Under the pieces are notes generated by a model, which saw nothing but the letters and a program-made list of their open reading frames with translations, did not search any database and had not been told where the DNA came from. A DNA stretch of 45,786 nt, taken from IMG/VR virus record IMGVR_UViG_3300010370_000064, positions 1 to 45,786 of that record. One strand, given 5' to 3'. The position numbers were made by a program, and so were the translations under genes. Shown piece by piece: positions 1 to 45,786 of this stretch (the first letter of the stretch is position 1; the number at the start of each line of letters is the position of its first letter). The stretch comes from a virus.

Positions 1-1
1 A

Positions 2-538
2 CCCGTAGTTTTTCTTCTCAAAAGATCCGGTATTTCTTCCGACCGTCCTAGTGGAACAATTGTACAAGGAGGGGAACCTGCCCTTTGTTTTGGTGCAGCT
101 GATCCAGGACTGTATTTCGAAGACTCAGCAGGATCTATACGTAAGATAGGTCCAAGCCACTACGGAACAACTGCGCCTAACGCTACACCTGCGGGTATTG
201 CGGGAAACTCTGTCGGTGAACTCTGGACGGACAACTCCAGCTCAAACTATTACCTAAAAGTTTGGACGGGATCTGCTTGGCAGAAAATTGGAGGAGGCTT
301 TGCAGATAGCTCGAATACAGCAAACTCAGCTACGAGTGCCGGAACTGCAAATAGCTGTATCCAAGCCTCCGGAGCAGTTCTTTCTTCCGGCGTGGTAAAA
401 AGTTCGGATATAGGCGTTAGTGGATTACCAAACCCAACTTTATACGGATCCGGTGCTCTCTTTTATCAAATTCAAAGTTCCGGTTCGTTCTCCGCAGGAC
501 TTTATATTAATTTCTCTTCTAATTGGACTCTTACTTAA
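2..538 (+). CDS. Tail fibre / receptor-binding structural protein, C-terminal part (5' truncated by window edge)
   Basis: An open frame enters from the left edge and stops with TAA at 536-538, giving about 178 residues. The translation contains a 'GELWTDNSSSNYYLKVWTGSAWQKIGG' type block (around residues 75-100). The same W-D-x-x-x-L-x-V-W/Y-x-x-x-W motif occurs three times in the fibre protein at 8446-9378. The rest is Ser/Gly/Ala-rich with 'ANSATSAGTANS' and 'ASGAVLSSG' stretches, as in phage fibre shafts and tips. The C-terminus is a short beta-rich end. It overlaps the convergent Dps-like gene by 4 bases. It is probably the last gene of a rightward fibre module lying outside the window. 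The fibre assignment is by composition and shared motif, not by a recognised domain. Confidence 0.75.
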   Translation, partial: PVVFLLKRSGISSDRPSGTIVQGGEPALCFGAADPGLYFEDSAGSIRKIGPSHYGTTAPNATPAGIAGNSVGELWTDNSSSNYYLKVWTGSAWQKIGGGFADSSNTANSATSAGTANSCIQASGAVLSSGVVKSSDIGVSGLPNPTLYGSGALFYQIQSSGSFSAGLYINFSSNWTLT

Positions 539-1068
539 TCCCGAAGTGTTGCCTTAAGAAACCAGGCAGATTTAAACATAGAACCAACAAGTTCGGCTAA
601 ATAATTTTCTATATCAGGCGCTTCTACTTCTTTCGCCACTCCTACTACTTCTTTCGCCATAAAGCCGCAGGCTTCTAAGTTTTTAGCGTACACCGTCAAC
701 ATTTCTCTGGCATCATAGGATTTAACATGTTTAAATGATTTACACGCTGACTGTACACCTTTAGCGCACATAGGCATTAAGTAGTCCATAGAGCGGACTA
801 ATTCGCCCAAAGAATCAAACTGCCCTATATGTGCTTCGTACTGTTCTTTTAAAAATTCGTGTACTGGGAGGAAAAGCGGACCTTCAATATTTAAGTGAAT
901 TAAGTGTGATTGAAGATACAACTGATTAACGTAAGAACCTAAGGAAACGAGGTTGTTGATTAAAACATCCGCCGTGGCCTTAGGTTCCATCTCCTGCTCT
1001 TCGGTAACCGCGATGCCCACAACAGGAGCAGGCATAGAGGTCATATCAAAAGAACCGGAGTAAGTCAT
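535..1068 (-). CDS. Dps-like mini-ferritin (DNA-protection / ferroxidase family)
   Basis: The 177-residue protein carries the Dps signature H-L-N-I-E-G-P-x-F-x-x-V-H-E-F (residues 58-72). Aligned without gaps to E. coli Dps as I remember it, the inter-subunit ferroxidase ligands are all kept: H58, H70, D85 and E89 correspond to Dps H51, H63, D78 and E82. Dps D67 is replaced by Lys (K74). The four-helix length fits the family, and the N-terminal ~30 residues are an extension rich in Met/Pro/Glu. Dps dodecamers oxidise Fe(II) with H2O2, store iron and can coat DNA. The start ATG lies 1 base after the stop of the upstream HTH gene, so the two form an operon. A phage copy could protect DNA from photo-oxidative stress or buffer iron during infection (inference). 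Confidence 0.8.
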   Translation of the reverse strand: MTYSGSFDMTSMPAPVVGIAVTEEQEMEPKATADVLINNLVSLGSYVNQLYLQSHLIHLNIEGPLFLPVHEFLKEQYEAHIGQFDSLGELVRSMDYLMPMCAKGVQSACKSFKHVKSYDAREMLTVYAKNLEACGFMAKEVVGVAKEVEAPDIENYLAELVGSMFKSAWFLKATLRD

Positions 1069-1069
1069 C

Positions 1070-1345
1070 TTAGAATTCGCAGACGGCGCAGGCAGCCGAA
1101 GTTTGTTCTTCCTGTTTCTCTACTTTAGCGTTAGAGGAGCTTTGGAGGTACTCTTCAAGGGCCGTTTTGTTTACACGGTATAAAGATTTTGCACCGTTGG
1201 GCTGCAGGTTAACGTAAACAGTTTTAGGCCAACCACCCGGCTGGTTCGCTTCAGACAACGCGATGCGTTTGCGAACAAACCCGGAGCTGCAGTTCAATAA
1301 TTCGGCAGTTTCTGCGATAGTCAGCAGAGTCTTACCTTCCGACAT
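1070..1345 (-). CDS. Small helix-turn-helix DNA-binding protein (excisionase/MerR-like fold)
   Basis: This 91-residue protein opens with 'LLTIAETAELLNCSSGFVRKRI' (residues 7-28), a typical winged-HTH of the excisionase/HTH_17 type: a first helix ending in ELL, a turn, then the recognition helix GFVRKRI. A following segment 'LYRVNKTALEEYLQS' matches the usual wing plus helix ('..r.rkseleeyl'). The C-terminus is Lys/Glu-rich and ends with a C-x-x-C pair (CAVC). It precedes the Dps-like gene with 1-base spacing, so it may regulate that operon or itself. No integrase is nearby, so a recombination-directionality role is not supported. Confidence 0.7.
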   Translation of the reverse strand: MSEGKTLLTIAETAELLNCSSGFVRKRIALSEANQPGGWPKTVYVNLQPNGAKSLYRVNKTALEEYLQSSSNAKVEKQEEQTSAACAVCEF

Positions 1346-1475
1346 TGTGTATGCGGAGAAAAAAGTAACGGATGTATATTAGCTCTATTTGTTTGGTGCG
1401 CGGCTCAAACTTTTGGATTAAAGACGGCTTTAATATTTCGGTGAGCTAGTATTAAGTTACGACACTTTCAGGACG
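1346..1475. promoter_or_regulatory. Divergent intergenic region between HTH/Dps operon and rightward genes
   Basis: 130 bases separate the leftward HTH gene start from the rightward gene at 1476, so promoters for both directions must lie here or read in from outside. AT-rich patches (for example TAATAT near 1430) occur, but I see no convincing -35/-10 pair with correct spacing. This is a positional call only. Confidence 0.3.
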
Positions 1476-1724
1476 ATGACGATTCGGTTAGCAGGGGAGG
1501 TTTTTAAAGGGTACAACCAACCGAAACGAGACGTGCAGAGCGGTAAAGAGTATTCCGTGGCAGCTAAGGAAAATGGCGAAGTTAAGTTAGTCAGATTTGG
1601 GGACCCAAATATGGAAAACCGTAGCGATGACCCTAAACGACGCGCTGCGTTTAGGTCTAGACATAGTTGTGATGAAAAGAAGAGTAAATTAACACCAGGC
1701 TATTGGAGCTGCAAAAATTGGTGA
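1476..1724 (+). CDS. Small conserved phage protein with RHxCD...YWSCKxW signature
   Basis: 82 residues. It begins M-T-I-R-L-A-G-E-V-F-x-G-Y-N-x-P-K-R and ends 'YWSCKNW', with an 'FRSRHSCDEKKSK' block between. I recognise the layout (IRLAGE..GYN.PKR, an IRFG-like strand, R-R-x-x-F-x-x-R-H, then YW..K.W) as a small family common in cyanophages and other marine phages, of unknown function (I believe DUF5754-like). Its place at the head of a rightward run before the lysozyme suggests a late, virion-associated role (inference). Its I-R-L-A-G element recurs in four other proteins of the window. The start ATG follows a weak AGGA. Confidence 0.7.
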   Translation: MTIRLAGEVFKGYNQPKRDVQSGKEYSVAAKENGEVKLVRFGDPNMENRSDDPKRRAAFRSRHSCDEKKSKLTPGYWSCKNW

Positions 1725-1808
1725 GTAGAAAGTTAAAGAAGATCTATGGGTACAACTTTTCTGCTTTTATTCGAGTAGAGCTAGACTTTAATTAGTTGGC
1801 TCAGTACC

Positions 1809-2063
1809 ATGGCTTCACGTAAGTCCGATGAGTCTCAGAATATTCACTGCGGTTTGACACTGGAGGATGAATTTGTCCTTACGCGGATTAGGACAAAAGC
1901 GCACTCACTAAAAGATAAAGAAAGAGATCAATATCTTTGGACTACAGTTTTTAGGTTAATTTGTCGAGAGCGAGCTTACAAAACAGTTATGAACGAAGTT
2001 GGGATAGCTATGGACACAAATATGAATCTTTTTGACGACGACGAACCCGCCGTCGAAGTTTGA
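1809..2063 (+). CDS. nblA: NblA-like phycobilisome degradation adaptor
   Basis: 84 residues. Residues ~16-67 line up without a gap with cyanobacterial NblA as I remember it: 'LTLEDEF' (NblA LTLEQEF), then 19 residues to 'YL' (NblA FL), 14 residues to 'RERAY' (NblA R-E-x-x-Y), then a short amphipathic helix 'KTVMNEVGI' (NblA '..LLKHEWGL'). NblA is a ~60-residue helical adaptor that bridges phycobilisomes to the Clp protease during bleaching; phage copies are known from freshwater cyanophages such as Ma-LMM01. This copy has about 15 extra N-terminal and an acidic C-terminal extension (FDDDEPAVEV). It sits between two rightward late-type genes. Sequence identity is low, so the call rests on spacing and key positions. 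Confidence 0.68.
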   Translation: MASRKSDESQNIHCGLTLEDEFVLTRIRTKAHSLKDKERDQYLWTTVFRLICRERAYKTVMNEVGIAMDTNMNLFDDDEPAVEV

Positions 2064-2108
2064 GTTAATCCGAGCAGAAGTATAATATAACGAGAATCAA
2101 TAACGTTA

Positions 2109-3494
2109 ATGAACGAGGTAGACTTTTTAGAACAATTTAGAGTAACACCAGAAGGACAACGTTTATTAAAAACTATACAATACGCTGAAGGTACGCTTGG
2201 TTCCGATCCCTACCGCGTAATGTTCGGTGGCGGGCGTTTTAATGATCTTACTAAACACCCCGATACAGTTATCAAAAAAGGGGGGTATAGAAGTGCTGCA
2301 GCAGGAGCATATCAGTTTATGCCGGATACATATCAGGGATATGCCTCTCGTTTAGGGCTCTCTGATTTTGGTCCGCGATCTCAAGATATTGCAGCCTTAG
2401 CTTTAGCCAGGGAAAAGTTAAAACCCATCGGCGGTTTAGCCGCTCTACAGAAAGAAGGGTTCAGTCCACGGGTGTCTGCAGCTTTAGCCCCCGCGTGGGC
2501 CTCGTTTCCGACTCTTGAGGGAAGGAGTTATTACGGCCAACCTGTAAAGAATCTAAGCGAACTTCAACGGTTTTATGGGTCTGCTCCTGTCGAACAACTG
2601 GGTATCGACGGCGGTCTTTCTGCTTCGCAAAGTGCCCCTTCAGCTCCTGTAAGTCCTGTATCGTTACCTAGGTTTGATATTAATCAAGGTCTTATAAATG
2701 AGTATAAAAATATTCTTAGTCCTTTAACTCAAGAACAAAGCACAGACGCTACAGAGACATATAGCCAACTTGCAAATGCTTTAGAGGAAACAGGATTAGA
2801 ACAAAACAATCAAGAGTTAATCGACGCTGCAGAGGAATACCGTAGACAAGCTCGTTCTGCGTCACTTGAAGAACCTCAGGTGGATCCCGTATCCTCTGTA
2901 TCGTCTCTAATAAAAACTATTGTAAAAGGCAATCAGTATAACGAACAAATTGCTGCTTTAGAACAACAAATAAACCAATCTTTAGGTGTTTCTGCTGTTG
3001 GACAGAATCAAGGACAACCCATTACCGATGTGAGAAGTACTTCTCTTAAGGGAGTGCAAATAACGGATCCAACGGACAAAGAAGGTTTTGATTTTGTGAT
3101 CGAAGGCGGGAAACGAGGGGCACCATTTTCGGCACCGTTTACCGCCGAGGTCCTAAAAGTTGTACAGGATCCGCGTGAGTTTAACCTAGAAAAAAACCCC
3201 AACGCCCCGCGTGGGTATGGTAATCGCGTTGAATTACGCGTTACGGATCCTTCCACGGGCAAAAAACACGATTTGTTGATTGCTCATTTCGATAAAGTAA
3301 ACCCCAACTTAAAACCGGGACAACTTGTTCAACCAGGAACTTTTATAGGAACGCAAGGACGTACAGGGTCAACTACGGGAGCACACATCTCTATTGATGG
3401 CTTCGATCCCGGTTCAACGACCACCAGCCCGGAAACACTACAGTTTGTTTATAAAATTCGAGATAGACTGGCTAAAGGTATTAGTCCTCTGTAG
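2109..3494 (+). CDS. Peptidoglycan hydrolase: GH104-type lysozyme domain plus degenerate M23-like module
   Basis: 461 residues. The N-terminal ~150 residues match the lambda-endolysin/GH104 pattern: 'IQYAEGT' with the likely catalytic Glu, 'YRVMFGGGRFNDL..HP', 'SAAAGAYQFMPDTYQGY', then 'DFGPRSQDIAAL'. The middle (~175-290) is Gln/Ser/Ala-rich with coiled-coil character. The C-terminal ~120 residues have the LytM/M23 barrel layout ('GFDFVIEGG', 'AHFD', 'GTQGRTGSTTGAHIS'). However, the first zinc His (H-x-G-x-D) is Lys and the final H-x-H is H-I-S, so zinc catalysis is unlikely and the module may bind or be structural. Length and late-gene context favour a virion-associated lysin over a free endolysin (the latter is probably 20558-21799). 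The next gene starts 2 bases after the stop. Confidence 0.82.
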   Translation: MNEVDFLEQFRVTPEGQRLLKTIQYAEGTLGSDPYRVMFGGGRFNDLTKHPDTVIKKGGYRSAAAGAYQFMPDTYQGYASRLGLSDFGPRSQDIAALALAREKLKPIGGLAALQKEGFSPRVSAALAPAWASFPTLEGRSYYGQPVKNLSELQRFYGSAPVEQLGIDGGLSASQSAPSAPVSPVSLPRFDINQGLINEYKNILSPLTQEQSTDATETYSQLANALEETGLEQNNQELIDAAEEYRRQARSASLEEPQVDPVSSVSSLIKTIVKGNQYNEQIAALEQQINQSLGVSAVGQNQGQPITDVRSTSLKGVQITDPTDKEGFDFVIEGGKRGAPFSAPFTAEVLKVVQDPREFNLEKNPNAPRGYGNRVELRVTDPSTGKKHDLLIAHFDKVNPNLKPGQLVQPGTFIGTQGRTGSTTGAHISIDGFDPGSTTTSPETLQFVYKIRDRLAKGISPL

Positions 3495-3496
3495 CA

Positions 3497-4102
3497 ATGG
3501 GCTCAAAGAATCAGTCTGTAGATGTCAAATTACCTCAGTTAGAAAAAGACTATGTGAACGAGCTTATTGGGCGGGCTATGAAAGCTCAGCAAGAAGGCAT
3601 CGATTATTTTGGTGGGCAGCAAGAAGATTGGCTTAAGCGCGGACTCCAAGAGCAAGACCGTTTAAGTACTCTTACAGGTAAACGTCCGACAGAAGCTATG
3701 GCTGATTATCGTAGAGAATTTGCGGATGTAACTGAAGGGGTTACTTCAAAATATGAACCCCGTTTAGCGGAAACACGTACGTTATTGTTTAAAGGAGGCT
3801 CCCCTACAGCTCCTTATGGGGATCTGAGCCGCGCTCTTGATATCCAACAAGGTAATTTTGCTGGTCGACTCAGCGAACAGGCAGGATTAGGATTCTCTCG
3901 TCTGGGTCAGGGATTTAATTACCCTATGGAGCCGATGCGCCAAGCCGCTACTCAAGGAGCCTTTAATCCTCTTCGGGATACATACACAATGGGGATTGCA
4001 GCTAACCCCCAAATCAGTCGTGGCGATTACTCTTCTCCTGAGTTTCGCGAGCTATCTGACATAAGCAGTGATCGCCGCCGAATCACGAATTTAAATGTCT
4101 GA
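3497..4102 (+). CDS. Hypothetical protein, probably virion-associated
   Basis: 201 residues, family not recognised. The N-terminal ~65 residues are strongly helical and charged (K/E/Q), possibly coiled coil. The rest is Arg/Gly/Pro-rich with an 'RLGQGFNYPMEPMR' segment. It starts 2 bases after the lysozyme stop and overlaps the next gene by 8 bases, so it is translated as part of the same late run. Comparable small helical proteins lie beside tail or internal lysins in many podoviruses, which suggests an internal or tail-tip protein (inference). Confidence 0.7.
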   Translation: MGSKNQSVDVKLPQLEKDYVNELIGRAMKAQQEGIDYFGGQQEDWLKRGLQEQDRLSTLTGKRPTEAMADYRREFADVTEGVTSKYEPRLAETRTLLFKGGSPTAPYGDLSRALDIQQGNFAGRLSEQAGLGFSRLGQGFNYPMEPMRQAATQGAFNPLRDTYTMGIAANPQISRGDYSSPEFRELSDISSDRRRITNLNV

Positions 4103-4388
4103 TCAAATCCGGGAATCGAAACACGAACGCAAAGTGAGCTTCCACGCGGAGGCTCCTTTCGCCAAACACGATTACCGCTACAGAAGTAGAGACGTTATTC
4201 GATTAGCCGGTCAAGTCTGGGCTGAAAGTTCTGACGAAAGACAGAACAGATTAAGGAAAGAAAGACTCTTCAAAAGCATGAAGAGCACCCCCGTGGGCCT
4301 TGGTTTTGCTAATAAAGATACGTTTGGTCCCGACAATAGTTACAACACCGTAGAGTACATTAAACGTATACCCGACCCAGAGTACTAA
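4095..4388 (+). CDS. Small basic protein carrying an IRLAGQ element
   Basis: 97 residues, rich in Arg/Lys, family not recognised. It carries 'DVIRLAGQVW' at residues 33-42, matching the N-terminal element of the proteins at 1476, 22971, 23105 and 31844. It overlaps the upstream gene by 8 bases (ATG within the preceding frame), and its 3' end overlaps the convergent methyltransferase-like gene by 29 bases. It contains one CCGTGGGCCT copy (4291-4300). A virion-associated role is inferred from context only. Confidence 0.65.
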   Translation: MSDQIRESKHERKVSFHAEAPFAKHDYRYRSRDVIRLAGQVWAESSDERQNRLRKERLFKSMKSTPVGLGFANKDTFGPDNSYNTVEYIKRIPDPEY

Positions 4389-4938
4389 ATGAGTTAAAAA
4401 AGTCCATAATTCTCTCTTCAGTATTAAAGGGATTTGGTAAGTAAAGTACAAAACCCAGACATCGTGTGCTCTTTAATTTTGGTAGTCCTGGCGCGTCTAA
4501 GTGAAGCTCTGGATGCTTTTTTAAAATACACATAGGTAAATCAATACCTAATGTTTGGGTAACTAAAAGGGCAACCTGAGAGGAGGTTAAAAAAACTATC
4601 GCTTCTTCAAATTCGGCCTTTCTATATTTCCTTAGGCACTCTTCTAGCCACACCCGTTGGGCTGACTTTTGAAATCTCTTCCTTCTGGTAAACAGTAAAT
4701 GTTCTCTCGGTTGTTCAGACGAGAGCAGCACATCTCTAGGAGGGTATAAGTACACCGTCTTTCCCTTCCATATCTGAGATAATCCGTTCTCAGCGTGGGT
4801 GAAGTATCTATTAGCGGCTATTAGGGTGTTAGCTTCTTGACTGGAAGCTGGATCTAAGGATATGTTTCCTCCGAAGAAAGCAGTAGTTACTGCTATTACG
4901 TCTGTAGGAGATACAAAATCAGTCTCTGGTAAAGGCAT
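4360..4938 (-). CDS. Phage N6-adenine methyltransferase-fold protein with altered catalytic motif
   Basis: 192 residues. It matches the phage Dam-like (DNA N-6-adenine-methyltransferase) pattern: 'TDFVSPTDVIAVTTAFFGGNISLDPASSQEAN' with the I-x-L-D-P-A-S-S SAM-side motif at 26-33, 'ANRYFTHAENGLSQIW' at 42-57, and the strand leading to motif IV. Motif IV should read N/D-P-P-Y/F but reads Y-P-P-R (65-68), losing both the Asn/Asp and the aromatic residue. The downstream helix-strand units ('WLEECLRKYRKAEFEEAIVFL', 'LPMCIL') remain. It may therefore bind SAM or DNA without methylating, or be repurposed. It is the last gene of the 7.5-4.4 kb leftward cluster and overlaps its upstream neighbour by 20 bases. 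Confidence 0.68.
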   Translation of the reverse strand: MPLPETDFVSPTDVIAVTTAFFGGNISLDPASSQEANTLIAANRYFTHAENGLSQIWKGKTVYLYPPRDVLLSSEQPREHLLFTRRKRFQKSAQRVWLEECLRKYRKAEFEEAIVFLTSSQVALLVTQTLGIDLPMCILKKHPELHLDAPGLPKLKSTRCLGFVLYLPNPFNTEERIMDFFNSFSTLGRVYV

Positions 4939-5338
4939 CGACTAACTTAGCTAATTGCTCTTCCGCAGAGTTTAATTCAATAACGTGTATGCTCATGGAT
5001 TCGTTATTTACCATAACTACTATTGAGGTATCTTTTCCTTCCTCTTTATCAATTACGTTTAACAACTTATTCAGGAATTGTTTTAAGTCATCATCCATTA
5101 TCTCTTCAGCTAAAGCTACATCCCCTCGGATATCGGCAACCGTCATGTAGTTACTATTTTGAGGAGTTAAGGGGTTAAAAAATAGCGCACCCAACCCTTC
5201 TGTTTTTTTAAATTCTTGATAAAGAGTTACGATATCACCAACAATCATTTTTACCGTATTTATAGCAATCCTGTTTTGTACCTCACTTTTACCGAATATA
5301 GTTTTTGCGAGTTTGTCACCAGAATCTTTAATAGCCAT
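4919..5338 (-). CDS. Hypothetical protein of leftward regulatory cluster
   Basis: 139 residues from 'MAIKDSGDKL'. A longer frame opens at 5365, but the internal ATG at 5338 lies 2 bases after the upstream stop and is the more economical start. The protein is mostly helical, with a lysine-rich N-terminus and an acidic middle (EEIMDDDLKQF). The C-terminus has beta strand 'TSIVVMVNNESMSIHVIEL' followed by a helix. I recognise no family. Tight spacing on both sides places it in one transcription unit with the HTH gene upstream and the methyltransferase-like gene downstream. Confidence 0.65.
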   Translation of the reverse strand: MAIKDSGDKLAKTIFGKSEVQNRIAINTVKMIVGDIVTLYQEFKKTEGLGALFFNPLTPQNSNYMTVADIRGDVALAEEIMDDDLKQFLNKLLNVIDKEEGKDTSIVVMVNNESMSIHVIELNSAEEQLAKLVDAFTRD

Positions 5339-5340
5339 AA

Positions 5341-5646
5341 TCAGTAACCTGTAAACGAAGTCCAAGCATCCGAAAGCACTTTAGCGCTATCGAACAAAAA
5401 ATTACTTGTGTTGGTTTCCGAAGGATCAAGCTTGCAGTAGTGCCTCCCTTCAACAAGACCGGACGACCCTTGGGAAACGATACCTTGGTGAATAAGTTTA
5501 TCTACAGCTATAGGAGGAACTCCTAACCGCGAGGAGATAACTTTTTTACTCACGAACGCCGTGGTAATTCCTCCAGTTTTAACGTTTGCCAAAACCTGTA
5601 AACTGGTGTCGATGCTTCGAAGTACATCTAGAAGTTCTTTTTCCAT
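5341..5646 (-). CDS. Putative helix-turn-helix regulator
   Basis: About 101 residues from 'MEKELLDVLRSID'. The frame can be extended to a GTG at 5691, but neither start has a clear ribosome binding site. A 12-base perfect palindrome (5677-5688) lies in the extension, which fits a 5' regulatory site better than coding sequence. Residues 1-20 form an amphipathic helix. 'FVSKKVISSRLGVPPIAVDKLIHQGIVSQG' then has the layout of a winged HTH, ending 'LVEGRHYCKL', a common wing in phage helix-turn-helix proteins. A role in early or middle control is inferred from its cluster. Confidence 0.55.
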   Translation of the reverse strand: MEKELLDVLRSIDTSLQVLANVKTGGITTAFVSKKVISSRLGVPPIAVDKLIHQGIVSQGSSGLVEGRHYCKLDPSETNTSNFLFDSAKVLSDAWTSFTGY

Positions 5647-5676
5647 TTGTAAATACGGGTGAGGGCCGCCCAAGCA

Positions 5677-5688
5677 CTTAGCGCTAAG
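5677..5688. promoter_or_regulatory. 12-bp perfect palindrome upstream of HTH gene (candidate operator)
   Basis: CTTAGCGCTAAG reads identically on both strands. It lies 31 bases upstream of the preferred ATG (5646) of the HTH gene. A related GCACTTTAGCGCT occurs near 5376 inside that gene. It could be an autoregulatory operator, but a single short palindrome is weak evidence. Confidence 0.35.
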
Positions 5689-5745
5689 CACTCAGGATCG
5701 CTTACGACACACCGGAAAAGGTAAAAACGATGTGTGCCCCCACGG

Positions 5746-5779
5746 TACTAGCTCCAGACCTTTCTTACAAGAGCTAGTA
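5746..5779. promoter_or_regulatory. 9-bp inverted repeat with 16-base spacer between two leftward genes
   Basis: TACTAGCTC (5746-5754) is matched exactly by GAGCTAGTA (5771-5779). The repeat lies just 3' of the gene ending at 5788 and upstream of the gene starting near 5646. No U-tract follows on the leftward transcript, so it is not a textbook terminator. An operator, an RNA hairpin or an mRNA-end element are all possible. Confidence 0.4.
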
Positions 5780-5787
5780 ACAGTAGT

Positions 5788-6213
5788 TTAGCGTAATCGA
5801 AACCATACTGCATCAGAAACATTTTTTATGTCCATGTGTTTTCTGTTGTACCCTACTCTAACTGACTTAAATATGTCTGTAGACTCAAAACGAGATCTGT
5901 GATGCGCAGGATTTACACAACCAACAGTTCTGCATATCCTTTTTAATTTATAGTTTCCTATATCACCTTTATAAAATGCGTACAAAATGTTTTCTACTCT
6001 CAGCTTTTTTTTATTTATTACTACTGTTTCAATTTCACTCTTCCAGCATTCAGAGAGATCTTTATTCTGTAGAGTAAGTTGAGTAAAAAGTGCTCTCAGT
6101 TCTGGTTCTAGTTGATTTAGATCTGGTTCGTAAGGAGGATTATCTATTTCTTTAAGACAATCCTCACAAACGGTATCTGATTTTTTGTGATTCTTATTTC
6201 TAATACAGCTCAT
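5788..6213 (-). CDS. Zinc-binding protein with C-x4-C-V-N-P-x-H motif (HNH-related fold, possible regulator)
   Basis: 141 residues. The C-terminal half has 'RICRTVGCVNPAHH' (a C-x4-C-V-N-P-x-H-H motif). It also occurs in the proteins at 6835-7494 and 31269-31835 and resembles the zinc core of HNH-type nucleases ('C..CvNP.Hl'). N-terminal cysteines (C3, C16-x-x-C19) could bind a second zinc. The canonical catalytic D/H-H...N/H pair is not evident, so nuclease activity is uncertain. Unlike its two relatives I see no clear HTH tail. Its start overlaps the upstream stop by 4 bases (ATGA type). A DNA-binding or regulatory role is inferred from family and cluster. Confidence 0.6.
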   Translation of the reverse strand: MSCIRNKNHKKSDTVCEDCLKEIDNPPYEPDLNQLEPELRALFTQLTLQNKDLSECWKSEIETVVINKKKLRVENILYAFYKGDIGNYKLKRICRTVGCVNPAHHRSRFESTDIFKSVRVGYNRKHMDIKNVSDAVWFRLR

Positions 6214-6620
6214 AGCAGTTCTTTGAGCTGAGCAAAAAAGTCCTCAGGGTCATCAATTAGTAACCGAATAACACGATCGAGCCTAGTTTTCTCAGTATCT
6301 TCTTTTTGATTAAGGAGCATCCAATATTTATAAGCATTAAGCATGTAAAGATGAGTTTGCTTAGCTCGTAAAGCTTGTGTCTTCCACTTTTGAAAGTCAA
6401 AATTCGAAGAGTGCCTGCTGTTCCCCGTCTGAAGTTCTAATTCGCGAACTTCAATCTGAAGCTCAATATCTTTAATAGTGTATTCAGTCGAGGAAATCTT
6501 AGCTTTGCACTCAGCCATAGACGTTGGCTCAGCGTGGTCAGAATAAATCCAAGAGGGAAGATTTTCTATGATGTATTGCTTAGCCCATAAACAAGGCTTT
6601 TGCTCACCTACGAAAGTCAT
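6210..6620 (-). CDS. Hypothetical coiled-coil protein
   Basis: 136 residues, family not recognised. Residues ~35-70 ('AECKAKISSTEYTIKDIELQIEVRELEL') are heptad-like and should form a coiled coil. It continues with a long helical stretch rich in Lys/Arg/Leu and ends with acidic 'DDPEDFFAQLKELL'. It overlaps by 4 bases both the upstream winged-helix gene and the downstream zinc protein, so the three are translationally coupled. An accessory or partner role for the neighbouring regulators is possible (inference). Confidence 0.65.
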   Translation of the reverse strand: MTFVGEQKPCLWAKQYIIENLPSWIYSDHAEPTSMAECKAKISSTEYTIKDIELQIEVRELELQTGNSRHSSNFDFQKWKTQALRAKQTHLYMLNAYKYWMLLNQKEDTEKTRLDRVIRLLIDDPEDFFAQLKELL

Positions 6621-6949
6621 AAATCCAGAGTTGATCGGATGATGTTGTTGTAACTGCCGTTTATAACATAAAGAACGTGAGCTTCAAACGAGATCTTTTT
6701 GACGACGTTGTATTTCTGTAGTTGTTTAAGATCCCGTAAAAGTCTTTGCTTTGAGAAGCCGACTTCGCTCAGAAGTTCTTTTGTCGATAACGGCTGCCGA
6801 AAGTTTAGCAGATGAAGTAGCTCTGAATGGAATTTTATACAGGCAACGACTTTCTTAAATTCGTGATCGTTCGTGCGGATAACGAACGGCTGTATTTGGC
6901 TTCTAACAACTGCTGTATTGTTTGAGGTTTGATCTTTTTGGCTAGCCAT
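6617..6949 (-). CDS. Winged helix-turn-helix transcription regulator
   Basis: 110 residues from 'MASQKDQTSNN'. This ATG is chosen because CAGGATG lies just upstream (AGGA about 9 bases before it) and the longer frame to 7045 has no better start. Residues ~40-100 form a winged HTH: helix 'FKKVVACIKFHSELLHLL', 'LSTKELLSEVGFSKQRLLRDLKQLQKYNVVKKI', then a beta wing 'AHVLYVINGSY'. This is the layout of ArsR/MarR-type repressors. Its first ~115 bases overlap the 3' end of the upstream zinc-HTH gene in another frame, an unusually long overlap. Confidence 0.65.
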   Translation of the reverse strand: MASQKDQTSNNTAVVRSQIQPFVIRTNDHEFKKVVACIKFHSELLHLLNFRQPLSTKELLSEVGFSKQRLLRDLKQLQKYNVVKKISFEAHVLYVINGSYNNIIRSTLDL

Positions 6950-7494
6950 AGTAAAACATCCTGTTTCATGTCTGGGGTTAATTTTGTAGCTGTGCTTGCC
7001 GTAACCATTAAATGATACGGATTTACACAGTCTGAATCGGAGCAAGTTCTAAGAACTTTATCTTTTGTAGATAATTGAGTGTTAAAAAAAGAAGTGTACA
7101 CAAACCGCATTGGTCGCATAATAACCTTACTTTTTGTATCAACTAAACGACTGAAGCATTTAGGTAGGTACAAATGCTGGTCCTTTGTGATGGTTGGGCG
7201 GTTCTGTGTCAACCATACCGCTACTTTGTCGGAGTGACTCCGTGCGTTCCTTAATTCATTCAGGCATAAGGGACACGCGTACAGACCTATAGAGGAGTGA
7301 GATCTCTCCAGATCCGAGACGTGTAAATAAAAACTGTCGTATCTCCCACATTTACACGTTAGTTGTGCTGCCTCTCCACATATCCGTACCGTGAAGGAGT
7401 CAAGGTTATAAAGTTTTCCACACAGGGGCTGGATTTCGGGCACTGGACGTGGTTCCAGCAGACCGAACACCGCTACTAGGTCTATAGAGCGCAT
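6835..7494 (-). CDS. Two-zinc-motif protein with C-terminal helix-turn-helix (C/NPxH family)
   Basis: 219 residues, first gene of the leftward cluster. It has an N-terminal C-x-C...C-x-x-C pattern ('LTCKCGRY', then 'YACPLCLNEL'). A 'RTCSDSDCVNPYHL' motif around residue 155 is shared with the proteins at 5788 and 31269. The C-terminal HTH 'MKQDVLLWLAKKIKPQTIQQLLEAKYSRSLSARTITNLRKSL' is Hin/resolvase-like. HNH catalytic residues are not clear. The combination of zinc modules and HTH suggests a sequence-specific DNA-binding regulator, possibly derived from a homing nuclease (inference). It starts next to the palindrome-rich divergent region. Confidence 0.65.
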   Translation of the reverse strand: MRSIDLVAVFGLLEPRPVPEIQPLCGKLYNLDSFTVRICGEAAQLTCKCGRYDSFYLHVSDLERSHSSIGLYACPLCLNELRNARSHSDKVAVWLTQNRPTITKDQHLYLPKCFSRLVDTKSKVIMRPMRFVYTSFFNTQLSTKDKVLRTCSDSDCVNPYHLMVTASTATKLTPDMKQDVLLWLAKKIKPQTIQQLLEAKYSRSLSARTITNLRKSLPV

Positions 7495-7620
7495 CTACTG
7501 CTCTGGTGCTCACACAAGGATAGCATGGTCGTTGCTGTATTGGAAAAAATCTTTTTTCTTAGAGCAGTCCCTTAACCTGTTTTACCGAGTTTTTAGACAA
7601 GTTAAAAAATTTGAGCACAC

Positions 7621-7637
7621 CGCTATTTTAAATAGCG
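7621..7637. promoter_or_regulatory. 17-base perfect palindrome (candidate operator)
   Basis: CGCTATTT-T-AAATAGCG has perfect 8-base arms around one central base. No U-tract follows on either strand, so a protein-binding operator is likelier than a terminator. Five bases downstream lies a second inverted repeat, CATAC-cttt(t)-GTATG (7643-7657). Nearby regulators encoded in the window (6617, 6835, 8051) are candidate binders. Confidence 0.5.
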
Positions 7638-7783
7638 TGGGACATACCTTTTGTATGCAGTGTAGTTTATTAAAAATAATTAAATATATTTAAATAAACC
7701 CAGTGACTTGAAATTCCGGTGCAGTAAACCGTTTCTAGCGAGAGTTTTGGGAAACAGTCTGCCAAACGAAGCAGCGTGGGACA
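7634..7783 (+). repeat. Two direct copies of AGCGTGGGACA
   Basis: The 11-base sequence AGCGTGGGACA occurs at 7634-7644 and again at 7773-7783, 139 bases apart, both in the non-coding control region. The first copy overlaps the right arm of the 17-base palindrome. Each contains the CGTGGG core that is over-represented on the plus strand across the window. Confidence 0.55.
7665..7699. promoter_or_regulatory. AT-rich segment bounded by GTTTATT/AATAAAC inverted repeat
   Basis: GTTTATT (7665-7671) and AATAAAC (7693-7699) flank 21 bases made only of A and T. Such segments occur in promoters with UP-like elements and in replication origins; the sequence alone does not decide between them. Confidence 0.4.
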
Positions 7784-7849
7784 AATGAAATTAAGGAATA
7801 ATTCATAATCTGTGCTACCTTATAGACATAAAGACTCAGGTGCCCCCTA

Positions 7850-8014
7850 ATGGCCTCTGTACCCACTAAGCTTCGGGAATTCACTGAGACTCCTGAAACC
7901 CTATTCTGGCAACGGTGCCGTCAAGAGGCTGAAAAACGCAATGTGCCTGCCTGGCTTTTAGCTGAGGAAGGTTTCCTGCATGAACCTATTGACAGAAGGG
8001 CCGAAAAAACCTAG
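7850..8014 (+). CDS. Small hypothetical protein
   Basis: 54 residues, MASVPTKLREFTETPETLFW onward, ending ...DRRAEKT with TAG at 8012-8014. The composition is protein-like: charged, with tryptophans and an amphipathic helix 'LFWQRCRQEAEKRNVPAWLLAEEGFL'. A weak AGG lies about 10 bases upstream. It is the first rightward frame after the control region and precedes the sigma-like gene. I recognise no family; the start and its reality are moderately supported. Confidence 0.5.
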   Translation: MASVPTKLREFTETPETLFWQRCRQEAEKRNVPAWLLAEEGFLHEPIDRRAEKT

Positions 8015-8050
8015 GGTCTTCCCTGTATTGTTTTTCTTGAATTTTTAAAA

Positions 8051-8392
8051 ATGCAGAGTCCTTGTACCGCCGAGGAGCGGAGACTTCGTTTCTGCACTAT
8101 TTACGATCTTTATCTCGATGGGCTGAGTTTACGGGATATTTCCGCAAAAGTTGGTGTCTCGCATGAACGTGTTCGACAGATTCTCCGTAAAAGCTCTACT
8201 GAAGAAGAATACAAAACTATTAAGGCTGCTGCTGATCGCCGTAGATCCAGAACTTGGCAGACTTGCGAGGCTATTAATCTACTGAACGCGGGAAATAGCT
8301 GTTCAAAAGTGGCAAAAATTTTGGGTATTTCGGTTAGCTCAATTAAGCGTTTATCGGCGCAGTACAATAAAACTAAGACTAAAACCGCGTAA
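8051..8392 (+). CDS. Sigma-region-4-like DNA-binding protein with two helix-turn-helix units
   Basis: 113 residues. The first HTH, 'LSLRDISAKVGVSHERVRQIL' (residues ~25-45), carries the E-R-V-R-Q-I recognition-helix hallmark of sigma-70 region 4.2. The second HTH, 'AINLLNAGNSCSKVAKILGISVSSIKRL', is Hin/resolvase-like. Regions 2 and 3 of a sigma factor are missing, so it is not a full sigma. It may act as a region-4 surrogate or activator that redirects host RNA polymerase, or as an ordinary two-HTH regulator. It stands immediately before the long fibre operon, which suggests late-gene control (inference). No Shine-Dalgarno is visible before the ATG. Confidence 0.65.
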   Translation: MQSPCTAEERRLRFCTIYDLYLDGLSLRDISAKVGVSHERVRQILRKSSTEEEYKTIKAAADRRRSRTWQTCEAINLLNAGNSCSKVAKILGISVSSIKRLSAQYNKTKTKTA

Positions 8393-8445
8393 ATTTTTTA
8401 GCTACGTCCGCTAAACTTAAGGTTACAGGGAGGTTTACGTTTTAA

Positions 8446-9378
8446 ATGTCCGAAATAAACGTACCTTCTTGTCCGACACACGGGAGTGAACCTAGGGCTT
8501 TACACGCACATAACTTTGCAGGTATTGTCCAGGTTATTGACCAACTTATTTCAACCGTAAGCGGCGTGGGAACTACAAGCTACTCCCGGTGTCCTTACGG
8601 ATACCCCTGGAACTTTGAGGGTGTTGTCCGCGCCCTAGAGGACTTAAACACCAGTATCAGCGGGATAACTGCTGGAGGGGGAGGTACAACTAATATTCAG
8701 GCTGGTTCTGGTATTTATTTCTCGTCTAGCGGTACAGCCACTGTTATAAACGCAACAATAACCTCATCTTCTGGTCTTCTTTACACTGCAGGTTCTGGTT
8801 TGTACCTTGTTGGAGGTACGCAGTTTAACGTTAACTATGATCAAGTATTTCAAGGATCTGTATCGGGGCATGTCCTTGGCCAGGGTTCTAATACCGCTCT
8901 TTACAGCGGCAATGCAGTCATTATTAGCGGAACTGATACTCAGGGTGGAGGATCTGCCGTTGTTGTATCTGGCGCTCCAGGTAATTCCTATACCGCTGGC
9001 GCCCTGTGGTACGACACAAACCAAGGCAGATTATTCGTATACGCAAGTGGAAACGGTGTAACGTCCCCTGATTGGTATCAGACTAACGCCGAAGCTCTTG
9101 CTTACAAGAGTGAACTTCCACCTTCCGGATCGAGTACCGGAGCACCTGCCCGAGACGGCTCGCTTTGGTTCAACAGCTTGCTCGGTTCGCTGTTCGTTTA
9201 CGACGCGACCACAAGTGGATGGTACGAAACAGGCCCCAGCCGTGGGATTAGTTACAGTCCTGCCGCTCCTGCCCCAAGCACTGACGGTGCTGTTTGGGTT
9301 GATTCAGATACAACTCAAATTCGTGTCTGGAACGGTTCATCTTGGGCCAACATTAATGTTGATGGAGGTGTCTACTAA
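8446..9378 (+). CDS. Tail fibre protein with three W-x-x-x-G-x-L-x-V-Y repeats
   Basis: 310 residues. The N-terminal ~75 residues ('VPSCPTHGSEPRALHAHNFAGIVQVIDQLIS...') are probably the virion-attachment part. A Gly/Ser/Thr beta-rich shaft follows. The last ~120 residues contain three copies of a motif: 'GALWYDTNQGRLFVYASG...DWYQT', 'GSLWFNSLLGSLFVYDATTSGWYET' and 'GAVWVDSDTTQIRVWNGSSW'. The same motif lies in the truncated protein at the left edge. A good GGGAGG precedes the ATG. Its stop overlaps the next start (TAATG). It is the first of about nine consecutive rightward fibre-type genes. Confidence 0.78.
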   Translation: MSEINVPSCPTHGSEPRALHAHNFAGIVQVIDQLISTVSGVGTTSYSRCPYGYPWNFEGVVRALEDLNTSISGITAGGGGTTNIQAGSGIYFSSSGTATVINATITSSSGLLYTAGSGLYLVGGTQFNVNYDQVFQGSVSGHVLGQGSNTALYSGNAVIISGTDTQGGGSAVVVSGAPGNSYTAGALWYDTNQGRLFVYASGNGVTSPDWYQTNAEALAYKSELPPSGSSTGAPARDGSLWFNSLLGSLFVYDATTSGWYETGPSRGISYSPAAPAPSTDGAVWVDSDTTQIRVWNGSSWANINVDGGVY

Positions 9379-10322
9379 TGGCTAACTTACAGCTCTGCAA
9401 ACGGACAGCATCTGGCGTTGTTCAAGGTGATCCATTAATTGGACAACTTGTTCTTGATACTGTTTCTGGTTATTTATATACAACTCGGGGTGACGGCGCT
9501 CTTGTTTTAATCAATAACGGTGTTCCGGGGCCTATTGGGCCCAGCGGCGTTGCCGGATCCAACGGCATTGCCGGACCCAGTGGCGTTGCCGGACCCAGTG
9601 GCGTTGCCGGACCTAGTGGTGTTGCCGGACCCAGTGGCGTTGCCGGACCTAGTGGTGTACAAGGCCCCGCGTTTACTGGCGGAACTTTAACTAGTAGTTT
9701 AACGTTAGCCACCGGCACTGCCTCTATTGCTCCGTTATCCCTGCAATCCGGCACCAACTTGACCACCGCGACGGCTGGCGCGGTTGAATACGACGGCAAG
9801 GTGATTTACAGCACGCCTGCAGGGCGTGGCGTATCACCGTCAATGATGTTTTATCGAGTAAATAGCAACATTGTTGGCCTAAACTCAACACTAAACCAAG
9901 CCATATTTGGCGTCGGTGTTGACCTTGTTGCAAACACAGTTTACGCTTTTGATGGTTTTGTTTATCTCTCCAAAACAGCGGGAACAACTTCGCACTCGCT
10001 ACAAATAACCTTTTTAAGTACAGCCACATACAATAATTCTTTTGTTTTTATGGATTGCACGGGCTCTGGTGCAGGTGTAAGTACAAACTGGGGGACGCTA
10101 GGCACTACATTCACCGTGCAAAGCAATATCACAAGTGCAAGTTCAGCTACTATTGTGCGAATAACTGGAAATGTAAGCGTTAGCGTAGGTGGAAAATTAA
10201 CCCCTCGGTACAACTGTACTGTTGCTCCTGGTGGGGCTTATTCAACAGTTATTGGAAGTTATTTTTCTATATGGCCCCTTGGTGCTGCTGGCGCCAACAC
10301 CTCAGTGGGACCGTGGACATAA
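9378..10322 (+). CDS. Collagen-like tail fibre protein
   Basis: 314 residues. The N-terminal ~45 residues repeat the 'G-x-L-V-L-D-x-x-S-G-x-L-Y-x-x-x' fibre motif. Residues ~50-95 are a collagen-like Gly-X-Y stretch built on G-P-S-G-V-A. A ~200-residue globular C-terminal beta domain ('[22 protein letters not shown]' region and beyond) is the probable host-binding tip. Collagen repeats make trimeric rods in many phage fibres. The 18-bp coding repeats are nearly identical, a common site of length variation. Confidence 0.8.
9546..9653 (+). repeat. Six 18-bp tandem repeats encoding collagen-like G-P-S-G-V-A
   Basis: Units of the form GGCGTTGCCGGACCCAGT follow one another six times; units 3-6 differ only at C/T positions (GGC/GGT, CCC/CCT), and the first two are more diverged. 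The array encodes (G-V-A-G-P-S) repeats in frame with the fibre gene, so copy number can change without a frameshift. Confidence 0.9.
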
Positions 10323-10410
10323 TCTAATTTAACTGTTTTAGTTAGGCGGTTAACCAAGTTGCTTGACATTCTTTGGTTTGTCCCTAAGCTGACGGAGTTG
10401 CTTTTTCATC

Positions 10411-10536
10411 ATGGCCAAACCCAAGTCTACTGTTGATAAAATTGAATCCAAGCCTAAGACGACTTCTATCGGACACAGCGTAAATTCGCGACCCGAACGC
10501 CGTGGCAAAAAGAAATATCGCGGACAGGGACGTTAA
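10411..10536 (+). CDS. Very small basic protein ending KKKYRGQGR
   Basis: 41 residues, MAKPKSTVDKIESKPKTTSI then GHSVNSRPERRGKKKYRGQGR. It is highly basic, has a GGAG upstream and TAA at 10534-10536. I recall 'SIG...NSRP...KKYRGQGR'-type micro-proteins from cyanophages and pelagiphages, always small and of unknown function. Its basic character suggests nucleic-acid binding or packaging inside the virion (inference). It sits between fibre genes and is too short for ordinary gene calling. Confidence 0.7.
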   Translation: MAKPKSTVDKIESKPKTTSIGHSVNSRPERRGKKKYRGQGR

Positions 10537-10560
10537 ACTAAGTATATCGCTGTAAGAAGT

Positions 10561-11046
10561 ATGGGGTTAGCTACGTTTCGTACTGGGGAACCTATTTCTG
10601 CTGGCGATGTTATTTTCGTCAGCAGTAGTGGTTTAGCCTATAAAGCAAGCGCAACGTATCTTCCCCAAGCTTCTTGCGTCGGTGTTTCTATTGATTCCGC
10701 CGGTAGTGGGACAGCGCAGATTCGCGTTATTACAAAAGGGGTCTATGCCTCAAGTTCTGGGATTGATCCTGGTGAATCTAGATATTTATCTATAACTCCG
10801 TCCGGTAACTCTGTTAGTTACTCTGGGTTTACACAAGAACTTGGTTTTACTTTATTAAGTGGCGCGTATCAAACTGTAATAGGACGCGGAGTTTCTACTT
10901 CTGGTGTATTTGTAGATCCGAGAAAACCAACGTTTATTCTCAATACTACCGCTCGTATTGTTCTTGAATCGAGCACTCTTTTAGCTGCGGATGCTATGCT
11001 TCAAGAGGACGGTTCTTACATCGATTTAGAAACCGCTACCCCGTAA
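10561..11046 (+). CDS. Virion surface protein (head decoration or fibre type)
   Basis: 161 residues, beta-rich. The N-terminus 'GEPISAGDVIFVSSSGLAYKAS' resembles capsid decoration/DUF2190-like beta-barrel proteins ('i.aGDvv......g.v..a'). The middle has repeated short beta strands. The C-terminal ~40 residues ('PTFILNTTARIVLESSTLLAADAMLQEDGSYIDLE') look like a separate folding unit. The same '(i/v)..GD.vyvsg' opening appears in the protein at 13052-13555. It could be a head-decoration protein or a fibre. The start at 10561 has no strong ribosome binding site. Confidence 0.6.
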   Translation: MGLATFRTGEPISAGDVIFVSSSGLAYKASATYLPQASCVGVSIDSAGSGTAQIRVITKGVYASSSGIDPGESRYLSITPSGNSVSYSGFTQELGFTLLSGAYQTVIGRGVSTSGVFVDPRKPTFILNTTARIVLESSTLLAADAMLQEDGSYIDLETATP

Positions 11047-11051
11047 GGAGA

Positions 11052-11819
11052 ATGCCAAATCAAAAGATTTCTAATTTTTCTCCGATAACGGTATTAGTTA
11101 GCGGCGATTATTTTCCTGTTGTACAAGCTTCTGGTACAACTAACAAACGCGTCGGTGTAGACGTTCTAGATAATAGGTATTACTCGGTAGCTAGTGGTGT
11201 AGCTGCTCTATCTCGGGCTAACGAAGCTCTTGCCTCAGGTAACGCCGGTATTTTAAATGCTGGAATTGCTCAGGCTTCTGGTAACGCTGCCTTAGCTTCC
11301 GGTAACGCCGCTTTAGTCCTCGGGTCCTTAGCTTTAGCATCTGGAAACCTAGGTATTGCTAACGCCGCGACAGCTTTAGCTTCGGGTAATGCCGCGCTCG
11401 TTTCTGCGGCTTCCCGTTTAAGTCTTGGCGGGGGCACACTTTCTGGGGGTTTAAACGTATCTGGGGCTGTAAATGCCTCGGGTGCCATTACTGACCAAAT
11501 TGGTAATGTTCGAGCCATCCCACAAACCTCTGTGGGAGCAAGCACGTATACGCTTGCTTCTGGCGACATTGGTAAGCACATTTCTATAGCTTCTGGGGTA
11601 GTTACGGTTCCTAGCGGTGTGTTTCTTGTTGGAGATGCTGTATCTATATTTAATAACTCCTCCGGTACTCAAATTGTTAGTGGACAGGCGGGCATTACTT
11701 TGCGGCAAGCGGGCACTACAAATACGGGGCAGCGTTCCATTGCAGCTTTTGGATTAACAACGGTTCTCTGTGTCAATAACACTCAGATTTTTGTTATTAC
11801 AGGTGCTGGTATTAGCTGA
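11052..11819 (+). CDS. Tail fibre with A-L-A-S-G-N repeat shaft
   Basis: 255 residues with AAGGAG just before the ATG. The N-terminus 'KISNFSPITVLVSGDYFPVVQASGTTNKRVGVDVLDNRY' is a typical fibre-attachment segment. Residues ~60-125 contain tandem 'ALASGNAA'-type units that should form a trimeric coiled or beta-helical shaft. A C-terminal beta domain 'TSVGASTYTLASGDIGKHISI...' resembles a phage-fibre knob. The ALASGNAAL unit is shared with the protein at 13583-13951, suggesting module exchange. The stop overlaps the next start. Confidence 0.75.
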   Translation: MPNQKISNFSPITVLVSGDYFPVVQASGTTNKRVGVDVLDNRYYSVASGVAALSRANEALASGNAGILNAGIAQASGNAALASGNAALVLGSLALASGNLGIANAATALASGNAALVSAASRLSLGGGTLSGGLNVSGAVNASGAITDQIGNVRAIPQTSVGASTYTLASGDIGKHISIASGVVTVPSGVFLVGDAVSIFNNSSGTQIVSGQAGITLRQAGTTNTGQRSIAAFGLTTVLCVNNTQIFVITGAGIS

Positions 11820-12661
11820 TGGGGATATTACAAGCTATCCTAGCGTCTGGCGGTTCAGCGCCACCTAGCACAGTTGAGTATCTCGTCGTTGCCGGAGGAG
11901 GAGGCGGCGGCGGACGGTACTATGCCGGCGGCGGCGGCGCTGGTGGTTATCGCACAGCTACAGGACTAGCTGTAACCGCCGGTTCACCTATTACTGTAAC
12001 CGTTGGCGGTGGAGGTGCTGGCGGCTCTGGCGCTGGCGTTAAAGGCTCCAATGGTAGCGATTCAGTTTTTGGGTCTATTACGTCTTCTGGCGGTGGTGGC
12101 GGCGGTTCCTATAGCGGGAACTCTCAAGGTTCAAGTGGTGGTTCTGGCGGCGGCAACAGCGGATATAACACAGGAACAGCAGGCGCGGGAACTGTCGGAC
12201 AGGGTAACAACGGCGGAAGCGGGGGATCGTACGGCGGCGGTGGCGGCGGCGGGGCAGCTCAGCAAGGAGCTAATGCTGCTGGTAACTCCACTGGCGGCGC
12301 TGGAGGAAACGGTAGTCAATCCTCAATCACCGGGACCGCGACATACTATGCCGGTGGTGGCGGCGGCGCTAACGGGCAGAACGCAGGCACCGCTGCTGTC
12401 GGGGGTTTAGGCGGTGGCGGCACGGGGTCGAGTACATCTGTTACAGGTACTGCTGGCACAGCAAACACGGGCGGCGGCGGTGGTGGAGCTAACGGTATTG
12501 ACGGTCAATCCGTTGGTCGAAGTGGGGGGTCCGGTATTGTTATCATTCGGTATCCGTCAACTTTTGGTGCCCCATCAGCAACTACAGGTAGTCCTACTGA
12601 AACTGTTTCTGGTGGCTTCCGTATTTACACTTGGACAAGTAGCGGGAGTATTACGTTCTAA
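11819..12661 (+). CDS. Glycine-rich adhesin-like fibre tip protein
   Basis: 280 residues, of which residues ~20-230 are dominated by poly-Gly runs separated by short motifs ('VEYLVVAGGGGGGG', 'GGGGAGGYR', 'YYAGGGGGANG'). It ends 'GGSGIVIIRYPS...GGFRIYTWTSSGSITF', a common terminus of phage glycine-rich proteins. Poly-Gly-II sandwiches form receptor-binding domains in T-even gp38 adhesins, so host binding is the likely role. It is coupled to both neighbours by start/stop overlap. Composition drives strong GC bias and several spurious frames. Confidence 0.78.
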   Translation: MGILQAILASGGSAPPSTVEYLVVAGGGGGGGRYYAGGGGAGGYRTATGLAVTAGSPITVTVGGGGAGGSGAGVKGSNGSDSVFGSITSSGGGGGGSYSGNSQGSSGGSGGGNSGYNTGTAGAGTVGQGNNGGSGGSYGGGGGGGAAQQGANAAGNSTGGAGGNGSQSSITGTATYYAGGGGGANGQNAGTAAVGGLGGGGTGSSTSVTGTAGTANTGGGGGGANGIDGQSVGRSGGSGIVIIRYPSTFGAPSATTGSPTETVSGGFRIYTWTSSGSITF

Positions 12662-13023
12662 TGGCTCACTTTGCAGAACTTGATCCCTCAAACGTTGTCT
12701 CGCGCGTAGTTGTTGTCGCAAACTCGGATTGCGTAGATGAGTTCGGTGTGGAATCTGAGCAGGTTGGGGTCGCTTTTTGTCAGTCTCTTTTTGGGATTGA
12801 TACCTGCTGGAAACAAACGAGCTACAACAACAGATTTAGAAAACGTTATGCAGGCATTGGATTTACATACGACCCTGTTTTAGACGCTTTTATATCGCCT
12901 AAACCCTACCCTAGTTGGGTACTTAATTCGGGTACGGTTGATTGGGAAGCGCCTGTACCGTATCCCACTGACGGAAATAATTATCGCTGGGATGAAGATA
13001 GCTTGAGCTGGGTCCCTTTATAA
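12661..13023 (+). CDS. Conserved marine-phage structural/fibre-associated protein (MAHFAELD family)
   Basis: 120 residues beginning MAHFAELDPSNVVSRVVVVANSDCVDE, with 'GVAFCQSLFGIDTCWKQTSYN' in the middle and 'KPYPSWVLN...WEAPVPYPTDG' near the end. I recognise this as a small protein widely present in cyanophages and pelagiphages beside tail-fibre genes. The final ~40 residues repeat a W-x-x-P-x-P-Y-P layout. Its function is not established; fibre assembly or a fibre-tip accessory is likely from location. Confidence 0.75.
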   Translation: MAHFAELDPSNVVSRVVVVANSDCVDEFGVESEQVGVAFCQSLFGIDTCWKQTSYNNRFRKRYAGIGFTYDPVLDAFISPKPYPSWVLNSGTVDWEAPVPYPTDGNNYRWDEDSLSWVPL

Positions 13024-13051
13024 TTAAAGTAATTAGTACCGGTGTGTAATT

Positions 13052-13555
13052 GTGACTGATCGGGCGATATTTAATCGTAAATACACTGACTACACGCCCT
13101 CCAGTACTCAAGTCTGGCTTATTAATGGGGCTGGGGTTACTACGATCCCTATTCGGTCTCAAACGTTTCAGGCAGGAACAAATTTAAAACAAGGTGATAC
13201 TGTATACGTAAGCGGCACGCAGGTTTTTCCTGCAACCGCAGCCAGCGGCGTGGATTCTTATAAATATAACGCTATAGGAATTACTGTAGCCTCTGCTGGT
13301 TTCTCTAGTGGTGTTGCTGTTAACTTTGACGATATTGCCGTTATAACACCGTCCAATATTATCGGTGAATCTCAGATGGTTCCCGGTCAATATTACTACC
13401 TCTCTAAGTATGCGGGGCAGATTACGCAATATGTAACTGCTTCTGGATCTGTTACAGCCTCCGGTGGATACGGCGCTTTAGTTTCTATGGGTTTGGCTTT
13501 AAGCCCGACTGAATTACAGTTGGAGATTGCTCAGCCTGTTGTCTTATACAGCTAA
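13052..13555 (+). CDS. Fibre or decoration-type structural protein
   Basis: 167 residues from a GTG start at 13052. It is beta-rich with 'TNLKQGDTVYVSGTQVFPATAASGVDSYKYNAIGITVASAGFSSG', the same barrel pattern as the protein at 10561. The C-terminus 'GALVSMGLALSPTELQLEIAQPVVLYS' looks like a terminal strand set. No Shine-Dalgarno is obvious. It is one of the consecutive rightward fibre-module genes. Confidence 0.6.
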   Translation: MTDRAIFNRKYTDYTPSSTQVWLINGAGVTTIPIRSQTFQAGTNLKQGDTVYVSGTQVFPATAASGVDSYKYNAIGITVASAGFSSGVAVNFDDIAVITPSNIIGESQMVPGQYYYLSKYAGQITQYVTASGSVTASGGYGALVSMGLALSPTELQLEIAQPVVLYS

Positions 13556-13582
13556 TCGTATAATTAAGTAAAGGAGACGATT

Positions 13583-13951
13583 ATGGCTATTCGTAAACCA
13601 CTAATAATCGTCAGTGGAGTTACCTCTGAATTACCGCCTGGTGATACGGTTGAAGGCGTACAAGTAACGTTAGTAAGTAACCCTAGTGGACTCTACATTA
13701 CCGGTACGAATCTAGGGTATGACGGTTCCGCAGCACGATTAGCTCAAACGGCTCTAGCTAGCGGAAATGCCGCTCTTTATATTTTAAATAGTGGTGTTCC
13801 TTTTATTGCTCCCGCCGCTGTTACCACTGCTAGTATTAGTGGGTTACAGGTGACTACGGCTAAGATTGCTGATGGAGCTATTACATCGGCAAAACTAGAA
13901 AGTTCTCTAGCCGCATTGCTGAACCCCAACTACTACATCGATCTTCTCTAA
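13583..13951 (+). CDS. Short fibre protein
   Basis: 122 residues preceded by AAGGAG. The N-terminal beta strands ('PLIIVSGVTSELPPGDTVEGV') are followed by 'AQTALASGNAALYILNSGVP', an element shared with the shaft of the protein at 11052. A C-terminal 'TTAKIADGAITSAKLESSL' segment is the short T-x-A-K-I-x-D-x-A-I-T-x-A-K-L repeat typical of many phage tail fibres. It starts 31 bases after its neighbour and the next gene begins 3 bases after its stop. Confidence 0.7.
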   Translation: MAIRKPLIIVSGVTSELPPGDTVEGVQVTLVSNPSGLYITGTNLGYDGSAARLAQTALASGNAALYILNSGVPFIAPAAVTTASISGLQVTTAKIADGAITSAKLESSLAALLNPNYYIDLL

Positions 13952-13954
13952 GTT

Positions 13955-15544
13955 ATGTCCTACCAGAGCGATCTTGTAGCTAAGTTAAATAACGTTAACG
14001 TTACTACAGCATCAACAGACGATCTGTACGTCTTATCGAAAGCGTACTATGAAGGCCCCGTGGGCCTGTCGAATATTCCGAAGACGTTCGTCAAGGCTTT
14101 AAAAGCTCGTCTTCTTGATGCCGGCACTACATCATCCAGGGATATTGGCCTTCTACAAAAGTCAATTAATTATTTAAATTTCTCTGCTTTTCGTGTAGGC
14201 AGTACGAATCAGTTTATTGCTAATACTCCCGCTACTGTAACTCCAGCTGTTGATAATACCGATTTAGATTACCCTATATTCACTGCTGTTTACGCTCCTC
14301 GTCTTCCTGATGGTTGGTTATTAGAAACGTCTAATAACCCTGCTACGGCTACCGTTATGGGTAATACCATACGGCTGTCTCGGTATAGCGCTGGTCATTT
14401 TTCTGCTTTTTATAACCCGTATAAACAGCAAGAAGAGTTTCCCTTTCAGCTGGGGGATAAATTATCTATTTCGTTTAATGGCATAAGGGCTGCTGTTGGC
14501 GCAGATAATACCACCGCTTATCGCGGTCGCTATGCTACAAACGGACCTAATCCAAACACAGCTGATAATTTATTTACTGTTTTAGCTAGGTCTTCTAATG
14601 CTGGTACATTTGATGAAGTTAATCAATTAGGTTTTGAGTGGATTGTTGTTGAAGATGTTATTCGTACTTCACAAACAGATGAAGCCTCGTATGCTTACGC
14701 TGTAGTTGTTAAGAACTTTTTACAGGATTACTCAGCTTATTTTACAAAATTCGGTATTCCAAAACTTTTCCGTGTACGCATGTGGGGCGCTGGCGGCGGT
14801 GGAGGAGGGAATCAGACATCTTACGGAGGTTCTCCGGGCGGCGGAGGAGCGTACACAGAAGCTTATGTCACATACGGTGATATCTTAAAAGATCCTTGGG
14901 TTTGTGCCGGTGCTGGCGGATGCCCTGCTAATAGCAGCGTCGATGCTCTTTCCCGGTCTGGCGATGGACAAGCATCTCGTTTCGCTGGAGTCTTTGCCCC
15001 TGGCGGACTAGGCGGGAAATCAACCGATCTCACCAATTCTGGTTACGGAGGCCGCGCAGTTGCCCTCTCAGATAAAGTACTGTTTTCAGCTTCTGGCGGC
15101 GGTAATCGTCTCTCAAATACTTCTACCTATCTTGGTGGGGGCTCTGCCGGCGGTCCTTGGGGTAACGGTTTCCGTGGCGGAGAGGGCAGTAACACTAATG
15201 ATGGTGTTGGCGCAGGCATTGCCGGTAGTGGTCTAGGCAACGGAGTCGGAGGTAGCGGTAACGTTAATACCAGCGGGTGGTTTACCCCAGTTCTCAGCGG
15301 GTGGGTAGGAGATACGACTATTAGTGGGGCTCTCGGTGGACGAGGTTGTGGAGGCACTGCCGTCGCAGGTTACGCATCTGGCGGATTTTTTGGGGGAGGT
15401 GCAGCTTCTACCCTTACCGGATATAATTCCGAGTTTTTAAATCCAGGGTACGGAACCTTTGGCGGCGGTGGATGCGGAGGGATTGCAGGAAACCCCGGCG
15501 GAGGGTTCGGCGGAAACGGTGTTGTGATTATCGAGTGGTTCTGA
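13955..15544 (+). CDS. Large tail fibre with glycine-rich adhesin C-terminus
   Basis: 529 residues, the largest fibre gene in the window. Residues 1-80 are helical ('DLVAKLNNVNVTTASTDDLYVLSKAYYEG'). The centre (~110-265) is a beta-rich globular domain. From 'FRVRMWGAGGGGGGNQ' (~275) to the end runs a poly-Gly domain finishing 'GGNGVVIIEW'. The terminal motif mirrors 'GSGIVIIRY' in the protein at 11819, so the two share a homologous receptor-binding module. It probably determines host range (inference). Contains one CCGTGGGCCT copy (14058-14067). Confidence 0.78.
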   Translation: MSYQSDLVAKLNNVNVTTASTDDLYVLSKAYYEGPVGLSNIPKTFVKALKARLLDAGTTSSRDIGLLQKSINYLNFSAFRVGSTNQFIANTPATVTPAVDNTDLDYPIFTAVYAPRLPDGWLLETSNNPATATVMGNTIRLSRYSAGHFSAFYNPYKQQEEFPFQLGDKLSISFNGIRAAVGADNTTAYRGRYATNGPNPNTADNLFTVLARSSNAGTFDEVNQLGFEWIVVEDVIRTSQTDEASYAYAVVVKNFLQDYSAYFTKFGIPKLFRVRMWGAGGGGGGNQTSYGGSPGGGGAYTEAYVTYGDILKDPWVCAGAGGCPANSSVDALSRSGDGQASRFAGVFAPGGLGGKSTDLTNSGYGGRAVALSDKVLFSASGGGNRLSNTSTYLGGGSAGGPWGNGFRGGEGSNTNDGVGAGIAGSGLGNGVGGSGNVNTSGWFTPVLSGWVGDTTISGALGGRGCGGTAVAGYASGGFFGGGAASTLTGYNSEFLNPGYGTFGGGGCGGIAGNPGGGFGGNGVVIIEWF

Positions 15545-15545
15545 T

Positions 15546-16244
15546 ATGTCTCTCTCTATTCGCGATACTCAAGCCTTTACAAATGTCCCTAATAGTAGGG
15601 ATATTGCGAATTTAGCGTCGCTATCTGAAACGGAGCGTCTTATCGTTCGTTCCCCTGAGCTGCAAAACGGGGCTCAAGCGGTAACGACTCCGTCGATCGG
15701 GGTTGAATCCAACGACATTCTCCTTGATTCCATCCAGTCTGGATCTAAAGGAGCCACAACCCTTTATTTTCCGTATAGACCGGATCTTTACTTAACGCAC
15801 AGATTACTCTTTCTTGGGTGCCTTTTCGGCACTGCTTCTTCCATAGGGATTAATTTTAGTGATATTTCCTCTAACTATCAACATGCTCGCGGATTATGGA
15901 ACGGAACCACGAGCGCCGAAACTCAAGCTGATGCTACAACGACTACGCCTCTATTAGCTAGTGCAGTAGCCGCTTCTAGGTACTGGAATGGTTATTTAGA
16001 TATTAGAACTAAGCAATATCAAAATGTAAGCAGTCCTACAGGCGCCCCTATTGCAGGAGAGTATCCGCAATGGAGTTACCAGCATTTTGGCGAGAGGCAC
16101 GGCCATGCGTGGGGATATATGACATCAGGGACACCCTCTTTCATTAAAATAACATGTACATACGCCATTACCGCCGGTAACATTCTCTTGTACGGCACGC
16201 CGATTAACGGACAAAAGAGCGTGGCGCTGCCTAGGAGTTCTTGA
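15546..16244 (+). CDS. Structural protein of fibre module
   Basis: 232 residues starting 1 base after the large fibre stop. It opens with 'SIRDTQAFTNVPNSRDIANLASLSETERLIVRSPELQNG' and continues as a beta-rich globular protein with aromatic clusters ('WSYQHFGERHGHAWGYM'). The composition suits a secreted or virion beta-sandwich, perhaps a carbohydrate-binding fibre tip. I recognise no family. It is followed by the assembly-type gene 16247-16606. Confidence 0.6.
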   Translation: MSLSIRDTQAFTNVPNSRDIANLASLSETERLIVRSPELQNGAQAVTTPSIGVESNDILLDSIQSGSKGATTLYFPYRPDLYLTHRLLFLGCLFGTASSIGINFSDISSNYQHARGLWNGTTSAETQADATTTTPLLASAVAASRYWNGYLDIRTKQYQNVSSPTGAPIAGEYPQWSYQHFGERHGHAWGYMTSGTPSFIKITCTYAITAGNILLYGTPINGQKSVALPRSS

Positions 16245-16246
16245 TT

Positions 16247-16606
16247 ATGGCCGGCAAACTTGTAAACGGTGTATTTATCCCTTACACACCTGAGGAACAG
16301 ATTAAATACGAAGAAGCGCTTGTCGAGCACGACAAGTTTATAAATGATCTTGCTTGGTATGAGTTGCGCCGCAAGCGTAATTTTTTACTAACCTCCTCCG
16401 ATTGGGTTGTTACCCGATCATTGGAAGATGGGCAACCTGTTCCTACAGATGTTGTTAATTTCCGCGAGGCCCTACGAGTAATTACCGTGGGCCTCGATGA
16501 TCCGACCAAAGTCGTTTGGCCCCTTATTCCAGAGATTGTCGCTAAATCTATCTTGGAAGAGCCGGAGCCTAAGGTAAACCCGTACTTAGCGACTATAAGT
16601 CCTTAA
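16247..16606 (+). CDS. Tail-fibre assembly-type protein
   Basis: 119 residues from ATG 16247, with AGGAG ending 10 bases upstream. A TTG at 16241 in the same frame is closer to the AGGAG than usual. The protein carries 'YELRRKRNFLLTSSDWVVTRS' and a later 'VVNFREALRVI', matching the R-x-x-R-d-x-L-L-x-x-S-D-W ... Y-R-q-a-L-R pattern of phage tail-fibre assembly chaperones. It closes the rightward fibre run, the usual position for such a chaperone. The 3' end overlaps the convergent glycosyltransferase by 14 bases. Confidence 0.68.
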   Translation: MAGKLVNGVFIPYTPEEQIKYEEALVEHDKFINDLAWYELRRKRNFLLTSSDWVVTRSLEDGQPVPTDVVNFREALRVITVGLDDPTKVVWPLIPEIVAKSILEEPEPKVNPYLATISP

Positions 16607-17492
16607 ATAAATTAGAACAGCTTTTAGTTATCTCGTTTTTCCACACAGTCTTCCACTTGTTCCACAAGGCAGTACAGTCCTCTTGTCTTTTTAGAAACTC
16701 GCTTTCTGACATATTTTTTATTGTGTCTATACAGTTTTCCCAAGAGTCTTCAATGATAAAGGGGAGATCGTACTCTCCGTAAAATATTCCATGCCAATAA
16801 GAAGGGTAAATCTTGAACTGATTAGAGTATTTTAAAGTTACAGGAACGCACCCGGCTTCGAGCGCTTCGTAGAGTCGGAAAGAATCCATACTGTCTTGTC
16901 CTGGAGGGCATAGAGCGTATTTACTTTGTTTTAACATCTTGGTGTATTCTTGTGTTTCTAATCCATCTTTGGCATCAAAACCGCTGCAGCAATGAGTTTT
17001 ATTTGGAGTCAAATCTTTGAATAGAGAAAGCATCACAGCCCTTTCTCCGTGGGGTGTACCTGCGAAACACCAAAGCGTGTCTCTTTCAACTTTTATAGAG
17101 TTTACGTAGTTTTGCAATCCTCTTTTATAGCCTAGACCAAACGTAGTTACCTTAGGGTGCTTGATTAAGGCAGGGTGTATGTAGTTTCTAAAAGACTTAA
17201 TACAGTGGGGATCATGTAACCACTCACACGGGTCTATAAGATTTTCGTCACTGAGAGAAACTAAAATGTACTTTTTACCGTTGTGGCGCAGCTTATCTAA
17301 AACTTCTCTATAAGGTACAGCGTGATTACAAATCAATACTGTATTTTTGTCCGTTTTAACTTCGCTAGCGTTGAAGTAGATTTCTATCTGTCCTTCTACG
17401 CCGCTAAAAAGATAGTTAAGCCAATCTACTTCAAACATTGTCGGGTCAGAGCTTAACCACTGAACCTTTGTCACGGACACAGCACGCCTCAA
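16593..17492 (-). CDS. Exostosin-like (GT47-type) glycosyltransferase
   Basis: 299 residues as drawn from a TTG at 17492; GTG 17480 or ATG 17438 are alternative starts. The C-terminal half shows the exostosin-family signature 'YTKMLKQSKYALCPPGQDSMDSFRLYEALEAGCVPVTL' (~residues 190-227): F/Y-x-L-C-P-x-G, R-L-y-E-a-l-x-x-G-C-x-P-V. No signal peptide or membrane anchor is seen. It is a single leftward gene inserted between rightward modules, which suggests independent control or recent gain. It may glycosylate a virion protein or alter the host envelope (inference). Confidence 0.75.
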   Translation of the reverse strand: MRRAVSVTKVQWLSSDPTMFEVDWLNYLFSGVEGQIEIYFNASEVKTDKNTVLICNHAVPYREVLDKLRHNGKKYILVSLSDENLIDPCEWLHDPHCIKSFRNYIHPALIKHPKVTTFGLGYKRGLQNYVNSIKVERDTLWCFAGTPHGERAVMLSLFKDLTPNKTHCCSGFDAKDGLETQEYTKMLKQSKYALCPPGQDSMDSFRLYEALEAGCVPVTLKYSNQFKIYPSYWHGIFYGEYDLPFIIEDSWENCIDTIKNMSESEFLKRQEDCTALWNKWKTVWKNEITKSCSNLFKDL

Positions 17493-17528
17493 ACATTGCG
17501 CAGACTACTCGATATTCCCTAAAATTAG

Positions 17529-17912
17529 GTGTTATTGCGGGCACCTTCGTTGGAATGTAGGCATTGCGTAGCTGAGCTTTATCGAGCTGATTCCGCTAAG
17601 CTAAACGATGAAGCGTATGTGCGTCAGTCTTTAGTAAATGCTGCCGACTTAGCTGGAGCTACCTTGCTGGACATAAAGACTCATGCGTTTGAGCCACAGG
17701 GTATTACAGGGTTTGCTCTTTTAGCTGAATCGCACATTTCGATTCATACGTGGCCTGAGCACGGTTTTGCCGCTGTTGATGCTTTTACCTGCGGTTCTTC
17801 GACTAGACCAGAGGTAGCCTGTAGTTATCTCGCAGCTTGTTTTGATTCCCGAGGGCACAGTATTTCTACCATCGACCGTAGCAGCCCGTCTATTGCCTCT
17901 ACCGTATGTTGA
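17529..17912 (+). CDS. speD: S-adenosylmethionine decarboxylase proenzyme
   Basis: 127 residues. SpeD decarboxylates SAM to supply aminopropyl groups for spermidine. The self-cleavage site 'AESHISIHTWPEHGFAAVDAFTCG' is intact: S68 becomes the pyruvoyl group after cleavage at E67-S68. H73 and C88 keep the spacing (5 and 15) of the processing/catalytic residues in the Thermotoga type. The protein has the usual length of a bacterial class 1b proenzyme. The start is taken as GTG 17529 and is uncertain. speD is an established auxiliary gene in cyanophages, thought to raise polyamines for DNA packaging or host physiology. Confidence 0.9.
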   Translation: MLLRAPSLECRHCVAELYRADSAKLNDEAYVRQSLVNAADLAGATLLDIKTHAFEPQGITGFALLAESHISIHTWPEHGFAAVDAFTCGSSTRPEVACSYLAACFDSRGHSISTIDRSSPSIASTVC

Positions 17913-17959
17913 CATAAGGCGATTTTGTGCTAGCGTAGGGCTTACTAAATAATTTATTT

Positions 17960-18781
17960 GTGTTTAAGAAACGCTATTTCTTTAACGCTGGGCTGCCTCG
18001 CAGTGGTAATACTGTATTATCGGCAATACTTAATCAGAATCCTGACGTACAGTCTTCTGCTAATAGCTTGTTATGCGACCATTTGTTTAATACTGCACTT
18101 TTATATCAATCCGAAAAGTTTCGTAATTTTCCTGACTCTAAATCACTTCACAACCTTCTCTCTAGTAGTTTTGACGCTTACTACGCTGATTGGGAATACA
18201 AGTACATTATCGACAGAGCCCCGTGGGGAACACCAGTAAACTTAAGCATACTTAAAGCTATATTTGGAGATGATTTAAAGATTATATGCCCTGTGCGCGA
18301 TATTGTAGAAATTATTGCTTCGTTTATTAGGCTTGATCCTTCGCGTCTTAGACAAGAACTTCAGCAGGAAATAGCAGCCGATAGAAGATTTTATCTATCT
18401 TATAAAGACGAAAAGGAGATATTTTGTGAGCTTATTTCGGCGCCTAAGAGTCAACTTGACGTAAGCTTATTCTCTTTACATAATCTTCTTTCGCCAGAAA
18501 ATAGAAAGTTCCTACATATTATTGAGTACAAAGACTTTATCACAGACCCCTTAACTTCTTTGAAAGCTATCTACGAGTTTTTAGATATACCTTATTTTAA
18601 GCATGATGTAGAAAATATAGGAATTTTTAGTGCAAACAACGTTGAGTACGATGATTCTACAGTTGCAAGCAATTTACATACTATTAGAGATTCGTTAAGT
18701 TCTCCAGAGTACTGTACTTCTGAAGTTCTTCCTCCCTATTTAATTTCTCGTTATAGTCATTCAGAGTTTTGGCGTAAATGA
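17960..18781 (+). CDS. Sulfotransferase family protein
   Basis: 273 residues from a GTG start. The 5'-phosphosulfate loop 'NAGLPRSGNTVLSAILNQNP' lies at 9-28 (G-x-P-R-S-G-x-T). The 3'-phosphate motif follows near 110-122 ('ICPVRDIVEIIASF'), and the C-terminal 'HIIEYKDFITDPLTSLKAIYEFLDIPY' is typical of PAPS-dependent sulfotransferases. It would transfer sulfate from PAPS to a sugar or a tyrosine. With the nearby glycosyltransferase it could modify phage fibre glycans or host surface polysaccharide (inference). Low-GC and rich in rare-start genes like its neighbours. Confidence 0.82.
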   Translation: MFKKRYFFNAGLPRSGNTVLSAILNQNPDVQSSANSLLCDHLFNTALLYQSEKFRNFPDSKSLHNLLSSSFDAYYADWEYKYIIDRAPWGTPVNLSILKAIFGDDLKIICPVRDIVEIIASFIRLDPSRLRQELQQEIAADRRFYLSYKDEKEIFCELISAPKSQLDVSLFSLHNLLSPENRKFLHIIEYKDFITDPLTSLKAIYEFLDIPYFKHDVENIGIFSANNVEYDDSTVASNLHTIRDSLSSPEYCTSEVLPPYLISRYSHSEFWRK

Positions 18782-18850
18782 GCTTAATTTTATCTAAATA
18801 AAGCGTGTGTAAGTCGTAGCTAAAATAACAATAACGCCGCGCACATTTTT

Positions 18851-19288
18851 GTGAGCGAGTCTGACCTTGTATTTAGTCTTCAGTGCTTACAACGTCGGAC
18901 TGCTCGTAAACGGTTTAGGAAAGATATTTTAGATTCTTGGGACAATATTTGTGCTTATTGCGGGTCTGATCGAGCCCACACACTTGATCACATTATCCCT
19001 AGGGCTAAAGGAGGTACTACAAAACGAGGGAATCTTTTAGCTTGTTGCCCCACTTGCAATCTCGATAAATCGGACTCAGATTGGCTGCTGTGGTTCCGGT
19101 CCCAAACTTTTTGGGACCAAGAAAGAGAGGACACAATATGGAACTGGTTAAGTTATAACCACGAGTCGAGTATCGCAGCACGGGAATATGAAGAAGCGTG
19201 CCGAGAGCCTTTGAAACTCCCAGCACGCGACGACGAAGAAGAAAACGAAAACTCAGCGTTTAGCGAGTTTTGTGACAAAGCCAGCTAA
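18851..19288 (+). CDS. HNH endonuclease
   Basis: 145 residues from a GTG start. A complete HNH core is visible: 'ICAYCGSDRAHTLDHIIPRAKGGTTKRGNLLACCPTCNLDKSDSD', that is C-x-x-C, L-D-H (catalytic H), the N of 'GNLLACC' and C-x-x-C-N..K. The family includes phage homing-type and packaging-associated nucleases. It is a free-standing gene, not inside an intron or intein that I can see. The acidic C-terminus (DDEEENENSAF) overlaps the convergent small membrane gene by 36 bases. Confidence 0.85.
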   Translation: MSESDLVFSLQCLQRRTARKRFRKDILDSWDNICAYCGSDRAHTLDHIIPRAKGGTTKRGNLLACCPTCNLDKSDSDWLLWFRSQTFWDQEREDTIWNWLSYNHESSIAAREYEEACREPLKLPARDDEEENENSAFSEFCDKAS

Positions 19289-19429
19289 GACTTCTACAAC
19301 TTTATAGTACTTAGCCAGGGCTTCGTCATCTTTTGGGGTAGGGGTCAGGTTGACAATAATAAGCGCCACCCCGTGGACAGCAAGAAGGATCTCAACCGCT
19401 GTCTGAGCTTTGTCGATTAGTTGATCCAT
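19253..19429 (-). CDS. Small membrane protein, holin-like candidate
   Basis: 58 residues, MDQLIDKAQTAVEILLAVHG then VALIIVNLTPTPKDDEALAKYYKVVEVLAGFVTKLAKR. A hydrophobic segment (12-28) is followed by a Pro/Thr turn, a charged stretch and an amphipathic C-terminal helix with a basic end. It lies on the minus strand near the endolysin and ahead of two other small minus-strand genes in the same orientation. Size and topology fit a small holin or membrane accessory protein, and I recall similar 'NLTPTPKDDEALAKYYKV' sequences from cyanophages. The holin role is inference. Confidence 0.6.
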   Translation of the reverse strand: MDQLIDKAQTAVEILLAVHGVALIIVNLTPTPKDDEALAKYYKVVEVLAGFVTKLAKR

Positions 19430-19457
19430 GGTTTTTAACCCTTTATTTTTAGTCTAT

Positions 19458-19772
19458 CTAATCCCGACGAAAATTACTTTTTATCTCTAATGACCCTCCT
19501 AAGAGTTCCTGAGCCTTAGATCCGTCTGGTTTATGCTCGATTATTGTGTATTTTTTAGGCTCTTGTTTTTCCCAATCTTCCTTTATTTTTTCTGCTTGTT
19601 CATCGACATCGCTTAAAGTTTCATTTATTTTCCATAAGATCCAGTCATGCCTACAATAGTCTAGTATTAACTTTATAATTTTATTCTTTTTTAATGAGCT
19701 AAAATGCTCTGATAAGTCTAGTACTATTTCATATGTAATAGCTAACCAGAAGTTGTAATTAGAGTTTTTCAT
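19458..19772 (-). CDS. Hypothetical protein in putative lysis cassette
   Basis: 104 residues, family not recognised. It has helical segments 'FWLAITYEIVLDLSEHFSSLKKNKIIKLILDY' and 'DEQAEKIKEDWEKQEPKK', the latter acidic/basic and possibly coiled coil, and no clear membrane segment. Its start overlaps the upstream 89-residue membrane protein by 14 bases, so the two are co-translated. The three minus-strand genes 19253-20028 form a unit opposite to the adjacent endolysin. Confidence 0.6.
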   Translation of the reverse strand: MKNSNYNFWLAITYEIVLDLSEHFSSLKKNKIIKLILDYCRHDWILWKINETLSDVDEQAEKIKEDWEKQEPKKYTIIEHKPDGSKAQELLGGSLEIKSNFRRD

Positions 19773-20028
19773 TGATCTTACTCATAATAAGTTGATCCAG
19801 TTTATCGTTTATATGGTTTAGTCTATCCTTAATATCGCTCAGTCCTGTGTTTAAATCGTTTTTAGAGGCATAAATTATAGGGAATTCGTTTATGTCTTTC
19901 TCTACACTCTCTAATCGTCTTTTTATAGATGTGAAGCGGTCGTTTAATATGCTCTGCCGCTGCTGATGCGACCACGTAGCTATACCGAGAAGTGTTGCTA
20001 CTATTGCTACGATAGCTTCGGCGCCCAC
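19759..20028 (-). CDS. N-terminally anchored coiled-coil protein (spanin/holin-like candidate)
   Basis: 89 residues. Residues 3-19 'AEAIVAIVATLLGIATW' form one transmembrane helix. Then comes 'SHQQRQSILNDRFTSIKRRLESVEKDINEF' and a C-terminal heptad-like 'LSDIKDRLNHINDKLDQLIMSKINEKL'. One membrane anchor plus a periplasmic coiled coil is the architecture of i-spanins and of some cyanophage lysis accessories. It is the first gene of the minus-strand trio that faces away from the rightward endolysin region. Function is inferred from topology. Confidence 0.6.
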   Translation of the reverse strand: MGAEAIVAIVATLLGIATWSHQQRQSILNDRFTSIKRRLESVEKDINEFPIIYASKNDLNTGLSDIKDRLNHINDKLDQLIMSKINEKL

Positions 20029-20120
20029 GTTTACATTCCAACTAAATAGATTTTAGGGTAGTGGTGTTACTACCAAGCAAAAATTACGCTTAAAATATTG
20101 TTATCTAGCGGGCTATTTAA

Positions 20121-20558
20121 ATGTCTCAGTTCACTAAAAACTTAGAGCTAAACAGCGTAATTAACAGTGGTCTTACCGATCCTTCGCGTCGCGAAACCTC
20201 TACCCATTTCGATCAGCGTCGCACCCTGGATGCTAGCGGCGTGGTCGTTGTTACGTCTTCTTCGCGTGAGTATGCAGCTGATGGCATTTATGGTATATCC
20301 GACTACTACCAACTAACTCTTAATGCGACTGGTATTCTCCGCGTCGATATTCGTAACCAGAATTCTTGCGGCGATGTTATTGTTTTAAATTCGGCTGGCA
20401 CTGCAGTTCTTACGGCGTCACCTTCTAAATACAGCACTAGGGCTACTACTGTTTCGTCTACCACTGTTAACACCTCGGGAACTTATTACACATACATTCA
20501 ATTAAAAGGGCGCAGCGGCTCAGAGTACCGCGTGGGAGTTGATGTTACTAGCGCTTGA
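20121..20558 (+). CDS. PPC-like beta-sandwich structural protein
   Basis: 145 residues. After an N-terminal ~45-residue lead ('TKNLELNSVINSGLTDPSRRETSTHF') the core 'YYQLTLNATGILRVDIRNQ...GDVIVLNSAGTAVLTASPSK...VNTSGTYYTYIQLKGRSGSEYRVGVDV' has the strand order of bacterial pre-peptidase C-terminal (PPC) domains: y-x-l-x-l, D-x-x-l-x-l-x-n-x-x-G, G-t-Y-y, Y-x-l-x-v. These are small extracellular binding domains, so a virion or cell-wall-binding role is likely. Its TGA overlaps the ATG of the endolysin (TGATG), so the two are coupled and may act together. Confidence 0.65.
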   Translation: MSQFTKNLELNSVINSGLTDPSRRETSTHFDQRRTLDASGVVVVTSSSREYAADGIYGISDYYQLTLNATGILRVDIRNQNSCGDVIVLNSAGTAVLTASPSKYSTRATTVSSTTVNTSGTYYTYIQLKGRSGSEYRVGVDVTSA

Positions 20559-21799
20559 TGAAACTTTCGTCCGCTGGTCTCGATTTAATTAAACAATTCG
20601 AAGGGCTCCGGCTTGATGCTTATGAGTGTCAGGCTGGAGTCTGGACTATTGGTTATGGCCACACTGGGCCCGGCGTTAATGAAGAATCAAAAATAACTAA
20701 AAGCGAAGCTGATGAACTGTTAGTTAAAGATGTTTCTCGCTTTGAGGAAGGTGTATCTTCTAGAGTGAAGATAAGTATAAATCAGAATCAATTTGATGCC
20801 CTTGTTAGTTTTGCTTTTAATGTCGGTATTAATGCCTTTGCCGGATCTACTTTACTTCGTTTGTTAAATGACGGAAGTAGTAAAGAAATCGTAGCTTCGG
20901 AATTTATACGCTGGGTACGAGCTGATGGAAAAATTAGTGAAGGGTTAAGACTCAGGCGTGAAGCGGAAAAGGCGCTATTTTTAACCAAGACTATGAAGCA
21001 GTCCTTGGCTCATTCGATCGTCGCTCAACGGGATACATGGCTTAAACGTAGGCCGGTTCAATCCAACGCTTTGGCTGCGGAAGAAAAGCTATTTGTTCCT
21101 AAGGGATCGGCCCACGTGTGGGAGACGATTACCATGGTTCCTGGTGAGACAGACTATAAAGTTTCTCTTGAAGCCCAACCTGATAAACCCTGGTGGCTCT
21201 ACCCAAACCACTGGAAGATAATCAATGACCCCAAATCTGAGCAAACTCCGCCGCCCTTTGTCCATCCGTCTAAACTTATTCTCGATATCCCTTATTTTTC
21301 TCAACGCGATAACAGTCGCGATCCTTCTAGAACTTGTTTTTCCAGTTCCTGCGCAATGATGCTTAGGGGACTTAAACCCTCAAGCATAAAAAATGATGAT
21401 GAATATGTCTCCACTGTTTTTAAACACGGAGATACTACATCTGCTTCGGCTCAGATAGCTGCGTTAGCTGAGTACGGAGTCAAAGCTGAATTTAAACAAA
21501 ATGGCTCGTGGTCTGACATCGACGCTCAATTAACTTTAGGCATTGCGGTTCCGATTGGAATTCTTCATAAGGGGTCTGTGAAGAACCCTGTTGGAGGAGG
21601 TCACTGGATTGTTGTTATTGGGCGTAACGAAGATAACACCGCTTATATTGTTAACGATCCCTTCGGAGATTTAGATCTTATAAACGGAGGGTATATTTCT
21701 TCTAATGGTAAAGCTAAATCTTATTCAAAGAAGAACTTAGGACCTCGCTGGTTAGTTGAGTCCAGCGCTAGCGGGTGGTTCATAAAGGGGTACAAATAA
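20558..21799 (+). CDS. Two-domain endolysin: GH24 lysozyme plus C39-like peptidase domain
   Basis: 413 residues from ATG 20558. The GH24 (T4-lysozyme-type) domain lies at ~1-145: 'LIKQFEGLRLDAYECQAGVWTIGYGHTG' with catalytic E15 and T30. The position of T4 D20 is Cys24, a substitution seen in many active phage GH24 enzymes. A linker domain ~150-225 ('DTWLKRRPVQ..L', 'HWKI') may bind wall. Residues ~230-413 resemble papain-like Peptidase_C39_2: 'TCFSSSCAMML' (Cys), 'GGGHWIVVIG' (His), 'VNDPFG' (Asp). It therefore combines glycan cleavage with a probable peptidase or amidase activity. The start overlaps the upstream PPC-like gene. Confidence 0.87.
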   Translation: MKLSSAGLDLIKQFEGLRLDAYECQAGVWTIGYGHTGPGVNEESKITKSEADELLVKDVSRFEEGVSSRVKISINQNQFDALVSFAFNVGINAFAGSTLLRLLNDGSSKEIVASEFIRWVRADGKISEGLRLRREAEKALFLTKTMKQSLAHSIVAQRDTWLKRRPVQSNALAAEEKLFVPKGSAHVWETITMVPGETDYKVSLEAQPDKPWWLYPNHWKIINDPKSEQTPPPFVHPSKLILDIPYFSQRDNSRDPSRTCFSSSCAMMLRGLKPSSIKNDDEYVSTVFKHGDTTSASAQIAALAEYGVKAEFKQNGSWSDIDAQLTLGIAVPIGILHKGSVKNPVGGGHWIVVIGRNEDNTAYIVNDPFGDLDLINGGYISSNGKAKSYSKKNLGPRWLVESSASGWFIKGYK

Positions 21800-21972
21800 T
21801 GCTCGACTGGAATAACGTTGCCTTGTGTGCGCAACGTCGCGCTGACGAAAAAACCTTTAACTGGGACGAGGAGAGCAGCCCCCTTGGCGATTTAGAAACC
21901 CGAGAAATGGCTTATAAAATGTCCTATCGAGCTAGCCTTCTTGCGGCTTGTAGGGCTGAGTTTTCTTGCTAA
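21799..21972 (+). CDS. Small hypothetical protein
   Basis: 57 residues from the ATG that overlaps the endolysin stop (TAATG), MLDWNNVALCAQRRADEKTF onward. It is helical and charged, with 'MAYKMSYRASLLAACRAEFSC' at the end. The frame can be extended upstream into the endolysin gene, but coupling favours 21799. It belongs to a run of very small rightward genes before ThyX. No family recognised. Confidence 0.55.
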   Translation: MLDWNNVALCAQRRADEKTFNWDEESSPLGDLETREMAYKMSYRASLLAACRAEFSC

Positions 21973-21997
21973 GGTAACGACCTACACAGTCTTCTTC

Positions 21998-22234
21998 ATG
22001 GCTTTTGATCTGGAGCAAACACTTACCACTTGGGATACAGAGTGGGAGCAATCTAAAGCAGACTTTTTAGAGGAGTTGTATGAGCATTATTCCCCCGCTA
22101 ACCACTGCTACACAGGGCTTTATAGTCAATATCAAAAAGATCTGGCAGAATTTGTTAGGGACTGGGATAGGCTTGATCCCAAAGATTTGCGATTTGGTAA
22201 GTCGTGGTTATTCCCTGTACCTACGTATGTTTAA
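21998..22234 (+). CDS. Small hypothetical protein, Trp/Tyr-rich
   Basis: 78 residues from 'MAFDLEQTLTTWDTEWE'; the longer frame from 21941 starts with TTG inside the previous gene and is less likely. It is rich in Trp, Tyr and acidic residues ('WEQSKADFLEELYEHYSPANHCYTGLYSQYQKDLAEFVRDWDRLDP'). It is predicted helical, with no recognised family. Its place among small late genes suggests a virion or packaging accessory. Confidence 0.6.
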   Translation: MAFDLEQTLTTWDTEWEQSKADFLEELYEHYSPANHCYTGLYSQYQKDLAEFVRDWDRLDPKDLRFGKSWLFPVPTYV

Positions 22235-22248
22235 TCGAGTAACTAAGG

Positions 22249-22473
22249 ATGGCTGATCGGGACTATCGAGAAGAGTACGACAGTTATCACGGTAGTGAAA
22301 CTCAGAAAAAGCGGCGGGCTGCTCGAAACAAAGCTCGCCGTCGTTTAGAGCGGGAAGGACGCACTCATAAAGGAGACGGTAAGGATGTTGATCATAAGGA
22401 CCACAATCCTATGAACAATAGTTCGAGTAATATAAGAGTACGTGACCGTTCGGCTAACAGGAGTGATCAGTAA
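22249..22473 (+). CDS. Small HNH-type protein
   Basis: 74 residues. A very basic N-terminal helix 'KKRRAARNKARRRLEREGR' is followed by 'GDGKDVDHKDHNPMNNSSSNIRVRDRSANRS'. This is the minimal phage HNH core: D-H-K-D-x-N-P-x-N-N, S-N-x-R-V, N-R. It lacks zinc cysteines. Such mini-HNH genes commonly sit near head and packaging genes of cyanophages and may act in DNA packaging or as free nucleases. Its stop overlaps the next start. Confidence 0.75.
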   Translation: MADRDYREEYDSYHGSETQKKRRAARNKARRRLEREGRTHKGDGKDVDHKDHNPMNNSSSNIRVRDRSANRSDQ

Positions 22474-22970
22474 TGGCAATCTTGCCTGGGTTTGGATCTA
22501 ATAAGCTTCCTGAGTACGGTCAAGGTCTCCCTACGAACCCCGGTTTGGTTCCCTTGAATCAACAACCCTTAGTCGGGTTGCGTAGGACTCAAGTTTTTGA
22601 CAACGGTGCTCGGGTGTCGGCTCAGATGGAGCACGATCTTGGGGAGTACATGCGGGGTCCCGTTCCCCCCGTGGAATACGCTGAAAGCAATATAAAAAAG
22701 AGCACAGAGTTTACCGGTGTTGCTGGTTATAACCAGCGCAATATTCCGTTAAAAGATAGTCCTGATGATATGAGTCAGCTTGAGTATCTTGTAGCGAACG
22801 ATAAAGCTGGTCCGAACCATCGGATGAATCTACGAAATGCTTTAAATACTACGAATCAGAATTTCTTAAACAAACCCAGTTTTTCTTCTGAGTACCCTCT
22901 TAATATGCACAATATGGTTAACAATTTAATGTACATTGCTAAAGCTAAACTGGATAAAAAGGCCAAGTAA
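22473..22970 (+). CDS. Hypothetical virion-type protein
   Basis: 165 residues, rich in Asn, Pro and Gln, with an unstructured-looking N-terminus ('LPGFGSNKLPEYGQGLPTNPGLVPLNQQP') and a helical C-terminus ('NMHNMVNNLMYIAKAKLDKKAK'). No family recognised. Start overlaps the mini-HNH stop and the next ATG follows directly after the stop. Composition and context suit an internal virion protein (inference). Confidence 0.65.
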   Translation: MAILPGFGSNKLPEYGQGLPTNPGLVPLNQQPLVGLRRTQVFDNGARVSAQMEHDLGEYMRGPVPPVEYAESNIKKSTEFTGVAGYNQRNIPLKDSPDDMSQLEYLVANDKAGPNHRMNLRNALNTTNQNFLNKPSFSSEYPLNMHNMVNNLMYIAKAKLDKKAK

Positions 22971-23102
22971 ATGAGAGACACAGACTTCCCAATCCGCATG
23001 GCCGGTCAGCGGCTGGGGCTCGAACCTTATAAACTGACTGGTATTACCCCCACCGAGTTAACGCGTCGTTTGCGTTATCAAGAAACGTTTCCCCGGACCT
23101 GA
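22971..23102 (+). CDS. 43-residue protein with IRMAGQ element
   Basis: The ATG follows the previous stop with no gap, and TGA is at 23100-23102. The sequence begins M-R-D-T-D-F-P-I-R-M-A-G-Q-R-L-G-L-E and continues with 'YKLTGITPTELTRRLRYQETFPRT'. The I-R-M-A-G-Q element (8-13) matches elements at 1476, 4095, 23105 and 31844. Tight packing between neighbours and the shared element support a real gene despite its length. Function unknown. Confidence 0.6.
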   Translation: MRDTDFPIRMAGQRLGLEPYKLTGITPTELTRRLRYQETFPRT

Positions 23103-23104
23103 TC

Positions 23105-23266
23105 ATGCGTTTTGCTGGAAGTGCTCTTAAGACAAATCCCGCTTCCGTGGGCAAAGTCTCTAACATTATCGCGGGCCAACGCCCCGCACAGAACCCTGGC
23201 TTAGTCGAAGAGATCACTCAAGCCATCACCCCAAAGCTCCAGGAACACCAACGTGGTCAAGCATGA
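23105..23266 (+). CDS. 53-residue protein with MRFAGS / IIAGQ elements
   Basis: The ATG is 2 bases after the previous stop, and TGA at 23264-23266 overlaps the start of ThyX by 14 bases. It starts M-R-F-A-G-S-A-L-K-T and has a second similar element 'NIIAGQRPAQNPG' at 20-32, then a helical 'LVEEITQAITPKLQEHQ'. It resembles the N-terminal element of the 43-residue neighbour. Function unknown; a virion micro-protein is possible. Confidence 0.58.
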   Translation: MRFAGSALKTNPASVGKVSNIIAGQRPAQNPGLVEEITQAITPKLQEHQRGQA

Positions 23267-23963
23267 CGGGCTCCACACGGCCCGGCTAGATTGGATTACT
23301 CCAGAGGCTGAATCTCTGGTTGCGAAGCACGCCCGTGTCTCCACCAAGGATCCCGATCGCGGAGAAGCAGTAAGACTTTTAAAGTACTGTATAAAGCACG
23401 GTCACTGGAGTGTTTTTGAACAGGTCTGTGCTTCGTTTGAAATAATTACGACTCGCGCAGTTTCTCCGCAAATTCTTCGGCATCGTAGTTTTACGTTTCA
23501 GGAAACGAGTCAGCGTTACTGCGATCCTTTAGATATTCTTGAGGTCGTTACTCCCGATGCTCCCCTGTTTGAACTGAGGGCACAGGACACGAAAAACAGG
23601 CAAAACAGTTTTTCCTTTTCTGACGACAAGGTTGAACGTGCCTTCCGGGAGCGTATTACAGATCTGTTTGAGCAGGCTCAGGAGCTGTACTCGGATATGC
23701 TTCAGGTCGGCGTGGCTAAGGAGTGTGCTCGAAATATCCTTCCCCTCTGTGTGCCAACGCGTCTCCACATGATGGGCACTTTGAGGAGTTGGATATTTTA
23801 TGTAGGTTTACGCAACGCCCCTGGCACACAAAAAGAGCATCGCCAGATCGCGCGAGCTATTGGGGACGTTCTTGGCGAACAGGTTCCCACGATCTTTGAG
23901 GCTGTTGTTGAGGCGGCTTACAACGGCAACAACAGCAGTCTTGAAGGCTGGCAACACGTCTAA
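23253..23963 (+). CDS. thyX: Flavin-dependent thymidylate synthase
   Basis: 236 residues from GTG 23253, with AGGA about 8 bases upstream. It converts dUMP to dTMP with methylene-tetrahydrofolate, FAD and NADPH. The ThyX motif R-H-R-x7-S is present at R76-H77-R78...S86, followed by R88-Y89 ('RHRSFTFQETSQRY'). Later blocks 'MMGTLRSWIFYVGLRNAPGTQKEHRQIA' correspond to the family's folate/FAD-binding C-terminal part. Cyanophages often carry thyX to supply thymidine for replication. It is the last gene of the rightward run and is followed by a hairpin terminator. Confidence 0.93.
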   Translation: MVKHDGLHTARLDWITPEAESLVAKHARVSTKDPDRGEAVRLLKYCIKHGHWSVFEQVCASFEIITTRAVSPQILRHRSFTFQETSQRYCDPLDILEVVTPDAPLFELRAQDTKNRQNSFSFSDDKVERAFRERITDLFEQAQELYSDMLQVGVAKECARNILPLCVPTRLHMMGTLRSWIFYVGLRNAPGTQKEHRQIARAIGDVLGEQVPTIFEAVVEAAYNGNNSSLEGWQHV

Positions 23964-23969
23964 AGCGAA

Positions 23970-24000
23970 AGCCGGGCTTGATTAGGCCCGGCTCTTGTTC
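23970..24000 (+). terminator. Hairpin terminator after thyX
   Basis: AGCCGGGC (23970-23977) pairs with GCCCGGCT (23986-23993) around an 8-base loop, followed by TCTTGTTC. The stem is strong and the U-tract is imperfect. It lies 7 bases after the thyX stop and before the convergent gene ending at 24020, so it may serve both strands. Confidence 0.65.
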
Positions 24001-24019
24001 GCCTTCGCGCGTTTCTTAA

Positions 24020-24586
24020 TCATAAGAGTTGATTCCAGGGGTCGGGTCTTTCTTCATTGTTTTTTAATTGTTGTGCTGCAGCTTTCACTGCGTTTTGATT
24101 TGCTTGGGCTTGGTACAACGCGGCTAGCTGTTGTTTTAAAGCAGTGTTTTCCTGGGCTACGGCGTCTGCGTTGCTTTTAGCCCACGCTTGTGCATTTGCC
24201 GTTAACTGCTGCAATACGCTGTTCGTGTGCGGGAAGTCGTATAATACACCTTTATCTGTGTTGATTACCTTCGCGTTCTGAGCTTTACTCAGTGCATCCA
24301 AGAAATTAACAATATCTTCGAGGGGTTGCGCTGAAAGAACACTCATTTGCTGTGGGTTTACGACACCTTTGTTAGTTTCGTAAAGATAACTAAAGGCAGA
24401 TGCCGCTCGGAGCGCTGCGTCCCTTTTTTGTTGTTTCTTACCAGCTCTTGATTCAGTAATTGAGACGCCTGCAAGTGCCCCAGAGGCACAGGCTAGTGTC
24501 GGAGCATAGGCTGAAGGAGCCCACACCAGTGTTCCAATGGCGGTGACTGCGCCAACGCCAACAATACCTGCGATTAATTTTTCCAT
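24020..24586 (-). CDS. Membrane-anchored coiled-coil protein
   Basis: 188 residues. Two hydrophobic segments (4-24 'LIAGIVGVGAVTAIGTLVWAP' and ~29-43 'TLACASGALAGVSI') form a hairpin in the membrane. Later come 'AQAWAKSNADAVAQENTALKQQLAALYQAQANQNAVKAAAQQL', a clear coiled coil, and a Pro/Trp C-terminus. It is the last gene of the leftward replication module and begins 1 base after the primase-helicase stop. It could tether replication complexes to membrane or act in lysis. No family recognised. Confidence 0.65.
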   Translation of the reverse strand: MEKLIAGIVGVGAVTAIGTLVWAPSAYAPTLACASGALAGVSITESRAGKKQQKRDAALRAASAFSYLYETNKGVVNPQQMSVLSAQPLEDIVNFLDALSKAQNAKVINTDKGVLYDFPHTNSVLQQLTANAQAWAKSNADAVAQENTALKQQLAALYQAQANQNAVKAAAQQLKNNEERPDPWNQLL

Positions 24587-24587
24587 T

Positions 24588-27359
24588 TCAATCAGGAGAA
24601 GACGTGTCTTTTACAGGGTCGTGTGCTTTGAAAGCGGGGTCCCAAATTGTTGGGTTTGACGCGTATTCTATAGGTGAAGGCAGCCGCGTGTCACCGCTGG
24701 TAGACCGATCCGTCGTGGGGTCATAAGGGCGTAAACGTAGTCCTGTTACGACTGCTCGACCATTTACGAATTTTGCATCGATGCCTTGAATCTTCAAGAC
24801 GTTGTTTACTGTCTCTTTAAGTCGATCTACAAAGCGAGGTTTTGCGGCGGCTTTATAACCGTTTGATTTAGCGAAGTTTGCGTACGAAGCGTAGATTTCT
24901 GAGAACGCGTTCTTGATGTAGAAACCCCTCTCCTGTTCGTCGATACTGGGTCTAAAGGCGCCCCCGCCAAGCACTGTGTGACTGTTTGGAGCATAGAGAC
25001 AGCACTCTGCCAACCAAGCACAGATAGGGTTATTAAAAACTAGTGCTTCCAGATTGGTTACGTTAAGTTGCGGACAGAACTTAACAGGGTTTGCTAGCAC
25101 CTCGCGCATCTCGTCGTATGTCATCGACAACGCCCACGCGGCTACACCAGGCATTTCCGGCGCGAACTCACCTTCGATTCGATCGTTGAATACACTGATG
25201 AGATTTTTTCTTTTAGAAGGAGCTACTACGTTATTCATAACGATAGTTAGACGGCGCCGTTCTAGACCACTACTGATGTCTGAGGAACTAATGTGCTCGT
25301 TACTTGCGATCGAGACAAGCAGCTCAGGTTTAAAGTTTATGACCTGAGTGCCGTATTTCCTCTCTGCTCTCAGAGTATCTGAAGCAGAAGTCAATTTCTT
25401 TAGAGTATCTAGTCGCTTACTGAATGACGCTTCGTCAGTAAGTAGGAGGAGACGTTTACCGATAAGACTATGAGCTTCAAACCTGTTAGTTTCGATGGTC
25501 TCCAAATCGCTGGTGTGGGTCCCACTAAATCCCGCCAAGGCGATCAATACCTGCTGCAGAGTTGATTTTCCGGATCCACCAGCACCAATTAGATGAAGGA
25601 ATTTCTCGCCAATCGTGTACCCCGTTAATACTGCGCGGCAGAACGCTTGTATGAGGATAACTTTGTCCTGTTCAACAGCCCAGCTGAGCCATGCCAGAAA
25701 CTGAGGGCAGGTTGCTTTGGGGTCGAAATCGTAGGCAAGCTTTGTTTGGAAGAAAAGATCTTTGTTATTACCTGCTTCAAATTTCTCGGTGTTGGTATCG
25801 AATACCCCGTTTTTGAAAGCAACAAGACCTCTGTTTGTTTGCCAAATAGATTTTCTTCCTCCGTCGACTGACTTAAGTAGTTTTGCTTTCAGGATATGAA
25901 ATACCGAACTGACTGTCGCTGAATTGTACTTAGGGAGAACACCAGCCGTTACAAACGTATCAAGTGTTTTAACTACCCTTCTTTTAATATGTTGCTCATC
26001 GTTTATGTACCACACTCCTTCGTCTTCATCGTACGCGAAGAACTCATCTAAACTTGAGTCGAATAGAAACTTATCTCCGTAATTATTTACAATTACGTCT
26101 GCAATATCATTTTCGGAGAACTGTCTGTTCTTTGTCTGTAACTGTATAAGTTGGGCGGGTGTTCCCGGTGTGGAGTTTGTCATACTTTGTGTTTTTGTTG
26201 TTTGTTGTTGTTGAGTTGCTGTTGTAGTCAGGTCGATGTTGCCCGTGGTTAAATCTTCGAAAGTAAGAACTGAATCTACTGGCTTTGGTTTTTGAGTTTT
26301 CAAAGAGTCTTTTACCGTTTTCGGGCAGCACATATCGAACACTGCGCGGTTCGTACTCTTTACCTTTTTCCAAACCGCTAAGTCGCCCTCATCTGAGGCT
26401 ATGGCGATTGCCGGTTGCAGACTCTCCGCGTCATTGACGCTGTTTAGGATCCGATCAAATTTGCCGTCTAGTTCAGGGGCGTACTCGTAGATATTCTCGA
26501 ACACTTGGTTCGCTATGTCAAGGGGGTCTTGCTGACTCGTTACCCCGGACGAGTTCATCCAGTTACACCAGCCGATAATTTCCTTCAGTGCCTGGGCCAT
26601 GGCGAAGGAACGGTCTTCGACCGGATCGCCTTCAAGCATCGCCTGGACTGATCTGCTAAGGAGTCTGGTTAGGTCTACCCCCGTCTGGGACACATCAGCT
26701 TTCAACGCGGCTTCAGCGTCCCTTTGTGAGGCGTCAGCTTTAGGGGAATTTAAATAAGCTACGTAGGCTTCGTCAATTTTATGCGCCGGGATAAACTTTT
26801 CGCTTTTATATATGACTTCAGTCCCTTCTTTTGCGCCGTAAAAAAGGTTAGGAACTTGTGTAGCTCTTATGTCTGATCCCGGTATTTGCTGGGATATGTT
26901 ACGCGTAAGCCATTGGTAAAATTGAGTGTCTAGGATCGGTTTCTCTAAACCAAAAACCAATCGAAAACGCGGCCAGTTTTCTGTATGACTTGGTGAGTAA
27001 TACGCAAAACTTAAGTATTTTTGACACACCTCAAGAGCAAGAGCTTCTTCCTCCGTTAACTCCTGCTTTTGAATTTTATTCCCATCTACGTCTTTGTTAT
27101 CAGCTTGATTGTCTACGTCAACGATTATTAACCCAGCGTGGATACAACCAGTTTCATTTCTTGTTCTTTTTCCGTCTACTAGATGCCAGGCGCACAGACC
27201 ATACCCCTTTAAAGTATCATCAACTATATTTTCTATATTCCCTTCTAAGGCTTCCCAGTTTTCGTTAAACGCCTTGAAGTTTCCGCCTGCAGCTATCTTC
27301 CCGGTAGCCTTATTTACAAATTTAAGGACTGCCTGGTTCCGGCTGTACTGAAACTTCAT
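24588..27359 (-). CDS. Primase-helicase: AEP-type primase plus SF3 (D5-like) helicase
   Basis: 923 residues from ATG 27359, chosen because ACAGGAG lies 6 bases upstream; longer frames start at TTG 27410. The N-terminal part looks like an archaeo-eukaryotic primase: 'AGLIIVDVDN' (D81/D83), 'YYSPSHTENWPRFRLVF' (S-x-H, H125) and 'GSDIRATQVPNLFYG'. A Gln/Thr-rich linker (~370-410) follows. The C-terminal part is a D5-type SF3 helicase: Walker A 'GAGGSGKST' (~592-600), Walker B 'LLLLTDEA' (~637-644), 'LLVSIASNEHI' and 'LERRRLTI'. It would unwind and prime the fork for PolA. It is adjacent to a RecB-like exonuclease in the same operon. Confidence 0.88.
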   Translation of the reverse strand: MKFQYSRNQAVLKFVNKATGKIAAGGNFKAFNENWEALEGNIENIVDDTLKGYGLCAWHLVDGKRTRNETGCIHAGLIIVDVDNQADNKDVDGNKIQKQELTEEEALALEVCQKYLSFAYYSPSHTENWPRFRLVFGLEKPILDTQFYQWLTRNISQQIPGSDIRATQVPNLFYGAKEGTEVIYKSEKFIPAHKIDEAYVAYLNSPKADASQRDAEAALKADVSQTGVDLTRLLSRSVQAMLEGDPVEDRSFAMAQALKEIIGWCNWMNSSGVTSQQDPLDIANQVFENIYEYAPELDGKFDRILNSVNDAESLQPAIAIASDEGDLAVWKKVKSTNRAVFDMCCPKTVKDSLKTQKPKPVDSVLTFEDLTTGNIDLTTTATQQQQTTKTQSMTNSTPGTPAQLIQLQTKNRQFSENDIADVIVNNYGDKFLFDSSLDEFFAYDEDEGVWYINDEQHIKRRVVKTLDTFVTAGVLPKYNSATVSSVFHILKAKLLKSVDGGRKSIWQTNRGLVAFKNGVFDTNTEKFEAGNNKDLFFQTKLAYDFDPKATCPQFLAWLSWAVEQDKVILIQAFCRAVLTGYTIGEKFLHLIGAGGSGKSTLQQVLIALAGFSGTHTSDLETIETNRFEAHSLIGKRLLLLTDEASFSKRLDTLKKLTSASDTLRAERKYGTQVINFKPELLVSIASNEHISSSDISSGLERRRLTIVMNNVVAPSKRKNLISVFNDRIEGEFAPEMPGVAAWALSMTYDEMREVLANPVKFCPQLNVTNLEALVFNNPICAWLAECCLYAPNSHTVLGGGAFRPSIDEQERGFYIKNAFSEIYASYANFAKSNGYKAAAKPRFVDRLKETVNNVLKIQGIDAKFVNGRAVVTGLRLRPYDPTTDRSTSGDTRLPSPIEYASNPTIWDPAFKAHDPVKDTSSPD

Positions 27360-27419
27360 GAGGGTCTCCTGTCCCGCCATTTTGCCACGGGTGCTCAGGC
27401 TTGGCGACAAAAGAAAGCC

Positions 27420-28199
27420 TTAAGCTGCTGAGTGTAGATTGTAAAACTTCTTTAGTATTTCTAGCCACATAACTTCGTGTTTTTCGACATCTTTTTTCCC
27501 AAAAGTGAATACCTGCACGGAGAACTCAGGTATAGAAGTTGACACAATAATCTGTGTCTTATCTATATTTATTCCTAGACATTCTTCTGCCGCTAATTTA
27601 TACGCAGCGAGTTGCAGTTGTGTTTTCTTTAGTTTAAACACTCCAGAAATAAGGGCCTTTCGTAAATTGTCGTTAATGTCAGCTCCCGCTTTCGGGAACT
27701 TAAAACTATAAGGGCCTACAGAAGTCTTAAAGTCCCCTAGTATAGTTTCTCCGTTTTCATCTACGTAAATAATGTCACAGCATCCAGCATATCCGTGACC
27801 TGTTTTTTCGTTATAATAGTGTATTCGACCTACTCCATCTTCCCCTACGTACTTAGACCACTGGGGTTGATTGTAAGGTTTTTCCGACCAGAGAACTTTA
27901 CCGTTCCCTAAAAGCTCCTCCAGTTTCTCTGGCATTCCGTCCCAATAGGGCCGATATTCATTCGGAGGAGATACAGGTAAACCTCTAATCCAATTTTCTG
28001 TAGCAGCGTGGATCCATGTCCCCCGTTCTGCAGCTTTGTCAGCTACACCGGGATTTAGTGCATTCCACGCTGCCAACTTTTGTTGGGTTTCGCCGGACTG
28101 TGTTGCGGATAAAACACTTGTTACGGAAGGGAGAGGTTTAGGAACTCCTGCGCAGTTGTAGTGCCTTAGACCGTTTACAGTTAATCGTGTTTGGGACAC
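27420..28199 (-). CDS. PD-(D/E)XK exonuclease (RecB/Cas4-like)
   Basis: 259 residues from a GTG start. The nuclease motifs are in order: 'RGTWIHAATENWIRG' (G-x-x-x-H), 'GYAGCCDIIYVDENGETILGDFKTS' (D...G-D-F-K, the D-x-K catalytic set) and 'TQLQLAAYKLA' (Q-x-x-x-Y). This is the RecB-family exonuclease layout used by many podoviruses to degrade host DNA and process recombination ends. It is directly upstream of the primase-helicase. No iron-sulfur cysteine cluster is seen, so it is not a true Cas4. Confidence 0.85.
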   Translation of the reverse strand: MSQTRLTVNGLRHYNCAGVPKPLPSVTSVLSATQSGETQQKLAAWNALNPGVADKAAERGTWIHAATENWIRGLPVSPPNEYRPYWDGMPEKLEELLGNGKVLWSEKPYNQPQWSKYVGEDGVGRIHYYNEKTGHGYAGCCDIIYVDENGETILGDFKTSVGPYSFKFPKAGADINDNLRKALISGVFKLKKTQLQLAAYKLAAEECLGINIDKTQIIVSTSIPEFSVQVFTFGKKDVEKHEVMWLEILKKFYNLHSAA

Positions 28200-28239
28200 A
28201 ATAATTGTGCCGAATTAGACCGATCCTAGCGCCTAATCT

Positions 28240-28593
28240 TTAGAAAGTCATTGAAGGAAATTTTGTAGGGGGTTCATCTTCATCCTCATCATCTTCCTCT
28301 GTATCTTCTTCGTCATCTTCATCATCTAAGAAAAATTCTGATTTCTGATATTCGAACTCCTTGCTTCGTTCATTCAGATCTTCGGATAAGCACATTCCTG
28401 CGCAATAGCTCTCCATTACAATCTCTGCGCAGTCAACCGCACTGCGAGCCTCCCCCTCAGGGGAGACACATTCTTGTAGCAGTTGATTAGAAATAAGCAG
28501 AGAGCATATTTTGTCAAGCTTTGCGTTCGTAGCTACTAGCTGATCTAGGATATTTTTTTGAAACCGCTCTAGTTTCTGTGCGCGTGTTGTCAT
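28240..28593 (-). CDS. Hypothetical protein with extreme acidic tail region
   Basis: 117 residues. A helical N-terminus ('KLERFQKNILDQLVATNAKLDKICSLLI') is followed by a Cys-containing middle. Residues ~88-107 are almost entirely Asp/Glu ('FFLDDEDDEEDTEEDDEDED'), then 'EPPTKFPSMTF'. Such acidic tails occur in DNA mimics, in SSB-interacting proteins and in anti-repressors. It overlaps the upstream gene by 4 bases. No family recognised. Confidence 0.6.
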   Translation of the reverse strand: MTTRAQKLERFQKNILDQLVATNAKLDKICSLLISNQLLQECVSPEGEARSAVDCAEIVMESYCAGMCLSEDLNERSKEFEYQKSEFFLDDEDDEEDTEEDDEDEDEPPTKFPSMTF

Positions 28594-29132
28594 TCTGTGA
28601 GAGGAGGTAGAGGGTCAACTCGGTCCCAATCTAAGCCGAATGTTATTTGAGTGCCATCCCGCCAGTTTTCTGGTCTTTGGAACACAAACCAACAGCTTGT
28701 TACAGAGTCCTTGGCAGATCCTATAGCCCTGTAGTTGGGGCGTGGGTTTAGAACGATCATGTTTGAGATCTTGTTCTTCAGCAAGAAAGTCTTTCTACGA
28801 CTAACGGGCTCGATGAAGGATAAGCGATCTAGAACAGCTATACCTTGAGTAGCTATCTGCATACCATACTCTAATATATACTCACTGTATTGATTTTGAC
28901 CCATTGTGCACGCTATGACCCAATCGTAGTTTTTCTTTTTTTCGGACACCCACCAGATGGGGTTCGTGATGTTGTCTTCGTCTGTGTTGGTAGTGACCGA
29001 AAAATTGTGAGATCGAAGATGATCACTGAGAATTCCTAAAGGATCATGGGGAACTAAGACTGTTCCGGTTATGTAGCTGTGCTTGACCAGAGCGTGTGTC
29101 ACACCCTTAGGGATTGTGTAAAACTCAGTCAA
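28590..29132 (-). CDS. Methyltransferase-fold protein lacking the N-P-P-F/Y motif
   Basis: 180 residues. It follows the strand-helix layout of phage class I N6-adenine methylases: 'GTVLVPHDPLGILSDHL', 'SVTTNT', 'YDWVIACTMGQNQYSEYILEYGMQIA', 'GIAVLDRLSFIEPVSRRKTFL', 'NMIVLNPRPNY', 'DSVTSCWFVFQRP'. In active members the strand after 'YD' reads I-V-T-N-P-P-F/Y; here it is I-A-C-T-M-G-Q, so the catalytic motif is gone. The R-L-S-F-(L/I)-E-P and terminal W-F-V-(W/F) blocks remain. It is the second eroded methylase in the window (compare 4360-4938). It may be a decoy, structural subunit or DNA-binding protein. Confidence 0.62.
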   Translation of the reverse strand: MTEFYTIPKGVTHALVKHSYITGTVLVPHDPLGILSDHLRSHNFSVTTNTDEDNITNPIWWVSEKKKNYDWVIACTMGQNQYSEYILEYGMQIATQGIAVLDRLSFIEPVSRRKTFLLKNKISNMIVLNPRPNYRAIGSAKDSVTSCWFVFQRPENWRDGTQITFGLDWDRVDPLPPLTE

Positions 29133-29156
29133 AACTAAAGTTTTTGTTTGGGTTCG

Positions 29157-29489
29157 ATGAGCTTAGCCCGAATTCCGTGGCGCGTCTATCTGATTGGAGG
29201 TATCGTGATCATGTACGTCCTAAAGAATATGTTAAATCTTGCATGGACAACTCCTGAGCAGGACTTCCAGCACCACGCGATCATGCGGGACGCGGACAAG
29301 CTTGATAAGGAGCAGCTTTTAGAGATCTTTGGCGCTGTTCATAAACAGTATCAATTACGTAGTCATCTTTTTTCAAAATTAATTCGTTGGTGTGCCAGAA
29401 ACCAAGTTATTCTCCCGCCTTTGTCCGAGCTACTAGAACCCAATGATTCCTCCCATCCTTTGGAATCAGAACGAAACCTATCCGACTGA
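29157..29489 (+). CDS. Single-pass membrane protein, lone rightward gene
   Basis: 110 residues from ATG 29157; a TTG 9 bases earlier is in frame. Residues ~8-25 'WRVYLIGGIVIMYVLKNML' form a transmembrane helix. The rest is a charged helical domain ('DKLDKEQLLEIFGAVHKQYQLRSHLFSKLIRW'). It is the only rightward gene in a long leftward module. It has no visible Shine-Dalgarno, and its 3' end overlaps the convergent gene 29407-29820 by 83 bases. Function unknown. Confidence 0.6.
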   Translation: MSLARIPWRVYLIGGIVIMYVLKNMLNLAWTTPEQDFQHHAIMRDADKLDKEQLLEIFGAVHKQYQLRSHLFSKLIRWCARNQVILPPLSELLEPNDSSHPLESERNLSD

Positions 29490-29820
29490 GGTATTTAGAC
29501 ATAACCTCTTTTCGTGTCTGAGCGTGGTATGTAATTATTGAAGCCGCTGGATTCTCTTCTATAAAATCTTTAATGAAGCTTAGACATAATCTTAAACAAG
29601 ATAATCCCATCTTGATTTTATTACTTTCTACTTTTTTATAGCGTTTATTTTTTCTGGCGTTAAACCAATCGTTTATTGCTCTTCTGGATTTATTTACTGC
29701 AAGAGAGAGCAGCCACACATCTTCTTGCAGCTCTTCAAAAAATACTACGCATCTGTGACTTTTAACTTTTCCTGCTTTTGTTTTTTTACGCATAAAAAAG
29801 GTGGGCCGAAGCCCACCCAC
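29407..29820 (-). CDS. Hypothetical basic protein whose first codons contain a terminator hairpin
   Basis: 137 residues. The GTG at 29820 has GAGGAG 6 bases upstream (29827-29832), directly after the preceding stop. The next in-frame Met (29793) has no ribosome site and sits right after a hairpin and six U's. The protein is basic, with 'KSHRCVVFFEELQEDVWLLSLAVNKSRRAINDWFNARKNKRYKKVE' and a C-terminal alpha/beta part 'ASIITYHAQTRKEVMSKYLSRIGFVLIPKDGRNHWVLVARTK'. The latter resembles a GNAT-like last strand set, but I cannot assign it. The 3' end overlaps 29157-29489. Confidence 0.6.
   Translation of the reverse strand: MGGLRPTFFMRKKTKAGKVKSHRCVVFFEELQEDVWLLSLAVNKSRRAINDWFNARKNKRYKKVESNKIKMGLSCLRLCLSFIKDFIEENPAASIITYHAQTRKEVMSKYLSRIGFVLIPKDGRNHWVLVARTKAGE
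29794..29817 (-). terminator. UUCG-loop factor-independent terminator inside the 5' end of a gene
   Basis: On the leftward transcript GGTGGGC-TTCG-GCCCACC is followed by TTTTTT (29799-29794). This is a textbook hairpin with the extra-stable UUCG tetraloop. It lies 22 bases after the stop of the gene ending at 29839 and within codons 2-9 of the following gene if that gene starts at GTG 29820. Confidence 0.85.
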
Positions 29821-29838
29821 TCTAGTCTCCTCTCACCT

Positions 29839-30657
29839 TCAGAATTCTATCCCAAGTGCCTTCGCTTGGTCTTCCGTTAGCTGAACCGCTTTTTTAGGTT
29901 GCGGACTCTCCTCATAAGTTTCAGAAACGTCAGATACAGCAGCAGACTTGAGAGATTTAACAGGAGCAGGACTAGAAGGTAGGCTCTTATCGCCAACTGC
30001 TGGACGCGTTGCCGCAAACTCGGCTTTGATCTGCGCATGGTCTGCGCCAAGTGGTAGTTCAACCAGATCCGATCCAGGAATGTGAGATTTGAGCGCCGAT
30101 GAGATGAAGCTAGCGCCTTTGTCCTTGATCCAAACATCGATGTCTTCAATGAGTTTTTTCTCTTCGTCATTAGCCGTGGGGCGATCAGCGAACTCAAGAG
30201 CGTTGAAATTAATCTTTGCTCCGTCTGCTCCCGTCACAGGATCACGTTCGTTGAAGCTACGGGTGACAAATTTTGTGGTCGTCACCACGGAGGCACAGTT
30301 AATTCGGTTGTTATAAAGAGTTTGGAAGTAAGCGATGAAATTTTTCTGTGATGACTTCCCCGAGATCATGGAAGTTGTTACACACCGAGGGGGCAGCAAC
30401 CTGTGGTTTGGGGAGACACCGATGTACGCAATTCGGAGAAACTCTTCTTGATTCCTCATACCGAGGTTTCCGAAGTAAGGCGTGAATCCCAGGAGCACAA
30501 ACTCAATCGGGATGCCGTTATCGTTTCTGTCTACGATTGCGCTATCTGGGTCAACGTCAGACTTCCAGCGTCGGGCTTGTAGATCAATGCGAAGCGTGTG
30601 CGGAGGAACATTACACAGAATTTCGTCTGCGGAAAACTGGCCAGCAATAAACACCAT
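29839..30657 (-). CDS. Hypothetical DNA-metabolism protein with disordered tail
   Basis: 272 residues, family not recognised. Residues ~1-195 are a compact alpha/beta domain ('EFVLLGFTPYFGNLGMRNQEEFLRIAYIGVSPNHRLLPPRCVTTSMISGKSSQKNFIAYFQTLYNN'). Residues ~210-260 are Pro/Ala/Ser/Lys-rich and probably disordered. The last 12 residues ('QLTEDQAKALGIEF') form a conserved-looking C-terminal peptide. It is immediately downstream of SSB (10-base gap). A single-strand annealing, recombination mediator or SSB-partner role is plausible from context only. Confidence 0.55.
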   Translation of the reverse strand: MVFIAGQFSADEILCNVPPHTLRIDLQARRWKSDVDPDSAIVDRNDNGIPIEFVLLGFTPYFGNLGMRNQEEFLRIAYIGVSPNHRLLPPRCVTTSMISGKSSQKNFIAYFQTLYNNRINCASVVTTTKFVTRSFNERDPVTGADGAKINFNALEFADRPTANDEEKKLIEDIDVWIKDKGASFISSALKSHIPGSDLVELPLGADHAQIKAEFAATRPAVGDKSLPSSPAPVKSLKSAAVSDVSETYEESPQPKKAVQLTEDQAKALGIEF

Positions 30658-30667
30658 TGTTCAGAAA

Positions 30668-31312
30668 TCAGAGGGAAAAGTCGATCGAACCGATAGCAGC
30701 CGCAGCTACTTTACCTTTTTCAGGATCAGCAGCTTTTTTAGGTGTTACCTTCGTTGTTTTAGGCAGGTAGAGGATTTTGTCAACGTTGTAGTTAAGGTAC
30801 ATTTTTTCGTCTTTTTCGCTTGTTGAGACTTTGCCCACAGCGATAGTAGGTGTGCCAGGAGCAAGTTCAGAAAGTTGTTTTGACAGTTCTGCCCATGCTG
30901 TTAACTTAAACCAAGCCGTCTCTGAGTTTTCCGTCTGCCACGCAATCGAGCGATTCGTCACCGTGGTGTCCGACAGTTCAACTTCGTCTGCTTTGGGACC
31001 GAGGCCACCGCTTGCTACAAAGAGATTTACGGCAAGCAAGTCATCGAAGTTTTCGCTAGTCACCACAAGCATTGCCTGCATTTGCAGAACGCCATCAGGT
31101 GTCGGACGTGTGGGACCAATCGCAAGCACAGTCTGATCAGGCTCCAAACCTTTGATCAGCTTTCCTACGTAGTGGTTTTTATCTTGCAGAAGTTGGACCT
31201 TTGTGGGGACCCTTTTATCGTTTGATGGAAGGGACTCAGCAAGGACGTTAATGACGCCCTCGTTTTCCTCAGCTGTCGATGTGATCCGAAGACCTAGGAC
31301 AAAGACGTTCAT
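30668..31312 (-). CDS. ssb: Single-stranded DNA-binding protein (OB fold)
   Basis: 214 residues. 'VELSDTTVTNRSIAWQTENSETAWFKLTAWAELSKQLSELAPGTPTIAVGKVSTSEKDEKMYLNYNVDKI' (~110-180) matches the bacterial SSB barrel: f-x-l-x-x-W-x-x-x-x-x-x-l-x-x-x-x-x-G-x-x-x-x-v-x-G-x-l, then a final strand and 'v..i'. A preceding ~90 residues have a similar strand pattern and may be a second OB domain. The C-terminus is short and ends 'SIDFSL' rather than the acidic D-D-I-P-F tail. Its start overlaps the upstream zinc-HTH gene by 44 bases. It would coat ssDNA for the replication module. Confidence 0.7.
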   Translation of the reverse strand: MNVFVLGLRITSTAEENEGVINVLAESLPSNDKRVPTKVQLLQDKNHYVGKLIKGLEPDQTVLAIGPTRPTPDGVLQMQAMLVVTSENFDDLLAVNLFVASGGLGPKADEVELSDTTVTNRSIAWQTENSETAWFKLTAWAELSKQLSELAPGTPTIAVGKVSTSEKDEKMYLNYNVDKILYLPKTTKVTPKKAADPEKGKVAAAAIGSIDFSL

Positions 31313-31835
31313 CTTTTAAGTTTCTGTAAACGGTTGATCGGTGGACTTTAAATGCCTTAGCGACCTGCGGAACGCTTGCGCCTTGGCTTTGGTAGGCTAC
31401 TAGCAAACGGCGGTCGCCGGTACTCAATTTCGAATTTTTTCCTAAAACGTAGTTGTAGTGGTACGGGTTTATACATGATTTACACGAGCATGTCATTCTT
31501 ACAGGATTGTCTACAGGTATATCTAAGTATTTTAAAATAACTTGTTTTACAAAAAACCTTTTTTTAAAGGCGTAAAGACACGGGCTGTTATTGCACCGCG
31601 TATCCCACGTAGAACATGTATCGTGAGTAAACTCGTTAAACGCGAGTTGTCTAAATAGGTGGGATAAAGCGCAGGTCTTTACGTCACCGTATTTGAGGTG
31701 AAACTCTTCTGCCGACAAAGCTCGACATATATCTTGAGCTTGAGCCTGCGCGTGGACACTTTCGTTTGCCCATATCGACAAACTAAGTTTGGCCGAACTT
31801 TTTGAGAGTTCGAGCTTATATGTATTTAAATCCAC
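31269..31835 (-). CDS. C/NPxH zinc-motif protein with C-terminal HTH
   Basis: 188 residues from a GTG start. Central 'DTCSTWDTRCNNSPC' and 'RMTCSCKSCINPYHYNYV' supply cysteines and the C-I-N-P-Y-H motif, as in the proteins at 5788 and 6835. The C-terminus 'LSTGDRRLLVAYQSQGASVPQVAKAFKVHRSTVYRNLKDERL' is a clear Hin/resolvase-type HTH. Together with 6835-7494 it defines a zinc-HTH family in this phage. It lies upstream of and overlaps ssb, so it could control the replication operon (inference). Confidence 0.65.
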   Translation of the reverse strand: MDLNTYKLELSKSSAKLSLSIWANESVHAQAQAQDICRALSAEEFHLKYGDVKTCALSHLFRQLAFNEFTHDTCSTWDTRCNNSPCLYAFKKRFFVKQVILKYLDIPVDNPVRMTCSCKSCINPYHYNYVLGKNSKLSTGDRRLLVAYQSQGASVPQVAKAFKVHRSTVYRNLKDERLCPRSSDHIDS

Positions 31836-31843
31836 GCAGGAAT

Positions 31844-32749
31844 TTATTTCCGTCCCATCATTTGATACTCAGGGGATGCCTTGAATCCTGCAATCAGAGA
31901 CCCCCATTCCTCTGTAGATAGACCTTTATCCGCAAATACAGGGTTTGCTGTCCAACTGGCGGTTTCGCTTTCGCTAGGTGTTCTACCCAATTGAGTTTGG
32001 TATAAGTATTTAACAGCCTCTTCCGGTGTCTGCGGAGAAGCGTTTGTCGGGGTAAATTCCCTATTTAAAAATAAACTTCTTCCTGTATCTTTAGGTGTGC
32101 TAGCTGGCACCATTTCGCTTAAACCTTTGTACTCAGGGCTCTCTTGGAAAGCACCGCGTAAGGAATCCCATTCTTGCGCTGACAACCCTTTATCTGCGAA
32201 CTCTTGGCGACCCGCCCAGCTTTGGGTTTCCTCTTTAGTCGGCGTGCGACCTAACTGAGTTTCGTAGAGATAACCGATTGCTTCGTCTACCGTTTGGGGA
32301 TTTGCTACTCTCGGGGTAAAACTTTTTAAAGTACGCTTTTCGACAAGCGCAGGGGGTTGAGCTTTAGGTGTTTCAGGGGCCTTAGTCGTTCCTGATTCTT
32401 TGGGGAAAAGCTCGTCTAACCACGCAGGACGTTCTATTTTTATAGTGGTCGGTGTAGCCGTTGTGGGCGCAGAAGTCGGTGCCGCTGCTCCGGGAACCGC
32501 TCCTGCTGCCGCGCCTCCTGCTGCCGCTCCGCCTGCAGCTTGCTGAGCTTGTCTAAATGCGATTTCCGGAGTTACTGACTGCGGTGACCGCCCTAACCGA
32601 CCACCCCGCGATGACTTCGGAGAGAAGGATAAGTTTACCTCGGGGAAGTAAGTCGCTAATACAGATTCTGATTTTGTACCGTCATCTTTTTGGTCGACTA
32701 CGGTAGGGAAATCAAATTCCTGCCCAGCAAAGCGAATTCTACGAGCCAC
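31844..32749 (-). CDS. DUF4214-repeat protein with N-terminal IRFAGQ element
   Basis: 301 residues from a GTG start. It opens M-A-R-R-I-R-F-A-G-Q-E-F, the element shared with four small proteins. An Ala/Gly/Pro/Thr-rich low-complexity linker (~75-105) follows. Then come two ~60-residue repeats, 'EAIGYLYETQLGRTPTKEETQSW...FADKGLSAQEWDSL...F..SPEY' and 'EAVKYLYQTQLGRTPSESETASW...FADKGLSTEEWGSL...F..SPEY', matching the DUF4214 pattern (Y-x-x-x-L-G-R-x-P...W...G.s...l...f..S-p-E-Y). DUF4214 is common in extracellular and surface proteins. Its place among replication genes is unexpected; it may be packaged in the virion. Confidence 0.75.
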   Translation of the reverse strand: MARRIRFAGQEFDFPTVVDQKDDGTKSESVLATYFPEVNLSFSPKSSRGGRLGRSPQSVTPEIAFRQAQQAAGGAAAGGAAAGAVPGAAAPTSAPTTATPTTIKIERPAWLDELFPKESGTTKAPETPKAQPPALVEKRTLKSFTPRVANPQTVDEAIGYLYETQLGRTPTKEETQSWAGRQEFADKGLSAQEWDSLRGAFQESPEYKGLSEMVPASTPKDTGRSLFLNREFTPTNASPQTPEEAVKYLYQTQLGRTPSESETASWTANPVFADKGLSTEEWGSLIAGFKASPEYQMMGRK

Positions 32750-32792
32750 GAGATTTTTGACGCCTTTCCTTGATTATAGGTTACTCGACCGC

Positions 32793-33407
32793 TCATGCCG
32801 TTTTTTCGAAAAATCTGATAAGTGAGTGACCTTTTTTAATAACGTTATCTAAAACTTTTAAATCTAATGAGGCTTCTTCATATGATCGGTACCGTTTAGC
32901 TTTATCTTTGTTGTCTTCGTATTTAACAACTTTCTTTTCTGTCTTATTTAAAGTCTCGCTTACAAAAGAACCGCTTGGCCCCATTAGAAGCCAAACCTCT
33001 CGAAATTTAAGCTTCGTAGGCCCGTAGCCCATTTCGGCTAAGGTGTAAAGTTTAGTTATTTTCGCTATTGTAGTTGTATTTTTAACTACTGACGAGTTTT
33101 GTAATTTCTTTGTTTTTGTACTGATACCTTTTTCTTTCTTTAGTTTGCGAGCGGCATTCGCTGCTTTGAGAGGAGAATCAAAAAACTCAGCTGTGAAATA
33201 AAGTGTCTCTCCGTTAGATACCACTCCTAAACAACCGCTCGGAGTCTTGAGAGCGTAAATGTTTTTATCTTTACTTAGCTCTAGCTTAAGCAAGGTCGTC
33301 GTAGGGTTCGCTGACTCTGAGCTTAGCCCCTTCCAGCTTTTTTGGTTGCCGTGGGCTCGAACTCTTCCTTTAAGCCAAAAGTTATTTATCTGCCCATGAG
33401 TCTCCAA
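32793..33407 (-). CDS. Hypothetical basic protein coupled to DNA polymerase
   Basis: 204 residues, very Lys-rich, start overlapping the polymerase stop by 26 bases. The N-terminus has beta strands ('YALKTPSGCLGVVSNGETLYFTAEFFDSPLKAANAARKLKKEKG'). It continues basic ('TKTKKLQNSSVVKNTTTIAKITKLYTLAEMGYGPTKLKF') and ends in a helical segment. No family recognised. Translational coupling and charge suggest a DNA-binding accessory to PolA or the fork. Confidence 0.6.
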   Translation of the reverse strand: METHGQINNFWLKGRVRAHGNQKSWKGLSSESANPTTTLLKLELSKDKNIYALKTPSGCLGVVSNGETLYFTAEFFDSPLKAANAARKLKKEKGISTKTKKLQNSSVVKNTTTIAKITKLYTLAEMGYGPTKLKFREVWLLMGPSGSFVSETLNKTEKKVVKYEDNKDKAKRYRSYEEASLDLKVLDNVIKKGHSLIRFFEKTA

Positions 33408-35277
33408 TATTAGCGTCTGCTGCTGATGGCACAGTTTTTAACACTGTTTCTGCTGCTTCTTTCATTGTCGTTTCAAGCAGTGCTTTGTACTCCTCTGCTT
33501 TATCTTCTTTTACTTCCAACACAATTTCGTCGTGCACGCACGCAACTAAGTAAGCTTCGTCATTTAAGTGTTCACTTAGATTAGCTATGGCTATCTTAAG
33601 AATATCTGCCCCAGAGCCTTGTATAAGTGAATTAGCACTGCACATCATTGTGGCATCGTCATAGCTAAGTAAACGCCGCCTTCCACACGCTGTACGTACG
33701 TAAGCCCAGCCGTCTGCGACTAACGAAGCTCGCTCTTTATGCCAACCCCTGAGGCGCGGATACGCAGCGTGGAATGAGGTATGCGCCACCTTAGCTTCAG
33801 AAAGGCTTAGTAGTCGTCCACTTTGTGCTGCGTACGTTTTGTATTTTCTGTACCCCATTCCGTACAAGAGAGCAAAATTTAGTGTCTTACCGTCCTGTCT
33901 CTCTTCCTTGGTGACTTCAGTAATATCCTTTTTGTAGATTAAACTTGCTGTCATTGTGTGTAAATCTATATCTTCGATAAACGCTTTTTTCATCTGCGGA
34001 ATGTCGACAAGCTCAGCCCCTAATCTCAGCTCTATCTGAGCCCAGTCACAGATAACGAGTTTATATCCCGGCGTGGCAATGAAGCACTCTCGGAAGTCTT
34101 TAGATCTCGGGACTTGTTGGATATTTACTCCGTAAGTAGTTTTTTGCTTACTTTTTGCTGTTTTCGGTGCTCCGCTACTCGTAAACCTACCCGAGTTTGC
34201 CCCTGCCTGATTGTAACCAGAGTGAAGTCTATGTGATACAGGGTTTACGTTACTAATTAGTTTGTCGACGTGCTCTAAACGAGTTTCTATTTTTGCTCGC
34301 TCTCTATAGAGCATTAACGTTTTGTCGTCGCTATCAAACTCCGATAGAGCTACCTGATTGAGGGTGTATTTTTCTGTGTTCTGATCTTTAGGTAACTCCA
34401 CACCGCAAGCTAAAAACGCTTGTATTAACTGTGCTTGACTGCTTGGATTAAATTCTTTGATCCTCTTTTTTCCAATAGCAAGTTCACCTGAGTCTGTGCG
34501 AGGCAGTTTCCTATCATCAGGCAAACGACTGTCTAGTTCTTTTACAAAAAAATCGGTCTTGCTATCGAGATCTTCCTGTATCTTTATCTTTAGTTCTTTA
34601 AGTTTTTTGATATCTACACTAAATCCCCTGCGACACATTTGAGCTACGGGCCTGATGCACTTGCTTTCAATGGAGTAAATGCCCAAAAGATTTTCTTCTT
34701 TTAACTCTTCGAGCTGCTGTTTTGCGATCAGTGGTAGTACTTTTACGTCTTTGGCTGCGTAAGTTAACTGAGATTCGCTGAGAACATCTGCTCCCCAGTC
34801 GCTTGTTTGCTCCTCCTTAGACATTTCTAAGTCAAGCCTGCGCTGAGCCACAGCTTTTAGACCGCATGAAACGTCAGCGAAATAAGGCTTTTTAGTTTTA
34901 GGAGCTACCCTCTTTTCTTTGAATCCCGCTCGTAAAACTCTTTCAGCGATATAAGTACAGAATATATTATTTCTAAAGTTACACCCTATGGACGACAGAA
35001 ACTGTAGATCGAAGTTTGCGTTGTGTGCGACTAATGTCTTACGGCTTTCTATAAATCTGCTAACGGGAGAGATGTCATTAATATTAAAAGCGTCGAATAC
35101 GTAAACCGGTGTGGCGAGATCATCCACCGATGCGGAACAAATTTGAATGAGACGAAGTTTGGATACCCAACTATCTAACCCTGTTGTTTCTGTATCTACA
35201 ACGATACTTTTAAACTGCTCTAAGTAGTCTAAAGCTCCCTTAACTTTTGCATCACTGTCAATTAAAACAAAATCCAT
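33382..35277 (-). CDS. polA: Family A DNA polymerase with 3'-5' exonuclease
   Basis: 631 residues, the length of T7-like phage PolA without a 5'-nuclease. Exonuclease motifs: 'IVVDTETTGLD' (D-x-E), 'LVAHNANFDLQFL' (N-x-x-F-D), 'YAAKDVKVL' (Y-x-x-x-D). Polymerase motif A is 'VICDWAQIELRLGAEL', motif B 'RQDGKTLNFALLYGMG', motif C 'LVACVHDEIVLEV'. The position equal to E. coli Phe762 is Phe, the state reported to be associated with lytic phages and fast polymerisation. It replicates the phage genome with the primase-helicase and SSB. ATG start; a hairpin lies in the leader. Confidence 0.95.
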   Translation of the reverse strand: MDFVLIDSDAKVKGALDYLEQFKSIVVDTETTGLDSWVSKLRLIQICSASVDDLATPVYVFDAFNINDISPVSRFIESRKTLVAHNANFDLQFLSSIGCNFRNNIFCTYIAERVLRAGFKEKRVAPKTKKPYFADVSCGLKAVAQRRLDLEMSKEEQTSDWGADVLSESQLTYAAKDVKVLPLIAKQQLEELKEENLLGIYSIESKCIRPVAQMCRRGFSVDIKKLKELKIKIQEDLDSKTDFFVKELDSRLPDDRKLPRTDSGELAIGKKRIKEFNPSSQAQLIQAFLACGVELPKDQNTEKYTLNQVALSEFDSDDKTLMLYRERAKIETRLEHVDKLISNVNPVSHRLHSGYNQAGANSGRFTSSGAPKTAKSKQKTTYGVNIQQVPRSKDFRECFIATPGYKLVICDWAQIELRLGAELVDIPQMKKAFIEDIDLHTMTASLIYKKDITEVTKEERQDGKTLNFALLYGMGYRKYKTYAAQSGRLLSLSEAKVAHTSFHAAYPRLRGWHKERASLVADGWAYVRTACGRRRLLSYDDATMMCSANSLIQGSGADILKIAIANLSEHLNDEAYLVACVHDEIVLEVKEDKAEEYKALLETTMKEAAETVLKTVPSAADANIGDSWADK

Positions 35278-35296
35278 GTTCGTTAGGGAAATAAAT

Positions 35297-35324
35297 GCCG
35301 CCTTTTCCTTACGGAGCGGGCGGC
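35297..35324 (-). terminator. G/C hairpin between polA and the upstream gene
   Basis: On the leftward strand GCCGCC (35324-35319) pairs with GGCGGC (35302-35297) across a 16-base loop that can itself fold (CCGTAAGG), followed by ATTTATTT. It lies 25 bases after the upstream stop and about 20 bases before polA. It could be a terminator, an attenuator or an mRNA stabiliser; the U-tract is imperfect. Confidence 0.5.
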
Positions 35325-35349
35325 GTTTTCAAAAGCTTAGCTTACGTAT

Positions 35350-36162
35350 TCAGCTAGCTTGCTGGGATTGGAAGGCTTTGTACACGTAGTTGTCGATATC
35401 CCCCCACACTGAAAGCAGTTGACGGCCTCGTTCGGTAGGACGAACTTTGTAGTACATCCTCCGCGTGCTGTTCACGCTTGCTGACGGGTTCTCTACGTAG
35501 GGGGCTCCCACCGAGACTAATTTTACTTTGTCTACAAGACCTTGAGATTGGCAGTACAAAAGCCCCTCCCTTAAAGCGATGTAAATAGGGGACACATGGA
35601 ACGTGTGCTTACGATCGATACCGCTACTCAGAACGATCGGATCCAACTTCCCTTGTTTAAATTCAAACCCTTTAAAGAACTTAGAGTTTCTGAGAGCTGG
35701 GTGAGCGTTCCACATTTCGTTAGCGACGTTTACAGCCACCTGCCTCAGAGTTACTGATTCTGTCTGCTTAAGAGCTTTAAGAAGCATCGATACTCCGGTG
35801 CTGCAGTAGGAGGAGTTTGTATTTAGATGCTCGATAATATCTTCTAACGGAAGATAACTGGGGTGTACTTGCGCAACCGCTTTCTTCTTATAAGAAACAA
35901 TCTTTGGTGTATCGACAACTTTCACCGTGGGGGAAGTCTGTGCTTTAGAAACTGATACTTTCCAAGCTAAAGAGGCGAGGGCTTGATTCTTTTGCTTAAT
36001 TGACAGATCAAATAGAGTCTGAGCGTTCAGTTCGTTGACATTGATAATGGTGTCCAAGGGAATCAATTTTACAGCGTCCCCTTGTGATGCCATCGTCGTA
36101 ATCAGCATCATCGCTTCTGTCGGTTCCAAGACCGCACCGCCCAGTTCGAATTTGAAAGCCAT
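35350..36162 (-). CDS. Hypothetical protein of replication module
   Basis: 270 residues from ATG 36162 ('MAFKFELGGAVLEPTEAMM'). The longer frame reaches a TTG at 36285 overlapping the upstream gene and is rejected. The N-terminal ~100 residues are helical. The C-terminal half has a winged-helix-like layout ('YCSTGVSMLLKALKQTESVTLRQVAVNVANEMWN' and '...YYKVRPTERGRQLLSVW'). 'RPTERGRQLL' resembles the wing-end of PadR/MarR-type domains. A DNA-binding regulator or replication accessory is suggested. The 73-base leader holds a hairpin AAAGGCA-tact-TGCCTTT. Confidence 0.55.
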   Translation of the reverse strand: MAFKFELGGAVLEPTEAMMLITTMASQGDAVKLIPLDTIINVNELNAQTLFDLSIKQKNQALASLAWKVSVSKAQTSPTVKVVDTPKIVSYKKKAVAQVHPSYLPLEDIIEHLNTNSSYCSTGVSMLLKALKQTESVTLRQVAVNVANEMWNAHPALRNSKFFKGFEFKQGKLDPIVLSSGIDRKHTFHVSPIYIALREGLLYCQSQGLVDKVKLVSVGAPYVENPSASVNSTRRMYYKVRPTERGRQLLSVWGDIDNYVYKAFQSQQAS

Positions 36163-36235
36163 GTCAAAGGATGTGTTTGGCTTGCTTACCCTAGAAAAGA
36201 AAGGCTGGGATGCAAAGGCAAGTATGCCTTTATAA

Positions 36236-36751
36236 TTATTTCTTAAGCTTTCCGTTGTTTGACGCGGATGTCCCCCGGAAGACAATTGGCACGTTTCTGC
36301 ACCAACTTATTACATCCTGAAATAAAGCTTCACTAATCTCGTCGTATTCTTTAGCTGTCTGCTTTAAGTGTTTTTTAAGCGTGTCTATGTCGTCTGTTCC
36401 ATACCAGTGTATTAAATAGTTATTCATAGTTAAAGCAACGTCATATAGGACTCCAGTTGGAAACCCATCGTCATCTTTCTCAGTTCTTATTATTGAGAAC
36501 AACAGGTTATCTTTAAAATATTCGATACGACAATTTCTATAGTTGAACCAACTCTTGGGGAAGTAATAAGGTAACTCGAAGGTTGTATATACGCAGCGTG
36601 TTATCCAATTGTTTAATTTATCATCTGCGTCGCAATCATCTGCTGTTGAGTAGTTTAGTTGAACTTCAAATAAATCTGTTTGTATTCTCCTAAGGGTGTT
36701 GGATGACTTCTGACCACACTGGCTGTCCATTAATTCTTCCTGTGCAGACAT
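36236..36751 (-). CDS. Hypothetical protein
   Basis: 171 residues, family not recognised. It is acidic overall, with a Tyr/Trp/Phe-rich centre ('YTTFELPYYFPKSWFNYRNCRIEYFKDNLLFSIIRTEKDDDGFPTGVLYDVALTMNNYLIHWYG') that looks like an alpha/beta domain. A C-terminal helix bundle follows ('LKKHLKQTAKEYDEISEALFQDVISW'). It overlaps the upstream small gene by 62 bases in another frame, so the exact start is uncertain ('MDSQCGQ...' is an alternative). Confidence 0.55.
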   Translation of the reverse strand: MSAQEELMDSQCGQKSSNTLRRIQTDLFEVQLNYSTADDCDADDKLNNWITRCVYTTFELPYYFPKSWFNYRNCRIEYFKDNLLFSIIRTEKDDDGFPTGVLYDVALTMNNYLIHWYGTDDIDTLKKHLKQTAKEYDEISEALFQDVISWCRNVPIVFRGTSASNNGKLKK

Positions 36752-36884
36752 AAAGAATGTTTGTCTCTGTGTTCAGAAAAAAGTGGCCTATTGGAACAGA
36801 GGTCTTTACAGTTTCTAATGTGTGCTTGCGTTCATTGTACTCTGTTTCGATCTCCTTAATCCGATTTTCTGGACAGCCCTCCAT
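36690..36884 (-). CDS. Small hypothetical protein downstream of VWA gene
   Basis: 64 residues from ATG 36884, 2 bases after the VWA stop; a GTG at 36899 would overlap the VWA frame. The sequence 'MEGCPENRIKEIETEYNERKHTLETVKTSVPIGHFFLNTETNILYVCTG...' pairs an N-terminal charged helix with a short beta hairpin, similar to the 'G-x-x-y-v-n-t-x-t-x-x-l-y-v-c' fibre-type motif. No function assigned. It forms a unit with the VWA and MoxR genes upstream. Confidence 0.55.
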   Translation of the reverse strand: MEGCPENRIKEIETEYNERKHTLETVKTSVPIGHFFLNTETNILYVCTGRINGQPVWSEVIQHP

Positions 36885-36886
36885 CG

Positions 36887-38437
36887 TCACCGGAGACACC
36901 TCTGTATGACATCTATAGTGCCGTCAGTATTATAGATATTGACTGCGTATACTTCATCGCTAAATTTTTTACAGATATCTGGTACGGAAGTGTTAATACA
37001 AACAGTACTCCATTGAATTCCTTTCTCGCTTTTTAGCTTATTAAGTCTGTTAATAAAATTCTGGTTTACTTCGCTGTTACCATCTGTTATCATGAGCACG
37101 TCTGCTCTATCGTCCTTACAAGCTTTGTCCACAGCGTGGGCCAAAACAGCATTAAAACTGGTGCCACCCCCTAAAGTCCAGCTACCAACGAAGTCAATTA
37201 ATTTACTGTTCTCCGTTCTATCCCTTGATAGCGTTACTGAACCGTCTATCCGCGTGTCGAATAAATGAATCTGAACTTCACGCTTGTCCTTTAAAGCTTC
37301 TTCCGCAATTACAAACGCGATAGCTTTGCTCCACGTCTCAGCCTCACCCCCCATTGACCCTGAAACGTCAACGTACATGATGATTGGACCCTTACCGATG
37401 TCCTTACGGGAGGAGGTATAGTCCTTTGTCAGCAGGGTTTTGTAGGAGTACTTAAGGGCAAACAGAGCCTTCCCCTCTTCGGACGCAGCAAGGCTTAGTT
37501 CCGTGGGGAAAGCCTGGACGATGTTGTTGTCGAACTTAGCTCCAGTAATTGATTCGTAATTATCTCTTACCTTCCGGGCTTTTTTCCTTTCCTGCCAGAT
37601 TTTACGGAGAGCCCCTAGTTTTTTTGCTAGATTTTTTAGCTCCTTGTTTTTGGATAATTTATTTGCTAGGTCTCTTTTGCTTTTAAGGTCCTGCCTGTGG
37701 GAACCTATTCCGGGCTGAGAGCCGAACAAAGCACTCATCTCACTCTCAGTATTTTTGGAATCTTCATTTGCTTTATCTACAATACTATTTGATTGCGCTT
37801 GTATAATCGTCTTAGCTTTACCCATTGCCTCGATTATCTTCTGGCCTAGTTCTTTTCCTTCTTTCCTAATAGCGTCAGCTTTATCTTGGTTTCCTTCGTC
37901 TATCGCTTTTTTATACTCCTCCCTAAGCTCCTGAAGTTTATCCGCTGATGCTACGAGAAGATCAACGTCAAACTGATTTTGTTCAATAGCTTCTTCGATA
38001 ACTTTCGAGAGATCGTTGAGTATGTTTATTGCGTTGTTGCCGGCTTTAAATTGATCCCCCACGCAATGGCGAAGGAGTTCATTCCACCCCGCCGTCTGTG
38101 TCAGGTCCTCCATGATTGCGTACCATATCCCGTTTTCGGGTTTGTATCCCTCAGGCATCGCTGTAGTATCTCCGTCGCAAACTTTTCGAAAGTACTCTTC
38201 GAAAGAGTTCAAGGATACAAGCCACTTAACATCGTCTCCGTTATAGAGACGTTCGAATATTTCTTTACCGAACCTAGATAGCTGACGAATACTGTAGTGC
38301 TCTGTCAGATACGTAACGAGTGGGCGAGAGTCGCGGATAAAATCCTGCCAAAGGAAATCGGCTAAAGCCGAGCAGTAGAGAGTAAGAGGGTCGTCGCTAG
38401 AAAGACGAACGCCCTCCGTGGATTTAATCGGTTCCAT
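36887..38437 (-). CDS. ViaA-like von Willebrand A domain protein
   Basis: 516 residues. The C-terminal ~200 residues are a VWA domain with an intact MIDAS: D-V-S-G-S in 'GPIIMYVDVSGSMGGEAETWSKAIAFVIAEEAL', T in 'LGGGTSFNAVL', and D in 'VLMITDGNSEV'. The flanking sequence matches E. coli ViaA as I remember it ('GPFIVCVDTSGSMGG...'). The N-terminal ~300 residues are helical, with a Lys/Glu coiled coil and 'LAKKLGALRKIWQERKKARKV', also ViaA-like. It lies 10 bases after the MoxR/RavA-type gene. Such AAA+/VWA pairs act as metal-dependent chaperones or chelatase-like remodelling machines. Confidence 0.82.
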   Translation of the reverse strand: MEPIKSTEGVRLSSDDPLTLYCSALADFLWQDFIRDSRPLVTYLTEHYSIRQLSRFGKEIFERLYNGDDVKWLVSLNSFEEYFRKVCDGDTTAMPEGYKPENGIWYAIMEDLTQTAGWNELLRHCVGDQFKAGNNAINILNDLSKVIEEAIEQNQFDVDLLVASADKLQELREEYKKAIDEGNQDKADAIRKEGKELGQKIIEAMGKAKTIIQAQSNSIVDKANEDSKNTESEMSALFGSQPGIGSHRQDLKSKRDLANKLSKNKELKNLAKKLGALRKIWQERKKARKVRDNYESITGAKFDNNIVQAFPTELSLAASEEGKALFALKYSYKTLLTKDYTSSRKDIGKGPIIMYVDVSGSMGGEAETWSKAIAFVIAEEALKDKREVQIHLFDTRIDGSVTLSRDRTENSKLIDFVGSWTLGGGTSFNAVLAHAVDKACKDDRADVLMITDGNSEVNQNFINRLNKLKSEKGIQWSTVCINTSVPDICKKFSDEVYAVNIYNTDGTIDVIQRCLR

Positions 38438-38447
38438 TTAAGTGTTT

Positions 38448-39638
38448 TTAGTTAGAGATTTCGCTGATTGCTTGGGCCAGAGTGTCGCAATGTGCTTGCA
38501 GATTTCGCTGCAGTTTTACTCCTGTTGATCGAGTTGTGATGTTCATTCTGAAACGAGTACCATCCAAGATTTCCCCCACTTTGTCACGGACTAATTGCAT
38601 ATCCTTATGGTACTTGCGCAGTAAGACCACGTAAGCGTTTAGATCCTCCAGCCCCCTGGCTTTTTGCTTGTGGGCGTTACTGGCGTATTCCGACATTATT
38701 CCTGCAGCGGCTCGCTTAGCGTCATTAAACACACGATCAGCCGTAGGGATTTCTTGCTCTAAAACTTCGTTAATTGTGTTTTGATCGTCTGGTGTTTGAT
38801 ACACAATGTGCACAATACTATTATGCAGATGTTCAGGGTACAGTTCGTCATCACCTTGAACGATTGCCCACGCCTTCAAAAATTTAAGGATTTGTACGCG
38901 CCTTCGATCACTGACGGATATGTTTCGGCTTGCCAGCGCATCCCAGACATTACTAAATCGATCTAGGAATTCCTCAGATACCTGAAGTTCCGCAGCTAAA
39001 TCTTGAAGTTGATTGAGTTCGTTCAAGGTAAGGTGAACATCCACTTTGGGCCTCTCGCTCATACCAAGAGCCCACTCATCAAGCTTGCGCTTTGATGTTG
39101 GTTTCTTTAAGAAATTAACCGTGGGCCTAAAAAGAAATCTATCGGCAAAAGCTTGCAACGATTCTTCGTCTGGCCAACTGTTTGTTGCGGCAACGATTGA
39201 CTGAATAGGTGTTTCGATAACATCCTTACCGTTGTTAAATGTCCTTTCGTTTAAGAGCGTAAGAAGTGAATTAAGGATCGCGGAGCTACCTCGGAATAGC
39301 TCATCTAAAAATCCGATGTGTGCACTTGGGAGATAACCATCAACGTCTCGGGTATATTCATCCTTTAGAAGTTTCGTCACTGCAACCGGACCAAACACTT
39401 CAGATGGATCTGTTGTGGGCGTTAAAAGATATCCGAAGTAATTTGTGTTCTCTATACCCTTACACATGCTACGAACCAAATCAGACTTCCCTGTCCCCGG
39501 AGCCCCGAGTAAAAAAGCGTTTTGTCTGCTGATTAAAGATGCTAGTAGTCCGTCGATTACGGACTCACGCTCCAAATTTGCAGCGTTGAGGGCACCTCTA
39601 AAGTTTTGAAGTTTTGAGAAAAGAGAATCGCTGATCAT
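38448..39638 (-). CDS. MoxR/RavA-family AAA+ ATPase
   Basis: 396 residues. Walker A is 'LLGAPGTGKSDLVRSM'. 'YLLTPTTDPSEVFGPVAV' and Walker B 'IGFLDELFRGSSAILNSLLTLLNERTFNNG' are MoxR hallmarks (E. coli RavA has '...STPEEVFGPLSI', '[28 protein letters not shown]'). Sensor 1 is 'SIVAATNSWPDE' and an arginine finger region 'FADRFLFRP' follows. The C-terminal ~180 residues are helical. Its downstream partner is the ViaA-like VWA gene. T4-like cyanophages carry genes labelled cobS from the same broad ATPase group; a cobalamin role here is not supported. Confidence 0.88.
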   Translation of the reverse strand: MISDSLFSKLQNFRGALNAANLERESVIDGLLASLISRQNAFLLGAPGTGKSDLVRSMCKGIENTNYFGYLLTPTTDPSEVFGPVAVTKLLKDEYTRDVDGYLPSAHIGFLDELFRGSSAILNSLLTLLNERTFNNGKDVIETPIQSIVAATNSWPDEESLQAFADRFLFRPTVNFLKKPTSKRKLDEWALGMSERPKVDVHLTLNELNQLQDLAAELQVSEEFLDRFSNVWDALASRNISVSDRRRVQILKFLKAWAIVQGDDELYPEHLHNSIVHIVYQTPDDQNTINEVLEQEIPTADRVFNDAKRAAAGIMSEYASNAHKQKARGLEDLNAYVVLLRKYHKDMQLVRDKVGEILDGTRFRMNITTRSTGVKLQRNLQAHCDTLAQAISEISN

Positions 39639-39684
39639 TGTCGTAATGATGATGTTTGCTGTTGCTTACTATTTGTTGATCGGA

Positions 39685-39879
39685 CTAAGGAAGCGGCGGT
39701 GAACTATCTGGCGATCCCGGAGGGTTGACCAGCCCGCAACGGCCCCAGTAACCGCTTTGCGCTAGTGGGTTTTGCCAGCGCCTATCGAATGCGGGATAGC
39801 GCGTGTCTGCATTAACCCAGCGGAAACTGCCGATCTTGCCGGCGTGGCTGCAGACATAGATAAACGGAAACTCGGTCAT
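39685..39879 (-). CDS. Small hypothetical protein, Trp/Pro-rich
   Basis: 64 residues, MTEFPFIYVCSHAGKIGSFR onward, with 'WVNADTRYPAFDRRWQNPLAQSGYWGRCGLVNPPGSP'. Rich in Trp, Pro, Gly and Arg; predicted small beta fold. First of the accessory genes after the MoxR promoter region, noticeably higher in GC than the replication module. No family recognised. Confidence 0.5.
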   Translation of the reverse strand: MTEFPFIYVCSHAGKIGSFRWVNADTRYPAFDRRWQNPLAQSGYWGRCGLVNPPGSPDSSPPLP

Positions 39880-39893
39880 CGGAGTTGATCGGA

Positions 39894-40127
39894 CTACTGG
39901 ATCTGGATCGGCGTGAAAGACAGCTCAAACCACTCACCATCGGTGTTGCAGTACAGCAAGCGGGGCGGCGTTGACTGCTGCCAGAACAGTTGGTTTCGGC
40001 AGTTCGTCTCGGTTTCCCAAGGTGGCATTGGACCGCGACGTAGCTTGAAAACTCCGCCATCAGACATGCTTGGGTGGTTAAGACCGATGCCCTTGGCACC
40101 GTCAAAGCCTGCTTCTTGTGGGTTCAT
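39894..40127 (-). CDS. Small hypothetical protein
   Basis: 77 residues beginning MNPQEAGFDGAKGIGLNHPS with a C-terminal 'PPRLLYCNTDGEWFELSFTPIQIQ'. The ATG overlaps the upstream stop by 4 bases (ATGA). No family recognised, though the last segment looks like a short beta hairpin. It is part of the repeated small-gene array. Confidence 0.5.
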   Translation of the reverse strand: MNPQEAGFDGAKGIGLNHPSMSDGGVFKLRRGPMPPWETETNCRNQLFWQQSTPPRLLYCNTDGEWFELSFTPIQIQ

Positions 40128-40336
40128 AGGGCTTCAAGCTCGTCAGCAATTCTGAGCAGCTCATAGCGGATGCCGTAGCTCTCAAGTTTTTCTGGCACCA
40201 CCTGATCCGCAGCAGCGCGAAGGGCGGCGGCAGTAATCCATCGAGAATCATTGAGCACGTCATCCGGGCCATAGCAGCAAGCGCCATTGGCAGCAGCCAG
40301 TACGGCCTGAGCAGCGGGTGAAAGTTGTTGAGTCAT
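40124..40336 (-). CDS. Small paralogue of the LSPAxQAVLxA...IADELE family
   Basis: 70 residues. 'LSPAAQAVLAA' near the N-terminus, 'AAALRAAADQ' in the centre and 'YELLRIADELEAL' at the end recur in the genes at 40643 and 42022. The three form one family of predicted all-helical small proteins, which I recall from Synechococcus and cyanophage genomes without a known function. Its spacer carries the GTTGATCGGACTACT repeat. Confidence 0.62.
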   Translation of the reverse strand: MTQQLSPAAQAVLAAANGACCYGPDDVLNDSRWITAAALRAAADQVVPEKLESYGIRYELLRIADELEAL

Positions 40337-40348
40337 TAGTTGATCGGA

Positions 40349-40621
40349 CTACTTGCCCCAGCGGGCGAGAACGGCGCGGGCAAAATCAATCTCTGGTTCT
40401 CCACTCCAGCTTCGCTCAACCTCCCTTAACAGCTCATTAAGCTCCTCATCCGTTGGTATCTCCGGGACAGGTTCGGCCAGGGCGGCTGCGTTTAAGAAGC
40501 GATCTGCTCGTTCACGCTGGTACTCGATCTCTTGAAACGCCCAGGTCATTGCATCGACCAGCTCATCCTTAGCGAGATCAGTAATCGGCCTGCCCCTGTA
40601 GACGAGAACAGTGTCAGTCAT
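40349..40621 (-). CDS. Small hypothetical helical protein
   Basis: 90 residues. It starts 'MTDTVLVYRGRPITDLAKDELVDAMTWAFQEIEYQRERADRFL', a beta strand followed by a long helix. It then has an acidic linker 'EPVPEIPTDEELNELLREVERSW' and ends 'FARAVLARWGK'. 'YRGRPITDLAKDELVDAM' resembles small phage proteins with an N-terminal 'y.gkpI.dm..deL..aL' block, of unknown role. It belongs to the leftward accessory array. Confidence 0.58.
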   Translation of the reverse strand: MTDTVLVYRGRPITDLAKDELVDAMTWAFQEIEYQRERADRFLNAAALAEPVPEIPTDEELNELLREVERSWSGEPEIDFARAVLARWGK

Positions 40622-40642
40622 GAGAAATAGAAGTGAGATGGT

Positions 40643-40840
40643 CTACTGGGTTTCAAGCTCATCAGCAATGGTAATAAGGTGCTCAACGCGCACAACACAC
40701 ACTTTGCCCTCGTGTGGGTCGTAAAGGTTTTCACTCTGATCCGCAGCAGCGCGAAGGGCGGCGGCAAGACAGCCTTGGCCTGTGTGGCTGGAACGGAAGG
40801 CGTCCAGCACTGCTTGTGTAGCGGGTGAGAGTTCAGACAT
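40643..40840 (-). CDS. Small paralogue of the LSPAxQAVLxA...IADELE family
   Basis: 65 residues: 'ELSPATQAVLDAF' at the start, 'LAAALRAAADQ' in the centre and 'VEHLITIADELETQ' at the end. This is the same three-block layout as 40124 and 42022, with a different central insert (SSHTGQGC before, SENLYDPHEGK after). Function unknown. Its leader is pyrimidine-rich without a Shine-Dalgarno. Confidence 0.62.
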   Translation of the reverse strand: MSELSPATQAVLDAFRSSHTGQGCLAAALRAAADQSENLYDPHEGKVCVVRVEHLITIADELETQ

Positions 40841-40854
40841 AGAAGTGATGTTGT

Positions 40855-41211
40855 CTAATCGGGCAGGGATTCAAGAGCGCGGCGGATTTGGGACAGGTCG
40901 CATCCCAGGCCGTGCATACCCAGATCTGCATTGAGCGTATCTAGCTGCAGTAGCGCCTTTTCCTTCAAGCTCGGCGGCTTGGGGCGTCTGGCGGCGCGAA
41001 GATCTTCCACAGCCTCGTGTTCGTATTTGAACCACGGTTCGCTGACCAGCCACTCACAGCACGCCTCCAGCTCCTGGTCGGCGCCCCATTGAGCGGCGCG
41101 GGTCATCAGCCAGTCTTCGCGGGCAATGCCACCGTCGCGGCAACGCGGAGCCTGCTCTCGCCACTGCTGCACCAGCTCCGGCGGTGGGGTGATGGGGTGT
41201 TCGTGTGTCAT
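40855..41211 (-). CDS. HPITPPPELVQQW-family small protein
   Basis: 118 residues. The N-terminus 'HEHPITPPPELVQQWREQAP' is followed by 'AAQWGADQELEACCEWL', 'LRAARRPKPPSLKEKALLQL' and a C-terminal 'IRRALESLPD'. I recall this architecture as a multi-copy family in Synechococcus and its phages, of unknown function. Paralogues are at 41231 (short), 41430 and 42300. The last 33 bases are identical to those of 42300-42650, a sign of recent duplication or conversion. Confidence 0.72.
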   Translation of the reverse strand: MTHEHPITPPPELVQQWREQAPRCRDGGIAREDWLMTRAAQWGADQELEACCEWLVSEPWFKYEHEAVEDLRAARRPKPPSLKEKALLQLDTLNADLGMHGLGCDLSQIRRALESLPD

Positions 41212-41230
41212 GGGTGATTAGTGGTAATGA

Positions 41231-41437
41231 CTACTCGGCTTCTGGTTCGTAAGGCTGCGGCACTACGGCGTGCATCGCGTCGAGCAACATCTTTTCGTGC
41301 TGCCCGTAGCCCCACTGGGCAGCGCACCTAGCGACGTACATCTCCTCGGGGCTCACTTCGCCAAGATCGCCGCCGTAATACTCCAGCAGCCACTGGCGCA
41401 CTAGCTCCGGCGGTGGGGTGATGGGGTGGTCAGTCAT
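41231..41437 (-). CDS. Shortened HPITPPPELV-family paralogue
   Basis: 68 residues: 'DHPITPPPELVRQWLLEYYGG' and 'ARCAAQWGYGQHEKMLLDAMH', then it ends without the 'RRPKPPSLKEQA' and 'IRRALE' blocks of the full family. The first ~45 bases are nearly identical to those of 40855 and 41430. It could be a truncated copy or a natural short form, since it keeps an intact frame, start and spacer. Overlaps the upstream paralogue's stop by 8 bases. Confidence 0.65.
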   Translation of the reverse strand: MTDHPITPPPELVRQWLLEYYGGDLGEVSPEEMYVARCAAQWGYGQHEKMLLDAMHAVVPQPYEPEAE

Positions 41438-41783
41438 CGAGTTGCTCCAGTGCGCGGCGGATGGGTTCGGCCATTGCTATTGCTCCCTCCGTGGGGATAA
41501 GAGCAATCAAGCGTTTAAGCTCTGCTTGAGCCTGCTCCTTCAAGCTCGGCGGCTTGGGGCGGCGATAGTTATAGAACTCGGTTACATCCTCTTCTTCCCA
41601 TGCAGCGCACTGTTTGAGGTAGTTGCCACAAGCCAAAAGCTCCTGGTCGGCACCCCATTGGGCGGCTTGAGTAGCAATGTGGCGCTCGTAGGCATTGTTG
41701 ACGGCAGCGTTCGCAGGGGCAGACCTTCTCCACTGCTGCACTAGCTCCGGCGGTGGGGTGATGGGATGTTGTTGTTGTGTCAT
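41430..41783 (-). CDS. HPITPPPELVQQW-family small protein
   Basis: 117 residues with the full set of blocks: 'HPITPPPELVQQWRRSAP', 'ATQAAQWGADQELLACGNYL', 'YRRPKPPSLKEQAQAEL', 'IRRALEQLDD'. Central residues differ from 40855, so the copies are diverging between conserved ends. The start overlaps the upstream gene by 4 bases. Function unknown. Confidence 0.72.
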   Translation of the reverse strand: MTQQQHPITPPPELVQQWRRSAPANAAVNNAYERHIATQAAQWGADQELLACGNYLKQCAAWEEEDVTEFYNYRRPKPPSLKEQAQAELKRLIALIPTEGAIAMAEPIRRALEQLDD

Positions 41784-42001
41784 GGGTACATCTCCATTGC
41801 TTGATCAATCAGATCATCAAAGTGCTCAATGCCGTTAAAGCCTGTTCCATTGACATCAAGCTGATGAGATGGATAGTACTTTTCACCTGTATCTGTTTTA
41901 GTCCACGGAGGGCCGTAAATTTTGTTGGTACGAATCGCTAGATTTTTTTGCGCTTTTATCCAGCGGTAACGAGCTGCGTCTTGTGCGTCGGTGTTATCCA
42001 T
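41780..42001 (-). CDS. Small 'DAARYRWIK' family protein
   Basis: 73 residues opening 'DNTDAQDAARYRWIKAQK', a common N-terminal signature of small phage proteins (D-A-x-R-Y-R-x-L). It continues 'YGPPWTKTDTGEKYYPSHQLDVNGTGFNGIEHFDDLIDQAMEMYP', where the C-terminal 'DDLIDQAME' matches the family's 'l...ID.A..'. Function unknown. It is inserted between HPITPPPEL and LSPxT paralogues. Confidence 0.65.
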   Translation of the reverse strand: MDNTDAQDAARYRWIKAQKNLAIRTNKIYGPPWTKTDTGEKYYPSHQLDVNGTGFNGIEHFDDLIDQAMEMYP

Positions 42002-42021
42002 TGGGTGATTAGTGGTAATGA

Positions 42022-42282
42022 CTACTGGGCTTCAAGCTGCTCTGCGGTCAACGCATCCAATTCGTCGGCAACAGCGTAAATGTCATCAACATCAATCACC
42101 AAGCTGTACCAGCCTTCGCCGGTCGCTTCGTAGGCATTTCCACCGACTAAGCCGCGAAGTGCAGCGGCGATTAACGGAGCCATCTCAAGAGCAAATCCCG
42201 GCAACCCTTCAGGCGGGACGTCGTACCGCTTCAACGTCACCGCCGTCAAAACCTCTTTCGTTTCTGGTGATAGTTCTTTCAT
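42022..42282 (-). CDS. Small LSPxTxxVLxA...VADELD family protein
   Basis: 86 residues. 'ELSPETKEVLTAV' at the start, 'PLIAAALRGLV' in the middle, and 'YSLVIDVDDIYAVADELDALTAEQLEAQ' at the end. It is the most diverged of three paralogues (40124, 40643). The expanded centre suggests it is the older copy. Function unknown. Confidence 0.6.
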   Translation of the reverse strand: MKELSPETKEVLTAVTLKRYDVPPEGLPGFALEMAPLIAAALRGLVGGNAYEATGEGWYSLVIDVDDIYAVADELDALTAEQLEAQ

Positions 42283-42299
42283 GGTGGTAGTGAGGTGGA

Positions 42300-42650
42300 C
42301 TAATCGGGCAGGGATTCAAGAGCGCGGCGGATAATTTCCACATCGTATTCTTCATCTTCTGCCGAATCGTGTCCATCCGTGTTCATAAACCTGAGCCAAG
42401 CTTGTTTAGCTTGGTCCTTAAGGCTTGCAGACTTAGGGCGGCGGAAAAAGCGAAGATCGGGAATTTTGCGCATACTTAAAGGTTGGCTTGCCAGCCACTC
42501 ACAGCAAGCCTCCAGCTCCTGATCAGCGCCCCAGCGGGCGGCTTGGGTGGCGACATAAAACTCCCGGCTAAACGGATCAGTTAAGGGGCAATCGCAGGAC
42601 CACTCTTGCGTTAGCTCAGGCGGCGGAGTAATTGGGTGTTCTTGAGTCAT
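42300..42650 (-). CDS. HPITPPPELTQEW-family small protein
   Basis: 116 residues, 'EHPITPPPELTQEWSCDCPL', 'ATQAARWGADQELEACCEWL', 'FRRPKSASLKDQAKQAWL', 'IRRALESLPD'. The 5' part is diverged at DNA level from the other copies, but the final 33 bases (42300-42332) match 40855-40887 exactly. This points to gene conversion at the 3' end. Function unknown. Confidence 0.72.
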   Translation of the reverse strand: MTQEHPITPPPELTQEWSCDCPLTDPFSREFYVATQAARWGADQELEACCEWLASQPLSMRKIPDLRFFRRPKSASLKDQAKQAWLRFMNTDGHDSAEDEEYDVEIIRRALESLPD

Positions 42651-42675
42651 TGTTGAACCTCGTAGTGTGTAGAAC

Positions 42676-43071
42676 TTACGAACCCATCGCCAGTTGTAAA
42701 TGAGCGGCCAAGATGTGCTTACAGCAGGGCTCCTGACCGCGCTCCATCATGAAGTGGGCATCAGTGCAAGTGCAGCTCCACTTTCCTTCAATGCCCTTTG
42801 CATAGGCACCAGTGCGGATGACGGTGTGGGCGTCAGTGTTGGTGGTGGGATCAAACACCATCCACACATTGTTGGCGATATATCGGGCATGACAAGCTTG
42901 AGCACGAGCCATGCGCTGCTTGGCTTCCCAGGAATCAAACACCTTCCGGCTCATGAAGCGAGGGCCGCGCTCGGTGCGGATGACCACGCAGTGCTGCAGC
43001 ACATTGAGCACTGTGATGCCAAGGGCCTCTTGGGCCTTCTTGGTGACGCGGTGATGGGCAGTTGTTGTCAT
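42676..43071 (-). CDS. SWIM zinc-finger protein
   Basis: 131 residues. The C-terminal 'WSCTCTDAHFMMERGQEPCCKHILAAHL' is a SWIM finger (C-x-C-x(n)-C-x-H). SWIM domains bind DNA or proteins and occur in Swi2/Snf2 partners, MuDR transposases and recombination proteins. The preceding 'HARYIANNVWMVFDPTTNTDAHTVIRTGAYAKGIEGK' looks like a small beta domain. A role in host takeover or recombination is open. It heads the 43.1-39.7 kb leftward unit. Confidence 0.78.
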   Translation of the reverse strand: MTTTAHHRVTKKAQEALGITVLNVLQHCVVIRTERGPRFMSRKVFDSWEAKQRMARAQACHARYIANNVWMVFDPTTNTDAHTVIRTGAYAKGIEGKWSCTCTDAHFMMERGQEPCCKHILAAHLQLAMGS

Positions 43072-43182
43072 GGTATTCCAGGGGGGTGCCCTCGCGGGCG
43101 GAATGGTAAGGCGATGAAGGAGTGAACGACGAGCGAACGTCGTGACTGAATGAATCGCCTGTGCCTAGGACTATAGGGTATG

Positions 43183-43208
43183 AAAAAGGCCCCGTCAAGC
43201 GGGGCCTT
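43183..43208 (-). terminator. Strong hairpin terminator
   Basis: On the leftward strand AAGGCCCCG-cttga-CGGGGCCTT is followed by TTT (five U's counting the last stem pairs). It sits 22 bases after the stop of the small secreted-protein gene at 43230 and separates that unit from the SWIM gene. Confidence 0.85.
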
Positions 43209-43229
43209 GAACATTCCGCGAGCAAGCTA

Positions 43230-43412
43230 TCACGGCTTAAGCGGCTCCACGGGAAAGCCGTTGGCAATGCGGCAATACCGTTCAGGATGGAGCTTCTGGC
43301 ACTTCGCCAAACCTTGGTGGTTTGGCTGCACTTGTGGAGCTGCAAACACGGCAAATGCACCTAGGCCAAAGACGGTGAGCAGCAGGCTCAGAGAAGCAAG
43401 ACGGTCAAGCAT
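43230..43412 (-). CDS. Small secreted protein with signal peptide
   Basis: 60 residues from 'MLDRLASLSLLLTVFGLGAFA'; the frame continues upstream to 43454 but would overlap RlpA. A signal peptide (hydrophobic 6-22, cleavage near 'VFA-AP') precedes a short mature part 'VQPNHQGLAKCQKLHPERYCRIANGFPVEPLKP' with two cysteines that could form a disulfide. Downstream of the RlpA-like gene in one transcript that ends at the 43183 terminator. Possible periplasmic partner of RlpA (inference). Confidence 0.58.
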   Translation of the reverse strand: MLDRLASLSLLLTVFGLGAFAVFAAPQVQPNHQGLAKCQKLHPERYCRIANGFPVEPLKP

Positions 43413-43435
43413 GGTTCCAGGAGGGGGTGAGCTAA

Positions 43436-43861
43436 TCAGGCTCGGGAGATGCAAACGTTGGCTACGCCCTGACCAGGCGAAGCAATGCGTGAGAAGCTGC
43501 CGTAGGACAGGTCAAGCACGCGGCCACCAGCGTAAGGACCGCGATCATTGATGGTCACCAGCACGGTTTTCCCATTGTCACGATTCTTTACGCGGACGCG
43601 GGAACCTAGTGGCAGCGATGGATGGGCGGCAGTCATGGCGTAGGCATCGAAGCGCTGGCCGCTAGCAGTGCGCTGACCGTGGTAGCCATCACCAATGCCG
43701 TAGTGGCTTGCCTGGCCGCATTGAAACGCTGCTGCCTGTGCCTGAGGGGCGATGGCACTGAGCAGCAGGACAGAAGAAAGGAAACAAAGCATCAAGAAGA
43801 GGGGGGTAAGTCCAGGAGTCTGCGCCAGTCGCCCAGTCGCAGTCCCACCATTGTGTCCCAT
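43436..43861 (-). CDS. RlpA-like secreted double-psi beta-barrel protein
   Basis: 141 residues. The signal peptide includes 'LFLMLCFLSSVLLLSAIAPQAQA', with cleavage near 'AQA-AAF'. The mature part is a complete RlpA-type DPBB: 'ASHYGIGDGYHGQRTASGQRFDAYAMTAAHPSLPLGSRVRVKN', 'VLVTINDRGPYAGGRVLDLS'. The D-R-G-P block holds the Asp needed for lytic transglycosylase activity in RlpA. No lipobox Cys or SPOR domain is present. It could weaken peptidoglycan at late infection, or be a host-derived gene carried by the phage. The start has GAGG 7 bases upstream. Confidence 0.85.
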   Translation of the reverse strand: MGHNGGTATGRLAQTPGLTPLFLMLCFLSSVLLLSAIAPQAQAAAFQCGQASHYGIGDGYHGQRTASGQRFDAYAMTAAHPSLPLGSRVRVKNRDNGKTVLVTINDRGPYAGGRVLDLSYGSFSRIASPGQGVANVCISRA

Positions 43862-44201
43862 CTGCAGGCCTCGCTGCCGGGTTCTTCATATTTGCTACAG
43901 GATTCCTAGGGGCGCTCGGTGTGGCAGGTGCTACTATTTCGGAGTGGTTGGTCCTGGAGGTCGAAAGGCTTCCCTCGTCGCAAGGCGAGCCGTAAGGGTG
44001 GACGGGCGTGACAGTGTGGGCGCGGTCGTTGCGACCAAGCCAAGGCACGCATGAGCCTCAGGAGCGCGCTGTACCTGCGGTCGAGTTCATCTCCTGCTAA
44101 ATCGCTTATCGGAAGCCACAAAGAGAAGGAGGGCGCAAGCCCTCCTTTTCTTTTGCTTATACGGAGCTAGCTAGCCTCTATACGAGCGAAGCCGGACCCC
44201 G
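43862..44201. other. 340-base stretch without a convincing gene; ends in a plus-strand terminator
   Basis: Six-frame reading gives only frames without good starts (for example a hydrophobic plus-strand frame through 43880-43990 with no ATG/GTG/TTG). The segment holds GGTCG-ttg-CGACC and other short hairpins and ends in the terminator at 44126-44150. A plus-strand non-coding RNA, or a promoter region for RlpA on the minus strand, would both fit. I cannot decide. Confidence 0.4.
44126..44150 (+). terminator. Factor-independent terminator, plus strand
   Basis: GGAGGGC (44128-44134), GCAA loop, GCCCTCC (44139-44145), then TTTTCTTTT on the plus strand. It marks the end of a rightward transcript whose gene I could not identify. 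Confidence 0.75.
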
Positions 44202-44411
44202 ATGAAGCTGTCCCCAGAGCAAGAGCGTGAACGCCTGGCCAGGTGGTTGCGCAATGGTGAGCACTATGAACCACAAGAATATGCTCGCAAACTAAGGAAT
44301 TCCGACGACTACGATGATTGGGACGTGGGGCTGGAACCAATCCCACGCGATTCCACATGGACAAAAGAAAAGGCCCCTGATGGGGCCGATGATCAAATGG
44401 AAACTGACTGA
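44202..44411 (+). CDS. Possible small charged protein
   Basis: 69 residues, 'MKLSPEQERERLARWLRNGEHYEPQEYARKLRNSDDYDDWDVGLEPIPRDS...', protein-like in composition with an amphipathic N-terminal helix. Against it: its 3' end contains the minus-strand terminator (44363-44387) and overlaps the minus-strand gene 44393-44560, and no clear Shine-Dalgarno precedes the ATG. Kept at low confidence. Confidence 0.4.
   Translation: MKLSPEQERERLARWLRNGEHYEPQEYARKLRNSDDYDDWDVGLEPIPRDSTWTKEKAPDGADDQMETD
44363..44387 (-). terminator. Factor-independent terminator, minus strand
   Basis: On the leftward strand GGCCCC-ATCA-GGGGCC is followed by TTTTCTTTT. It lies 6 bases after the stop of the 55-residue gene at 44393 and ends the 45.8-44.4 kb leftward unit. 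Confidence 0.88.
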
Positions 44412-44560
44412 CGATATAGCTCCAGGATCTTCTCCTCTTCTTTCTCCTTGAGCTTGGCAAGACGCTTTTCTAGGCGCCTTGCTCGATAGGCCATCTCATC
44501 GAAGAATTCAGAAGGCTTCATCATCCACTGCATAAGTTCACGCTGTGACATTCCTTCCAT
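44393..44560 (-). CDS. 55-residue coiled-coil protein
   Basis: MEGMSQRELMQWMMKPSEFF then 'DEMAYRARRLEKRLAKLKEKEEEKILELYRQSVSI'. GGAGAGG lies 9 bases before the ATG, and the gene begins 2 bases after the upstream stop, so it is well supported as a real gene. The C-terminal two thirds form a charged coiled coil. Function unknown; immediately followed by the 44363 terminator. Confidence 0.72.
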   Translation of the reverse strand: MEGMSQRELMQWMMKPSEFFDEMAYRARRLEKRLAKLKEKEEEKILELYRQSVSI

Positions 44561-44562
44561 TG

Positions 44563-44955
44563 TCACACCTCTCCTTGGCCAACTGCCTTGGTGAAGGCTG
44601 AAAGGTAGTGCTGCATCATCTCAGGCTTGTCCTGAGCCATGTGCTCAACCACTTCAGCATGTACAGCAGCAGTTTGTCGCACCATGTTGTCCAGGCGAAG
44701 CTGAAGATTGTTCAGCTCGTTGATAGCAGTGTCTAGCTCAGGGTATGGGCGAACGTTTGAGCGTTCGCCTTCCATGATGCATAGCGCTGTTTCCAGAGCC
44801 TGACAGGCTGATAGCAGCTCGCTGATGCGAAAGATGCCTTCAGCTACAGGCTCGTCAGCAAACATGACGGGCACTGTGTTACCAAGGATGTTCTTGACGA
44901 ACACGGAAAGGCCACGCTCACTGGCGTGGCCGGACACGGACAAAATGCGAGACAT
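44563..44955 (-). CDS. Hypothetical protein
   Basis: 130 residues. A short beta N-terminus ('RILSVSGHASERGLSVFVKNILGNTVPVMFADEPVAEG') is followed by two long helices ('RISELLSACQALETALCIMEGERSN' and 'YPELDTAINELNNLQLRLDNMVRQTAAVHAEVVEHM'). I recognise no family. The gene is coupled to the 55-residue downstream gene (2-base gap). Confidence 0.65.
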   Translation of the reverse strand: MSRILSVSGHASERGLSVFVKNILGNTVPVMFADEPVAEGIFRISELLSACQALETALCIMEGERSNVRPYPELDTAINELNNLQLRLDNMVRQTAAVHAEVVEHMAQDKPEMMQHYLSAFTKAVGQGEV

Positions 44956-45007
44956 GGTTTCAGGGTCAAACGGTGAGGCTCGCGCCTCGTGCTGGCATTG
45001 TGCCGGA

Positions 45008-45565
45008 TCAAAACCAGGGTGTCAAGCCATGACGCACTTTCGCTTGGCGAAGCTCCGTCACCACCCGTGAAGAGGCCTTATTGCTCCGCAGGGGCTGGTC
45101 ACGCCAGGCGGTGGCCATGCAGTGGTATTCGCCCAGTGGCTCCAGAATGGCGTAGCGATGGGTGCGGTCAAGCAATGCCTGGAAAGCATGCCGGCGAGCC
45201 TTGGTGAGAGGGTGCTCTGGCTCTTCCAGTTCCACACGGGCGAAATCTGCGATTTCTGTGAGATCGTCCAGGGTGTCTGCCGTGATAACGAAATAACGAT
45301 TCCGTTTTGCGGCTTTCGCCCATACGGGATGGGCCAAGGGGCTTTCTTGCCCTTTGGCAAGCACTTCCTCTGCTAGTGCAGGCGGCACGCAAATGAACGC
45401 CTTACGGCGATTCACCATTGCCTCACCGTCCGAGGAACCAATAACGAGTTGGGCATATGACTGCTGTCCAGCCCCATTGGGACTGCCCCATGAGTTGGGT
45501 GCCTGGCGGAATTGTGTTGGCCCATTCAATGGTGGTTGCGCCAATTTGGATGATGCCTCCTGCAT
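45008..45565 (-). CDS. Hypothetical protein
   Basis: 185 residues from ATG 45565; an internal ATG at 45418 ('MVNRRKAFICVPPALAEEVL') is an alternative that would drop a Gln/Pro/Asn-rich N-terminus of 49 residues. The remaining domain is alpha/beta ('RYFVITADTLDDLTEIADFARVELEEPEHPLTKARRHAFQALLDRTHRYAIL'). Its repeated acidic/basic helices might form a small phage adaptor. No family recognised. No clear Shine-Dalgarno at either start. Confidence 0.6.
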   Translation of the reverse strand: MQEASSKLAQPPLNGPTQFRQAPNSWGSPNGAGQQSYAQLVIGSSDGEAMVNRRKAFICVPPALAEEVLAKGQESPLAHPVWAKAAKRNRYFVITADTLDDLTEIADFARVELEEPEHPLTKARRHAFQALLDRTHRYAILEPLGEYHCMATAWRDQPLRSNKASSRVVTELRQAKVRHGLTPWF

Positions 45566-45598
45566 GGGAAATAGTGAAACGAAACGATGGAAAGAGAG

Positions 45599-45778
45599 TC
45601 ATTGAAAAGAACCAGACACCTTCAATATGTCTTGCGGGTATTCATGCACCGTAGAGATGCGCTTACGTGGGAATGTGGAAGCAAATAGTTTCCTTACTTC
45701 CCATTCGCATGTGGCTGACATGGTGATGGCCTCATCTCTGCTGGTGGTAATGAGGAAGGTGCGCATGGCATTGGGCAT
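45599..45778 (-). CDS. Small hypothetical protein
   Basis: 59 residues, MPNAMRTFLITTSRDEAITM then 'SATCEWEVRKLFASTFPRKRISTVHEYPQDILKVSGSFQ', stop TGA at 45601-45599. The start lies 8 bases from the window edge, so its ribosome site and any longer start are outside view. The alpha/beta pattern (strand, helix with CEWEVRKLF, strand) is protein-like. It is the first gene of the leftward unit visible in the window. Confidence 0.55.
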   Translation of the reverse strand: MPNAMRTFLITTSRDEAITMSATCEWEVRKLFASTFPRKRISTVHEYPQDILKVSGSFQ

Positions 45779-45786
45779 TTCAACTG

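Follow-up and report, generated by a model that had tools for sequence, protein, structure and literature searches.

A conserved N-terminal motif of cyanobacterial NblA attaches to ClpC and a C-terminal motif to phycobiliproteins (PMC4103541), and the NblA1 and NblA2 proteins of Synechocystis are reported to act as a heterodimer in which each needs the other (Baier et al. 2014, as cited in PMC7966870). Phage-encoded NblA is already known (PMC9602691, PMC4103541) and has so far been described as a host-like gene of particular cyanophages; Ma-LMM01, for example, carries nblA and lacks photosynthesis genes (PMC4103541). By the account given in PMC9602691, expression of phage NblA in cyanobacteria caused loss of phycobilin, phage NblAs of low similarity were active on phycobilisomes, and Nadel et al. 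(2019) reported an active NblA from an environmental phage related to cyanopodoviruses. Here we examine a viral stretch of 45,786 nucleotides (the window), in which a preliminary description had proposed, from the letters alone, an NblA-like protein with an acidic C-terminal extension, encoded next to virion and lysin genes.

The ORF in question lies at exactly 1809-2063 and opens with an ATG. PF04485 was the only Pfam family matched by its product in hmmscan, over profile positions 2-47 of 50, with 17.3 bits (E = 0.0067) against a curated cut-off of 25 bits. No match within family 1, as we call the protein and its viral relatives, reached 25 bits, and we file the family as a divergent homologue within the NblA superfamily, too diverged, by that cut-off, for membership of PF04485. 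PF04485 was matched by 26 of 35 aligned family 1 members (best E 0.0012); any other Pfam family was found in four of them at most. PF04485 itself was above its cut-off in 142 of 194 cyanobacterial genomes and, among 14 control genomes, only in Synechococcus elongatus. In a forward test, a profile built from 20 NblA proteins (18 cyanobacterial, 2 phage) was run with all filters off against 500 ORFs of the window. Two stood out, the one at 1809-2063 with 14.3 bits and the one at 29139-29486 with 15.2 bits; among 9018 reversed ORFs the highest score was 7.3 bits. In the reciprocal direction, the top two matches of a family 1 profile in 291 cyanobacterial genomes were genuine nblA loci, G137:C43:159071-159253 (E 2.0e-6) and G125:C41:714541-714720 (E 2.3e-5), both scored independently as nblA by PF04485 at about 72 bits. 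The other two reciprocal matches were weak (E 0.002 and 0.007). Profile-profile alignment of family 1 with the 20 NblA sequences by hhalign gave a score of 31.5 over 53 gapless columns, compared with at most 15.6 for 100 column-shuffled controls and 9.0 for a reversed one. Taken together, the forward, reciprocal and profile-profile searches with their controls make the protein almost certainly a homologue of NblA.

In the hhalign alignment, NblA residues 3-55 stand gap-free opposite residues 12-64 of the phage protein, bearing out the gapless match of about 50 residues that had been proposed. LTLEDEF (16-22), YL (42-43) and RE..Y (53-57) fall on LSLEQQF (7-13), FL (33-34) and RE..Y (44-48) of Nostoc NblA, and 19 residues separate LTLEDEF from YL, the same 19 as in the Nostoc protein. 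The 14 residues previously counted between YL and RE have to be corrected to 9, as in NblA. Conservation of GLTLEDEF, the segment aligned with LSLEQQF, is at least 90% among the 35 members. Toward the C-terminal side, a hydrophobic V60 stands opposite NblA L51 and N62 opposite K53; the W-G-L tail of host NblA is absent. L51 and K53 of Anabaena NblA are residues that we take to be important in phycobiliprotein binding. By sequence, the phycobiliprotein-binding region of NblA appears not to be clearly conserved in family 1, and the tail differs.

An AF2 model of the protein, of moderate overall quality (pLDDT 67, pTM 0.50), contains helices at residues 18-33 and 37-64. A control model of Nostoc NblA, whose sequence is that of PDB 1OJH, has helices at 9-23 and 27-55, which a 9-residue offset places at 18-32 and 36-64, so that the boundaries agree to within one residue. 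The two checks suggested in the preliminary description therefore both came out in favour of NblA: the profile search returned NblA and no other family, and the predicted fold was the NblA helix-loop-helix with the boundaries of the control. In a profile search of the PDB, two unrelated chains ranked above 1OJH, for which E was 0.49. Foldseek gave no significant match for the phage model in PDB or BFVD; since the control NblA model likewise found nothing there, we do not count this negative against homology.

Table 1. Coordinates in the window of the two NblA-like genes, their sequence elements and conserved neighbours
Feature	Position	Strand	Basis
Dps/ferritin-like protein, conserved neighbour	535..1068	-	PF00210; 61/61 loci
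phrog_7595 gene of unknown function, directly 5' of the NblA-like gene	1476..1724	+	PHROG match
Conserved upstream element AGAGCTAGACTTTAATTAG	1777..1795	+	upstream alignments of near relatives
NblA-like family 1 gene, 84 aa	1809..2063	+	ORF, PF04485 17.3 bits, viral relatives, reciprocal search, hhalign
NblA-homologous region, predicted helix-loop-helix	1854..1991	+	PF04485 positions 2-47; AF2 helices at residues 18-33 and 37-64
Acidic C-terminal tail FDDDEPAVEV	2031..2060	+	alignment of 35 relatives; host NblA lacks this tail
Lysozyme/endolysin-like protein with C-terminal M23 peptidase, directly 3' of the NblA-like gene	2109..3494	+	phrog_90 endolysin
Second NblA-like gene, family 2, 86 aa, MLNLAWTTPEQDF...	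29229..29489	+	PF04485; conserved MLNL start in relatives; synteny

Family 1 has 61 relatives in IMG/VR, and 133 were found with a profile. In most of them the start codon is preceded, a few codons away, by an in-frame stop. The 35-member alignment shows a near-invariant GLTLEDEF followed by LTRIR, RDQ.LW, C[RK]ERA[YF]K, G65 and an acidic LFDD tail. The proposed acidic extension is thus a conserved feature of the family, with LFDD[DE] maintained and F75 invariant. Between the window gene and its near relatives, pN was 0.04-0.12 and pS 0.71-0.97, a sign of strong purifying selection on the protein. Homologues were sought outside the lineage as well: a PHROG search with the 1809-2063 protein gave no match, tblastn found none for it in 50,697 phage records, and no isolate-phage homologue of family 1 or family 2 was detected by tblastn. 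We also considered whether family 1 occurs in cyanobacterial genomes and rejected this; a pattern scan found none, and the significant profile matches were host NblA. Upstream, the element listed in Table 1 ends 13 nt before the start codon at 1809 and reads AGAGCTAGACTTTAAwTAG in near relatives. It is a possible promoter or leader element. It is present as a single exact copy in the window, where near copies are not in excess, and its interpretation as a repeated phage promoter was rejected.

The genomic setting of the gene is maintained as well. The order tail-fibre-like gene (+), Dps (-), helix-turn-helix gene (-) and, later, the NblA-like gene (+) was found in 61 of 61 loci, a count in which several contigs are truncated and some near-identical, the independent cases being fewer than 61. 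A phrog_7595 gene (+) precedes the NblA-like gene in 50 of the 61, and a lysozyme/M23 gene (+) follows it in 55. In the window the latter matches phrog_90 endolysin at E 5.6e-29, with PF01551 at 25.1 bits, below its cut-off. The late, lysis-associated neighbourhood that had been noticed is therefore seen in the window and in its relatives alike. Because the same neighbourhood recurs in 61 of 61 contigs, family 1 is a core late-region gene of this phage lineage and not sporadic cargo. No psbA or psbD was found in the 32 records checked.

A second NblA-like gene (family 2), which had escaped the preliminary description together with the core status of both genes, lies within the replication block of the window as a single + strand gene amid - strand genes, a position that was the same in 48 of 48 loci. 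PF04485 scored the window copy at 19.5-19.9 bits, under the cut-off, and relatives in three records lie above it; 30 of 37 family 2 members matched PF04485 (best E 1.7e-5). In hhalign, family 2 scored 37.9 against NblA, with shuffles reaching at most 18.5. The family 2 profile was found in 27 of the 39 family 1 records searched, and in 14 of 14 of those at least 75 kb long. A longer ORF at 29148-29489 had suggested an N-terminal membrane helix and thus a membrane-anchored second NblA. This was rejected: the relatives start at MLNL, which sets the start at 29229 and leaves no N-terminal membrane helix. The two families scored only 16.4 against each other in hhalign, near the best shuffled controls. 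As each is closer to NblA (31.5 and 37.9) than to the other, the families have the look of separate derivations, and we rejected the idea that a single NblA had recently been duplicated. In a tree of 47 columns, too short for rooting or for dating transfers, the family 2 clade had a support of 100 and family 1 a weak 59, which is consistent with separate derivations and is not proof of them.

At the DNA level, no phage record matched positions 1-25000 of the window. Its DNA polymerase is nearest to those of Pseudanabaena phages (31%). A number of window genes, including Dps, primase, exonuclease and ThyX, have counterparts in the cultured Synechococcus phage S-EIV1, the Dps being 48.6% identical to the S-EIV1 protein. 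S-EIV1 is a distant relative of the window phage, and we infer that the host is a cyanobacterium, probably a Synechococcus-like one. In a published survey in which nblA was scored, S-EIV1 is listed without one (PMC5332604). We found in S-EIV1 an unannotated NblA-like ORF, AHV82245 (KJ410740 73902-74222), with 21.2 bits on the NblA profile and 16.3 bits on the Pfam profile. Like the window gene, AHV82245 has an acidic C-terminal tail, a strongly acidic one, and lies beside a lysozyme gene and near homologues of genes that flank the window gene, a phrog_7595-like gene included; unlike it, the product has 106 aa and the order relative to lysozyme is swapped. The family 1 profile search did not retrieve AHV82245, and no second NblA-like copy was found in S-EIV1.

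How far the window protein departs from described NblAs can be judged from several comparisons. With cyanobacterial NblA (PF04485; PDB 1OJH, 2Q8V, 2QDO, 3CS5) it has in common the LxLExxF motif, the helix-loop-helix and a small size. It differs in its identity of only about 17% (hhalign), in a 9-residue N-terminal extension, in its LTLEDEF/CRERAYK signature and in the conserved acidic tail that replaces the host tail. The NblAs of Ma-LMM01 and PaV-LD are phage-encoded too, and Ma-LMM01 is without photosynthesis genes, as here. Unlike the window proteins, however, those two are recognisably host-like (52 and 45 bits on PF04485), and their genes adjoin nrdA and thymidylate kinase genes rather than lysis genes, with one copy found per genome. 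The cultured Synechococcus cyanopodoviruses S-RIP2 (24.2 bits) and S-CBP3 (15.3 bits) resemble the window in having divergent, sub-threshold Pfam matches to NblA, but their proteins belong to a different sequence family without a tblastn link to family 1 or 2. The S-RIP2 and S-CBP3 proteins resemble each other (VEQEF/MEQQF...DIITxFLALQxQNF). As in Synechocystis, two NblA proteins are encoded in one genome; the window genes, however, are 27 kb apart and mutually dissimilar, and a heterodimer like the one reported for NblA1/NblA2 would be conjecture.

Our analysis favours a phycobilisome-degrading adaptor of the NblA type as the probable function of the 1809-2063 protein. It would be a divergent phage NblA, a small and presumably dimeric helix-loop-helix protein whose N-terminal LTLEDEF segment would engage the host ClpC chaperone and the C-terminal part of helix 2 phycobiliproteins. 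Through it the host antenna would be handed to the Clp protease in the course of infection, which would free amino acids and reduce the light absorbed. Expression would be late, and labour might be divided with the second NblA-like protein. We prefer this reading because the conserved LTLEDEF is in keeping with a ClpC-facing role, though matters are less clear on the cargo side, and because such an adaptor is known in cyanobacteria and their phages. Phage genes that modulate host metabolism, on the other hand, are not usually strict core genes, nor do they usually have a late position. A less likely alternative, to which we give a small share, is a protein that retained the NblA fold and the ClpC-facing motif and was retargeted to another host or phage cargo, or to a role in lysis or virion assembly. 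Such a change would suit a family in which GLTLEDEFxLTRIR is near-invariant, the C-terminal half is unlike that of host NblA, and G65 and the acidic FDD tail are family-specific and conserved. It would also suit a gene locked next to a lysozyme/M23 gene in a phage that already owns a second NblA-like protein. No match points to another cargo, however, and the activity on phycobilisomes described in PMC9602691 for other low-similarity phage NblAs argues against retargeting.

That NblA works as a dimer, as the account of Synechocystis NblA1/NblA2 cited above illustrates, allows for an opposite effect, in which the phage protein pairs with host NblA as a poisoning partner, or blocks ClpC, and keeps the antenna intact during infection; two unlinked NblA-like genes would permit such opposed roles. 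We regard this as rather improbable, as the published phage NblAs promote degradation, the literature searched yielded no precedent for a decoy, and an antenna protector made late, near lysis genes, is less sensible than an early one. Coincidental resemblance of an unrelated small two-helix phage protein is very hard to credit. Two-helix hairpins are simple, the single-sequence scores are sub-threshold and the PDB profile search was not significant; yet the reciprocal search reaches two genuine nblA loci, the hhalign score is double that of the best shuffle, gapless register and helix boundaries agree with NblA, and reversed-ORF decoys stay far lower.

Returning to the phycobilisome-degrading adaptor, what is new here is a pair of divergent families, both core in one lineage, of which family 1 lies in the lysis region; the open-access literature searched yielded no report of two nblA genes in one phage. 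A speculative extension is that the lineage runs a dedicated two-adaptor system for dismantling the antenna, in which two independently derived core NblAs, one from the replication block and the other from the late/lysis region, would either form an obligate heterodimer or act in early/late succession. Such a system might replace the photosystem-maintenance genes that many marine cyanophages use, and its late, acidic-tailed member might have gained a family-specific role (in lysis, or on a different antenna subunit). The findings extend a known viral use of NblA to a new virus group and suggest that it may have a fixed two-part form there: two barely similar families of the NblA superfamily are fixed in a widespread uncultured lineage, with a distant echo in S-EIV1. 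Fixation of both suggests that antenna dismantling can be a core step of infection. The results also suggest that annotation by sequence threshold misses such divergent NblAs, whose naturally diverged sequences would be useful for mapping the residues needed for binding of ClpC and phycobiliproteins. S-EIV1 and its cultured host, Synechococcus sp. PCCC-A2c, make the question testable; a prophage resembling S-EIV1 has also been reported from S. elongatus UTEX 3055 (PMC9239245).

Several other features of the window were observed. An ORF at 9378-10322 (+) contains collagen-like GVAGPSG repeats and is probably a tail fibre. Beside the tail-fibre region, genes for an exostosin-type glycosyltransferase (16593-17492, -), an S-adenosylmethionine decarboxylase (17529-17912, +) and a sulfotransferase (17960-18781, +) are clustered. 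At 36887-39638 (-), a MoxR-like ATPase, conserved in relatives and with a homologue in Aphanizomenon phage CL131, adjoins what may be the von Willebrand-type protein that usually partners it. Across 39700-45786, GC content rises from about 44% to 55%; the region contains a series of short - strand paralogues (ITPPPELVQQW...) and an RlpA-like DPBB gene (43436-43861) similar at the DNA level to many cyanobacterial genomes. The possibility that this right end (39.7-45.8 kb, GC 55%) is host DNA was rejected: relatives carry the ITPPPEL paralogues and the RlpA-like gene downstream of the ATPase, indicating that it belongs to the phage.
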